From Apostichopus japonicus (Eukaryota > Echinodermata > Holothuroidea > Aspidochirotida > Stichopodidae), in contig NC_092577.1 of NCBI RefSeq assembly GCF_037975245.1, positions 15,762,013 to 15,826,012 on the forward strand: DNA of 64,000 nt. Reading direction: 5' to 3'. This document shows, piece after piece, positions 1 through 64,000 of this stretch. Under the pieces are notes generated by a model, which searched no databases, was not told where the DNA came from, and saw only the letters and a program-made list of their open reading frames with translations. Position 1 is the stretch's first letter. Each line of letters starts with the position of its first letter. A program made the position numbers and the translations under genes.

Positions 1-516
1 CTGGATTCTCGGCAGCCAGCCTGATGACCAGTGATTCAAAATGCTTTGAGATAGCTGTGCCATATAAAGCGCTATACAAAAACTAACATAACATAACAAA
101 TCATCAATTAAAATTACTCAGAAGGAAAATTGAAAATGGTAAGTCGCAATAAGCAGGAATTGTTCGGAGATTAATAATACAGAGTAGTGTCACTATAACA
201 AATAGTAAATTATTCGTAACTACCATCAGTGAGCAATGCCCAAACCCACCCCCCCCCCGGGCATCGGCCCATTGTCAAACCCTATCCAGGAGTTTTGGGG
301 GCTTATATATGAAACACTCGAATCTTTTTTTAAAAGTCGGGAGGAGGTTAAAAGGGCCACGGCACACGACGACCCTATTGGTGCCAGTTTAACCGGCACC
401 CTGACCCAATTTGTAAGTATGCTGAGTTGCCCGGCGACCAGGGTATATGTTGAGGCCCGCGGGAAACTAACCTCGTAAAAAGACGGGCGTATCCGTCGCT
501 GGCATATGTCAAGGGG
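1..516. other. Unassigned sequence
   Basis: No gene could be supported here. Both strands are open between about 226 and 519, but neither translation is recognisable and there are no splice sites or neighbours to support them. The + reading starts in a C-rich run that gives a proline-rich N-terminus. Confidence 0.3.
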
Positions 517-884
517 CATATTCGTCCGGGGGTATTTATCCGGGGGGGGGGGGGAATTGTCTTGGGGGTATTCGTCCGAGGAGGTAGTTGTCCGGGTGGG
601 TAGTTGTCCGGGGGGTTTATGTCCTCGGGGGTAATTGTCCGGGGGGTATCTGTCCGGTCGGTAGTTGTCCTGGGGGGTAGTTGTCCGGGATGGTATTTGT
701 CCGGGGGGTATCTGTCCGGTCGGTAGTTGTCCTGGGGGTAGTTGTCCGGGATGGTATTTGTCCGGGGGGTATCTGTCCGGGTGGTAATCGTCCGGGGGGT
801 ATTGTCCGGGTGGTAATCGTCCGGGGGGTTATTGTCTGGGGGATTATCGTCCGGGGAGTATTTGTCTGGGGGGTATTTGTCCGG
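517..884. repeat. G-rich minisatellite, 15-16 bp unit
   Basis: Degenerate units of the form GGTATTTGTCCGGGG repeat in tandem. A higher-order period of 61-62 bp is visible because the word GGTATCTG recurs at 645, 707 and 768. Read as protein, the array gives Thr/Pro-rich pentapeptide-like repeats on the - strand; these follow from the 15-bp period and are not a gene. The G runs on one strand could form quadruplexes (inference). Confidence 0.9.
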
Positions 885-1402
885 TCACGGTCCATGATGA
901 GACTTCACAGTTTCCGATGAAACTATACGTATGGCCGATATTTCGAATGTAAGGCGAAAACTGACGAGAAGCACCCTCATTTGATTGTGGCTATCAATTT
1001 CAAACTTGAATGCTGTAAGTTCATCACACGGACATCAAGTGTTCCAAATGTGAAAAGTCAAACAAATGCGAGAAACATAATGAAACTAATGTAACCTTTA
1101 ACATTCGCGTCAAACACTCCGAAACAAATAATTGGTACTCCGCAATCCATCCTAGCGTATCTTGCGAATTGATCGTAATATACTGCAATGGTAAATGAAT
1201 ACACCATACGCCGTAACGACCATATACTTCTAACTACGGTAATGACAGAACGCACTTACAAATTAAGCGTACACACTAATTACGTAAGTTGGGGTAATAA
1301 GTTCAGGACAGTGTTATTCGATGCAATTATCCGACTCCACAAAATGCCACTGCTTCCTTTCACAATCACAAAACATGAAACCTTCATTAACAACCTCTGC
1401 TA
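885..1402. other. Unassigned sequence
   Basis: No convincing gene, repeat or RNA was seen. Short open frames lack recognisable motifs. Confidence 0.3.
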
Positions 1403-1411
1403 CCTTCCAAC

Positions 1412-2015
1412 GTGCTTTTTACGTGCAAAGAAAACGGACACGGACCAAAGGTCAACAGAACCCAAAACAATATCAGTCTGTAAAACAATCACCACAAACA
1501 ACCACCTGTAAAACAACCACCAATAACCCAACTGAAACTCACACACACAAATCTCTCACTAACGTAGCGTTGAACGTGACGTGAAAAGGACACGGACCCA
1601 AAGGCCAACAGAAGCCCCCAAAAAAACCCAAAAAACACTACAAACCGGCCCCAAAACCCCAACTCCAAACCACAAACAGAAACAACCGAACCCATATTAT
1701 GCAACGACCACACAACCCCCACACCCCAACAACTAACTCACTCCAAATTTCATCCGGGGAACGCCGTCCCGATAGTAGACGACAGGCCTTTTTGGGGGTA
1801 CCCCTCATCCCATTCACATTAAGGGTGACGAGGAATAAGGCGTCCGGTGTCATTATCTACGATGTTTTTTTCCTTTTTCCCCAACACGGGTCTTTTCAGG
1901 CACCTAGCCGTGTTGCCCCTTTTCCTGCGAGCTAGCAGAGTTCTTAGCTCTTCGTCAACATTGATCGAGTGGACCTCCCTGTCAGGAACAGGAGGTCCAC
2001 TAGCGACCATTGTGT
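1412..2015 (-). mobile_element. 5'-truncated, internally deleted LINE (Tx1-like family 1)
   Basis: Read on the - strand, this begins in the end of LINE ORF1 (MVASGPPVPDREVHS). It passes the ORF2 start (LVTLNVNGMRGTPKK), jumps straight to the last codons of ORF2, and continues through the 3' UTR to the family terminus ACGTAAAAAGCAC. The insertion is flanked by a 9-bp TSD, CCTTCCAAC, at 1403-1411 and 2016-2024. The internal jump removes nearly all of ORF2, including reverse transcriptase. The LINE at 12127-13430 has the same junction. There is no poly-A tail, as in the other copies. Confidence 0.88.
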
Positions 2016-2024
2016 CCTTCCAAC

Positions 2025-2580
2025 ACTATCACAGCTTTCGTCTCACACAACCTCGGCTTTTCCCTTTCCTGGTCTCTCGTTAATACCTTCGCTCCTCACA
2101 AAAGCCACAGCCCAACTGCCGTAAACCCTTCTACCTTCCTCTCCTCTAGCTCTATCCTTCAACCCTAATAACATGTCTAAGTAATCCTAGCATTTTAATC
2201 CCCTTTAGCTATCCCTGGGACATGCGCAGCCTTCTCCTTACTTACAGACTTCATAACACATAGCTACATAGTATGAAACGTTAGCATAACAAAATACAAC
2301 TTCAAATCTCCCAACGAAGGCATCTCAAACTATAACATTATCACAATTAACCGTAGGGATACCCCCTTATGCTCAGATATTAACAATGAAAACATTAACT
2401 TACATCGTTCGCCTTGAAGACAACCAAATTTAACTACTGGAAATGTTCCATTTCTTCGTACACGAACTTGGTGGCGCTTTACTAAATATCGTGTCCGATA
2501 CAATATCTTGCCTGCATAGGATAAATGAAAGATTGCTGCCCTTGGAACCGCTCACCATAATATTCTCTCGTTAAGACTCG
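2025..2580. other. Unassigned sequence
   Basis: AT-rich sequence with no supported gene. It ends at the reverse-transcriptase relic that begins near 2583. Confidence 0.3.
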
Positions 2581-2582
2581 GA

Positions 2583-2742
2583 AATCATCTTGGCTTACAA
2601 GATTGGTTTATGACTTACACCACACAGCATGTCTCCACCTCTTATCCTGATGTTCTGGATCATTCTGTTCCACAAGGCTCAGTTCTTGGTCCTCAGCTAT
2701 TCACCTTTCTATGCGATATTATAGTAAAAGCCAGTTTTCTAT
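2583..2742 (+). pseudogene. Non-LTR reverse transcriptase relic
   Basis: A single open stretch reads DWFMTYTTQHVSTSYPDVLD and then SVPQGSVLGPQLFTFL. The second part is the conserved VPQGSVLGPLLF block (motif B region) of jockey/CR1/RTE-like reverse transcriptases. Nothing recognisable lies on either side, so this is a fragment of about 50 codons. It does not match the corresponding part of the Tx1-like LINEs here and is closer to the element at 51.1-52.5 kb. Confidence 0.7.
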
Positions 2743-2847
2743 GACAAGTTAATCATTAACTGTCAAGGAGACTGGCAGGATGGGAGATTGAATAAGTGCA
2801 TCTATTCCTCCAAAGTTTTTTTTTTACAAATAGCACAATTTACAGTA

Positions 2848-3500
2848 GCTCACTTGGATTAGTAACAATGTTGTTTGTAAATGTTTGTTGGGGGAGGCGG
2901 GGGTGGGGGGCTGGTATTCAAGCTCTTGCCATAGGTAGATACAACATTACACCTTAACTTCACAAGTTTTTATTTTGAAGTACACCAGACATATATGTAT
3001 ACTTTCATCATAGTACATCATTCTTTGTTTGTTTGTTTTTTTTGGGGGGGGGGGGTATTTCTATTTTTAATACATTTTAAAGAACATTGTGTTTGGAGAA
3101 AGAAAATAATCATCATTGCTTGTCTGACTTGGGAGTAGGCCGCATGTGCGTTGTCTTAGTTGTATGGACGATGTTGAATGATCTTAGTGATATGGTCCTA
3201 TTGTTCCATGCTGTAAAATATGAAGTTAGAAATTAAGTGTTGTTATTCCATCTCATAGGTATTCAGGAAGCTGTTGTGACAGCAAACCTCTTGGAAAATC
3301 GTCACTAGCATAACCGGTTGATGCTAACTTGGATTAGTAACAACGTTCACACTTAATTGTTTGTATATTTGGAGGGGATGTGGGAAGGGAAGACTGGTAT
3401 ACAAGCTCTTGTCATAACCAGGTAGCATTACACCCTTGCAACTTCTCGGGTTGTTTGTCAGTTTATGAGTTTAAATACACTTAGTTTATATATCCAGTTT
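2848..3500 (+). repeat. Diverged direct repeat, two copies about 480 bp apart
   Basis: Two related blocks, about 2848-3003 and 3330-3500, share CTTGGATTAGTAACAA, a G-rich segment, then TGGTAT(T/A)CAAGCTCTTG and a CATTACACC word, in the same order. They are diverged and separated by unrelated sequence with a long G run near 3043-3053. No coding capacity was seen. The origin is unknown. Confidence 0.6.
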
Positions 3501-4925
3501 CTATACATGCACAAATTTTCTGATAAGATAACACAGGTTACTTCCGGGGTGGAAGAAATAAAGTTTCATAACAACCTGCAATGATTTCTAAAAATGTAAT
3601 AAATTGGCAAGAAGCACCAGTGTCATCTACGTAGTCTATATGTAGGTTTGGAGCACATGGCCTGCTTCCAGCTTATACTTTACACAATATAGTACTAGGA
3701 TCGGACAACTATAGGCAAGTAATATTTTGCAGACCAGAATGGTCCTGATTATAGCACACTTGTTAGTTAAAAACAAGTTTCTAAGTGGAGGGGCAAGTGT
3801 TCCCTGGAAAGTAGTGTAATCCAACTCCTGAAGCCTGCATTGCTACAATTACAATGGAGCTGAATAAACTAGTTGAGACTTGGAAGGTCAGGGTGAATTG
3901 CCAGTTGCTTAGCAACTAGGTCATTGATTGGATAAGTGACTGAACCTGAACATGGGCACACGGGTATAATGCATATATGTAGAGGTCATAATGTCACTGT
4001 GTTGAGTGTCGTATTGACAAAACTTCAAGGTTTTGCAGTTAGTGTAGAGACTAGTTTTCAGACCTGAACGAATAAGGGAGGAGGGAGGTCGTAGGTCGGA
4101 TCTGTAGCATTTATCTAGTCTAAGAGTGGCATCGCGCAAACTTTGTTGTGACGGGTTTCCTGACCTGCCGCAGACGATAAATAGTGAAACTTTTCTGACT
4201 CCTCGTGCAGTCTATTTTACATCCTGTCCGCGGAAGCTGCGCCCGGCTCGGATATATTATATTTCGTCATTGTTGGAACTCCGTTTCATCGCCTTAAATA
4301 CTGGCATCGTCAGGTAACATTGGATAGCAAAACACGAAGCTTAATATTTACCGAAGTTTTCACTAGTCTCGTGGACCAAATACTTCAGTCAAGAGTTTGA
4401 CTAGTGAGTTGTTTAGTGAGTTTACAGTCGTAGACTGTACAGTGTTAGTGTTGTATTATAATTATAGAACGTTACTACAGTAGTACCGCGACGAACTTTT
4501 CAGCGTTACTAGTTGCTATCGTTTTACTGTTCATATTTATTATCAGTTGTGGTTATCCTAACAAGTCTAGGGTCAGTCGTTAAGCCTAGGTTATTACTCA
4601 GTCCGATTGAAGTCCAGCTAGCCTAGTTTTGTTACCAGTTCCCGGAGGCGAATAATCGCCACTGAGCTGGCCAGTCTAGGCCTGAACGGATCATCTTCGC
4701 TCACGTTATCCGCGAATCTCTTCGAGACTCATGGGCAACATTCGGAAAGCCACAGTTCTTTCGTCGCTGGACCTACCACTCAGTAACAAGACAGTTCGGA
4801 TCAAACAATGCAGGTATACCATCATTTGTTACTTGACTTAAACATTCTGTGCATGCATCCCTGATAACGTTAATTTGTTATAGAATCGTGTATATTCTAT
4901 AGATTCAATTTGGGAGTGCTTTAAA
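3501..4925. other. Unassigned sequence
   Basis: No gene could be supported on either strand. The last part (about 4400-4925) may be the 5' flank of the hAT relic that follows. Confidence 0.3.
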
Positions 4926-4929
4926 GGGG

Positions 4930-5960
4930 TCACGGATGGAGAGTCCTGTTTGTAAAAAGATGTGGACACATGCAGAGGACCAATGCATGTCGAATGGAGA
5001 AACACAAGACGTACTGGAACAAATAGAGCAGAGCCAAAGGAAGCAATTAATGACTTAGAAAGTGATACGAACTGATGGAGACTGGTAATACTACAGCCAC
5101 AAGTCCAGCCAACAATACCGGATGCTCCTACTCCATCTAAGAAGTTGAAGGTATCGCAGTCGAGTTTGTTTGATCATGTGAGCAGAACTTCAGCTGATGC
5201 CTGGGATAACTTACATGAGAAAGTTGCAAAATGTTTCTAGGGTTGCAACATACCTTTCAATGTCGGCGGAATTGAGTTGTTCGTGGATCTCATCTCTGCG
5301 ACCAGGATACAAAGCTCCCACAGCTAAGATGTTGAGTGGACCACTCCTCAACAAGGTCAGCGATGGGCTTGAAGAGGAACTTTAGGGGGAGACTGTTACC
5401 TGTGGAAGACAGCTGGAGCAACTTCCACAATGAGCCGGTCATTGCAACCTCCCTCCACGTGGATAACAAGTCATACTTCGTAGAGGCGATAAGCACAAAG
5501 AGAGGGGAAACTGCAAAAACATGGTTACATCCATAGTGACTGACAATGCGAAGAACTTGGGAGTCTGAGGAGCAAGCTCGAAGAGGACGATCCAGATCTC
5601 CTTGTGTATGGTTGTTCCAGTCACTTGCTCAATCTCCTCGGAAAATGACTGAACTCCTGCATCCATTATATAGCACATGTTGTTGAAGTGCACAAGTACT
5701 TCCGCAATCACCACAAGCCTGCAGCATGGCTGAGTGAGCGACCAGGAAGTCTAAAGCCACAGCTCCATGGGGATACCAGATGGAAGAGCCAGCTGACTGG
5801 GCCATGGCTGATATACAGTACAGCAGGGAGATGTGATCTTGGGCTATGCAGCATTTTGGATTAATGCTTGGAATCGGCAGTCATACCATGGAGGTAACAA
5901 GAGCCCAAGGGCACTGTGGTTCCTTGCGTAGGGGTATATGACAATACACATAATATTATC
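4930..5960 (+). pseudogene. hAT-type (DUF659) transposase relic
   Basis: Shifting among the three + frames recovers blocks typical of DUF659/hAT transposases. Near 4960-5010 is a zinc-finger-like C...W.H...CMSNGE segment. At 5205-5385 the translation gives KCFYGCNIPF and LISALRPGYKAP. At 5411-5520 it gives WSNFHNEPVIATSLHVDNKS, and then a SIVTDNAKNLG block and a YGCSSH/LNLLG block, followed by a KYFRNHHKPAAWL-like region near 5690-5730. Many frameshifts separate these blocks, so the gene is dead. A related fragment lies on the - strand at about 11690-12110. No terminal repeats or TSD were found. Confidence 0.78.
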
Positions 5961-6029
5961 AAGCAAGATTGGGCTCAAATAGTCAAGTAATTGTGGTCCT
6001 ACATGTACCCATAAAGTAACCAACACTAT

Positions 6030-7790
6030 AGCCAACACTTTTGTGATCACAAATTGTGATTGGATTTTGATCAAAATGCAGTTTTAAGATCTCAACATGG
6101 CGTCAAAAATGTAAGAGATAAGAGACCTACAAGCAGGTCAACAGATATGATAACATTGGTGACCACAGATGACATGACCGTTAAATTTGAAAATGTTCCA
6201 CCACCCCATTCACAACTTGTCCCAAAATATCAACCGTGGCATTGGGATTTAATTGCATTAAATGTCTAAAAATTAACTTTGAACTTGTATACATAACTAC
6301 ACACACAAAGGTCACCCGGAGGTCAACCAATTTACCTTTTTGATCAGTGAGACCTAAATAGAGCATCAAAACTGTAAAAATTCAAACATTTTTTCTTTGC
6401 CCATGTTTCCTCCCAAAATACTAGTTTTTTAACATTAATTAATTTTTAACATTAATAACTTTGCACACGAAGGTCCCATGGGGGTCAACCCATTGATATT
6501 AATGATCAGAAGGTACCTTTGACATCTGAAAATAGCATCGAAACTGTAAAAATCCCCAAAACAAGTAAAGGTCACCAGAGGTCAAATTGAGGTCAAAGGT
6601 CACCCAGATGCGGGTTGACAATTGGATTACATTGAAGCAATTTCCAACCCTAACACAATTTATTCTCAAGTTATCGCCAAAAAACTAGTTTTTCATCATT
6701 AATTGACCTTTGGTAACCTCGGATCACATGACCGTTAAGTTTGAAAATATTCCCCTATACCATTTGCAACTTGTCCCAAAATATCAACCGTGACACACCT
6801 TGGCACTGGGAGTTATTGCACTAAATGTCTGAAGATTAACTTTGACGTCATATAACTGAACCCACAAAGGTCACCTTGGGTCAACCCATTGACATTTTTG
6901 ATCGGTGTGACGTGAATATAGCATCAAACTATACAAATTCATACATTTTTGTCTTTGCCCATTTTCTCCCCCCAAAATACTAGTTTTTTAACATTTATTG
7001 ACCTTTGGTGACCTCGGATCACATGACCGTTAAGTTTGAAAACATTACCCTATACCATTTGCAACTTGTCCATCGTGTCACACCTTGGAACTGGGAGTTA
7101 TTGCATTAAATGTCTGAAAATTAACTTTGACCTCGTATAATTTCGCACACGAAGGTCACAGGGGTGTCAACCCATTGACATTTTTGATCGGAAGGTACCT
7201 TTGATATCCAAATCTATCATCAAAACCAAACATTTTCTTTTTTGTTCGTTTCCTCCCTAAATAAGCACATTTTTTCTAATGTGACCTTTGACCTTTTGAC
7301 CTTGGTTTCAGATGTAGTTTTATCTTCTGATTACAAAAAACAAAACGACAAGTCTGTACAGCCATCCTAACTCCGACCGAAAAACTTTGACCCCTTATAA
7401 CTTTGCACAGAAAGGTCACACGGGGTCAACCTATTGACATTAATGATGAGAAGGTACCTTTGACATCTGAAAATAGCAAAATAACCAGTTCACAACTTGT
7501 CCCAAAATATCAACCTTGTCGCACATTGGCACTGGGAGTTATTGCAGTTTTAATATTTTCTGTTTTTGGACCATAACTGACCTTTGGTGACCTTTGTGGG
7601 CACCAAAAACAATAGGGCACACCTTCTCCATATTGCGGATCTATAGTCCAAGTTTGGCCTCAATCCAACATTCCCTTATTGAGATAGCGTACCCAAGCAA
7701 GTGTCACAGACGCACACACACACTCACATACACACACACGCCAACCTGACTGCATAGGTTCCTTTTGCTAAAGCAAGGAACCAAAAACTG
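6030..7790 (-). repeat. AGGTCA-rich repeat element with tandem array and terminal hairpin
   Basis: About five degenerate units of roughly 290 bp follow one another. Recurring words are TCACATGACCGTTAAGTTTG (near 6725 and 7014, altered at 6172), CAACTTGTCCCAAAATATCA and GACCTTTGGTGACC. Each unit holds several TGACCT/AGGTCA words. After the array come a CA/TG-rich stretch (7710-7740) and a hairpin at 7757-7782 with stem GGTTCCTT/AAGGAACC. The same order, inverted, is seen at 45.7-47.1 kb, and shorter copies lie at 24.4 and 29.7 kb, so this is a dispersed family. It has no coding capacity. Confidence 0.75.
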
Positions 7791-8190
7791 ATGGTAAAAC
7801 CATAGGTTGTAAGATTTTTTGGAACAAAAAGTAAATACATATGTGCTGCCCTCACTCACGTAGAATATGCTTGCTAGACAGCCAGCTAACCAAAAATGAG
7901 GCAAAGACAGATGAAGCTTTCTGTACTTCCCTAGTTGTTTTTATGTGGTCAAACTGAAAGAAGAAACTGACTGAGTATGAAAGAGACGAGAATAAAGTAG
8001 GTTACCTCTAATAGCAATACTACAAAAATGTACCTACTGATTAACAAAACGATCTATCCGATAACACCCATGAACTGGAAGATAGAAACTACAAAGGCTA
8101 AATAAGTAAATTCATTAGAACTTGGAAGTATACTGTTAGATCCGATACCCAAACAAAGACCTACCAATGTGAATTAAACGGTGAGCAAGT
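7791..8190. other. Unassigned sequence
   Basis: No gene or repeat recognised up to the TSD of the next LINE. Confidence 0.3.
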
Positions 8191-8200
8191 ACATAGCATG

Positions 8201-8449
8201 ACATTTGGAGTGAGTTACTTGGTAGGTGTGGGCGTTGTGTGGTCGTTACATAATATAGCTTGGTTTTTATTTTCTGTTTGTGCTTTGGGGTTGGCTTTTT
8301 GGGGCTGGTTTGTAGTGTTTTATTTGTTTTGCTTCTGTTGGCCTTTGGGTCCGTGTCTTTGGGGTTTGGTTGTTGTTTCACAGACTGGAATTGTTTTTGG
8401 TTCTGTTGACCTCTGGTCCGTGTCCGTTTTCTTAGCACGTAAAAAGCAC
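8201..8449 (+). mobile_element. LINE family 1, 3' UTR-only insertion
   Basis: This copy starts inside the last codons of ORF2 (TTTGGAGTGAGTTA) and holds only the 3' UTR, ending CTTAGCACGTAAAAAGCAC. A 10-bp TSD, ACATAGCATG, lies at 8191-8200 and 8450-8459. It is a typical severely 5'-truncated product of target-primed reverse transcription. Confidence 0.9.
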
Positions 8450-8459
8450 ACATAGCATG

Positions 8460-8925
8460 TGACTGTGCTCTAAAGGTACATACTGAGTTGCCGATAAATA
8501 AGGTGAATAAATAATCCTAATATGTGGTGAACGTTGTAAACAATTGATGACACCTCAGTGCAAGGTAATATCCTACATTCTAGAGAATAAACAAAACAAC
8601 ATGTAATTTCGAATTATTAAATTGCCAGGACAAAAAATGTAAACACAAAAGAGGCTGGTAGGCGAATATAACAGTGTTGCCACCAATACACAAAAGTGAC
8701 CTGCACTAATGTCACAACTGCAGGAATAACTCAGTGAGAAAATCTCAAATATAACGTAAGACAGCTTTTTACGATGATAGACAAAAAGGAATATGGCACA
8801 GTGGCCGGACTAATGTGATCCGTGAGACCTTATAGGCGCGAACTATAAATATATTAAAGGGCCTGGCAACATTATTAGGTCACCTGTAGGCACTTTGCAA
8901 GAGCAATTAATTGTACAATGAATAT
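8460..8925. other. Unassigned sequence
   Basis: AT-rich spacer between two LINE insertions. No gene seen. Confidence 0.3.
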
Positions 8926-8936
8926 ACACAGTATGT

Positions 8937-9009
8937 GCTTTTCACGTGACCCGCCCTGCGGGATCCAAAACGTCACGGCCAAACTGCACTATTCACCGAT
9001 CCCATTCTA
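8937..9009 (-). mobile_element. 73-bp stub of LINE family 2
   Basis: Only the terminal 73 bp of the second LINE family are present. The - strand contains GGCCGTGACGTTTTG and ends CACGTGAAAAGCAC. An 11-bp TSD, ACACAGTATGT, at 8926-8936 and 9010-9020 shows this is a real insertion and not a decayed longer copy. The same terminal block is at 59051 (-) and 63532 (+). Confidence 0.85.
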
Positions 9010-9149
9010 ACACAGTATGTATGATTCTACTTCCCCATGACACTTCACTACGGAATTACATGAGATTGTATAATTAAGGATTAGCTTCACTGTGTGATTT
9101 GGATTTGGAGATAGTAGACGTATTTTGCGGCTCTCTCTCCTTTGCATGG

Positions 9150-9851
9150 TGGCGATTAGGTGATGGGATTTGTCCCCGTGTGGGCTGTAAAGCCATCGAG
9201 ACTATGCAACACCTTTTGCTGGAGTGTCCCTTTGTCCGGTTAGTGTGGGATTGGTTTCACGCCTTCGTTATTGGTTGCACACAGTGGGCCATTAGTAGTG
9301 AATTTGTTTTGTATGGTTTGTTGCCCCCTGTGTGCCCAGGGATCTGCTGTTGTTCTTTGCCGCTGTCATCAGGAGACACATCCGGAACAGCAGATGCCGC
9401 CTAGTTTTCGATGGGGACGTCTGGAGGGCAGAGGATGTTGTCCCCCTCGTGCAAAGTGACATCAGGTTGCGCATGGAGGCGGAATATGCACGGCTTCCCG
9501 ACAATGCCCATCGTAGACGCTGGCGCAAGCCTGTCGTCAACTATCGGGACGGCGTTCCCCGGATGAAATTTGGAGTGAGTTAGTTGGTAAGTGTGGGGGT
9601 TGTGTGGTCGTTATATAATATTGGTCGCTTTTATTTTTACTGTTTCTGGTTTGGGGTTGGCTTTTTGGGGCCGGTTTGTAGTGTTTTATTTGTTTTGCTT
9701 CTGTTGGCCTTTGGGTCCGTGTCCTTTTCGCGTCACGTTAAACGCTGCGTTAGTGAGAGATTGATAAGTTTCAGTTGTTGTATTACAGATTGGGATTGTT
9801 TTTGTTTCTGTTGACCTTTGGTCCGTGTCCGTTTCTTAGCACGTAAAAGGC
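9150..9851 (+). mobile_element. 5'-truncated LINE family 1 copy (ORF2 C-terminus and 3' UTR)
   Basis: The copy starts in the zinc-binding C-terminal region of ORF2 (WRLGDGICPRVGC, HLLLECPFVRLVWDWF). It reaches the natural ORF2 end RKPVVNYRDGVPRMKFGVS and then the 3' UTR to ACGTAAAAGG. A TSD of up to 14 bp, CTCCTTTGCATGGT, is at 9137-9150 and 9852-9865; its last bases overlap the LINE start, so the 5' boundary is uncertain by 1-3 bp. There are frame changes within the ORF2 tail, near 9340. It is about 98% similar by eye to the full-length copy at 47480-48200. Confidence 0.88.
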
Positions 9852-9865
9852 CTCCTTTGCATGGT

Positions 9866-10789
9866 TTAACGTTGAGGGTTTGGTTAACAAAACCGTCGCG
9901 CTTGAACAATGTGCTTCAGAAAACTTAGTGTTGTGCCACCTTTTGTCTCGCTCGTAAACAAGCTAGCACCAGACTTGGGATTTTTTTAGAGGGGGTGGGA
10001 GTGGGTTGGGGGCGAAAAAGTGCGAATTACAGTAAGTCTTGACACAACAAAACACAGCTCTCATAACGAAATGTACATTGATTGCCAACGATTGCAGAGG
10101 CAGCTCAACATGCTACCAGAGCTGATCTGTGTCGCAAAGCAGACACCCGGAGTGCACCAGTGCCTAGTCAAAGTCACGAAGGTTCAGCCAGTTGTGAACA
10201 TTCTGCTAGAAGCCCCAGGAGGAGGGCAGATGTTCAGCGAAGTTGCCAAGTTGGCCAGAATATTGATGACCATCCATTGATGACCATTCGACTGCGACGC
10301 CAGAACGGTAATTTTCGGCCGTACGTCGTTTGAAGACGTATTTGAGAACCACGATGACGCAACAACGATTTAACAATGTTGCTTTGGCACATTGCCATAA
10401 AGAGAAGTTGGACATGGTTGAAATGAATCTCGTTGCCAAATAGTTTGTTTCAGCCAATGAGCGAAGGCTGGGGTTCTTCAGTAAATTTGAATGAGATGTG
10501 TTACTCTGCACTGAAGGTGTAATAATGGTTGGAAATTGTATCAACATGGGTAGTACCCATGAGGTTTCCCACACCGTAAGTCCCAGGTAGGATATCCGCT
10601 TTGGTGACTCGTTCATCCATCCAATCTGTTCTGTAGTTGATGATGGCCCCCATTGTTTCTGTATATCAGGGAGTCATCGAGTCTAATATAACACTGGAAA
10701 AAATCATGACAGATTATTTGAATTTTTCATGATGATGATGACTTGTTTGTGTGATTGTGGATAATCATCAGTAAGGAAGTTGGTGCTCA
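9866..10789. other. Unassigned sequence
   Basis: Both strands are open between about 10020 and 10616, but the translations are not recognisable and compete with each other, so no gene is called. Confidence 0.3.
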
Positions 10790-11021
10790 GAACATTTTGG
10801 CCGAAAAAAATCTCATTTGGAGCACCAAATTGCATCTAAGGCCAGGTGAAAATGCTAAATTATTTACAAAATGGAGTGGGTGTTCAAGTGTGCTATATTG
10901 CAGCAAATTGCATCCGAGGCCACCTGGAAATGCAAAAAATTTCAATAGGGGACACCCCCTCCCACAGGCCGGCCAGCAGTATGCAGCCCCCCCTCCACTC
11001 AAGTACCTTCCTACGCCACTG
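10790..11021 (-). mobile_element. hAT-like MITE, truncated copy
   Basis: The inverse complement matches the complete MITE at 61669-61997 over most of its length. Shared words include CTCATTTGGAGCACCAAATT, CACCTGGAAATGC and the terminus CTTCCTACGCCACTG. The end at 11021 is intact (CGCCACTG); the other end is lost near 10790. Confidence 0.75.
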
Positions 11022-11689
11022 GTAGTAGTGCTGCAGATACCAGACGCTTTCGAAAAGAATGTTACCACGAGAACTGTTTTTTTTGGGGGGGGGGGGTTGT
11101 AACTGTAACACTATCAGTATCAAAAAAGAAAGAAACCTCGTCATTCAACAGTGTAAAAGTTGTGTCTTAGTGAACATGATAGGTATGGAACCAATTTCTG
11201 TTCTTGTTGAGGCAAAGGTGTACGTTGCACTTTATGCAAATCCGTGTGGACAATTTCTACACCTTTGCCTTTTGTTTTGTTCTTTTGATGCCATCAAACA
11301 TATCGTCATCAACTGGCGACGGATTGACCTGTTTTTTCCTCTTTTGGCTGCAGCTGCGCACTTGCTTGAAACTTTCTGTAGGGCATAGGGCGTTTTACTG
11401 CTAATTCTTTGCAGTCTCGTTTGTAGACAAACCATGCATTTACCATAGCATTTGTCCACCTGTTGCACAAGAGATACGAATACCATCTCTTACCCTTCAG
11501 TTGGTACTTATACAAGGTACACATGTCCAATAAATCTACACCGCCCATTGACTTATTGTGCATACCAATCACTCTCGGCCTGTCCATATTGATATGCTCT
11601 TTCTTAGACCTGTCATACCTACGCACAGAATCTAGCAGCATGAATGTTCCCCTGGCAGCTGTGGTTTGATGGATCCGTCTTTTACTGGC

Positions 11690-12110
11690 TAGGAGAGACC
11701 CTGGGATGTTGATTACGGAAATACTTGTTGATCTCCACAATTTGGCAGATCACTCGCTGTGTTGTTACATCCTGGCGTAGCAGATTTAGCCAGTGGGACG
11801 AACACCCATGTACTGTTTAGTCCGGGTTGGCGTCTTTCAGGCTTTTGCGCATTGCTTTCATTTTGTTCTCTTTGTCTGTAACAACTGATGTTACCGTGCA
11901 GCCAAACTTGTGGAATGCATCTGTGATTGATTCCTTAGCGATAGACTCAAGAGTAGGCTGCGGACTTCTGGTTGGTACCAGCCTCCACTGCTGAGAGAAA
12001 ATATGACTTCTCCCTCACATGTAGACTGCTGGCGATCACATAAGTATTATGGATGTCACTCCAATCAGGAGGGTGGCTTCCTGTCCTTGGGTCTCCCACC
12101 TTTGTTCTGA
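11690..12110 (-). pseudogene. hAT (DUF659) transposase fragment inside piggyBac relic
   Basis: On the - strand the translation gives DWSDIHNTYVIASSLHVREK, then TVTSVVTDKENKMKAMRKSL, a stop, and VHGCSSHWLNLLRQDV with KYFRNQH. These are the ordered blocks of DUF659/hAT transposases and match the relic at 4.93-5.96 kb. It sits between the piggyBac C-terminus and the LINE at 12127 and reads in the same direction as piggyBac, so one element inserted in the other or they recombined. No TSD was identified. Confidence 0.75.
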
Positions 12111-12126
12111 AGTTGACTGGTGATTA

Positions 12127-13430
12127 CAATGTAAAGGTGTGAAGACCGGGACTAGACGAGTTAGAATCGAACTCAAGTCCGATATCCCCTCTACCTTGTG
12201 GGCTAATGGGCACAGGGCCCACATTGCATATCCGGGCCAGCCTCGCACTTGTTGGAGGTGTGGGCTGGAAGGGCATGAGGCCAGGTTGTGCCCGAACAAG
12301 CGGTGTAGCCGCTGTTTACAGGTTGGACATACCCTGGTCGAGTGTAAAGGGGATATCGTGTGTAACTCGTGTGGAAAAACAGGCCATCTGGCCCGTTTAT
12401 GCCCAGACCGCTCTCATACGCCGCGAGAGTGGCTACGGGCGTGGTTGAAGCGGTCCCCGTCCCGGCCTATGACACCGTACCACCTGATGCTCCTGTCATC
12501 GCACCAGTGTCCGACACTAGCGCCCCGGTGGAGGCTTTGTTCCCCCTTTCGTGTCCGACCTCTTCCCTTATCGAGCTTGCCGAGAAGGACAAAACGGCGG
12601 AGATGGTACCAGCGGAGTGGCATGCGGAGCAGGATGCCGCTTGTTCACCGGTAGCTACGCCCGCTATCGGTGATACTAGTCGGGCCTCGAGTCAACTGGT
12701 CAGACATTAAGTGGCCCAGATTCTGACTCGCCAATGGAGGACTGCACTACAGCCTTAGTAGTTGTGGCTAAGGAGTCCTCCGATTGGTTTGACGAGACGA
12801 CACTCATTGACTCGAGCGGCCCTTCCACCCTGCCCGCAGTCGCTTCCGCTATACCGGACACGATGGTCGCTAGTGGACCTCCTGTTCCTGACAGGGAGGT
12901 CCACTCCATAAAAGTTGACGAGGAGCTAAGAACTCGCTCGCAGGAAAAGGGGGAACACGGCTAGGTGCCTGAAGAGACCCGTATTGGGAACAAAACATCG
13001 TAGATAGACACCTTATCCCTCGTCACCCTTAATGTGAATGGGTTGAGGGGTACCCCCAAAAAGGCCTGTCTTCTGCTGTCGGGACAGCGTTCCCCGGGTG
13101 GGGTTTGGAGTGAGAGTTGGTTGTTGGGTGTGGGGGTTGTGTGGTCGTTACATAATATGGGTTGGTTTTTTTCTGTTTGTGGTTTGGAGTTGGCTTTTTG
13201 GGGCCGGTTTGTAGTGTTTTCTTATTTTGCTTCTGTTGGCCTTTGGGTCCGTGTCCTTTTCACGTCACGTTAAACGCTACGTTAGTGACAGATTTGTGTT
13301 TGTGGGTTTCAGTTGGTTTTTTGGTGGTTGTTTAACAGGTGGTTGTTTTTGGTGGTTGTTTTACAGACAGATTGTTTTTGGTTCTGTTGACGTTTGGTCC
13401 GTGTCCGTTTTCTTTGCACGTAAAAAGCAG
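12127..13430 (+). mobile_element. LINE family 1, internally deleted derivative carrying ORF1
   Basis: The copy begins inside ORF1 (GTGTGAAGACCGGGAC). It carries the two CCHC knuckles (CWRCGLEGHEARLC and CNSCGKTGHLARLC) with frame breaks, the ORF1 C-terminal region (DTMVASGPPVPDREVHS), and the ORF2 start (TLNVNGLRGTPKK). It then jumps directly to the ORF2 end and 3' UTR, ending ACGTAAAAAGCA near 13430. The jump is at the same position as in the 1412-2015 copy. I could not see a TSD. It splits the piggyBac relic. Confidence 0.88.
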
Positions 13431-14937
13431 TCAGAACATACGTGTGACATCTTGATAAGCTTCACATTTTGGTATATAATTTCATTCTGATTCTTGGGAA
13501 GAGAAGCAACCAAATGGGAGAATACCTTAGAACAGATATTATGAACACTCCAATGGTATGCATTATACTTCACACTAACCAAGACCATCTGCAGAAATTT
13601 GTCGGGAGCTTCCGAATTACAATGAGTATTGGCCGGCTTAAACCTAGTTTTGACCGGTTCAAACCAGGTTGAACCGCTTTGTGGCCAAAACAGCTTTTCA
13701 CCGGTGAAAACCCAAGCCAGCATGTGCTCCTTTTCCTTCCTTTTTGAAGTCTTTTTCTGACTTAAGGGGAGATTCACGAAGTCGATTCTTGTTGATCGTA
13801 CCAACATAGAAGAGATCCATCTTTTCAATTCATTCACCATCTTAAAATTTTAGAAGAAATCGTCTGCAAAAAGCTTATAGTTGTGCTTCTCTGGAAGTGA
13901 AGAACATAGCTTGAAGACTACATTGCCACCCAGTCCACATGGTCTAGATCTTCATTTGCTATGCCAGTACCCTTTCCTTTGTATATGTCAAATACGTGCA
14001 AATATCCAGAAGCACCATATCTAGCCCAGAGTTTGAAACGACATGTTTAGGTTTCTTTGGGAGGTACTTTATAGGAGAGATCTCCCTTTGAATGCCATTA
14101 TTATTTCATCAACGCATTGGTTCTCTTGAGGGCTCACATAGCAAAGCTTTCATTCAGCTCATTTATCCATGACCTAATTTTCCAAGCCCTATCTTCCTTT
14201 TCGGCATCAGAAACAAGCAAGTTGTTTCTCACATGCAAATGTGATGCTATTTTCTGAAATCGATTTCTAGACATAAAGCTGTCGTCAACTATTTGGTGGA
14301 TAGCGTGTATCAGACTGCCAGTAACAACCAACTAATGGCATCTGGGCCAAACCCATATAGAAATATATCCCAGTGAACATCTCTATTCCCGCTGCAGACT
14401 GATGCCATACTTTTGGTGAGCATAGAGGTTTGTCTCTACAGCCAGCTTTGAGAACATATCATCAGTCACAAATCTCTTGAAATAACCATACGGTGATACA
14501 TCCTCCTCCGTTGGTTCTGGTTGAAGAGCATCCGCAGCAAATCAGTTTTTGGTGGGACAAATGGCCTTCGTTTATCAAAATTGTAGTTTTCTTGATTTGT
14601 TGGGTTTTTCTTCACCGGAATATGTTTGGCCAAAGATGAAAGGGATTTATCATCTGATGAAGCAAATCCCTAACTTTCACTTCCCTCACTGTCTTGTGAT
14701 GACTCTGCATCGTGGTCACTATCAGGTAAGTTATCAATATCAGAGTTAACCTCTGATAGTTGATAAAAATCACTATTGCCTCCATCCAGGATATCCAATA
14801 CCTCCTGTCCAGTGTATCGGTGTCTTGGCATAATATTACAAAATATAGAAGCAACAATTGGATGTTCAGGATCTTCATTTCTTTGTTCGTAACATCGATC
14901 AGGTGCTGCCCTTCATGATGCTCATGAGCTGCCAATA

Positions 14938-15327
14938 ATGACCTTGCTAGCTGCCACCATAGGTGGCCCCACCGCACACCCATTATCATTTTACTGCATG
15001 CAGTTTGCCTCAGGATATATCATCCCTCCTTACCAGGACCCCCATAGAATGGTAATGCATGGCTGGCAGTATTTCCTCACCATGAAGCTATACGCCGAGC
15101 TTACATGTACAAGATTGGCCTATGCTCCCAACCATGACCACGGTAGAATGGTAATGCAAGGCAGCCTATATGTCCTTTACCATGTTATGTCAAACACTTA
15201 TAGTGCCGTGAACCCTCATGTAGATATCTTTTACCTCGTGTATTGCAGTTTTGCCATTGAGTATTGGGAAGTCTACCAAGGAAAAGTTCTTGCTGTCGGA
15301 GGTGTAAGCTTAACCATTTCGCATTGA
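14938..15327 (+). other. Unrecognised open frame, 129 codons
   Basis: This open frame follows directly upstream of the piggyBac start, on the opposite strand. It contains two related segments (RMVMHGWQYFLT and RMVMQGSLYVLY) that reflect a short tandem duplication in the DNA at about 15047-15190. There are no recognised domains, no splice support and no neighbours that explain it. It may be the 5' flank of the piggyBac element rather than a gene. Confidence 0.15.
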
Positions 15328-17097
15328 ACTTATACTCTTATATAAACATTATTTTCATATCGAAATAAGATGACTGAATAGTGGGTGACAGTTATGCCTA
15401 GGCCCTACACACTGCATGTTTTTAGTGTCACACTCAGCTGACGAGAATCACTACTTTTTCCCCAGTGGTGCTTCTTTGTTGGCTGTTTTGTGTGGTGAGG
15501 GATTTATCTTCAGCTTTGTTTGCTGTGGAGTATAAATGGGAAGATTAATACACAGAGTGTAGAAAGCATCTGTACAGCATCTGCCTGACAGCGTCAGGGA
15601 GATGCTGACAGCATCTCCCTGACTGAATAATAGACAACTTTCCCTATAAAAAAAACCCAACCCCCCCCCAAAAAAAAGTGTCTATTCTACCAAACCATAC
15701 TTTTATCCCCCGTAGGACCTCGAACAGGGGTAAACTCCTTTTAGTTGTTGCTAAACAGAGTTACTCCAGCTCTCCCTCTTCGTGAAATACTTGCTTTACA
15801 ATTGTACTCTCATACTTTACTTTATTACTCTGCATTTGACTTTATTACTATTGAGAAAACATTTCACTAGTGGTGAATTTCTACACAAAGTATCAAAAAA
15901 GCTGTACACGTGTATGGCTTGAGCATTACATTAGGAAGTATGATGGAAAACATTTTGAACAGAGAGGTCTGCAAGATGTCATCCTCAGAACAGTAGCCTA
16001 GGCTAGCTATGTTTGAATCATTGCATACTTCCTTTTTAAAATCACCAGATAAGAGAAGCATGCAAGATTCAATTGCTGAATTGACTGGGGAGAATGTACC
16101 CCATGGAGTAAGGGAGCCCAATATCTAAGCGGCCACGAAAGGCGCCTAAGCATGTGTAAAATTTCATGGAAAAGTCATGTTCAACCCCAAAGCCTTTGCT
16201 TGTTTTATAACCTTATTAAGTGTGTCATGTCAATCATACCATCAACATTACTTGAAAAAAACATGTCAAAAGAATTTAAATGCAAGTTTGAGAAGGTATG
16301 TGAAATCTGGCACAGATATGGATGCAATACAATTTAAGCAGATACAAGAGCATCAATGACGCAGTATCTCAATACTGGAAGTTCTAATTTCGATTCCTAA
16401 TTTCATATCTTTACTCTGTATCTACAATTATCAATATCAATCATGCTACAACAAATATAGAACTTGCATTTACACTACTTTACCACGAATAGTCTCTGCA
16501 GGTTACACTTCATCCTACGAGTGTTGCCTTTAGCGCTCACTATCGTTGTAAGGTCGTTCTAATGTCATAGAATATTGTAGATGCCCGCCTTGAGAAAGCT
16601 AGGCCTATCGACCTATGTTACTGTAGACTGTAGTGGTGACTACCATCAAAACTGTGTCCACTTCCAAGTAGTGTTGAAACGATTATGCATAACAGAAAAT
16701 ACAGATTACGGATTATTTTTTTCATAATCCGATTATTTGAAAAAGAGAAAATATCCCGTTTATACGAAATCGGCAATAAAGTTTGTGATAGAAAAAATTA
16801 TTGTTGTGATTTTCCTCTTTCCTTTTGCTTTCGTTGTAACACAATGCTCTTAGGTATACTTTTGTTTGTACCAAATCACCTCTGGAGTTTCTCGGAAAGA
16901 TTTTTTGTTTTTACAAATGTCCAAAATACGAAAATATGACATCCTACCTAGTCAGCACTGTGCTAAGCGAATGGCCTAACCACCTCGACGTGTATGTTAA
17001 TGGCTTGAAATGGGCTAAGAATTAGTTACTAAAAATATCCATCTCAAAAAGCATCCATCTTCAATCTTTACCAAAGTGTAAATTTTAATAACATATT
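15328..17097. other. Unassigned sequence left of the giant element
   Basis: AT-rich sequence with short simple runs (C run near 15661) and no supported gene. Because the 21.5 kb element starts at 17104, this represents the sequence into which it inserted. Confidence 0.3.
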
Positions 17098-17103
17098 GCC
17101 TAC

Positions 17104-17645
17104 TACGGAATGCCATATGTTTCAAAAATGTCCAAAACTATATAAGAATGTCCAAAATAATATAAGCATGTCCAAAAATATATAAGCATGTCCAAATTTA
17201 TATAAACATGTCGAAACTAATATGAGTATGTCCAAAAATAATATGAGCAAGCCCAAAATAATATGAGAGTGTCGAAAAATTATATGAACATGTCGAATGT
17301 AACTGCTTACTTCAACTTTATATTGAACATTTTGGCATTTGAATTCACGCCATATGTTGCAAAATATCCAAAACAATATAAGCATGTCCAAAATAATATA
17401 AGCATGTCCAAATTTATATAAACATGTCGAAAACAATATGAGGATGTCCAAAAATAATAAGAGCATGTCCAAAATAATATAAGAGTGTCGAGAGATTATA
17501 TGAGCATGTCCAAAATATTAAAAAAGTGTCGAAAAATAATACAAAAGTCTCGAGCGTAAATGCTAGATTCAATTTTGAAATGAACAGTCTGGCGTTTGAA
17601 TTTACGCCATATGTTCCAAATATCAAACTTTTTATTTCGGTATGC
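17104..17645 (+). repeat. Left terminal inverted repeat
   Basis: The repeat consists of 20-21 bp units of the form CATGTCCAAAATAATATAAG, with variants CATGTCGAAA and GTGTCGAAAAAT, in at least two sub-blocks. The sub-blocks open with GCCATATGTTTCAAAAATGT (17113) and GCCATATGTTGCAAAATAT (about 17348). A third GCCATATGTTCCAAATATC word closes the repeat near 17608. Its inverse complement is at 38110-38621. It runs open in places, but that coding potential is only a product of the period. Confidence 0.88.
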
Positions 17646-18196
17646 TGAAACAAATACACCATATCCAGCGTAACGTAAGACGATGTACAGTTCATCCATT
17701 ACCGTATAAGTGTGTGTATTTATTTTTTAATGATATTTCGATCGAGAACGATTTTATTTTCGAGGAAATATTAGTTGAGTTGTTTCGTAGCGCGAGTGGT
17801 CAACCGGGCCCCAAGGTGCTGTAACTATCAGTGAGTTTACTACGAACCACTGTGTTTAACACTCCACGCGGTTTAATCACTTATCTGTAGTCGGCGAGTT
17901 CTTTCCACGAGTTTCCATCTTGATATTTAGTTAAAAGGTGAGAGTGAAGATTAAACGTTGAATACCCCTAACCTAGGCTTACTTTTTAATCCTGGGCTAG
18001 TGTTCTACTTCGTTCATGTAGGCTAACCCATAGGCCATAATTCGTCATTTCGTCACCACTGTCAGTAGCCTGGTAGGCCTAACTATAGGCTACTGTATAT
18101 AACTCCTTGGCTTATCATTTATATCCAACTTTGGGTAAAGACAGTAGTACTAGGCCTACTACTACTACGTACTAGGCATATTAGTGGTTCTGATTT

Positions 18197-18320
18197 AGAA
18201 TCCGTACCATTCGACCCTACTTCCTAACCCCTATACCCTACCTCCTAACCCTACTCCCTAACCCTATTCCTTACTTCCTAACCCCTACTCCCTAGCCCTA
18301 CTTCCTAACCCCTGACCTTA
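18197..18320. repeat. CCTAACCC-rich degenerate minisatellite
   Basis: Units of about 15 bp, such as CCCTACTTCCTAACC, repeat roughly eight times. They are rich in CCTAACCC words that resemble degenerate telomere repeats (CCCTAA). It lies in the 5' flank of the HECT gene inside the giant element. Confidence 0.7.
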
Positions 18321-19011
18321 GTTATGCTGCCGATTCGAAGAAAGCTTTCCCATTCATATGGTATGGATTCTAAAGTTAGGCCCTATTAGTAATATAACCT
18401 GTGGCTTAGTGTTAATGTTATTATGCAAGTATCCAAATATCATTTTATCCCTATTTCAGTGCGTCGATCGCCTAATTTCTTGCACCCCAATCTTTGCCCT
18501 GTTTGCACCTAGGCAGAAAGGCCTATAGGCCCTATACAGGCTATAGTACTTCAACCATGGAAGTATTACCCTGAGTCCTGACAGGTGATACTTCCATGCT
18601 ATAACTACATTGGGCCGCACTGTTTTCCTTGCAAAATTATGACTCCAGATTGAAATATGTTTTTAGAAACGCTTCAAAATTATCCACTTTTTTACACCAC
18701 TTATCATGCTGGGCCTAATTGCTTCATTCTTTGTTCAGAGAGGACCAGCATAGGGCTAGAAAATAAAGTTTTTTACTGATTACTTTGGTCTGCACTTGTA
18801 CCCAAGAAAAAGCTAACGTATTTTCAACGTTTTTTAACCTCATTTCTATCACTATGACAGTATGAGTATGACTACTGTACTCAAAATGTTTTTCACCATT
18901 TCCAAGGTTCTTTACGAAGTTAGCCACAAAGTAATTTAAAAAAAGTTTCAACAGTTAATACCAATTAGGCTAACAGCCATATATGTGCATACATTTGAAC
19001 CATAGGAAAGA

Positions 19012-22000
19012 ATGGAGGAAGAAGATTTTAGATCCCTTGTTGAGGCTTTGACACCAAGGGTAGTGGATGCCGGTAGACAGCGTCTACAAGCATCAACCAC
19101 ATCAACACCAACCACATCAACATCTCAACCACCATTGACCAGCCAGAGGCAGTTTCCACTGACTCAGCCATCAACAAGTGGATGGAAGCCCAGGTAAGAA
19201 GGTGTAAAACATGTAAAAGTTTGAGGCTGCATTGTGCTGTTATCATTTGGAACTTAACTATGTACTGTTATATATATTTCATATATTGATCTTTTAAGCA
19301 ATTATAATTCTGCAATTTATGTACAACATTAAATGAATGCTGTCTTTTAGTTGTAGTGTACTACATAAAAAATGTTAACTTCTTTTAGTTAATTTTTTGT
19401 GCTGGATTCAAATCTGCATGTGTCCTAATGTGAGGCTCATCTATAGTATGGTATGGCTCATCTACTGTACGAAGAAATATAAAGAGCGAATTACATGTTT
19501 GAGGTAAAGTGTGTATATTTTAAAGGGAATAGTAGAACATTCATATCAGTCTCGCATCTTATGCTAAATATTTCAAGTTTGTACTTTGATGGACATATTC
19601 AGTGTAATATCAATGTCAAAAACTGATACAGTAAGATCAACTTAATAAAAATAGCTTTGTTTATGGCAACATTATCTTGGATATACATATGTATAAATTA
19701 ATCATTTATAATTACTGTACCATGCAGAACACAACATTAGCCAACATCAAAGCTTGTAATAATTACACTTCTCAAATAACAAAACAATATGTAACTTCAA
19801 ATCAATGTTATGTAGGTGTACCCCAAAAGAAGAACTGAGGAGGGCTTTTAGGAGGAGGCAACATGTTCCCTATAAGAAGAAAGAGCTGGGATCAAAATGC
19901 ATTGATGTCATCCTGCTTCCTGATCATGAATGGTTGGTTTGCGGTATCATTTCTTTATTAGAGGAACTGGGAACATCTCTGATGATTAAGGGGGCAATAT
20001 GGGACTAGTTTCATAAGGAATTTGAGAATGTGCTGAAAGTGTTTATATATAAGTCTTCATAAGCATTAGAAAATGCATCGTTAATATTGGTGAATGTGTA
20101 CGTCATGCTGCACAGAATGGGGTTTTGAGGAATGCTGTGAGACTGTTATTTAATATATTTCCAAAATGTTCAACAGCATATTAATAGTACTCAGTCTTGT
20201 TCATAATTAATGTTTAGTGATCATATTCAATGAATAACTTGACATAATAATTTCATTAAAGAAGGGGCCTTTCAATGAAAAAGAAACTTTTACATACTGT
20301 ACATCACAACATGTTACAGTATACATTGTTTTGTGTTGAAATACTGCTTGGTGATAAAAGTTTTTCAAATTGATAGAATTCTTGACATCAAAGCCTTGTA
20401 GGTCAGTCAAGTGTTTTTATAGCAATGCTTGAAAATATTGTTTAATTCAACTACTGTACATAGTTAAGCTGTACAGTCATTAATAGTAACCACAGGCTCC
20501 ATAGCCAAAGCATTCATTTCTTCATACATAACATGTTACTATTAAGCTGGAAAATTTAACCAAATTAAAGTTCTTGGTATTTTATGTTAATAATGCATGC
20601 ATACACCAGGAATATATGCTTTTAGCATCCTTTTCCACAATGTTCAAACTTAGCTTCTTAGAACCATTCATTATGTGAGTGCATTGGTGTGAGCTCTTTT
20701 GACTGTCCAAAAGCAAAAACTGAACCATCTGAGGTACAACATCTTCAATGTAAATGACATGTACACCTTTAAGTTTTGTGGGCTTATGACTTGGTTAACC
20801 AATGAATCATTGTGTAATGTTTAGCACTGCAAATGGTTCAATTTTGAATTAAGAAGATCCTTGTTGAATAGTTTCAGCGATATGATGTACAGTAATGAAC
20901 ATGTGGAATTGACAATTGATTGCAATGATCACAATATCAGGATGCATAATACAGCCAACACTGTATGCACAATAATGTACTACACTGATGATTGTCATTA
21001 TATTTCTCTGATGCAGGTCTAAAGTGGTACGAGGAAAGGAGAGGGCACAATTTCATCAAGAAGGGTTGTTGGTAGATACGTTTAGGTTCGAGAAAAGCTG
21101 GTCAGAGGGCCAGGTGTTTGATGCACTCTTCAATGCATTCAGAAATCAACTGACCACAGCGTCTGGTGAAAGTGTAACGTAAGATTAAATTTCTTTTATT
21201 ATCCAATGTAGTGGGTGAATCTAGGGATTGATAATGGCTGTATGCATGCTATTATATTAAAAGTTTGTAAGCCTAACAAAACAACATGTGCTTTTGCACT
21301 GGTATAGTGCATTTGCGTGACAAGTAAATGAACCATGTAGTAAAATCATTTTCATAGCTGCCATGTATTTGAGGTCAAGATAGGCAACTTAAAACAGTAT
21401 TTCAGGTCTCACTTCAGATTGGTATTTATAAGTTGCACTTCGAGGGTACACGACCCCAATTGTGGCTTATATTTCATATAACTGTGCATACAATCTATAT
21501 TCGTTAAAAAAAATGCAGGTACAGGAGAGTGCAGAAATAGTCAATATTTACCCCATTAGGTAGTTCAGGTCAATATTTTACAACAAGCCTGTACATGATC
21601 TACACATGCAGTAACTTTGCATGTCCATACATGGAGTCATATGATAATACCAGTACCACTCAGGTTAGCTAACAGATTCTAGGTACTGTGATAAATTATG
21701 TCAGAAATGTAGTGCAGGCTTTTTGTCTAACTAGAAAAATCTGCTGTCTTTTATTTATATGAACATTACAGAGTCTTGCTTCCCTGCAACTTTTATGTTA
21801 GCCTACCATGAAGGTGATTTTTACACATTCAATGGATGGTTCACAGTGATGCTGTTACAGAGATTTTGAAGGATTGAATTATTTTGGAAATAAATAAAAT
21901 TAAAGAAATGATACATAAAAGCCAAACTGTTTGTAAGTAATATTCCTCTGTTTTTTTTTTAAAATCTCATGAAAGGGCAACATGATAGTAAGAGTAGTGT

Positions 22001-25000
22001 GTTGCCTGCATGAAGACTGATGTGAAGGTTTATGGAGGATAATGTTTATGTTTTGTTGAAGTATATTGTTGTAAATGAAATGCTGTAAGTAGGCTGTATT
22101 AAATAAGAGTATTTCAAATCACTTCAAGGAAGTGCTCATGAAGTTGTCTTTAATTTTGCCTTTCAGATTTTGCCTTAAGAAACCAGAGGGAGTTGTCTTA
22201 CTACAACCCAGAATTGCCCCAACAGAAACACTCAGTGGAGAGAAAATTTGCGAAATTTTTTCACAGAAGACAGTATATTTGTGCCCGGATCGGGATCTGC
22301 AAGTATTTAAAAAGGTACTATGAGTAAACTACAGTAGCATGTGGCTATATGCTACAAAGAGGACAACAGGGTGACTTTAGTTCATTGATCTCAACTCACT
22401 TCGTAATTCCCTTGGTTGATTTTTTTTTTAGATACTTTGTGTAAGCAGACAAGTGTTGATGTGTTCTAGTACGATTGAATACATGAATATGTGCTTGGAA
22501 CCACATTACACATTACTTCAATAAAGATCACTTCAAGAATTCTTATTTCATGAATTTAATTTCCAATCAGAATGTAAAAAAAGCTTATTATATTTTTTGG
22601 GAGTTTAATGTCATGTAAGGCTCACTGTGCTGAAACTTGGTATCATGTTGTAAGGTTATAACAGGTATGTGTTGATGTATGTTAAAGTTTGTATAAATTT
22701 GCATATTAATGAGGGGTTGTGGCTTCATCTAATTTTGCAACATTTAGTGTAGGTATAAGAGAATGCCTGTTACTCATTATAGTCACTATGTAGATGGATT
22801 TTAGTGAGTAGAATGACCCTATTGTTTTTGGTGGTTATATTACGGGTATTAATGAGGTAATAGGGTCAAAACTTCATGCATAAGTCTAATTTTTAAAGAA
22901 CCTCAAGTCTGCCAATCAACAATTTCAGCAAGGAATCATTCAATGCACTGCATCTATGTGAATAATTTTCTCTCTTTCTTCCATACTAAGGAAATCATCT
23001 CAAGTGATGAAGATGACAAATTGGTAAGCCTTCTCATTTATGGTGTCCATATAATGATTCCATGTTCTTCAGGTACACTTAGCAGATTGTTTGTGTGGAG
23101 GTGATGTTATCACTTTATTTCATAGGCCTTCTGAAATGTTTTCAGCCATTATCACCATTCTGTCACTCAGTGTTTTAGCTGTCTGATTGCTGTTTGGATT
23201 ATGGGTGAAAAAAATTAAATAATTTAACTCACGTCATCCATTTTTATGGGAGCTATATACTGACAGAACAGATTTAAATACTTCAGGACTTTGGTTTGAA
23301 AGAAAGTAAAATACTGCATGACTATGGTTATAGAATGGAACCGCAACCAGCAGTCTGTATTTACATTTACAGGAAGATGACAGAGCTGATGAAACACCCC
23401 TCTTTGGTGAGAGTTCCAAATCAACATACAGTGAGAGTAGTAGTAGTAGAAGTAAGTAAATAATTTAACTATTCCTGGTTATTGCAACAGACATTGGTTG
23501 GCATGTTTTTATTACATTACATGTGTAGCTTCACAATCAGTACAAAATATAACTAAATCGCAGGAGAACGGAAGTATTCTCAGAAACATTGGAAAAAAAC
23601 AAGGTTTAACTAGTAGAACACTCGCGACAAATTACATACATTACTTTTTTAAGTAAATATGAGCAAAAATTGAAAGCTAGCTGTGTAACCATAACAATGC
23701 ATTTCCCCTGGTACCATATGTTCTAATTTTGCGAACTTCAAATGCTTTACTAAGGTCCATAAAAATACAGTACAATCTTAGCAACTTTTAACTGACTAGG
23801 AAAGACTCCACTCTTAAAAGAAATATTGAAAATATCAGTAACAGGTTTTGCTATGTATGGAAGGACATCCCTTAATTATATCATGTTTAATGTCATCATA
23901 TCCTGCAGATTTATTTGGCTTAAATTAAGGGAAGCTAGATCGTGCAACTTCTATGAATTTGTCTTCAGTAATGGGTGATATAAACATAGAAGAATCATTA
24001 AGATTTACATTATATAGGAAGTCAGCAGCTTTACTAGTTGTATGGATTTTGCTAGAAAGACAGGTCTGTATTGACAAAGAACTAATTGAAGTAATTATTC
24101 ACAATTTCGCTGATGTTGTTCGATTCGTTATTACCATCATGAAGTGAAGGGGGTACGATGTTGCTTTATCTTTACGATGGAGAAGGTTATTAATAGCACT
24201 TCATGTTTCATTTGGATTGTTTTAACAATCTATTATAGAATTAAATCTTCTTAGACCTGCCTATAATAAAGGTGTGCTCCTTTCGATTTTGTGTAGTTCT
24301 AAGTTGCATGAGGAGTCTTTTAGGTATTTATGGTAAAGCTTATTCTTTTATTTAATCGTTGGCAACATACTACTGGTAATCCATGGGTGTCTGTTTTTTC
24401 TTCAGTCTGCTTAGTTTTCCTAGGTTTGACTTTTTATTGATTCCTTGCCGAAGGCCGAAGGAATCTATGCAGTATGGTGATTGTGTGCGCGTGTGTAATG
24501 CCTTAGCTTGTAAACATGATATCTCAAAAAGTAAAAGTTGGTTGAACTTCAAACTTGGTAAGTGGGTAGCCCTTAGAAAGAAGACGATCCCTATTTTTTC
24601 CAAGGAGGTCAAAGGTCATTTGAGGTCAACAGAGGTATCAAAGTCTGAAAACCTTGTAAACACGATCTCTCAAGAAGTAAAAGTTGGTTGAACTTCAAAC
24701 TTTGTAAGTGGGTATCCCTTAGTGCCTTAAGTACTGTTTTAGCCTTTCCAAAACCCAGAAACAGCAGTGTGTCTAGGATTTGACAGTATTACATGTGAGA
24801 AATGATCGTAAGCATTGGATGCTTGAGTTTCATGTTGGTTTTGCCACAATGCAACACAATGGTAAAAAGCAACACATGCAAACTGGGATATTCAGAACAG
24901 TTTATTTAATGTTTAGGAAACAGCAATGTCCTTTCATAATGTACATTATTTAACATATTTTTGGTAGTTATTTATCATTTGGAACTATTTCATACTTAGT

Positions 25001-28000
25001 TTTGTTCCTTATTCACAGAGCAACCTTCTGCCACATTTGTTTGTGAAAGATGCACATACATAAATCCATCCTCTGTCACAGAATGTCAGATGTGTTCTGG
25101 TGAGTAATTATACAAGGGGGCTCTTATTTAAAAGCGCCACAATCACTAGCAAGGAGTGGTTTGTGTGAGGTCATGAATCATAACGTAATTTTACATTTGA
25201 AGGTGTTGAATTCTTGTTTTTGCTACGGTTGGTTAATGTTTTGATTTTGCAATTTCTATTTTATCGTTAGAAAGAAACAATAGCTAAAATTACTTCTGTT
25301 CTCCATATGTGTTTTTTTTTTCATTTTTAATGATGCTGGGTATGCAACACACACTATTAAGTTGTGATGACTTACAATGGAAGGATTAAACAAATGTCGT
25401 AAAAATGCAAAAATTGCTCTGATTTGTGGGCTTTCAATGAAGGAATTTTAAGAAGAATGGTAGGAAACTTTGCTAGTGATCTTTGTCATATTGCATTGAT
25501 ACATTTTATGTATACTTTTCCTTACGTATGCAATCTGATATAAATTAGGAATAGATTGCACAGTAATAATTTGTCAATCTGACTTCTTACTTTACAGAAG
25601 ATCCTCTGGTAGAGCAAAGCTCCCCAACAAACATGCAGATGCCAGTAATGCCACCTCTTCTGCAGGCACCATCCAAGCCAAAGGATGGTTCAAGAATGAT
25701 AAAAGACATTTTAGGCTTTGACAATAATCCTAGTCTAACACTTTATGTTGATAGGGATACTCTATTGGATGACAATATTGCCTTCTTTAAAAAGAAGTTT
25801 AAAATTGAAAATCCCATCAAAGTCAAGTTTCATGGAGAGATGGCTGTTGATGCAGGTGGACCTTTACGGGAAAATTTTCGTCTACTGGTGAGAAGATTGT
25901 ATTCGTCAGACCTGAACCTTTTCTTTGGTACGCAGAGTCACAACCTTCTACCAAGTAACAACCAGATGTTGCTATATTCGGGGATGTTTGAGGTGCTTGG
26001 GAAAATAATTGCTGCAGCTTTTGTTCATGGGATACCCATGAACCTCCCTCTCCATCCTGCTGTGATAGGCTGTCTCTTGGATAGGCCAAAAGAAGAGATA
26101 TTTGGTCACCTTCAGCTCAATGACATTCTTGACCTTGAGCTTCAAGACATGCTGAGACAGGTAGGTATATACATATAAACTTTAATATAGAACAGAAAAT
26201 GTTATTAAATCTGTTAAGTATGGATTTCATCTTACCCTGCTAGATATTATTTAATGGAAATAAACATGTGAATTTGAATGAGACAACTTTGTACTTTCAA
26301 GAATAGCAATTGCATTACATCCAGAAGCCAATAACTCAATATGTGCAGATAAGATGCTGTTGTCATCTACTGTATTATGAAAGAAACTATTCAGTTCATG
26401 AGTATCTGTTGTGATAAAGTGGAAATTTGCCCTTTTGGCACTCATAGTTAGTTCACTTCCTTGCTGCTTGCCGGCCTTGGCATAGCTCTGCTTTCAGGAA
26501 GTTGGTAGGCAACACAGCAGGGGGTCACCATGCTTCATTGTGACATGCATGTTGAGATCTGTTCTGCCTCTCTACTTTAGGAACTAACATAATCCTGCAT
26601 TGGATTACTAGTTTTGCATCTGTTTGGCAGCTGTTTATTGTCAGCTTGTATTTGGGTAGTGCTCTACTTAGTAAAGTAGCAACTACATCCATAGGGTTTC
26701 TGGGTGAAATATGGTGTGTTAGAGTTTAAGGTGTATTACAGAGATGGTGATGGGGCTGTTTGCAGCCATGTGGCTTGCAACTTCTCCCTCACTCTTCTGC
26801 AAACCTCCCTCCAGTGTGTCTTCTGTGGCAACGTAGAAGCTGGGCTGAGAAGCTGGTTATTTCCGTGTAATTGGTTACTAAACCTGGGTTAGAGTGTTCA
26901 ACTTCCAGATGTCAGAAAGTTGCTGATTGGTTCCTTGGGCTGAGACTGTTTGGTACAGAACTGTTGGCACAGAACAGTCCGGTACTGCAAAAACAGAGGA
27001 CTAAATGGAGGTCTGGTGTTTATTAGTATTTATTTATTAAGGAACTCATGTCACATGGGTTTGCTACTTTTCAGCATTTCAGATAATACTACTAAAAGAA
27101 TTGAAGTAACGTAAATTGTGGTTAACTTCATCGTTCTCTTTTTATTTCAGATTTTAGAGTGTGACCAGGATGACGACTTGCTAACACTGGTAACAAAAGA
27201 GGGGGGTGCTACCCATTGGCTAGACAGCTGTGGTTGGCCGGCCTCCAAAAAGATGACAGTGAGTGTGTTTGGTCTATTTATAAACTTGGCTTATGAACTT
27301 TATGGGGGAGTTTTGGTGTTTTAATTTGGGGGTCAAACCTTTTTAGGGAAATTCCAAGGGTTAGTTTAAATGTCTTAAGGGTCGAGGAAAGGTCTTTCAC
27401 TAAAGGGACCAAGATCATGACACTATCTAAACAGAGTGCCACCATCAGTTGGCCAGTAGTGTACCAAGAAAAATTTGGCCAAACATACCTGGCATTTTCT
27501 GGACCTAATTGATGCATCTTTGACATATTCTTCTTTTTTGGTTTACACCAATGGTGATGTCAGGATTTGCTCGCCTAGGGGACCAGGCTTGCCAAAAGAG
27601 AGGCCCTCCCCACCAAAAAAATAAGATAGCAAGGTCTATTTCAGTGCAGTATCATCAGGGGTGATTCTCAAAATACGATATGACAATTCATAATTGACTT
27701 AGAGTTATGGAGATGTCTGAAATGTGTGAACAGTACCTGTTTCTGGATAATTTAGGAAAAATCTGTTGCATTTGGTAATTATTAACATCAATCTCTGTTC
27801 ACTTTGATACACAAGACATCTCTGTCCCTTCTCATTCCGCCTTCTATATCATGTTCAAATTTCCTAATGGCTGGTTAGTACAAATTATACGAGTGTATAA
27901 CAAGACTGATCAAACTGATATATATATATATCTAATCAAATGAACTGGATGTATACTGCAAAGCATATTTATTCTTCTAACATTTAAAAAAAAACTGACT

Positions 28001-29370
28001 GATCGATGCATACAAAGTCACATAATGTTGATTTCATTACATAACATTCATACCCAAATAAGTAAGCATGAAGTAGTAAATTATATGCACATGTTACATC
28101 GACTAACAGACATGTTTCTTTGTTCAACAGGTGACATGTAAGCATGATCTCGTTCTTTGTGTGATGCACCATTACATTATTGGAATAAGGAGTGCTGCAA
28201 TATCCTCTATCCAGAAGGGGATGAAGTGTGAGGATAAGTTCCCACTGGCACTCCTCAGTGCATCAGAGTTTAGCAAGCTTCTCACACCACAGCAGATCAC
28301 TGCTGCTTAACTAAAGAAATTGGTGGAACCATCTATTGAAAAGATGGCTAATGATCAGTCTGCTTCTTCCACATTTGTAAAGAGACTGATCAATGAAATT
28401 GGTAAGCGGTTAACTTAAAAGATCTAGTTAATTTGGTAGTACATTTTAGATACTGATGATGTAACTATGTGTTCAATATGAATAAAACAACGTAGGTTTC
28501 AGTTCACATAAGTTTCTATATATGCATGGTCAAAGGTCGTTTGAGGTCAGCAAAGCTCAATACATGAAACCACAGCAGGGATGAGAGATACACATAAACC
28601 TTTCATCAGTGTCATGCTCATCTAATTCAACACAGAGATCTCTGTCCCACAAAGTTTTCATTTTGTCTATATTTTAAATGGTACAAGTACTTTGTTATAA
28701 ACATAAAATTGCTCATAACTCTAAAATGGAGGGGTATACAGAAAAGGTCAGTCTTACAATTTGCAGGATTATGAGTGTTGTGCATAAAGTAAGTGGACTG
28801 TTGAACAAAACAAAACTGTGGGAGAATCTTAAATGTTTAATGATTTATCATGCTGTTACAATATTTCCCCTTGGTGTCTTCACTTCTCCTGTTAGAACTA
28901 TAACAGTACACAGAATTCTATTCTAACTGGTACAAACAATGGCAAATTTTATGCTTCACTAGGTTCTCTGCTGTTTAAATTTTGACTGTTAACCTGCCAC
29001 TACCACTTATCCTGTGTTGTACTAAGTGATCTGCATGAACCAGTGTGAGACCCTAAACAGAATATCTTGAGTAGTCAAGTTATTTTTAGTAGCAGTAGAT
29101 TTCATCTTTGATATGTTTCTTTCACTTTATACAGATGATGACAATGCTAACAGACTGGCTGTTTTTGCTACAGGATCAGACTGCTTGTATCATGACCTTG
29201 CAGAGATCCAGCTAGAGTTGAATACATACAACCAGCAAGAAACCTCCCCAATTGGCAATACTTGTATGGCCAAAGTGTTATTCCCTGTGTCTTTCACAGA
29301 ATTTGATAAATTCAAGAGTCACATGTTCAAAATGATGGCAGAAGCAGTAGATTTCTTTGGTATGCTATGA
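19012..29370 (+). CDS. HECT-type E3 ubiquitin ligase with RanBP2-type zinc finger (at least 11 exons)
   Basis: E3 ligases of this class take ubiquitin on a C-terminal Cys and pass it to substrates. Exons with matching GT-AG phases are 19012-19193 (MEEEDFRSLVEALTPRVV start), 21017-21178, 22167-22314, 22991-23023, 23373-23451, 25019-25099, 25598-26160, 27151-27258, 28131-28401 and 29135-29370. A further exon from 19816 (RRRQHVPYKKKELGSK) fits the first exon, but its donor is unclear, so a small exon before 21017 is probably missed. Exon 25019-25099 encodes a CERC-X10-CQMC finger (RanBP2/NZF type, often ubiquitin-binding). HECT starts in 25598-26160 with VKFHGEMAVDAGGPLRENF. The catalytic Cys lies in NTCMAKVLFP (codon 29263-29265), and the protein ends DFFGML. 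TAA at 28308-28310 interrupts the C-lobe in frame. It resembles the expanded G2E3-like HECT genes of fish and invertebrates (from memory). Which substrate it acts on is unknown. Confidence 0.85.
23560..24375 (-). pseudogene. Non-LTR reverse transcriptase relic in HECT intron
   Basis: On the - strand, shifted frames give short LINE-like blocks: PITEDKFIEVARSSLP, then a NKSAGYDDI-like GxDxI segment, and TDIFNISFKSGVFPSQLKVA leading to AKIV. These match the region just before the polymerase domain of jockey/CR1/RTE-like LINEs. Many stops interrupt it. The relic lies wholly within the intron between 23451 and 25019, so it inserted after the host element had this gene. Confidence 0.65.
24431..24720 (+). 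repeat. Hairpin-ended AGGTCA repeat, partial copy
   Basis: The copy starts at the hairpin 24439-24465 (stem GATTCCTT/AAGGAATC). It continues through a TG-rich stretch and two tandem units containing TTGTAAACA(T/C)GAT and CAAAGGTCATTTGAGGTCA. The order matches 45.7 kb. It is in an intron of the HECT gene. Confidence 0.7.
25019..25099 (+). other. RanBP2/NZF zinc-finger exon of the HECT gene
   Basis: The exon is preceded by a pyrimidine-rich acceptor (TTATTCACAG) and followed by donor GTGAGT. It reads FVCERCTYINPSSVTECQMC, with spacing C-X2-C-X10-C-X2-C. Such fingers bind ubiquitin or RanGTPase-type partners in other proteins. Here it sits about 30 codons before the HECT N-lobe, suggesting ubiquitin or substrate recognition (inference). 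Confidence 0.85.
28308..28310 (+). other. In-frame TAA in the HECT gene
   Basis: Exon 28131-28401 is in frame with both neighbours by splice phase, yet reads QQITAA, TAA, LKKLVEPSIEKM. The sequence after the stop still looks coding, and the exon after it keeps the catalytic Cys. This is a recent nonsense change, a sequencing error, or evidence that this copy is inactive. A protein ending here would lack the catalytic Cys. Confidence 0.8.
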
Positions 29371-29689
29371 ATAAAGACATCATTTGTTCCAAACTTGGTT
29401 GTTCTGATGTATCATGTATATCATGTACCAAAATATTGCCAAAAATGCTTGAACATCCAGTGCCATAATTAGTATAAAGACTTTGGTATAGTTATTTGGT
29501 GCAAGTATAATTGCAACTTTAAAAAAAAAAAAACTTTGAAATGACGAACCTAAATGCCCATGTAGATTGACACCTTTATTCTGAGTGTATGTCTATGGCG
29601 ATCACTTGATTTTGCCTTTGAGAGTGTACATGGTTCAGAATGTAACATGCATAGAGGTAGCTACACCATCATAATGGGTATTACTCATA

Positions 29690-29900
29690 GTTTGTTTTGC
29701 CCTTCTGCAAGTTCTTTCTTTCTTGTTTTTATGATCATAATGCATTCTTGCTGTGTATGTGCATATGTGTCCCCTTATAACTTGTAAACATGATATCTCA
29801 TGAACAGAAGCTAGAAGATATCTCATATTTGGTTGTTCCACATTTATTACAAGAAGTGTGTGATTTTGAAAGTCACCAGGAGTCTCCTTATGAAAACTCA
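29690..29900 (+). repeat. Hairpin-ended repeat, diverged copy
   Basis: A perfect 12-bp palindrome, TTATGATCATAA (29729-29740), precedes TGTGTATGTGCATATGTG, CTTGTAAACATGATATCTCA and a CATATTTGG block. This is the same order as the copies at 24.4 and 45.7 kb. It starts about 0.3 kb after the HECT stop codon. Confidence 0.6.
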
Positions 29901-32100
29901 GTAAATGCTCTATCTTATCTCCAGAAAATCAGTTTATGTTTGGTATGAAGTAAAGATGCACCACATTGAGCACAGGAAGGCTTATGTAGTTGTTGGTAAA
30001 GGCCAGCTGTCATTGGAGTCCGATTCTTAAAATAATTATAGATAATTGGAACTTCAATTCACCTAAGTTGCATTTTCTAGTTAAATGTTACTGTGTGTTG
30101 TGAATATTGTTTGATTTTTTATCCCAGGAATGGCACCAACTCATTATTGTCATGTTTTGGGTTTTCTTTTTTAATATTTATTTAAATAATTTGAAGCATA
30201 TTTTTGTGCCTCTGCATTAAGATCTTGCCACTATGTCAGTGAAACATTTGTTTGTGGCAATAGTAAATATACAATTTAGACTGCACTTAGCTGTACATGC
30301 CAAAGTTTCTCTTTCTGCTGGGCTAATTTGTGTTTATACATGCCATTGTAGCATTGTAACCACAGAAGCATTGTAACCACAGACTAAATTCACCACCAGC
30401 TTCTTGAATTGATGGCATGCTTGTGGTATATGTATGTGGCATAGTCAGCACATGATCACTTTAGCCAGCCTATTATGATGTCATGCACATTATCGACTAA
30501 GTTTCATCACCAAATGCAGAAGTGAAAGGGAGTGTTTCGACCTCTTATCAAAATAGATTTGTGAGTTCAAAACATAGGTCAAAAATGCTTTCTTAGAGCA
30601 TAGTGATTACAAATAGGTATTTAGTCCTTTATATGATTTATAGCATTAGTATGAGTATAGGCACAAACAGAATAATTCTCTCCAACCAAACATTGGCCTG
30701 TACCAACAGTGTGAATAATGGTCCCATTCAACCCATTATGAGGTGCTATAGGTGACTGCTCTCATAATTTTTTTTTTTAAGTAAGCATTGTTTCTCAAAT
30801 ATTACAATGTACATCAAATATAGCGTTTGGGAGATTGTGTGGTTCATGGTCACATTCATCTGCTTTTGAGGTTTGTTTTGTCAAGTTTGTTTTAATTACT
30901 ATTAGTTGTTGTGATTCTTTGTATACATTTTTTAAGTTCTGCAAGTTAATGCTATTTAGCCTTTCAAAGTTTTTTTTTGGACTTGTACAGTCAACCCATA
31001 GAAATAGAGGTAGGGAGAATGATGACAGCAAGATACTGAAGGTGGGATAGTTTAATGATGTTGGGGGCTGTTGGGCAACAAGTTCCCCTTGGAAGCTGTG
31101 AAACCCAAAACCAACTAGAAGTAAACAACTCGTTGAAAATTTGTTATATTTCCCATCACTAACTAGTACAAGCATGCTAGTCAGCAATATTCAGATTTAT
31201 AGGTAACATTTTTTAGTACATGCTCATCATGGTACTGCAGCCACAAATTTAAAGCTGCAGTACAATTTAAATAGCTAACAGTTCAAAGATGTAATATAAC
31301 TTTTGCTTAATGTAATTTATGCTACATACATCTTTTGCCCAACAGTGCATTACATCATCAAATATATTTTGCATATTTGTTCAATGAGTAATTAGCCTGA
31401 TGTCATCCCCCCGTTTACTTTTGTATGATTTGATCAACCACATGTGAGCTTGTAGATAAAACCTCAATTTGGTGTATCATTTAGATGTCATTGTATTTCA
31501 TGTACTTTTCAGCCTTAGGTAGTACTTGTACAAGTATATAGTATAATATCGTTGTAATTAGTAATAAAACCTCATGAAATTACATCTGAATATTTTCTAA
31601 TTTTTTTTTGTAACACTTGTTGCTATTAACAGTCAGGGCAGTTTTCATGCAACATCAGTTAACCTCTATGACTTGCATATTGAAAAACATGAACTGTATG
31701 TTTTTTTTTTTCATTTTCCTTAATGTCAAGCTGTTTTCCTGCTCTGACAGACATGAATGAAAATTATTGCAGCATGCCGTTATTGTGTTAACATACAAAA
31801 GTACATTAGGCAGCTGTTGTCATGTTTTTAAATTCCGATATATATATTCCTTTGATTTGAGAGCTGACATGTTATTGTTTTCATTTATTTATTTTTGTTC
31901 TATCACAACATAAGTATGACATATGACATAGGAGATAAGAAACAAAACTTGTGAAAGGAAGTGTACTAAAAAACCCTATAGAGCTTGTCGGGTAGTGACA
32001 CTCCCTAAAAAAATACAGAACTTTACAAATAGTAAGAAAAGAACCAAACAAACAGACCCATCCCTTCCCTCCCCCCATTTTCATTTCGCATTTCTAGTAC
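29901..32100. other. Intergenic sequence between the convergent genes
   Basis: AT-rich sequence between the HECT gene 3' end and the transposase 3' end inside the giant element. No exon or recognisable motif was seen apart from the flanking repeats. Confidence 0.35.
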
Positions 32101-32109
32101 ATGTTGATG

Positions 32110-32390
32110 AAGTGCTTTTGTAAAGCTTTTTCTAAAAGCAACTCAAGAAGGCTTGGCCTTTAAAGTGATAGGTAGGGGATTCCAAAGTGCGATGGCCCAA
32201 TGATGTAACCTATTTTTAGAGAAATTGTTGTGACATTGTCTTGGGTGCAGGTAATCAGCTTGCCTAGTATTGTGAGCGTGGATGTTTGAGTTTTGTGTAA
32301 AGAAGGCATTCAGAGTATCTGGTAGCATTCGTGTAATGAACGAAGGAACTAAGGAAATTGAGACTGAACAGATCAATAAGCTTCAGTGAA
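32110..32390 (-). pseudogene. LINE reverse transcriptase C-terminal relic
   Basis: The - strand reads LVPSFITRMLPDTLNAFFTQ, HAHNTRQADYLHP and LHHWAIALWNPLPITLK. This is the typical tail of jockey/CR1/RTE-like reverse transcriptase ORFs (H..nTR......R.......a...WN.LP). Only this end is left. It lies just beyond the transposase 3' end, inside the giant element. Confidence 0.8.
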
Positions 32391-32794
32391 TTCAAAGACT
32401 TATGATTACCATTATCAAACTACCAACAATCGGCTGTCTCTAGCCGATTCTAAAGTAATTTCACCATATTGTATCATACTAACCGTCGCATTTCATTAGA
32501 TATCTGTAAGTGTTGGATGTGATTTCAATAACCATTTCAATCTTTTGATTGAATTACAATGAATTACATGCAGGTGATTGATACTAGGTCCGACAAGATC
32601 TACATATGATCTACTCCCTTTGTCACACTAATAACTAGAATGAAGACTTTTCACAGTTCCTTGCCTATGTTCATCTATTATATCAACATGGAACACTTTT
32701 AAAAAAGCCTAAAGATATGAAAATTGAAGCAAATTTCTGCACATAAACATTCCTTACTAAAATTATGCTATGATTATTGCATAATTAAAGTTTG

Positions 32795-35700
32795 TTACTG
32801 CATGACTGAAAGACCATGCACTGCCATTCGAACAGCTATGTACCGTCCTGTGTGGTCTTCTTGCGGTAAATGACTTACTACACCAGTCACATAGGCCACT
32901 TGTTCCTCTGACAAGCTCAACTGGTTCAGTGGAACATGTACTTCGTTGTCACTAGATCCATTACTGTGAGGATCCAGTATGTTTGTATTCTGTGCTGGCA
33001 GTACATCTTCGGCAAGAATGCCCCTTACGCTTACAGCATCACTGTCAAAACGTCTGAGTGTGCCAGAATGCCAGTTGAAGAGGGGATCGATTATGTTCTG
33101 TTCTCAGTGGGTGATTGTTGTACTGCAGAACAAATTCTCTGAGAGACTCATTTATTACCTGAAGGTACACAAAATGAAGACTGAACATGTCATCCTCATC
33201 CAGTGGGTCCAGCAATCCATTTTCTTCAAGTGAGAAGAAAGAATCCCGAAAAACAGAATTAACCCTTTGGTTTACTTCACACCACAGTCTCTCGATTCTT
33301 TGATTGTGTACACTTAATCCAGTTATGATACTCCTACGGTTTGGGCCTCTTGTCTCGATCATGAACTGAGCAACGTCTCTGTTCTCCACACCCATGTCAG
33401 TGCGCACTCTGGAAGGAATTCCATATATTTGAGTGGCCTCTTGAAATAATCTTAGTACAGTGGCAGAACGGTTGTCAGTGGCACAACGAAGGTAAGTGAT
33501 GAGCCTACTGTATCCATCAACACATCCATGGATCACAAACCTCCATCTGATGAGCTTGTGATTTCCGTGTAGATGCCTACCAATTGAAAAGAATTATTAA
33601 AAAATGTTATTACTTTACAATAGTTCAGTGTGTGTTTGTGAGTGACACCTTGGATTTTAATCATATCTCAACCTGAAATCTAAAGTACATTGCACATGAT
33701 GAACAGATCTCCAGAAATTCAGAAAAGTTTGAGGAACTTCAAATGAGGTATACATTGCAACTGAATGAACTGATGATTGAGCAGATGATCCACATTGTTG
33801 ATGAAGGCAGTCAAACTTCCAACGGTGAAAACATTAACCATGCATTGTATCCAAAATAAATGTTAATTCTCATGTGCTGGCAAGTACTCATTCTATAGCC
33901 TATTTGGTTGGAATTTAAGAAGGACTTTGTACAAACTACAGTACTTACCTGTCCTCTTGTCTTACAAAGTTATGCCATATGGATAGATACTTTACATGCA
34001 TGTTTCATTTCTGCAACGGATTCAAAGTTACTTGCCAAAAATATAGCAAAACTTAAAAGCATGATCATGGGGTGGCTTTAGTGCAGCCCAGAAATTTTAT
34101 CTGCATCCTCATGGCCTTTGAACATCTTTTTTGTCAAGTTGTTTTACATGTATGCAAATTTCCCCTTTTCATCCCACAAACGAAATTGTTCAAAAAGAGT
34201 TATTGTGGAATTCTAAATCTTCGAGAAAAACAAGTCAAGCACCAACAGCTGAGAGCTCTCATACTCATACTGACTCTATATGACATTTGACCTAAACTTC
34301 CTCAACACCCCTGATGCCCCTTTACTTGGTGATCATTTTGACAAGGTTTCATTTCATCCAACAAAGACTGGGCATTGAGTAGAAATTTTCCTAATTGTTG
34401 ACATGCGGATTCTGCGCAACCTTATAACTAATGCATTTGCATAGGTTCTATCACAACTAGTACCCTGAAACATGGCAAATCTGATCACATACCATAGTTC
34501 ATTCGGACCAGCCACAGAGTATGTCCTTCTTACAATTGTCCGTGATCTCCGGAGAGTTCTGCCAATTGGATCGACTCGTCTGATAGCCTGTCGTAGCCTG
34601 CTTCTCTGAATTTGAATACCTCGACCTCTAAGTGCACCTATGAGTACTACTTCACCTGTTTGGCAGAAATGATTATGTGCCAACGTTGAAAGGGCAGACC
34701 TTAAATGGAATCATGACTAGAATCTTTAGCAACATTATTTTCTATCACTACAGTAGATACAACTTGGTGTTCATCTATTATTCGGTATCAATGCTTGATG
34801 ATACACTAAAATTGATGACATGTCTACAGTTTAAACTGTACTTTTCATATGTGACAGGCCATAGTTTTGGTGGGTACACAACCCATGTGTCGATAAACCA
34901 AATATTTGGTGCTCCTCTTATGCATAGTAATGGGTATTGCTTTGTGGTCATTCTTTGTGAAATTAACCCATTAACAATTTACCAAAACCAAGTAGATATT
35001 GCCAGTTTTTATATAACTTATAACGCATAATGACTATGAGATAGGAAGAACTTTGACCTCAACATCCTGAACACCCCTGAGGCCTCCACCAAAAGGTTGC
35101 AAGCTGGAGAAGAATTTTAATTGGGAAACCATTCCATTCATTAGGCAAAAGAAAATGAACAGAAGTGACACAATCATTGCTGACTTAGAATTCCTGAATA
35201 GCCCATACTTGCCATTGGTCAATGATTACTTTCACCCCCACTAAACTGTGGGAAAAGAGTTCTTTGTGTTTTCACAAAATGGCCAAAAATGACTCCTCGA
35301 TGACCTTTGACCTCAACTTCCTCACTACCCAGATGCCCCCTTATGCACTTGTCAATTGAATGACTCACCCCACTAACCCTGGACATGGTCAGTCATTGAC
35401 GAAATGAGTCAACAAATGCGTACATTGACGCACCCCTCAGTCACTTTTACGACTGACATCTCATGTAAAATGACGCACCCATCAGCCACAATATTGTCAC
35501 AAGTTCACAAAATTTTATGTTTTATATTGTTCATCTCAGCTAAAATGACCCATCCCAGAGTCACTCTTGTGCACAATTTTGATAAAGTGACGCACATGTG
35601 AGTCACTTTTTTCAGTGTCAATGACCCACATTTGACTGTGTCAGGTTTGAGGGGTGAGTCATTCAATTGACAAGTGCATTACTTGATGATCATGGAATGC

Positions 35701-37621
35701 AAATGGGCGTACAGTACTGTATATCATAAACAGCTAACAAATTCACAAACAACATCAGTACAACACATATTATTATCAATGGTACCTGAATGTGGAGATA
35801 CTCTCAGTATCTCTCTCAGTAGCTGGTCTAGCTCATCATCTGAAATACTGCTGTGGTTGCTACCAGCAACAGTTGACATCCCAAACTGTCTTCTCCTGTA
35901 AAGTGTTGTACGGGATATTCCAAGAACTCTTGCAATTCCGCTCCAATCTCTATGGATGCTGCGTTGGCTTTCAATATGATCATGTGTTACATCATACCTA
36001 TATGTACAGATTTAAAAAGCCCATGATTAATGTTACAAATACCAGCTGAGTATGCTAGCAAAGTAGCAATAATAACCACGATTCTGTCTAGGCCTACTAA
36101 CAAACATATCAGCCAATGCCTTCAGTACGGCGTATTCTCAATCACACGTACATCTTCTGTGCCAGCTACTTATTATAGTAGCAACAATACTGCAGGCCAT
36201 GTAACATGCTTTCATTTTAGAATAATTACATATTTCAGGACAATATGAATCAATGTCATGTAAGTGTTGGTTAAATTGTGGTTCTTTTAGAAGCTAAATG
36301 CACCTTCACCAATTGTTGCAAGTATTTTTCACACTTGCAAGTTCACACATGTTTGTATTACATTCCAACCGAGGACCCCATTGTATTTTCCATTGTTCAA
36401 AACTTCAAATCCACGTACCCTAACCTTAACATTACCCCATACAATAGAATTCTTCCGAGGACGTGGTGCAAGCTGATTCTTTAGAAATCACAACCGAGGA
36501 CCTGGAATTCTTTTGTTCAAGTCCTCGCGAGTTCCTGCTTGCAGGAGGATCTAATATACATACATACATACTTGGAAATGGTACTTCCAAAACCTAGCTA
36601 TAGTAGGCTCAACATGATGCAGCTAAGTTCACCGTAATAATGATCCACCTGCCATATAACTATAGACTTTAACTATAAACTAAATTTAATTACAATGCAT
36701 CATTAAAGGTAATATATGCCTATGAAGGAAATTGATACAGCAGACTAATTCTAAGTTCTTGGGGCAAAACTTTGCTTAAGTTGCTGTTGTTTGTTTTTTG
36801 AGGGTAGGGGGCACAGCCCTGCCCAGAAGTGCCCTTAATGTACCATGGCAAATAATTTGGGGTAGATGGTTTAGTCTGAAAATGATCCCACATATACGGC
36901 ATGTGTACACCTCCCCCCCCCCCCCCACTGTACTGTAGCACCGCAAGTGTCCAACACATGCATTATAAATGCTATTCCTTCGAATCCTTGTCCAAGTGAG
37001 TGTGATGCTGGCAGTACTCAATAACGTAGAGCCTAGTTCTGAATACATCAATGATCAAGCCTAGCTTAGTACTGTTACTTATTTGTTGTGTAAACTTCGT
37101 CTAGTTTGAGAAGACAGCACATTACCAGTGAAAATTACGTGCAGCCATAGCAACAGTGTATTGGTTAAGTTCAGAGTGGGGAACGTGGCGAGGTAATTGG
37201 ACTATTTATGGTGCAGTGGCAGTGCTTTTTCTCCTTCTGTTTTTACATCCATGGTTCAGCTAAATTGGTATAACTTACCGTAGGCCAGTACTTACCTAGG
37301 TCTTCCCCTTCCTACTCCTAAACGCACTGTAGGGCACCGGAAATTATTTTCTGCTTCATCTGCACGGTTATGTTGGGCGGACAATAGATCGAGGCGCCTG
37401 CGACAGTCTAGAATTCTGTTCAAAACCCGAGAAACATCGGGCGAAATCTGATCGTCGATATCGATTGATAAAATGTAACGCAGAATGGTGACACTTTCCT
37501 CAATCCGTAAAACCAGTCGCTGCACAAGTCCAACGGCAGACTCATTCCAATCGCGGATAACCCTCTCAACTTCGTCAACTAAATTAGGTAGAGCGGCAAA
37601 TCTTTCGCCCAAAAACTCCAT
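32795..37621 (-). CDS. Integrase-type (DDE) transposase, four exons, inactivated
   Basis: Exons on - are 37621-37296 (ATG, MEFLGERFAALPNLVDEVER), 35997-35786, 34655-34493 and 33576-32795. All three junctions are GT-AG and in phase. Exon 1 is helical and ends GVGRGRPR. Exon 2 gives WSGIARVLGISRTTLYRRR, a helix-turn-helix expected to bind DNA. Exon 3 gives a basic RGRGIQIQRSRLRQAIRRVD segment. The last exon is an integrase core: PNELW-HLHGNHKLIRWRF, HGCVDGYSRLITYL, RVRTDMGVEN (second Asp) and HNQRIERLW (Glu). The family normally has HIDGNHKL; here the first predicted catalytic Asp is His (codon 33567-33569). A one-base frameshift near 33046 separates LAFWH from the tail DSDAVSVRGILAED, which ends in GLSVMQ and TAA. 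Length is about 490 codons. It is the likely mobiliser of the 17104-38621 element. Family knowledge is from memory. Confidence 0.85.
35344..35678. mobile_element. 335-bp MITE, PIF/Harbinger-like
   Basis: Perfect inverted ends of about 28 bp start TGCACTTGTCAATTGAATG. The direct repeat TTA lies outside both ends (35341-35343 and 35679-35681), which fits PIF/Harbinger target preference. The interior repeats GACGCACCC(A/C)TCAG and GAGTCACTTTT-type words. It is in the intron between transposase exons 2 and 3, so it arrived after the giant element formed. Confidence 0.82.
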
Positions 37622-38109
37622 CTTATTAGGTTATCTACAGTACTTAAGTATACTTTCAACTATTTAGGGACATGAATTAAAAAGACAAAACTAGAAGACT
37701 AATATGCTTTTTTAACAAGCCTGGGAACCGTAATTAAGTGTGACAATTGTCCGTTAAAAAAGTTACACAGTATAGTACTTCATTTTCACTGTCAATGTAC
37801 GCATGTCTGATAACTACTGTACTCGTTAGAAAGTTGTTAGCGCAGGTGCATCTTGTACGTACTTTCGCGCGTGAACTTCTTTGCCTTCGCGTCAATATAC
37901 GAATAATTTCAGCACCTCTAGGCAGGGCGAAACCACTCACATTACGAAGGGATGTAAAAAGGAAAAATGTTAGGTGATGGTCTTGTTTTTACATATTTTG
38001 AATTATTTGCGTCACAAAAACAGAAGAATGTTCCAATAATATATTGTCACAATGATAACCATTGTGTCAGTTGATACAGATTACCTCTAAAGAAGGTATT
38101 GTAAGCTGA

Positions 38110-38621
38110 TTTTTTTTCGACATACCACTATAAATGTTCGATATTTGAAACAGATGGCGTGACTTCAAACTATTATTATTATCTATTATTATTCGACACT
38201 CTCATCTTATTTTGGGCGTGCTCAAATTATATTTGGACATACTTATATGTGTTTGGACATGCGCGTATTATTTTGGACATGCTCATATAAGTTTCGACAT
38301 GTCTATATAAGTTTGGACATGCTTATATTTTTTGGGATATTTTGCAACATATGGCGCAACTTAAAACGCCAAAATGTTCACTACAAAATTAAATTAGGCA
38401 GTTACATTTGACCCTCTTGTATTATTTTTCGACACTCTTTTAATATTTTGGACATGCTCATATAGTCTTTCGACACTCTCATATTATTTTGGACATGCTC
38501 TTATTATTTTTGAACATACTCATATTAGTTTCGACATGTTTATATAAATTTGGACATGCTTATATTATTTTGGACATGCTTATATTGTTTTGGACATTTT
38601 TGAAACGTATGGCATGCCGTA
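38110..38621 (-). repeat. Right terminal inverted repeat
   Basis: Its inverse complement begins TACGGCATGCCATACGTTTC and aligns closely with the left repeat; over the first 120 bp only a few substitutions and one 21-bp unit of length difference are seen. The internal GCCATATGTTGCAAAATAT block is also kept. Confidence 0.88.
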
Positions 38622-38627
38622 GCCTAC

Positions 38628-40190
38628 ATTCCGACATTATTTTGCATCAACACTTGATTTTTTTTTGTTTCAAATATCACAAGAAGTCTGTTGAACGCCA
38701 ACTTTTCATATTCTCATTTTGGGAAACAATGTACACACCCTGAAGAGTAACAGAATGATGGCATTTTGCGAAGGTGATTGCCAGGATTGTTGTCATGTTG
38801 CATGTGAAATTGAAGGAGGAAAGCTTCCGAGTAGCCGCTCTAAATAATCCGTTACATCAACAAAGTTTGGCAAGCAGTTCCATACTTCCATACAGTTGTC
38901 ATGAACATTAATGGTAGTGCATATCCAGACTGAGTCAATATAGCCACATTCAATGACTATTTATCTTGCTGCGTGTGTATAAATTTGTACTGTACACATG
39001 GCAAAGGGAGCTAACACATAGCACAATAAAATTAATGGCATCATCTAAAATTGTGTACGGCAACAAAATTTCTTTGCTTGTTGAAAGGATGATGGGGGGG
39101 CGTCCAACGCTTCTTAGACACAACGTGAGTCAGAATCAGTTTTAAGAAGGTTTCAACATTTATAGAAATGGACATCCTTAATCTGCAGAATTGACTGGAC
39201 ACTTAAGCACTTGACCAAAACGCTCTCAACACTGTAACATTTTGGGTATTTCAGATGAGAATAACGGAAACGAGATGGATTTAAGTGCAACGTGGTTTAT
39301 TGTCATCAGCTGAACTAGAGGGTGCATCCTGATATTACGGGATGTCAAAAGTTAGTTGATCACCATGGTGTAATGAGCCGCAGCATTCTACATTTAATAA
39401 GTTCAGTCTTTTGCAATGTTCGAGCCACCATTTCCTCAGTGTACTTTGTAACACAAACACACAATGTGATTTGCATAAACTGTGCTGTCCAGAGCGAGTC
39501 TCATCTTGTTCTGAATGATTGATGTCCGAATAGTATCCTAAAAACTGATTTCTAACAGTGGAATAACATTCACATTTCCCCTGAATTTGATATTATATCT
39601 TGACCCTCGCGTTCGTTATCTTGTCTGTCAAAGTAATTGACTACATTTAACATCGTGTAATCCCTGCACCATGGCAGGTGACTGCGATATTCAGTGGTGA
39701 ACCGATTCTGGTACGTGTGTACTTTGTTATACCGCAAACGATTTATACCGAGAGCGAAGTGGGACACGTATATCGTTCTCCAAAATCGCGGCTTCATCTG
39801 TCCGTCAAATACTAATGCAAGGAATTGAGCCGCATTGTTATTGTTAGGGAATGTGAACGGGTGATATTATGACCTAAATCCCTCAGTATTCCGTACGGTT
39901 ACGCAGCGATGTCGTGTGTTCGCGGGCGGAGAGCCACGTGACTCAGAGAAATGGAATCGGAAGACGTCTGTCAAGGGAGCTAACGAGCGCGAGAATAACG
40001 CACGTGAGTATTGTCTCCGTATAAGATAAGTCGTAATTGAGGTTTAAATCGATGTACTGGAACCTTGGATAGTTTAATGGTCAAAACGGGCCAGTCTCTT
40101 TCATTGTAGTGCTTCGTAAGAGGGTTACGAGACGTGCGGTTCCTGAAACGTTAGACGAGGCCCAAGTATAGTCTAGCATAGTCAGTTAAT
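38628..40190. other. Unassigned sequence right of the giant element
   Basis: No supported gene. The part near 39900-40080 is CpG-richer (AGCGCGAGAATAACGCACG), possibly a promoter or untranslated exon, but nothing confirms that. Confidence 0.3.
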
Positions 40191-40192
40191 GT

Positions 40193-40560
40193 GACGGACA
40201 TTTACTAGTGTGCGTTAGTGCTGACCGACGGAGTCGTGTCTAGAATCTAATTCCTAAGCAAACGTGAATGGAATTTGTACCATTTTTCTGTCAAATATTT
40301 TCAGTATATTATCTAACTTATTCACGGTAACATTTCAGCCCCCCTGTTTTTGACGGACATTTACTAGTGCGCGTAAGCACTGACAGACGGAATCGTGTCT
40401 AACATCAGATTCTAAACCAATCTCGAATCGAATTTGTACAATTTTTCTGTCAAATATTTTCAGTATATTATGTAACTTATTAACGATAACATTTCGGCCA
40501 TTCCTGTATTTACCGAAATTTGTGACAGACATTTCATGATCGTGCGTGATATTTGACAGA
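40193..40560 (+). repeat. Tandem repeat, about 158-bp unit, 2.3 copies
   Basis: Two nearly full units start TGACGGACATTTACTAGTG (40193 and 40351) and share TTTTTCTGTCAAATATTTTC and AGTATATTAT. A third partial unit begins at 40523. It contains many GACAGAC/GTCTGTC words and lies just upstream of the full-length LINE insertion site. Confidence 0.75.
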
Positions 40561-41022
40561 CGTTGGTTGTTGTTGGTTACAGTTGACAGACAAAACAACA
40601 CACTTATAGAGAATATTTCTTCAAGCTGGGGATGATATTTTTACGACTCTTCCCATTCATTGTCATATTTTTGAAGCTACAATTTAATCTATTGATTAGG
40701 TCCGGACTAGTCGACCAGTAACTTCTGAAGGCGTTTTCACAGTCGTGCGACAGTTTGACGGACTTTTAATGTTGTACGTTATGGTTGACGAACGCAACAG
40801 TTGAAACATATGGGATTGCTTCCTGAATCGAGTTCAGTTCAGTTCTCGTGGAGTGCGGACGTGTTTTCGGCTGCTCTCCACTTTTCGTTGAACACACCTT
40901 TTTGTGTTTTTACGTTGGCCTTTCATTAGTTTGTAGTTTGTGTTAGTGTAGTTTGTGTGTTTTGGGTTTGCTTCGTTTTGGTTTTTGTATAGGTGCGTGG
41001 CTTTGCCACACCCCTAGCTGTC

Positions 41023-42076
41023 ATGGCGGCTCGCCGTGACAGCAACATCGTATTGTTGAGTTTTTCGGGGGAGGCTAAGGTCGTCTCCGGACAATTTTTT
41101 TTCAGTTTTGCGTTCTGTTGGTTTAAAGGTCCCTGGAGATGTTGACGCGCTTCAGCGTAAACCTCTCCGGGATATGAATTGTTTTGATGTGCGGTTTACC
41201 TCGGAGGCTGCCCGCGTCCGAGGCGTCCATGTGTTGGAGGGAGTCGAGGGACTGAAGGTCACACCGTATGACAGTTCGGTGTGGGTGACAGTCCTCTATC
41301 TCCCTCTGGACATGTCTGAACAGATTGTTGTGCGGACACTGGGGCGTTTTGGGAAAGTAACCGGCTACGAGGAGCCGGAATTCCTTGAATGTAAGGGTGT
41401 AAAGACCGGGACCAGACGAGTTAGATTACAACTCAAGTCCGATATCCCCTCTACCTTGTGGGCTAATGGGCACAGGGCCCACGTTGCATACCCGGGCCAG
41501 CCTCGCACTTGTTGGAGGTGTGGGCTGGAAGGGCATGAGGCCAGGTTGTGCCCGAACAAGCGGTGTAGCCGCTCTTTACAGGTTGGGCATACCCTGGCCG
41601 AGTGTAAAGGGGATATCGTATGTAACTCGTGTGGGAAAACGGGCCATCTCGCTCGTTTATGCCCAGACCGCTCATACGCCGCGAGAGTGGCTACGGGCGT
41701 GGTTGAAGCGGTCCCCGTCCCGGCCTCTGACACCGTACCACCTGATGCTCCTGTCATCGCCCCAGTGTCCGACACTAGCGCCCCGGTGGAGGTTTTCAAC
41801 TCCCCTTCGTGTTCCACCTCGTCCCTGGAGGAAGTTGCCGCTCCGGCCGAGACTGCCAGCCTGCCCACTGAGGCGGAGCAGGACAAAACGGCGGAGATGG
41901 TATTAGCGGAGTGGCATGCGAAGCAGGATGCCGCTTGTACTGGTTCACCGGTAGCTACGCCCGCTATCGGTGACACTAGTCGGCCCTCGAGTCAACCGGC
42001 CCAAGAGACTTTTAAGTGGCCCACATTCGGACTCGCCAATGGAGGACTGTGCTTCCGCCTTAGTAGTTGTGGCTAA
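41023..42076 (+). pseudogene. LINE ORF1, RNA-binding protein with CCHC knuckles
   Basis: The likely start, ATG at 41023 (MAARRDSNIVLLSFSGEAK), is one base out of frame with the main reading, with the slip probably in the T run at 41094-41101. The protein then runs through an RRM-like part (MNCFDVRFTSEAARVRGVHV, WVTVLYLPLDM). It continues into two knuckles, CWRCGLEGHEARLC and CNSCGKTGHLARLC, with a further CSRSLQVGHTLAEC segment between. An Ala/Pro/Ser-rich acidic tail follows. Another slip near 42030 separates this from the DEELRGLLGRRKR end at about 42290. Such proteins coat LINE RNA. Confidence 0.85.
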
Positions 42077-43019
42077 GGAGTCCTCCGATTGGTTTGATGA
42101 GACAAAACACGCCACTGACTCGAGCGGCCCTTCCACCCTGCCCGCAGTCGCTTCCACTATACCGGACACGATGGTCGCTAGTGGACCTCCTGTTCCTTGT
42201 GACGAGGAGCTAAGAGGTCTGCTAGGTCGTAGGAAAAGGGGAAACACCGCTAAGGGCCTGAAAAGAGCCGTATTGGGAAAACATCGCAGGTTATGACACC
42301 AGACACCTTATCCCTCGTCACCCTTAATGTGAATGGGATGAGGGGTACCCCAAAAAGGCGACGGATTTTACAGTTCTGCAAGTTGCTCCAAGTGGATGTG
42401 GTCCTTTTGCTAGAGACCCACATATCTTGTGAGAGTGATGTTCATCTTTGGTCCTTGGAGTGGGGAGGAGGCCTTTATGCCTCGTTTGGATCAGGGGCAT
42501 CTTGCGGGACTGTAATTTTTGTGTCCCCAAAACTGTGTCATTGTGTGGGAAAAGTGGAGAAAGACCATGAAGGTCGGGTGGTGTGCATACACTTAAGGCT
42601 CACGCGGGGTGAGTTGGTGGTTTGCAATGTGTATGCCCCCAACCGGCCAGCATGTAGGAAAAATTTCTTCACGGTGTTGCCATCCTTTGTACCGGGTAAG
42701 GCAAATTGTATCCTTGGGGGGGACTTTAACTGTGTCCCTCACTCTGCGTTAGATAGACGTTCGAGGAAAGAGTCCCCCAATTGTACCACCGGCATGATTG
42801 AGCTAGGCTTGTTTGTCAAGCACCGAGATCTTGTGGATGTTTGGAGGTCCCAAAATCCCCAGGTGGTTGCTTGTACGTGGCATAAACCAGATGGAACAGT
42901 TTCATCCAGACTCGACAGGTTTTATGCCCCGCGCAAGTTTCCTCGATCTCGGTGCTCGATTATGTCATGTCCTTTATCTGATCATGACGCTGTTGTTTTG
43001 CGCTTGCAGCTGCCGGAGT

Positions 43020-43880
43020 GCGTAATTTTTTTTCCTAGGAGAGTTAGGGGCAATTATCATATGTAGGCGTATCCAGACCCTCGCGCTTGCGTGTTACTCG
43101 TACAATTATAGCTAGTAGTAGTAGTCGTACACACAGTGTGCGCGACGCGACTGACGTTTTGCACACATGTATACGTATATGCATTCGTGCAACAATGGAG
43201 ACCTGTTCGACTGACAATCCTTGCGCCAATCTTCAGCTGGAATCTCGCCCTAGATGTAAAGTTACTCGATACAATTGCATTTAATAAAGATATCCTCTCA
43301 CCCAGATTTTGGACACAATGTACGGATTTCATCTGTCGTCATCACTGTGCGCGACTGACATTAATTTAATGATTTGGTTAATTTTAATCTGCTAGCCTAC
43401 ATTACATGTATTTCTAGCTTCACGGTAAACTTTAATGTTACGGTAAAGTGTAACATGTACATGGTACTAATATAGTAGGCCTACATACAAACTTAAGCCT
43501 GCTTTTATGAACTATCAGTCATTCGGTACTTTATCTACTTTGCATCATTGTTTAATTGTACAAGTGGAAAATAATTATGTGATGATATTGAGGGTGACGA
43601 TTTGATCGCGCTTTAATTTGTATTTCTTTCACTTATTTTCTTCAATTCTCCCTTGGTAATCCTTGGCCAAAAAGGCAAACTGCATTACGTGTAAAACTGT
43701 ACAGCGGAGATCTATTGCTTTGTACAGCGTACATACTGCGCACGTACACCCGGGCCCACACATGTGTATTACAGCGATCGATGAGTAACGCGTGTCTATG
43801 AGTAACACGCATGCGCGAGGGTTGGATACGCCTATATAAATGATAATTACCCCTAACCCTCCTAGGAAAAAAAATTACGC
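43020..43880. mobile_element. 861-bp MITE with 9-bp TSD (Mutator- or Merlin-like)
   Basis: Inverted ends of about 80 bp start GCGTAATTTTTTTTCCTAGG and stay alignable through GGCGTATCCA and GCGTGTTACTC. The 9-bp direct repeat TGCCGGAGT lies outside (43011-43019 and 43881-43889). Removing the unit plus one repeat rejoins the LINE ORF2 (LRLQLPE to SFHVEKG). The 9-bp TSD with long ends fits Mutator-like elements; Merlin is an alternative. No transposase is present. Confidence 0.9.
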
Positions 43881-45696
43881 TGCCGGAGTCCTTTCATGTG
43901 GAGAAGGGACTTTGGCGGCTGAACACGGAAATTGTTAAAGAGCAAAACTTCAAGGAGCAATTTGTCGAGAAGTACAGAGGATGGCAGTCCCTCAAGCCTG
44001 CTTTTCCCAATGCGTTAAGTCTGGTGGGACGAGGTCAAGTCCCTCATCAAGCAGTTCGCAATCAGGTATTGTGTTAAGAGAGCTCACGAACGGAGATTGA
44101 AGTTCCATTCCTTGTGCAATAGAGCAAGGGATGGTTCATCGTCTGATCTGCATGCACTTGGAGTCTTTCTCGATGAGAAACTGCACGGAGCCCGAGTGCG
44201 TGCCAGAATCCAGTTTGTTGAGGTGGACGAGAAGCCCACTATTCGTTTTTACCGGGACGACACCAAGTCTGTGGTTGACCGCGGAATAAGGGCAGTGTGT
44301 CATCCTAGTGGGGTCGTCGTGGAGAGCCCGCAGGCAGTCCTAGGGGTAATTTGGGTCGTTCTTTTCGAACCTGTACTCCAGGGCTGCCGTTAGCGAGGAT
44401 CTCCAGGAGGACTTGTTGTCTGGTATAGACAAGGCCCCCCCCCCCCCCCCGAGAGTAAAAATGATAGCTTGGGCTCGAATCTCTCCGTTGGTGAGCTCTG
44501 GACAGCGGTAGCAGCGATGAAGAAGGGAAAGTCCCCCGGTCCCGATGGCCTCCCGGCAGAATTCTATATGACCTTCTGGGAGGTCCTCGGTTGGGACTTG
44601 AGAGATGTGTTCGCTACCGCTTTCCAGTTGAATTACATGAGCCAAACACAGCGGGTTGGAAATATTGTTCTCCTCCCAAAGTCAGGAGACCCTTTGGACC
44701 CTAGAAATAGGCGTCCAATAACGCTGTTAAATGTGGACTACAAAATCCTGGCCAAAGCATTAGGAAATCGCTTATCGGACGTGATGCCGGATATTGTAGG
44801 TCCTCTCCAGACTTGACCAGGAAAAGGCCTTTGACATGGTAGATCACGACTTCCTGTTCAGAACCTTAGAGTCCTTCGGATTGAACTCCGTATATATTCG
44901 TTGGGTCTCGTTATTATACAAGGACGTCACGAGCATTGTCACTGTTAACGGATTAACTTCTGGTCCCTTCCCGGTTCGAAGAGGAGTCCGTCAGGGTTGT
45001 CCCTCTCCCCGTTGTTGTATGTTCTCTTCAGCGAAACGCTCAGTACCTCGCTGGACAGATGCTTTGGATTTCGACCCTTCAACGTACCGGGTGGGGCTAC
45101 AGTTAAATGCGTGCAGTATGCCGATGACGTCACCTGTATTGTGTCGGACCTCGCCTCCTTCAAGCCTTTATCGAAGGTTTTTGACCACCTTCCAAGAGGC
45201 TACTGGTGCCAGACTGAACAAGTCCAAGACCAAAGGGCTGCGATTGGGAGGTTGGCGCGGCCAATCCCTCCCGTTCGATGCTACTTGGTCAGATGTCATG
45301 ATCAAGGTAAATGGCATCTGGCTAGGTTATGGTGCCCCGGAGGCCACCACTTGGGCCGAGAAGGCTGATCAGGTGGAGGCAAGGCTCGACACATTCAGTC
45401 ACAGGTGGCTCTCCCTCCCTGGGAAGGTTACAGTTGGAAATAGGTTTATTGTTCCTCTCCTTTGGTATCCTGGTACGGTGATCGCCGCACCGGATCATGC
45501 CTTGGTGCGACTGGAGAGGATCATTTTTTATTTCATTTGGGGAAAGCGCAAACCAAACCTTGTCAAAAGGACCGTTCTGTATAAGACCCCCTTGAGCGGT
45601 GGGCTTGGTTTGGTCCACCTACCATCTAAACTGCGCTTTCTCCTCTTGAAAGGTGTTTTTGTTGCTCTTGAAAATCCTTCGTTTCCCTTTGCTTTT

Positions 45697-47115
45697 TGGT
45701 TTCGATGATAATCGTAACCTTTGCAATCATGCGTGTGTGTATGTGTGCGTTTGTGACGCCCAGCTTGTAAACACGATATCTCAAGAAGGGAAGCTTGGAC
45801 AGTTCTCATATTTGGTACATAGGAGTATCTTATTGAGTACAAGAAGCCTATTGTTTTTGGTGTAGGTCAAAGGTCACTTGGGGTCACCAGGGGTCAAATA
45901 GTGAAAAGCTTGTAAACATGATATCTCAAGAAGCAAAGCTTGGATTGATTTCATTTCTGGTATGTAGGTTGACCACATTAAGTACAAAAAGCCTATCGTT
46001 TTTGGTGGATATCGAAGGTCATTTAGGGTCACCAGGGGTCAACTTGTAAAAACCTTTTCATAATATAGTATATGACATGGGCGATTCGCCTCATAAGAAT
46101 AGGAGAGCCTACTGACAATTGAAAATGATCTTACGGGCATCCGTAGATTTGAATCTGAACTCGCGACAATATCCCCATTGACTTAAGTGTGTCGCTAGAA
46201 GTCCTGAATTGCTATGTACATATCTACATACATGTACACTGTCTTCCAAGGCTTGCTTGCAGACCATAGATATATAAAAGTGCTAGAGCTACTTCAACAC
46301 TTGTGACTCATCCGTATGGATATTTTGCTAAAGAGTTGATGTGATTTCGATGGAATAGTGCACTTGAATGGCGAAGCATGCCTTCTCTAGAAAATATTTG
46401 TAGATCATTGGTAGTTGTGGTTGGATGTAAGTTGCACAGGTACCACGAATTTCAAAACATTTCTTGGCCAGCTGCCAAGGAGAAACTAGGTGAAGCACCT
46501 GTGAACTTGAGATTTGCTTTCACTTCATGGAGTTGGCTGTAATGTTGGCCTAGTTTTTCTCAACTTGTGAAACTACCATTGACAGGGTGTGACAAGGTTG
46601 ATATTTTGGGACTAGTTGTGAATGGGGTAAGGGATTGTTTCAAAACATAACAGTCATGTGATCCAATGTCAACAAAGGTCAATCAGGGGTCAAAAACTAG
46701 TATTTTTGCAATAACTTGAGAACCAAATGTCCATTAAGGTTGGGAGTTAAAGCTATTGTAATACAATAGTAGACCTGCATTTGGGTGACCTTTGACCTCC
46801 AGTGACCTGTATAAGCTTCTTTCAAGTTGATTCTTTGAAGTTTTGTGGGCATATTCCAATCTAAATTGTCCACAAGTGGACTCCTCTGCAACCTTAATGT
46901 GCGAAGTTATTAGAGATTTGGTTTGGTTTGTAATACTTGGTGTGCGGATTCATAACATTGAGTACAAGAACCCTACTGTTTTTGATGGAGGTGTGTATAA
47001 CCACGTACAGACTGACCTGTGTTAGCATGCCATAGTGTTATTGTAACAGCTAGTTCTGGTTATACTAACAAGCAGAAGTCTAGTGCATTGAAGTCATCGA
47101 AACCTCAATGCATTT
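45697..47115 (+). mobile_element. Hairpin-ended AGGTCA-rich repeat inserted in LINE ORF2
   Basis: ORF2 breaks after NPSFPFAFWF and resumes at VRYWGGFLLRHHW. The insert starts with hairpin 45698-45719 (GGTTTCGAT/ATCGTAACC, one mismatch), then a TG-rich stretch and two units with TTGTAAACA(C/T)GATATCTCA and CAAAGGTCACTTGGGGTCAC. At 46560-46830 it carries a block that is the inverse complement of 6500-6780. TSDs are not obvious and the right boundary is uncertain by about 20 bp. No coding capacity was seen. Class is unknown; a Helitron-like end was considered. Confidence 0.75.
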
Positions 47116-48480
47116 TGCATTCTGGTTTTGTTAGGTACTGGGGTGGGTTTCTTTTGCGACATCACTGGCCCGGATCCTTTTCCTATAACCGGCCAAAGGC
47201 GACACGCCCTTCTGGGGTCTATACTCAGATTGGTGACTCTCTTCGTAGAATCAAAGAAGAGGGTGGGCCACATGTTCTGCTGAACGTGGCCCCCTCTGTG
47301 TTATACCCACCATTGTTTCGTTCAATGCTCGCGCCTGTGTGCCCGTCGGCTTGCCGGACCGCCATCTCTCCATATGTGTGGCGGTCTGTGTGTTGCAAGT
47401 CACTAGATAGCCGTCTCAGGGACTTGGCGTGGAGGATTGCACATGGGGTCCTCATCACTAACCATTTTCGCCTAGTCAGGTGGCGATTAGGTGATGGGAT
47501 TTGTCCCCGTGTGGGCTGTAAAGCCATCGAGACTATGCAACACCTTTTGCTGGAGTGTCCCTTTGTCCGGTTGGTGTGGGATTGGTTTCACGCCTTCGTT
47601 ATTGGTGTTATTGGTTGCACACAGTGGACCATTAGTAGTGATTTTGTTTTGTATGGTTTGTTGCCCCCTGTGTGCCCAACCTGGGTTAGGGATCTGCTGT
47701 TGTATGCCGCTGACATCAGGAGACACGTCTGGAACAGCAGATGCCGCCTAGTCTTCGATGGGGACGTCTGGAGGGCAGAGGATGTTGTCCCCCTCGTGCA
47801 AAGTGACATCAGGTTGCGCATGGAGGCGGACCATGCACGGCTTCCCGACACTGCTTTTCCGTAGACGCTGGCGCAAGCCTGTCGTCTACTATCGGGACGG
47901 CGTTCCCCGGATGAAATTTGGAGTGAGTTAGTTGGTAGGTGTGGGGGCTGTGTGGTCGTTACATAATATAGGTTGGTTTAATTTTTCTCTTTGTGGTTTG
48001 GGGTTGGCTTTTTGGGGCTTGTTTGTAGTGTTTTATTTGTTTTGCTTCTGTTGGCCTTTGGGTCCGTGCCCTTTTCGCGTCGTGTTGGGCGCTGTGTTGG
48101 TGAGAGATTGATGGGTTTCGGTTGTTGCTTTACAGATTAGGTTTGTTTTTGGTTTTGTTGACCTTTGGTCCGTGTCCGTTTCTTAGCACGTTAAAAGCAC
48201 GCTTCCTGAATCGTACATCTTATATACGCTCTACCTCTACCTCTTTCGAAGCTAACCCACAATACCGTATGAGTTATAATTGTTACCCCGAAGTAGGGGC
48301 CGATGGGCGTCCATTAGGGCACAATCTTCAAACAGAATGTTGAGCCAGAAAATGCAGTGGGTGGTCGTTAATTACGGCCTGTTTTCAGAGTGATAATTGT
48401 GCCTTTGATTTACTGGATCTTCCGAAGCCTGGACCCCCCCCCCCCCCGCCTCGGTAAGACTACGTGGCACTATCCTGTTG

Positions 48481-48660
48481 CTTTATACGTGCAAAGAAAA
48501 CGGACACGGACCAAATGTCAACAGAACCAAAAACAATCTCAGTCTGCAAAACAACCACCAAACTGAAACCCACAAACACAAATCTCTCACTAACGTAGCG
48601 TTAAACGTGACGTGAATAGGACACCCAAAGAGCCAACTCCAAACCACAAACATAAAAAAA
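48481..48660 (-). mobile_element. LINE family 1 stub, 180 bp, with internal deletion
   Basis: The - strand holds parts of the family 1 3' UTR and ends GCACGTATAAAG. A 12-bp TSD, ACTATCCTGTTG, is at 48469-48480 and 48661-48672. Part of the 3' UTR is missing in the middle. It lies only 0.27 kb from the 3' end of the full-length copy but in the opposite direction. Confidence 0.85.
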
Positions 48661-48689
48661 ACTATCCTGTTGATGTGCCGTAAACAGCT

Positions 48690-49440
48690 ACATCCATTAT
48701 CTAATTAACCAACTCGGGTAATGCCCAGTACGTAATTGGCAGTGTATCATGAAATTCGCCCAGCCACCAGTATATCGTCGCGCCATGCACTATTTTCTAA
48801 ACGGTAATAAAATCACCCCATGAACTGCATCTAACACTAAATTAACATTATTCGAGAACGGACATGTGAAGCTTTCCAACCATATAATCCACGTCTCTGT
48901 CCCATCAACAAATGCCTACTTATCATGAGTTGAAAAAAGCTGTGACGGCAGGGTTCCCAAATCACGCGGCGAATCCAGCATTCACACGCAGTATTATGTG
49001 GATTTTACTGTAGGCCTACTATGAATTAGTAACGTCACTGCAGGCCTGCATGCAATCGCATAAATTAACGAAACGTCGGTTAATACTGGTGACAGTCTTG
49101 CCGATCTGAAGTTTTACTGATAGTGTAAATAACCGCACGGTCCGATTATCAGTTCAGCCATAGTCCCGAACGATCAGAAAGAGGCATAATATTTCTCGTT
49201 TTATCTTTAGGCCTATAGGAAAGTTAGGTGGGCTACGTCAGGTATGAAATACCTTGCAAATAAATACATCGTTGATCGGGGGATTGAAAACTGAAAAGAG
49301 AGGTGCGTCCACGATAGATTTTGTAGAAAAGTTTGTTCGCCCCACAGGCCCCCCAATGACCTCGGATATATAGCATACATTTCTGCTAACTTTCTTCAAA
49401 TTTATTCACTGTGTTCTACTCTTACTCTATAATTCACCAG
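48690..49440. other. Unassigned sequence
   Basis: No gene recognised. It may hold the 5' flank of the transposase-like gene that follows. Confidence 0.3.
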
Positions 49441-49490
49441 AATGGTATTGACAATAAAGTTCAACCTGAGGGAGAGGAAACGGAAACAAA

Positions 49491-51130
49491 ATGAAGTGGG
49501 CGGGAGCACTGTCGAACGCCAGGGACCAACCAGGCACTAGCAGCAATCAGCCAAGTAGCAGCAGGAGCCAATCTTCTGGGCACTCCAAAGCCTACCGCGA
49601 AAAAATGAAGAGGGATCCAGAAGCATGGGCCAGTTTCAAAGAAAAGGAAAGAAAACGACATCAGTAACGCAGGGCGGCAAGAACTGGAGAGCAGATGAAG
49701 CGGGATCGAGAAAGTAATCGGCGGCGCCAACAACGTTTTGCAGAGGGGAGAAAGGCTGAAAACTTGGGCGAAAGTGAGAAAAAGAAACCCAAAATACTCA
49801 CTCGCAGTGACAAACAGAAGAAACGGGAGTTACAACAGATAAAGAGAGTCCAGAGAGAGGATGACCCCCAGCAGAGGCGACGTATGCGAGAGAAAGACGA
49901 AAAAAAGAAGAGGGCAAAGCCCAGGCCTTCCGCATGCCAGATATCAAACCACCAGAAATACCACCTGATTGAACTGTCCATGTGTCCAAAAGAGGGCAAA
50001 TTTGCCAGGAAGGATTGCATCGAACGAGACTGTGCACTGTGTGGGGTCCACTTGCTCCGTGAACGCTTCTCCAAGCTAGAAGACCAGGGCCACTCCGTGA
50101 TTCACTGGCTCAAGTGGGTGTGACCCAGAAATACCAACATGATGGAAAGACCAAAGCCAAGAAGGTCATGGTGTATCAGAGGGGCACCATATATGAAATG
50201 CTGCAAGAAATTCAAGATGAAGCCGACACCCTTGCCAAGCACCTCTTTGTTGCCAACTGGCAGCAGGACCAGTTCACTCAACTCAGTAGGAGCCTTCCAC
50301 AGAACTTGGTGATGCTGGTTCTGGATTTCGCAGAAAACTACAGCTGCATTTCACATTGGGCCACTCAACAGATCACTGTTCATCGTCGAATACTACCACT
50401 GCGCTCATGCTGACGTAGCCAAGTCACATATCGCCCAAGAGGTCCTGGTCTTCATCGCAGATGACCTGTTGCATGATCACAACGCTGTTCACCATTTCGA
50501 GAGGCAGGCATTCAGGCATCTGAAAGAAATCAGGGCGTCCATATTGACCACTGCGTTGAGTTTACCGATGGCCGTGCAGCACAGTACAAAGCACGAGGAC
50601 CCTTTGCTGATGTCAGTTTCGCGAGGGTGGATCACGGAGTCGACTTCCAAAGATCACTCTTCGGATCCAGACATGGGAAGTGGCCGAGTGATTGGGCGTC
50701 CGGGATTGTCAAGTCAACCGTCCGACGTGCAGTGATCTCCCAAAGGGTAATCATCAACACGGCAGAGGACATGTTCGACTACTGCAAAGAAAACATCTGC
50801 GGTAAACAAAGGCGCTCATTCTTCATTGTGCGGAAGACGGAAATACAGAGGGAACGCTTGGAGCGACAGGTCAAAGTGTCTGTTCCTGGAACACGCTCCT
50901 TCCACTCAGTAAAGTGTGTGAGACCAGGTGTGATTGATACTCGCCTTCTCACCTGCTTCTGTGCATAGCTCCATGTTCTGTGCAGGCTGCGTATCAAATT
51001 CACCTGGGAGCTGTACCAGTACCACTCACACTGCACCGTGGCAGAGGCAAGCCTTGAAGATGACAACCAAGTGACCGGCATTGACAACGGAGATATTGAG
51101 AAGCCTGAAGAATTGTCCAATGTGCAATAA
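49491..51130 (+). pseudogene. Transposase-like gene with DFAENY and TDGRAAQYK motifs
   Basis: The reading starts MKWAGALSNARDQPGTS, with one TAA near 49665. A long basic Lys/Arg/Glu-rich region follows to about 49930, then a Cys cluster (DCALCGVHLL). Next come LVMLVLDFAENYSC (50309-50340), EYYHCAHADVAKSH, VEFTDGRAAQYKARG (about 50550) and FGSRHGKWPSD. It ends in a basic C-terminal part. At least three frame changes are needed. The motif order DFAENY ... DG..aQYK ... HGKg..D is, as I recall, shared by a large uncharacterised multicopy family in cnidarians, arthropods and other invertebrates. The acidic positions suggest an RNase H-fold nuclease, but this is inference. The reverse transcriptase element begins directly after. 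Confidence 0.6.
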
Positions 51131-51144
51131 GGCAAAAACGTAGA

Positions 51145-52540
51145 ATGTGGAAGTTGTTCAGGAGGACTAAATCTGAATCTCTTTTGGCCAAGTTTAAAAT
51201 TCATCAGTTGAAGGTAGAATGCTTAGTCTCTGATGCAAAATTGAATTTCGAAAATAGCATTGCCCTAAAAATCAAGTATAACCCAAAGGCCATCTTTTTT
51301 TATGTCAGGGTCAAAGCACAAACTTAAAGATGCAATTATGTCTCTTAGGGCACCACAGGCTGATAATATAGTTACTGATAGTCAGGATCTTGCAGATCTT
51401 TTGAACAACTATTTTGTGTCGGTTTTGACAAGGGAAGATATGAGTAGTATTCCAGATTTTCAGGGGGACAGTGATAGGCCTAAACTGGATACGGTCTTAT
51501 TTTCGGATGAGGTTGTCTTAAAGGAGCTGCTTCTAAATGTTTGTAAAGCTTCTGGACCGGATGCAATCCATCCGTATTTGTTGAAGACTTTTGCACACCA
51601 TTTCTCTCATTGGTTTTTAGTAAATTTATGAATGAAGGTTACGTTCCTATGGACTGGAGATGTGGTAATATTACCCCAATTTTCAAGAAGGGTGATAAGT
51701 CTAAGCCCTGTAATTATAGGCCCGTTAGTCTCACTAGTGTTGTTTGTAAGGTCATGGAGTCTATTGTTAAAAGGCCCATGGTCTGTCAATTCAGCAGTCA
51801 GTCTTTGACCAGAGAGTCTCAACATGGTTTTTGTCAAAAAAGGTTTTGTCTCACTAATATCCTTCAGTTTATGGAAGATGTAACAAGCTCACTAAATAGG
51901 CAGTCTGTAGATGTTGTGTTCCTGGATTTCCAGAAGGCCTTTCATAAAGTTCCCCACCAGCGTCTTTTACTTAGGCTGAAGAGTATGGGTGTCAATGGGA
52001 ATTTACTGTCTTGGATCGAGAATTGGCTTGGTAGTAGGAAACAGAGGGTGGTAATTAAAGGTTGTGCTTCTTCTTGGCAGGACGTTACTAGTGGGGTTCC
52101 ACAAGGGTCTGTATTGGGTCCCTTGTTGTTTGTTGCCTATATAAATGACATTGACGGAGATATTCTGTGTACAGCTAAGAAGTTTGCTGATGACACCAAA
52201 TTGTATTCTGAGGTCTCTTCCAAAAGCGATTCTGAGAAGTTGCAAACGGATTTGGATAAGGATTTTTCCTGGTCTCAGGGGTGGCAAATGATTTTGAATA
52301 TTGATAAATGCAAGGTAATGCACATTGTTAGTAGTAAACAAAAGTTTACATACAATCTTAATGGTGTGGAGTTACAGGAGGTTTCTGTTGAAAGAGACCT
52401 AGCTATCTACATTGACTCATCTCTGCAACCGTCTAAACATTGTTTTGAAGCTGCTAAAGAGGTAATAGGGTTTTAGGTATGATAAAGAGGAACTTCAGTT
52501 TTCTGAAAGAGGACATCGAATTTTACAATGGCTCTGGTTA
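51145..52540 (+). pseudogene. Non-LTR retrotransposon reverse transcriptase (jockey/CR1/Rex-like)
   Basis: The N-terminal part (MWKLFRRTKSESLLAKFKIH, NPKAIFFYVR) shifts frame in the T run near 51294-51301. It continues into FVSVLTREDM and CKASGPDAIHPYLLKTF. After another slip near 51610 the polymerase domain reads NYRPVSLTSVVCKVMESIV, VDVVFLDFQKAFHKVPH (motif A), TSGVPQGSVLGPLLF (motif B) and KFADDTKLYSEV (motif C, FADD), then NIDKCKVMHI. A final slip at 52470 leads to VLGMIKRNFSFLKEDI. No endonuclease and no 3' end are present, so it is a truncated copy. It is a different clade from the Tx1-like LINEs here. Confidence 0.88.
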
Positions 52541-52640
52541 CGATAATGTTTACCCTTCGGATTTTCAAAACGGTTCGTTATTTAATGGAAAGAACACAGC
52601 CCTTATCCAAAAACTATATTAAACTGAACCATAAACATAC

Positions 52641-54593
52641 CTCATAACGATCATTTCCAACATCTTCATAGTCAATGTTATCAGCTTCCTGGTATAAGTC
52701 ATTACCGGCTTCTACCGGATGGCCTTCTTGTTCTTCATAGTGCATATGATGACTGACCTCTCCATGGTCCTGATTCGAAAGAGGCAAGAAAGTGTCATTT
52801 GTTTACAAAACCCAGATCATACAGTGTTTTAAGTAATTAATATCTTTTTTGGGGGTTAGAAATTCCTCTTCTTTTTTTTTGTGCTAATACTATTAGCCAC
52901 ACAGGTGTTTCCATGTTCCTAAGAAAATAGATGGGGTCTCGACTCTGAGGTGTTTTTTTTTTTTTTTTGGAAAGAAAAAAATGCCCTTAAGGTAGTCTGT
53001 ATAGGCCCGAAATTATAGCATGCTATAATTACTAAAAGTTTTTCCCAAAAAAAATTCAAGGTCGTCTTTACTCTCCACATTGTTCTCAGACACTCTTAAA
53101 GGAACACACAAGATGACTGAATGTCCCAGTCTGAAAATGTAGCATATTTGGGACCAATACAGCATACCTTTACAGACAAAAAAACGCTACATTTTGAAGA
53201 CTGAGAAAAAGGATGTATCTTTCAAAATTTAAAGTGGGCATATGGAAACATGCTTTTACTCGGCAACATGAAGCAAATACGATCAGTAGCTTCATATGCA
53301 AGCATAATGTGCAAGCATCAGTAGCTTCATATGCAAGCATACATACATAAACTGAACCAACCTATATTCTGGGTTGATGGTTTTGGAGAGGTACCATCAA
53401 CTAGCATATTCACCACCCCCCCCCCTCCCTTTTACACATTTATACATTGGGCTAAATGGATACGCATTCTCTATATTCCTATTTATTAATATAAGGCTGA
53501 AGATGTACACTGTCATGCAAATTTTGGGTTGGTTTTAAGGCTTGGGAATCTATCCCAGAAATATTTTGTCCATGTTCTCAGATATTTAATATTAAGACAA
53601 GAAACGCTGCCAATGTACAAAGATTCTTTTAAGATATTGAATGACATCCTCTTGGAGAGCACCATTAATTAATTATGCACTGGTGCGTCAAGAGCTTTCA
53701 ATTTCCAGCTAAATTTTGGACAAAGAGGCACATTTCCTAGGGGGCGTATGGTGCGTCACAAAATTAAAGGTGCATTAATTTGACAAATTTCTTACTACAA
53801 TTACTTTAAATCATAATATTCACCACTGACACCAAAGTTTCACGTTTCCAGATGCTTGTAGTTTGTCGTGGTATTCCAACATTTATCATGCAAATACCTT
53901 TGATAAGAAAACAAATATCAGGTTTCAATCTTTGACTTTGGTACTGGTAGGTTGGGCTATGGCGTAGGCAATATGCCTAGGCCTTAGCTGCACTTTCTTA
54001 GTAGCTAGGCTAGGCCTTCATCATACATGTACAGTACAGAAGATAGATCAATGTTGAAGCTTTAGATATATATAATTATATAAGGGTGAGTCAACCAGCG
54101 TAGCCGAAGGCGACACTGAACATTTATTCTTTAACCACCTTATGGACATAGTTTGAGGCTTTTTTTTAACGTTTTGGTATTTTAAAAGGTGTCAAAATTC
54201 TACGGCGGAACAATAACGTTAGGCCTCGGTAGCCTAACGTGAAGTTATCGTAGCATAGGCTAGCTAACTTCATATAGCATCGGGTTTGTCCTGAGCTGCC
54301 TAGTTACGATTGTTCCGCACAGAAACCATGTAAAGAAAGTCAACCAAGATAAAGCCTGTGCATACGGCATGGTTACCTCTGCCGAACTGCTCACCTCTCT
54401 CTCACGTCTCAGCGCCTAATTTCCTTAATAGTTTGGCACAGGTTAGGCTAGGTATAGTAACGTTGGTGTACAGTATGCGAATAGGATGATATAACGGTAG
54501 GTAAGAATGCTTGATTACATTGTACATAACTTACTTTTTATAACTCCCTCGAACAAGCTTCCGGCGTTTAGAATTTTGTTCTTCTCCATCCAT
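52641..54593 (-). CDS. Fragment of an unrecognised spliced gene (two exons seen)
   Basis: On - a start at 54593 gives MDGEEQNSKRRKLVRGSYKK, followed by donor GTAAGT after 54535. A second exon, 52769-52641, has acceptor CGAATCAG and donor GTATGT. It is 43 codons long, in frame 0, and acidic (DHGEVSHHMHYEEQEGHP, ADNIDYEDVGNDRYE). The donor phase of exon 1 (2) does not match exon 2, so at least one exon between them is missed. A further exon-like stretch at 54722-54687 (DASSSDTDDHE, donor GTACGT) lies upstream of the start. No domain is recognised and the 3' part is not found; the LINE at 51-52.5 kb may have removed it. It diverges from the + gene at 55.4 kb. Confidence 0.45.
52770..54530. other. 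Putative intron sequence
   Basis: AT-rich sequence between the two - strand exons, with T, A and C homopolymer runs and no recognised repeat family. Confidence 0.3.
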
Positions 54594-55411
54594 CTCGCGT
54601 ATTAATGAGTTTGAGTACAAATGAAAATACAATATGCGACAAAGCAAATGAGATTTTACGATGTAAAAATTTTGGCTAATACGTACCTTTCGTGATCGTC
54701 CGTGTCGCTGCTTGAGGCGTCCTGTTTAGATGCATATGTTAGCAGATAATAAGGATCTATTAATTTTACCTTTGGGGGTGAAAATGTTTACAAACAATTT
54801 ATAGTCAGGGAGGAAACATAAATTCCTCTAATACAGGAAACTATATAGTTCTGAACGGAAAACACAATTCAAATTATGCTTGCTGATCACTATAAAGTGT
54901 TGAAAATAAAGCAACATTTATAGGTAAAAAAAATCGACAATATTTTGTTTTGCATCAATTAGTGGTTGCGTCTAATGATGGTACCATGTTACTAAATAAG
55001 CGGGAGATTATATACACAATTAATGAAGGTTTAGTCAATCAATGGTTCCTTTTTTTCTAAATAATGTGTTTGAGGCTCAATATATATACAAATGACCATT
55101 AAATTATTGGATTTTTACAGACTCAAATATGTAAATGTTTCTTCACTTTTAATTGATATTTTGAAATCCCTTCGTATGTTTATGCATATTCATGCCACAG
55201 GCATGTATCGCGTCGCGTCCCCCCCCCCCCCCAAGCCTATAGGATGCTAGAGCTCCGCGGCCGGTATATTACAACTTTTACCGCGTTTTTGTAGTACTTG
55301 CAGTCTAACTAACGCTACTAATTTCATCTATATTTCACCAGTTTAATACAAAATAAGTTAAAATATGGAAAACATGCAGTTGTTAGATGGACATCTTCCA
55401 CAGTTACAAGT

Positions 55412-58373
55412 ATGGGACTTATCGCAGAAACTGACGTCAAATGTGGTAGCTTTGAAGTTGGTGCTACCGTCACAGCGACGTACCGCAATAGTCCCTACGA
55501 TGCCAAGATACTTTTTATCGGAGGTAAGATATCAAAATTTATACTCAGTTTAATACGACTTATCTTGCATTGTTCGATTCAGTTTCAACAATTGTTTATA
55601 TGCAATCTGTTTGGCGAATAACATTCGCCTGAAAATTATGCCTGAGAGACTAGACGTAACGCACCAACAAATCGATACGTAGCCTAACGTTTGATTTCTA
55701 GTTAGGATTCATAAGCCTAACCATCGAGCCTAACGCGGTAGGATAGGCAAGAATTCACAGTATTACTGTGACTGCACACTATGATCATAATAAGCTGTAA
55801 TAGCTAGTTAGGCTATAGCTTAAGTTATAGTGTGATCATGTCCATGCAGTACTTTTAGTTCCAGCACGATCGAGGGCCGTGTGATTTCGTGGGGACAAGA
55901 AACTCTCAGAACAAAGATTATTTTGTTAGGACAATTGATGGTTCAAATTCAAGTGATTGTCAAAATTATGCTGATACTGTTATTTCATCTTCAACAAATG
56001 CACTGTATATTTTTTGCTTCACTCTTCCTAGGCCCGCCTGTCCATACGGGGAATGGAACTCGATTCCTCCAGTATATTACTTAATTATTACTATGGTTGG
56101 ACTATAGCCGTGGCTACTTCAATTATACAATTTGGTAGACTGATTAAGCAAAGTTTTAGGTTCATAATTACATATGGTACACAAAGCCTTTATTTTCCTG
56201 CAGTGTGTTCTTGCTAGAAATGATCACTATACTCTGCTGGATTGTAAGTTATATTAGACTGTTTAGATCATTTTTATTATTATTTAAGTGTAACTGGTTC
56301 ACCCTGACATTCTTTGTTTTGTTATTTTCGAAGATTTGGATTCAATGAATGAGAGGCTTTCTGCTGTGCTGTCTGTGTACCATCCTCCAAGTGACTCTCC
56401 AAAAGGAAGGGGACATCGTGTGGTCAGGAAGGTGATACGAGAAGATTTCTTGGAAGGAGACTGTAATTTCGAGATGTCCAACAGTCAGTCTACGTCAAAA
56501 GGTCCTTGACAGGTAAGCAATTATTTCTGTTTGCATCGAACTACGTACCTGTATGTATACTTTGTAAAATATATTTTGAATGCCAAACCTGTACGCTATA
56601 GCCTTTCACAGATTATATTGTGTGTTAGCTTATATGTCAGTACTCTGGGAAAGAATATTGTTTATATAATTTGTTCAGTGAATCTTCTCTGTTGTGATGT
56701 AATAACCATTAGCCAATGAGTTTCCTGGGTAGTTGCTTATTTATTCAGAGATGGTTTGCTCCTATTAATGAGGGATGATGCTGTAGACAGAATCATTGCA
56801 AAACTTATCCAAAATACAGAGGAAGATGATGCGGTTGATGAGAATTTTGTAGAGGCCAGCTTGATTGCGAGCTTGAAGTCTGAGGTTGCAAGCTTACGAA
56901 AACGCATAGAGGATTTGGAAAAACAGAACAACCTGCTACAGAACTGTAAGTGTTTGTTGGTAAATAACTTAATATTATTTCTTAACAGTCCATCGTTAAC
57001 TGTTAACATGTTCCTTTTAAAGTCACAAACTTTTATGTCATTGATTGTTGCAATCGCAAAAGGTCATTTCATCACCTGCAGAAAGAAGACCAGCATTAAA
57101 CAAATGTTAAGCAACTGATCTGATATGAAATCTGACCTACGACTGTTCAGACAGGCTGTTTTTTAGTTAATGTTATAACTATCAGTAATTCAATGTCTGA
57201 CACTGCAGATCCTTAACATAGCCGGTCTGTCAAACTGTGCTATGCTGTTCGGCTGAAAACTTCGATACGGTGTTTTACTTTTTTTATATTCATTTTAGGA
57301 TAATCAGAGACAAAAATGGGTATTTTACTTAGAAGAATCTAAATGAATGGGAATTAAAGTAGTGCTTTGAGGAGGAATGCAGTTCCAAATATTAATATGA
57401 CTGCTCCAAGTTTAATGGACCAATTCGGTCAATGTTTTGGTCAGTACAAACTTTATTTTTATTTGATTTCCTGTTCTCAGTGCTACCAGACACGCTAACA
57501 GAGTTAAAAGATGCAATTGCATCTTTGAATCAAAACAGGTGTAGAATAATACCACCAGCAACCCCACCAAGACGGCCCTTGTCCACATTTCATGTGCCAG
57601 TAACACCGCCACCTTCAACTGCTTCCCCACCAAAACAACCCTCGCCTATTGAGTTTCCTGTGCCAGTGACACCGTCATCACTATCAGCTATCACCAAACT
57701 TAAACAACCTTTAGCTACCTTGCAGCCAGTACAGACACCACCTTTGCAGTCAGCTCCTGGGACAGTAGAAGACATTGGGAAGGCTCGTATAAAAAATCTT
57801 CTTTGAAACTGAATGTCATATGCAAACACATTGTGCTTGTAGCACTGTTTGTATCATCGGGTTTTTCCTAAAAAAAAAAATCAGTCACAAGTCTTCTTTA
57901 TAACGACCCTATGCACGTGTACATGTTTTCTGCTAGTGTTACTATAGCTAACTAAGCTAACGTAACACGCAAACCAATGCAGGGTCACACACCATCGTAT
58001 GCAGTGTTACATGTTTACACTCCGGGAGGGGGCTGCAAAAAGTTGTGTGATGTCAAATGCAAGTACTCTTTTGTATATGGTATTGACTGTTTGTAATTAA
58101 GTGTCACCTGGATGGAAAATAATTTCAGCCACCTACTGTGAGTTCATAGGCAGAAGAAAAAGGTTGATAATTGTAACCATAAGGCAAGTGGTTTGACCCA
58201 TCAATAATTTCTTTACTGGTACTGTTTATGTAGACCACAGAAAACTTTGTCATCGATGACAACATTTTGAGAACTTAATGACAGCCATATTTCACAGAAG
58301 AGACATGGCAAGCAGAAGTCTCTCTGGAAGAAATGGGAAAGATTATCTTCCTGTGGAGAAAGTGCTATTATTG
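55412..58373 (+). CDS. Coiled-coil, possibly BEN-domain gene (partial model)
   Basis: Exon 55412-55523 starts MGLIAETDVKCGSFEVG and reads VTATYRNSPYDAKILFIG, a Tudor/Agenet-like look. It joins in phase to 56334 (DLDSMNERLSAVLSVYHPPS). That exon meets TGA at 56507-56509 just before a good donor; a weaker GTCCTT donor at about 56500 would avoid it. Exon 56749/56751-56945 ends in a leucine heptad pattern (LKSEVASLRKRIEDLEKQNN) and joins in phase to 57481 (LPDTLTELKDAIASL). From there it either runs on as a Pro-rich tail to TGA at 57806, or uses donor 57538/GTGTAG to join in phase to 58298-58373 (RDMASRSLSGRNGKDYLP), which resembles a BEN-domain start. Later exons are not seen and may be lost beyond the LINE at 59051. 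The C run at 55220 lies in the presumed promoter. Confidence 0.5.
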
Positions 58374-59050
58374 GTAAGTGTATGAGTATATAGAATATAA
58401 TTTCTTATCAATATTGTACTAAGTTCATTAGGTGGCATACTCCTATTAGAGTCTATATCAATCCGCTCGATTGTTCAGGAAAAGTGCCAAAAAGCAGCGG
58501 GAGAACATCTTTTGTGACCTGTTATCAATCAGTCTAGTTTTTTGTGGCTTGCATGTTGAAGAGCATGAATGGAAGTACATGTGGTGAGAAAATTGGATCA
58601 ATTGAGGCAATTTTAGACCCCTTTAGGCCTCCCGGGAGCAGCGTAGGAAATTTGTTTACCACTGAGTGAAGAGGTTTGTTTACAAGTGACGAAAACTTCC
58701 GGCTCGGATAGCAAAAAATCTACATGGTCATGGTACGGAAAATTGATGGTGCCATGAAAGGCCAACTTGTCAGCTATCCGGTGATGGGTAGCGTTTAGCT
58801 AGTGAAAACTTCTATCTAGACTTAGAGACCACATTACTTTTGTGATTTAGTGTGTAAGTCAATGGGGCTTTTAATGGGCGTATGCTACCATTAACGAGGG
58901 AATGAAGGTAAGCCAGACATATAACTTGATTAATCACTTTACAACAACGCATGGCACTGATGACTGATGTTAAGCGACACACTACACAAATATTTTGAAA
59001 GAGCTATGGCTCAAACAGTAGCATTAATTTATTTACCACATAAAAAATGT
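57832..59050. other. Sequence around the last exon, otherwise unassigned
   Basis: Apart from the exon at 58298-58373, no gene or repeat was recognised up to the second LINE. Confidence 0.3.
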
Positions 59051-59779
59051 GCTTTTTACGTGACCCGTCATACGGGATACAAAACGTCACGGCCAAACGG
59101 CACTACCAAACCATCCCATTCTTACAAACGAAACTCAGGTCAAGCGAGCCCTAAAAAAGTACATACGCCCACCGACCTGTAGAGACAAAACGCCCAACCA
59201 CCCACTGAAACATTCAAAAAACCACAAAAGGACGACCAGCACGCAGCGAAACAAAACAGCCTTACCCAGCACACCACCGTCCAAAAAAGGCAGCCCCAGA
59301 TAAACGGCGAAAATCACCTTCAACTTGAAGGCGAATGTCAGACTTCACCGCCTCCAGGACTGCCTGCCAACTGGCAAATTTCTCCCTAAAGACAACATCA
59401 CATCTATTCCTCCAAATAATTTTTTTTTACAACAGAACAAACATAAATAATACGCTGCAACACAGCAACAGAACAAACTGGAGGATCTAATGCATATTGT
59501 AACGCCGACCGAATTCTACACAGTCAAGTCGGAACACAGAGTCTTGAAAAATCAGCCAGAGTTCAAGTAATGTCTAAAAACTTTGTTAAAAAGAAAACAC
59601 TTTCGCCTGTTACAATGGTTAATGAAGTACATCAATTAATCCTCCAATCAATGTTTAAACGCTTTAAGATGAGTTAAATGGTAGCAATACATCTTTGGGC
59701 ATAATACATGGCTTAACTCATTTACAACACTATTGGAAGTAAAGCAGTACCAAAAGAAATACAAGTGTAGACCAACCCT

Positions 59780-60185
59780 CGCAGCCTCTGCGAGTTCTGA
59801 CAATAACTCGCAATATGCGAGCGAACCCTAAAAGTCGTCATTCCTGCGAGCTGATCTGTTTCCCGCTACTTGCGATCTGTGCTGTATCTCGCAAATCAGT
59901 GCGAGCTGGGATGCTTTTTACGTGCAAAGAAACGGACACGGACCAAAGGTCAACAAAGCTGGGATGTTTCTCGCAGCTTGCGATCTGTGCTGTATCTCGC
60001 AAATCTGTGCGAGTTGGACTGTCTCTCGTAGCTTGCGATCTGTGCTGTATCTCGCAAATCCGTGCGAGTTGGAATGTCTCTCGCAGCTTGCGATCTGTGC
60101 TGTATCTTGCAAATCCGTGCGAGCTGGGCTGTGTCTCGCAAATAGTGCGAGCTGGGCTGTGTCTCGCAAATCCTGAGAGCTTAAA
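59780..60185 (+). repeat. 55-bp tandem array
   Basis: Units containing GCGATCTGTGCTGTATCTCG and CGCAAAT.(C)GTGCGAG(C/T)TGG recur, with GCGATCTG at 59872, 59980, 60035 and 60090. The 108-bp first gap equals 55 bp plus a 53-bp LINE insertion with its TSD. The array reads open in several frames because of the period; no protein is claimed. Confidence 0.9.
59914..59956 (-). mobile_element. 43-bp LINE family 1 stub
   Basis: Only the last 43 bp of family 1 are present; the - strand contains GTTGACCTTTGGTCCGTGTC and ends GCACGTAAAAAG. A 10-bp TSD, AGCTGGGATG, is at 59904-59913 and 59957-59966. The 55-bp array around it supplies the empty site, so insert and TSD lengths are confirmed by the period. 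Confidence 0.92.
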
Positions 60186-60189
60186 CTGA

Positions 60190-60925
60190 AACCCAGGTAT
60201 AACTCGGGTCTTAAATACACATATTCACAAAATAGGGAGATGGTCGAGCTTCAGCCTTAGGTTACTTTTCAGTACTTGTACGTCAATCTTTCTCAATATA
60301 CCGCATTGAATTCTGAGCTACGTTAATGCTCCAGCCTTGTAAATTTTAGGGTTACATCACAAGTAATTCTGGCAACTTTAATATTATATTTGGTCGAGAT
60401 AGATAGACAAACAAACATACTATCGTTAATTGGTTCACTTCACTGACACGGTCGATATAACATTGACGGGTACTAACGGCTTATTCCCAAGTTCCCTTAA
60501 CACATAAAAGAAAACAAATGAAAATCATTACCAAGTAAATGTCTAGAATCACCGGTCACCAGGTAGAGCCAGGAAACACAATAACGGTTCCTTGATACAC
60601 AAATATCACAGTAGAGATCCGTGTAGAGAGTACACATGAGTAATATTGCAGTAAACGATTGCAACTTTGCGCGAACTGACTACTTTCACAACTTTTGGGC
60701 AACTGCCTCTTACGAACAATAAACCAATCCTTTTTATACCAAGTAGCTTGAATAGCTGAACTCGGTGACCCCCTTTTATGTTTTTGATGTATGCCGAAGC
60801 GCGCGCACGCAGGAAGCGGCTTCCTTTTTGTTTTGGAAAACTGTCTACACTGCTGGGAAAACACGGTGAGCTTCCTTAGATCTAAAGAGAAAAGGGTTAA
60901 AGGTCTGGGGCCCGAGACGGGGAAA
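60190..60925. other. Unassigned part of the insert in LINE family 2
   Basis: No gene recognised. It begins after the 55-bp array and ends where LINE family 2 resumes. It could belong to one larger inserted element together with 59480-59780. Confidence 0.3.
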
Positions 60926-61668
60926 TCAAAATAAGAATAGTAAACAGCCCGAGCTCAATACAGAAAGAAACAAATTAACAGTAAGAAATCTGCTAGGCTT
61001 ATAAGTCAAATTTCTGTAACAATATAAAACAAAGCCCTGTCGTACCGACCAGGAACGGTCTCCCGTTAAACGGTCGGTCCAGGACTGAAACCACTCCCAC
61101 AAGTTCAAAACAAAGGGGCAATGCCAAAAAAACATGGGCAGTACTTTCTAAGCTGTCACAGCTGGTCCTCGGGCACAGTCCATCACCCAATCGCCAGTGA
61201 TACCTTTTCAGATTGGTCACCAAGGCACCGTGTGCAATTCTCCACGCAAGATCACGGAGCCTGCAACCATTCAGCCTTGAATGCACCGAACGCCATACTT
61301 CGACAGGATGACGTCCCTGTACAAAAATTGCGTTGAAGGCCCTATCCCGCAAGGAACTGAGAACGAGGGCCGGCCGTAACAGGTCATCAGGGGGCAACTC
61401 AATAAGAGCGGAGCAAATGACACGCACCACTCTGCTTGGTGTGCTACTATGCGGTTCTCTGTTGCTAAACAGCGCCGGAACCCATCAACGCAAGTGCAAC
61501 ACGCCCCAAAAACTTACAAAATATGAACAAGGCAACCCTGTGTCAGTTACCGCTACAAACAATTGCTTAAATAACAAACAAGTTAACTTACTTCCCAGAT
61601 GAACCACCCCTAGTCCCCCCCTTCTCCAGTTTTTGGTACAATACCGCCCTCTTCACCAGGTCTGTACC

Positions 61669-61997
61669 CAGTGGCGTAGGAAGGTACTTTTGAGTGGGGG
61701 GCGGAAGACTGATGGCCGGCATGGGGGAGGGGGTGACCCCCTCCCCTTTGGAATTTTTTGGCATTTCCAGGTGGCCTCAGATGCAATTTGGTGCAATATA
61801 GCACACTTCAACACCCAATCCATTTTGTTAATAATTTTGCATTTTCACCTGGCCTTATAGATGCAATTTGGTGCTCCAAATGAGATTTTTTTCTCATTCG
61901 GAAATGAAAAAGGGGTTTTCTGAATATATTTCCGCCCCCATATTTTTCACTGGGGGGGGGGGCTGGCACCCCCAGCCCCCCGGTTCCTACGCCCTTG
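61669..61997 (+). mobile_element. hAT-like MITE, complete, 329 bp
   Basis: Ends read CAGTGGCGTAGGAAGG and (inward) CAAGGGCGTAGGAACC. An 8-bp direct repeat with one mismatch, TCTGTACC/CCTGTACC, lies outside (61661-61668 and 61998-62005). Removing the unit restores the LINE reading IWSGG-TDLVKRA. The terminal CAGTGGCG type and 8-bp TSD fit hAT. A truncated relative is at 10790-11021, and fragments with GGCTCCTACGCC occur near 63280. Confidence 0.88.
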
Positions 61998-62079
61998 CCT
62001 GTACCACCAGACCATATGAATGAAAAAATCGGCCTCTCCAACCGCACCAGGACGCGACGCGGAATAGGCTACAAAATGT

Positions 62080-62745
62080 TATTCATACTGTTTGTCCCAG
62101 TAGCAACAAAACTGGCTCTAGGTTAACCCGATAGCGTTCAAACAAGCCTGCGATGTAGCTCTTGTAAGAACATGCATAAAGACATATATATATATATATA
62201 TTATATATACATATAAACATTGGACAGATCACCAATCTAACAAAACATTTAACTGCATTAACATAGCCTTATTGATTATTTCAAACAAGGCTATGATTAT
62301 CTACAGCATATTGTCAGAAACAGTTTCCTGGAGCAGACGTCTCTACCATACGACTTAAGATGTCTACCAAGTGAAGAGATGAGGCGGCCTTCTAGGGATA
62401 CTGATTTCTTCAAATACATTTTTTTCAGTTTATGGTGGTGGTTTCCTCTGAATGTACATTGTAAGGTTCAATAGAACGTGTTCATAAAGAACATGGGCTT
62501 AAACTTTGTCTTTTTAACAACCAACAATTAAGGTAATTTTATCAGACAATGAAAACAAAATCAAGATAAGGCTTATTAGATATTTTAGGATCACATTTTT
62601 TTGGATGAAATGCAAAGCTTCATCGGTGAGCCCCAATCGGAATCTAAATATATTATTATTATGACAATTAGTGGTAGGAAACTCTGTGATTTTAAGGTAG
62701 GGTATATAACAACAAATCTCTCAGAGAATCCAAGATATTTTACAA
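62080..62745. other. Unassigned sequence with a TA microsatellite
   Basis: A short (TA)n run lies near 62183-62210. No gene seen. Confidence 0.35.
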
Positions 62746-62970
62746 GAAATTTCTCGCGAGATTAGGAATCTCTCACAAGCTTTTTCTGATGATTTGTTTC
62801 TCATGTATCCAAATTCTCGCAAGAAGTTCTGTTTCTCATGAGAAATTTCTCGCGAGAAGTGCTGTCTCTCATGAGTTACTACTCGCGAGAAGTTTCTCGC
62901 AACATTTTCTCATGAGAATTTAGATTTCTCATGTGCCCAAAATCTCACGAAGAGTTTCTCGCGAGGAATT
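62746..62970. promoter_or_regulatory. Cluster of CTCGCGAG and CTCATGAG palindromes
   Basis: TCTCGCGAGA occurs exactly at 62752-62761 and 62848-62857, with one-base variants at 62881-62890 and 62957-62966. Between them are TCTCATGAGA-type palindromes. TCTCGCGAGA is a known vertebrate promoter motif bound by BANP. Whether it works here is unknown: no gene start was identified nearby, and the cluster may be a degenerate palindromic repeat. Confidence 0.5.
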
Positions 62971-63254
62971 TTGATAAGGGTTCTGGGAATATGCTGAGAA
63001 TTTTTCGGGCACCTACTGAAAGAAAAATAAATTGCAATGTGTTTTTCGATGGTTAACCTGATATTATTATGATCATTATTATTGTAACGACTTCCCCAAT
63101 AATTCGAACCAATATGGAAGGGTAATAACACGGCAAACGATTGTATGTTTTTGGCGTAATTGATGTAATAACCGATGCATGCCTATATGATATTCACATT
63201 AACATGTTGAACGCGAGAGGAGCGCGCGAAAAGTTTGGTTATATTTTCCGGGCA

Positions 63255-63530
63255 AGCCCCCCCCCCCCCTAATCAAACTGGGCTCCTACGCCTATGAATG
63301 GCACTCACCAGAATGTTAGAAACCTTGCGGTAGTAAACGTTTCAGTTGATCCACAGAAAGCCATTAATATTTCTAAATTAGGATTAGATCTCTTACTGAA
63401 ATATCGCTGACCTAATAAGGTGATCAAGAGTACAATTTTTATGTAGAAAAAAAGGGCATATTTTTATCCTGAGGAAAAGTGGGGGGCACGTGCTCCCTGT
63501 GCCCCCCCCCCCGGTTCCGCCGCCCTTGTT
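63255..63530. repeat. Fragments of MITE-like ends with C runs
   Basis: C runs followed by GGGCTCCTACGCC (63280) and by GGTTCCGCCGCCCTTG (63513) resemble the right end of the hAT-like MITE at 61997. The rest is unassigned. Confidence 0.45.
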
Positions 63531-63531
63531 C

Positions 63532-63590
63532 GGTAGTGCCGTTTGGCCGTTACGTTTTGTATCCCGCATGGCGGGTCACGTAAAAAGCAT
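63532..63590 (+). mobile_element. LINE family 2 3'-end stub
   Basis: Contains GTAGTGCCGTTTGGCCG, ATCCCGCATGGCGGGTCACG and the terminus GTAAAAAGCA, matching the - strand ends at 59051 and 8937. No clear TSD was found. Confidence 0.75.
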
Positions 63591-63654
63591 TCAAGGTAAC
63601 TCAAGACGAGTCTTTCATATAACACATACCTATGGCGCGAGAAAGCGGAATATA

Positions 63655-63809
63655 TTACGTACAAATATATATATGCTGTACTTGCGAAATATATACATGG
63701 TTTACGTCAAAAATACATTTTAGAAATATTTATATATATTCTGAAAACAAATATTCTGTAACACAAATACATTTATATAAATATATTCTCTTCGAGAAAA
63801 ATTCTCTTT

Positions 63810-63850
<41 letters not shown>

Positions 63851-64000
63851 AATATATATATAATGTATAAATATAAATATATTCTCTACGAGAAAGATAT
63901 ATTTTCTTTCAAATATATATATATATATATTTTGATAAAAAACATATATATTCTCTGACAGAAAAATATTTTTCTTGAACAAAATATATAAATTCTGAGA
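63655..64000. repeat. AT-rich microsatellite region
   Basis: (TA)n runs at about 63814-63846 and 63916-63931 alternate with TTCTCT(T/A)(T/C)-type and AAATATATTC words in a loose pattern to the window end. Open frames here are rich in Tyr and Ile because of the repeat. Confidence 0.85.

Follow-up and report, generated by a model that had tools for sequence, protein, structure and literature searches.

Positions 17104–38621 of the window (the whole 64,000-nucleotide stretch of Apostichopus japonicus DNA that was analysed) are occupied by a single 21,518-bp insertion with TACGG...CCGTA inverted ends. It encloses a HECT-type ubiquitin ligase gene on the plus strand and an rva_4 transposase gene on the minus strand, in the tail-to-tail layout that a preliminary description of this DNA had claimed. 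The features are:

17098–17103, left target-site duplication, GCCTAC
17104–17620, plus strand, left terminal inverted repeat, starting TACGG and mostly an array of ~20-bp units (at least 45 genome matches, itself included)
21015–21164, plus strand, HECT-gene exon block, N-terminal part (one relative, at C17:15.41 Mb, shares 40% identity)
22153–22305, plus strand, HECT-gene exon block, N-terminal part (46–51% identity to three relatives)
25024–25101, plus strand, HECT-gene exon block with a RanBP/NZF-like zinc finger (35–40% identity to three relatives; PF00641, E 2.4e-4, 20.8 bits, below the Pfam cut-off of 27)
25663–26163, plus strand, N-lobe exon of the HECT domain (PF00632, E 2.3e-6; 41–48% identity to four relatives)
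27151–27267, plus strand, HECT domain exon (47–65% identity to four relatives)
28116–28400, plus strand, HECT domain exon, 3' limit approximate (in-frame TAA at 28308–28310)
29124–29367, plus strand, likely HECT C-lobe exon, a weaker call (NTC cysteine in the catalytic position; can be aligned with 22 other element C-lobes, of which the nearest is 22% identical)
33048–33593, minus strand, transposase core exon, rva_4 (PF24764, E 3.2e-72; second Asp and Glu kept, separated by 34 residues; first Asp is His)
34357–34710, minus strand, transposase exon, TYSVAGPN region (matches the C3 element at 57% across 42 aa, E 8e-8)
35727–36011, minus strand, likely transposase exon with a helix-turn-helix (HTH_8, E 1.6e-4, 21.7 bits, just short of the cut-off of 22)
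37295–37630, minus strand, tentative first transposase exon (112-aa open frame only; best Pfam match E 0.19)
38184–38621, minus strand, right terminal inverted repeat, ending CCGTA and made of ~20-bp units (at least 40 genome matches, itself included)
38622–38627, right target-site duplication, GCCTAC, a perfect match to the left one

The left end, from 17104, reads TACGGAATGCCATA... and the right end, closing at 38621, reads ...TATGGCATGCCGTA. Among the six longest inverted arms, I1–I4 and I6 (114–262 nt) are 80–92% complementary and I5 is 76% complementary; jointly they cover about 440–520 bp of each element end. The insertion target is an older repeat. Nine paralogous copies of it were fetched, picked mostly as the best-scoring of 40 other listed repeat matches, and all nine retain the uninterrupted site, with a GCCTAC-like 6-mer present once (exact in six). 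The inverted ends, the perfect GCCTAC outside both and the empty sites with a single 6-mer were found just as the preliminary description had envisaged, and the same ends recur in the genome. The surroundings of the element are repeat-rich, and an Rfam search of the window returned no match.

The rva_4 match on the minus strand bears out the earlier claim of an integrase-core transposase gene inside the element. Its catalytic residues, which we take to be the Asp, Asp and Glu of the integrase pattern, are all present in the transposases of two further elements, C3 and C8. A further match of the window core, to the NCBIfam IS481 model (E 3.1e-7), scores 30.2 bits, far below the cut-off of 224. 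In the scanned exons of this incomplete gene model there is no Pfam match to an N-terminal HHCC zinc finger, and a helix-turn-helix is found there instead. The window minus-strand frames from 31001 to 38300 and the core exons of C3 and C8 gave no match to an OTU or Ulp1 domain. Viral contigs scanned with the C3 transposase gave four pattern matches, none of which was confirmed.

For the HECT gene, the 11 exons originally proposed give way to six blocks conserved in relatives plus the likely C-lobe exon as a seventh. The PF00632 match in the window (25.5 bits, cut-off 23.9) comes from one plus-strand exon, near 25882–26127. The exon at 28116–28400 is open throughout in relatives C20 and D; relative B changes frame here, and relative A has no stop at the TAA codon and its own stop about nine codons earlier. 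By itself the C-lobe exon matches nothing in Pfam, and the stretches fetched from the four relatives contain no convincing counterpart. With the in-frame TAA in the HECT gene and His in place of the first transposase Asp, the window copy is decayed and cannot be read as an intact element.

Short copies with window-type TACGG...CCGTA ends, 1.5–2.1 kb long, contain neither transposase nor HECT. Both ends are present at 18 of 20 fetched places, chosen from at least 61 distinct ends; the two places whose fetched stretch has no second end are outside the count, as is an additional pairing of 927 bp, with five mismatches, within one copy (L029). Around the 18 paired copies the 6-bp duplication is perfect in 15 and has one mismatch in three. 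The preliminary description had regarded ends without either gene as contrary evidence, and formally the short copies are just that, but whole elements elsewhere carry both genes; since non-autonomous derivatives also look like this, the short copies do not overturn the reading. The C3 element (18,357 bp, duplication GCCGTC) and its C6 near-copy (duplication ATAGTA) are ~99% identical and have TATGG...CCATA ends, and the C8 (AAATAA) and C18 (TTAATG) elements are about 97–99% identical over long pieces and have TACGA...TCGTA ends. The 6-bp duplications are perfect in each case. These near-identical pairs lie on different chromosomes and hold both genes between the TA-type ends, at which homology stops. 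Two adjacent host genes that happened to be enclosed by unrelated repeats, or that were copied by segmental duplication, would suit the repeat-rich region and the dense copies on C17, but such an origin conflicts with the exact 6-bp duplications at whole elements, the termination of homology at the ends and the empty site, and the idea that no transposon exists here is extremely improbable. This alternative is already contradicted by the empty site and by element pairs with their own 6-bp duplications. The target-site duplication, empty site, short copies and whole elements together uphold the earlier claim of one mobile unit enclosing the HECT gene.

Pairing of the two genes across the genome was counted from clusters formed by joining matches on one strand (up to 6 kb apart for rva_4 and 15 kb for HECT), using Pfam matches and seven of ten extra matches, the other three of which overlapped Pfam ones. 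In the underlying family searches, 150 of 225 candidates were scored in one and all 122 in the other. Among the matches listed, 39 of the 63 HECT clusters have an rva_4 cluster no more than 30 kb away, and 38 of these 39 are tail-to-tail with it. Chance neighbours were set aside, as 2000 shuffles (with an assumed size for contig C10) gave a mean of 1.45 pairings and a maximum of 6. No tail-to-tail HECT cluster lies within 30 kb of 44 of the 83 rva_4 clusters among the matches listed; many of the rva_4 clusters without HECT are fragments, and autonomous elements without HECT may also exist in the genome. Four neighbourhoods of seemingly HECT-less transposases were examined (the near-copy C16:42952454 and others were left out). 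Beside two of them, tail-to-tail, are further HECT genes which the genome-wide family search had overlooked and which exceed the Pfam cut-off when scanned alone; no HECT was found in the 10 kb around the remaining two. Copies are dense on C17. Because many related elements carry the pair in the same tail-to-tail layout, the HECT ligase seems to belong to the element's regular equipment rather than to be a chance passenger. Of the 'passenger or helper' roles first offered for it, the tail-to-tail recurrence disfavours a one-off passenger, and the helper role is one that we infer.

Structure searches used a model of the HECT domain of C8 only, folded alone because the 586-aa HECT protein of C8 had modelled poorly (pLDDT 47.5). 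The predicted C8 domain, as distinct from that of the window copy, has a complete bilobed HECT fold (pLDDT 86.6), and HECT ligases make up all 50 matches listed in both comparisons. The best among these listed matches is UBR5 (Z 22.1, 4.4 Å over 320 residues); HUWE1 gave Z 21.1 and 5.3 Å over 320 residues. The modelled fold is like that of these cellular ligases, although identity is only 16–17% and the element HECT, unlike theirs, is encoded inside a mobile element. All 23 element C-lobes, searched with the pattern [ST]C (widened from TC), and all 12 rows of A3 have a cysteine in the catalytic position. In favour of selection, six synonymous changes and one non-synonymous change separate the C16 and C1 HECT genes. 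Against it, ratios of dN/dS resting on few changes are 0.50, 0.73, 1.06 and 1.13 for four other near-copy C-lobe pairs and 1.31 for the C8/C18 transposase pair. Between families, HECT dN is well below saturated dS.

The closest known system to the window element is that of the IS3EU DNA transposons (with GingerRoot). According to the accessible portions of two papers, IS3EU elements usually have 6-bp duplications, TA...TA ends and a DDD/E transposase akin to IS3/IS481, with TAYGG...CCRTA ends in rust-fungus families (PMC10045372; PMC12730594). All three traits fit, so that IS3EU was aptly named as the first class to compare: 6-bp duplications flank the window element, the short copies and the C3, C6, C8 and C18 elements; TACGG...CCGTA, TATGG...CCATA and TACGA...TCGTA are all TA...TA termini; and the rva_4 match points to an IS3/IS481-type DDD/E transposase, with complete triads in C3 and C8 and the first Asp lost in the window. 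The accessory gene differs, being a HECT here, whereas the fungal IS3EU elements described in the text available have genes for TET/JBP and for an alpha-kinase, the latter opposite to the transposase (PMC12730594). The word HECT is absent from the available text of PMC10045372 and PMC12730594, and a text search of the papers available, which does not extend to Repbase entries, did not find IS3EU and HECT together. Styx of Zymoseptoria, which is IS3EU-like, likewise has extra genes beside a DDD/E transposase, but these encode GATA, CCHC and DUF3577 domains rather than HECT, a word absent from the part of that paper available (PMC10853768). Ginger1, a DNA transposon of the integrase type, is likewise linked to the ubiquitin pathway, which its authors suggest takes part in transposition (PMC2836005). 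In Ginger1, OTU or Ulp1 protease domains that remove ubiquitin or SUMO are fused to the transposase, whereas the window element has a ligase as a separate gene, a 6-bp rather than a 4-bp duplication, and no OTU/Ulp1 match in the minus-strand frames scanned.

Over all 23 pairs, the distances of the two genes correlate (r 0.61, P 0.0002), a value driven by near-copies; among 11 representatives the agreement is not significant (r 0.14, P 0.15). The nearest neighbour is identical for HECT and transposase in 12 of 23 pairs. The HECT trees rest on few columns (101 and 98) and have long branches, the first built without C5b, C17_21.14 and C17_20.49 (short or broken) and the second without the very long window and C17_24.89 rows. 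HECTs of the C8/C7/C19 transposase lineage group with part of the main lineage (83/82, or 91/76 with two long rows removed), and the element side has support of 70/87 in the second tree. The very long branch of the window C-lobe attaches next to host HECTs. A common origin for the element HECTs as a whole is not rejected (p-AU 0.315), nor is it demonstrated. Repeated capture of host HECT genes as passengers with no transposition role would sit well with this placement and with the non-significant agreement among representatives. Against it stand the same gene and orientation in almost all paired clusters listed, the grouping of HECTs across transposase lineages and the low between-family dN, and we consider such capture improbable. 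Tentatively, an IS3EU-like branch might instead have kept its own HECT since before its transposase lineages split, as a dedicated second transposition protein, an E3 acting on host repair or silencing proteins.

We conclude that 17104–38621 is probably a decayed DNA transposon of an IS3EU-like kind that usually carries two genes, an rva_4 DDE integrase-core transposase and a HECT E3 ligase, tail to tail. The transposase would bind the ~20-bp arrays in the long ends, excise the element and insert it at a target site cut with a stagger of 6 bp. The HECT protein would be made together with the transposase and may ubiquitinate a host repair, chromatin or silencing factor, which could aid the element's movement or persistence. 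The ligase might, as a true part of the element, mark its own transposase for destruction and so keep down both copy number and harm to the host. The recurrent pairing and the complete predicted fold suit such a brake as they suit any function selected by the element, and in sequence it would look the same as a helper; we think it unlikely. A transposon family with its own ubiquitin ligase, as the IS3EU-like reading has it, offers a natural test of a ubiquitin-pathway role in DNA transposition, an idea raised for Ginger in 2010 (PMC2836005). Elements such as C3 and C8, in which reading frames are open and the ends are clear, suit a transposition assay, and element HECTs may account for some HECT-like genes annotated as host genes.

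We observed directly the structure of the window element, a genuine IS3EU-like transposon that has decayed; its relatives in the genome (671.6 Mb in 35 contigs searched; window at C17:15762013-15826012) often have a HECT ligase as their second gene. Its parts are as follows.

17104: left end of the element, beginning TACGGAATGCCATATGTTTC
38621: right end, terminating ...GAAACGTATGGCATGCCGTA, the near-inverse of the left end
Inside the element, minus strand: rva_4 integrase core (E 3.2e-72)
Inside the element, plus strand: HECT gene (match of 25.5 bits, cut-off 23.9, the score coming from one exon)
29124-29367: seventh block of the HECT gene, the C-lobe, placed by alignment with the C-lobes of other elements (nearest 22% identical)

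GCCTAC stands immediately outside both ends; of the six longest inverted arms, five are 80-92% complementary, and tandem units of ~20 bp make up most of both ends. The left flank is a dispersed repeat with 41 genome rows including itself. Nine copies were picked out of the 40 other rows, and every one is an element-free site of the kind the preliminary description had suggested looking for: a single GCCTAC-like 6-mer (six exact) followed by the bases of the right flank, whose first 17 bases are matched exactly in seven copies and with one mismatch in two. The BLAST match to the right flank spans 17 bases only, probably because the repeat ends there. These uninterrupted copies establish the window element as an insertion. 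Its left end recurs in at least 45 genome rows and its right end in at least 40; 18 of 20 fetched places contain both, 1.5-2.1 kb apart, within 6-bp duplications that are perfect in 15 and have one mismatch in three. The termini are transposon termini, and the short copies, which have no room for both genes, are most plausibly non-autonomous derivatives.

The transposase and the HECT gene travel together in whole elements. The element on contig C3 (18,357 bp) is ~99% identical to that on C6; TATGG..CCATA ends mark the limits of homology, and the flanking duplications are GCCGTC (C3) and ATAGTA (C6). A third copy was observed at its left end only, on C12. The C8 and C18 elements, with ends TACGATGG..CCATCGTA and duplications AAATAA and TTAATG respectively, share ~97-99% identity over long pieces, and the C8 HECT gene is a single open frame of 601 codons. 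Compared with the core exon of the window, those of the C3 lineage stand at 46% and those of the C8 lineage at 28%. By eye, the HECT proteins of C8 (L012:4711-5460) and C7 (N-terminal part of L090:3045-5012) have a common N-terminal region, which has no Pfam match. At the left end of the C8 element, 17 near-perfect 22-bp units (L012:2691-3063) resemble the ~20-bp arrays at the window ends and may form a transposase-binding array. Midway in the C16 and C1 elements (L006/L008) lies a ~161-bp tandem array of unequal length, the copies being otherwise ~97% identical.

Genome-wide, at least 143 rva_4 and at least 96 HECT matches were found; merging, with seven added rows, gave 83 rva_4 and 63 HECT clusters among the matches listed. 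An rva_4 cluster lies within 30 kb of 39 of the 63 HECT clusters, tail-to-tail in 38 and head-to-head in one (at 24.7 kb); when HECT clusters were randomised on their own contigs (2000 trials), pairs averaged 1.45 and never exceeded six. Among the 24 without a partner are multi-exon ones, taken here for ordinary host HECT genes. From the transposase side, a tail-to-tail HECT accompanies 39 of 83 rva_4 clusters and is absent from the other 44. We fetched the neighbourhoods of four intact-looking transposases without a nearby HECT row: in two of these a HECT gene sits where expected, with open frames 491 and 656 codons long, and in the other two no HECT was found within 10 kb. Both extra genes exceed the Pfam cut-off when scanned alone; the genome-wide HECT search was therefore incomplete. 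HECT is one of the element's own genes, and a role for the ligase in it is inferred. Contig C17 (37.2 of 671.6 Mb) holds 35 of the 83 rva_4 clusters, mostly at 15-28 Mb, possibly a low-recombination or sex-linked zone; one further rva_4 copy (C17:15829348-15829878), with one TAA and no paired HECT row, lies 3.3 kb past the right end of the window.

The window copy itself is decayed. The 11 exons earlier ascribed to its HECT gene were not reproduced: six blocks (21015-28304) are common to four relatives elsewhere in the genome, the first block in one relative only, and the C-lobe forms the seventh. The C-lobe has no Pfam match when scanned alone and no convincing counterpart in the fetched stretches of the four relatives. 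A TAA interrupts the HECT domain at codon 28308-28310. The same exon is open in relatives C20 and D; relative A passes this codon but stops about nine codons earlier, and B shifts frame. The C20 N-lobe has its own stop, so these relatives are also decaying. The transposase has histidine (CAC) where C3, in HIDGNHK, has its first catalytic Asp; the other two residues of the triad, Asp and Glu, are kept, with 34 residues between. A RanBP/NZF-like zinc finger lies 5' of the HECT domain (25024-25101) and is kept in three relatives, all below the Pfam cut-off; such fingers can bind ubiquitin.

Outside the window, the ligase looks functional by prediction. The C8 HECT domain model has a pLDDT of 86.6, HECT ligases fill 50 of 50 listed rows in each PDB comparison, and UBR5 gives the best Z (22.1; 4.4 A over 320 residues). 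A cysteine is found at the catalytic position of all 23 C-lobes compared. The C16 and C1 HECT genes differ by six synonymous and one non-synonymous changes; in C3/C6 (1 and 1) and C8/C18 (3 and 3) the counts are too small for a judgement. For four more near-copy C-lobe pairs dN/dS lies between 0.50 and 1.13, which fits copies in decay, and for one transposase pair it is 1.31. Between families, eight C-lobe comparisons give dN of 0.27-0.45, with dS saturated or nearly so.

We consider one old acquisition of HECT by the elements likely. Distances of the two genes correlate across 23 pairs (r 0.61, P 0.0002), with the same nearest neighbour for both genes in 12; among 11 representatives no such agreement was found (r 0.14, P 0.15). 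Saturation is probable in the C-lobe, which has only ~100 aa. In the C-lobe tree 21 of 22 element rows fall on one side of five host genes, with weak support (80/88), and the very long row of the window falls opposite; a test of all 22 as one clade does not reject it (p-AU 0.315). The C8/C7/C19-lineage HECTs cluster with a nine-row part of the main lineage at 83/82 in one tree and 91/76 in a second.

In the parts of the published accounts available to us, IS3EU elements have TA..TA termini and usually 6-bp duplications (PMC10045372), those of rust fungi have TAYGG..CCRTA termini and include genes for TET/JBP and alpha-kinase (PMC12730594), and Styx has three other added genes (PMC10853768). 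Ginger1 transposases have OTU or Ulp1 protease domains, and their authors proposed a tie between ubiquitin and transposition (PMC2836005). Ubiquitin-related domains of Burro retroelements are mentioned in the available text of the giant-transposon paper, where the word HECT is absent (PMC6431247); a word search of the accessible part of a paper on animal HECT gene evolution gave no transpos- or integrase (PMC2837046). Our literature search found no paper joining IS3EU and HECT, and none among the matches listed, judged by its title or the opening of its abstract, describes a transposon of this kind with a HECT gene; Repbase, preprints and most subscription journals lay outside its scope, and an earlier notice there is possible.

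Other repeats also lie in the window. Retrotransposon pieces (41060-43063, 47016-47861 and 51547-52473) contain a zinc knuckle, an endonuclease, a weak reverse-transcriptase zinc-binding match and a reverse transcriptase. A 159-bp tandem pair, 82% alike, occupies 40192-40509, and on the minus strand at 11312-11749 lies a DDE_Tnp_1_7 transposase fragment, which we take to be of piggyBac type.
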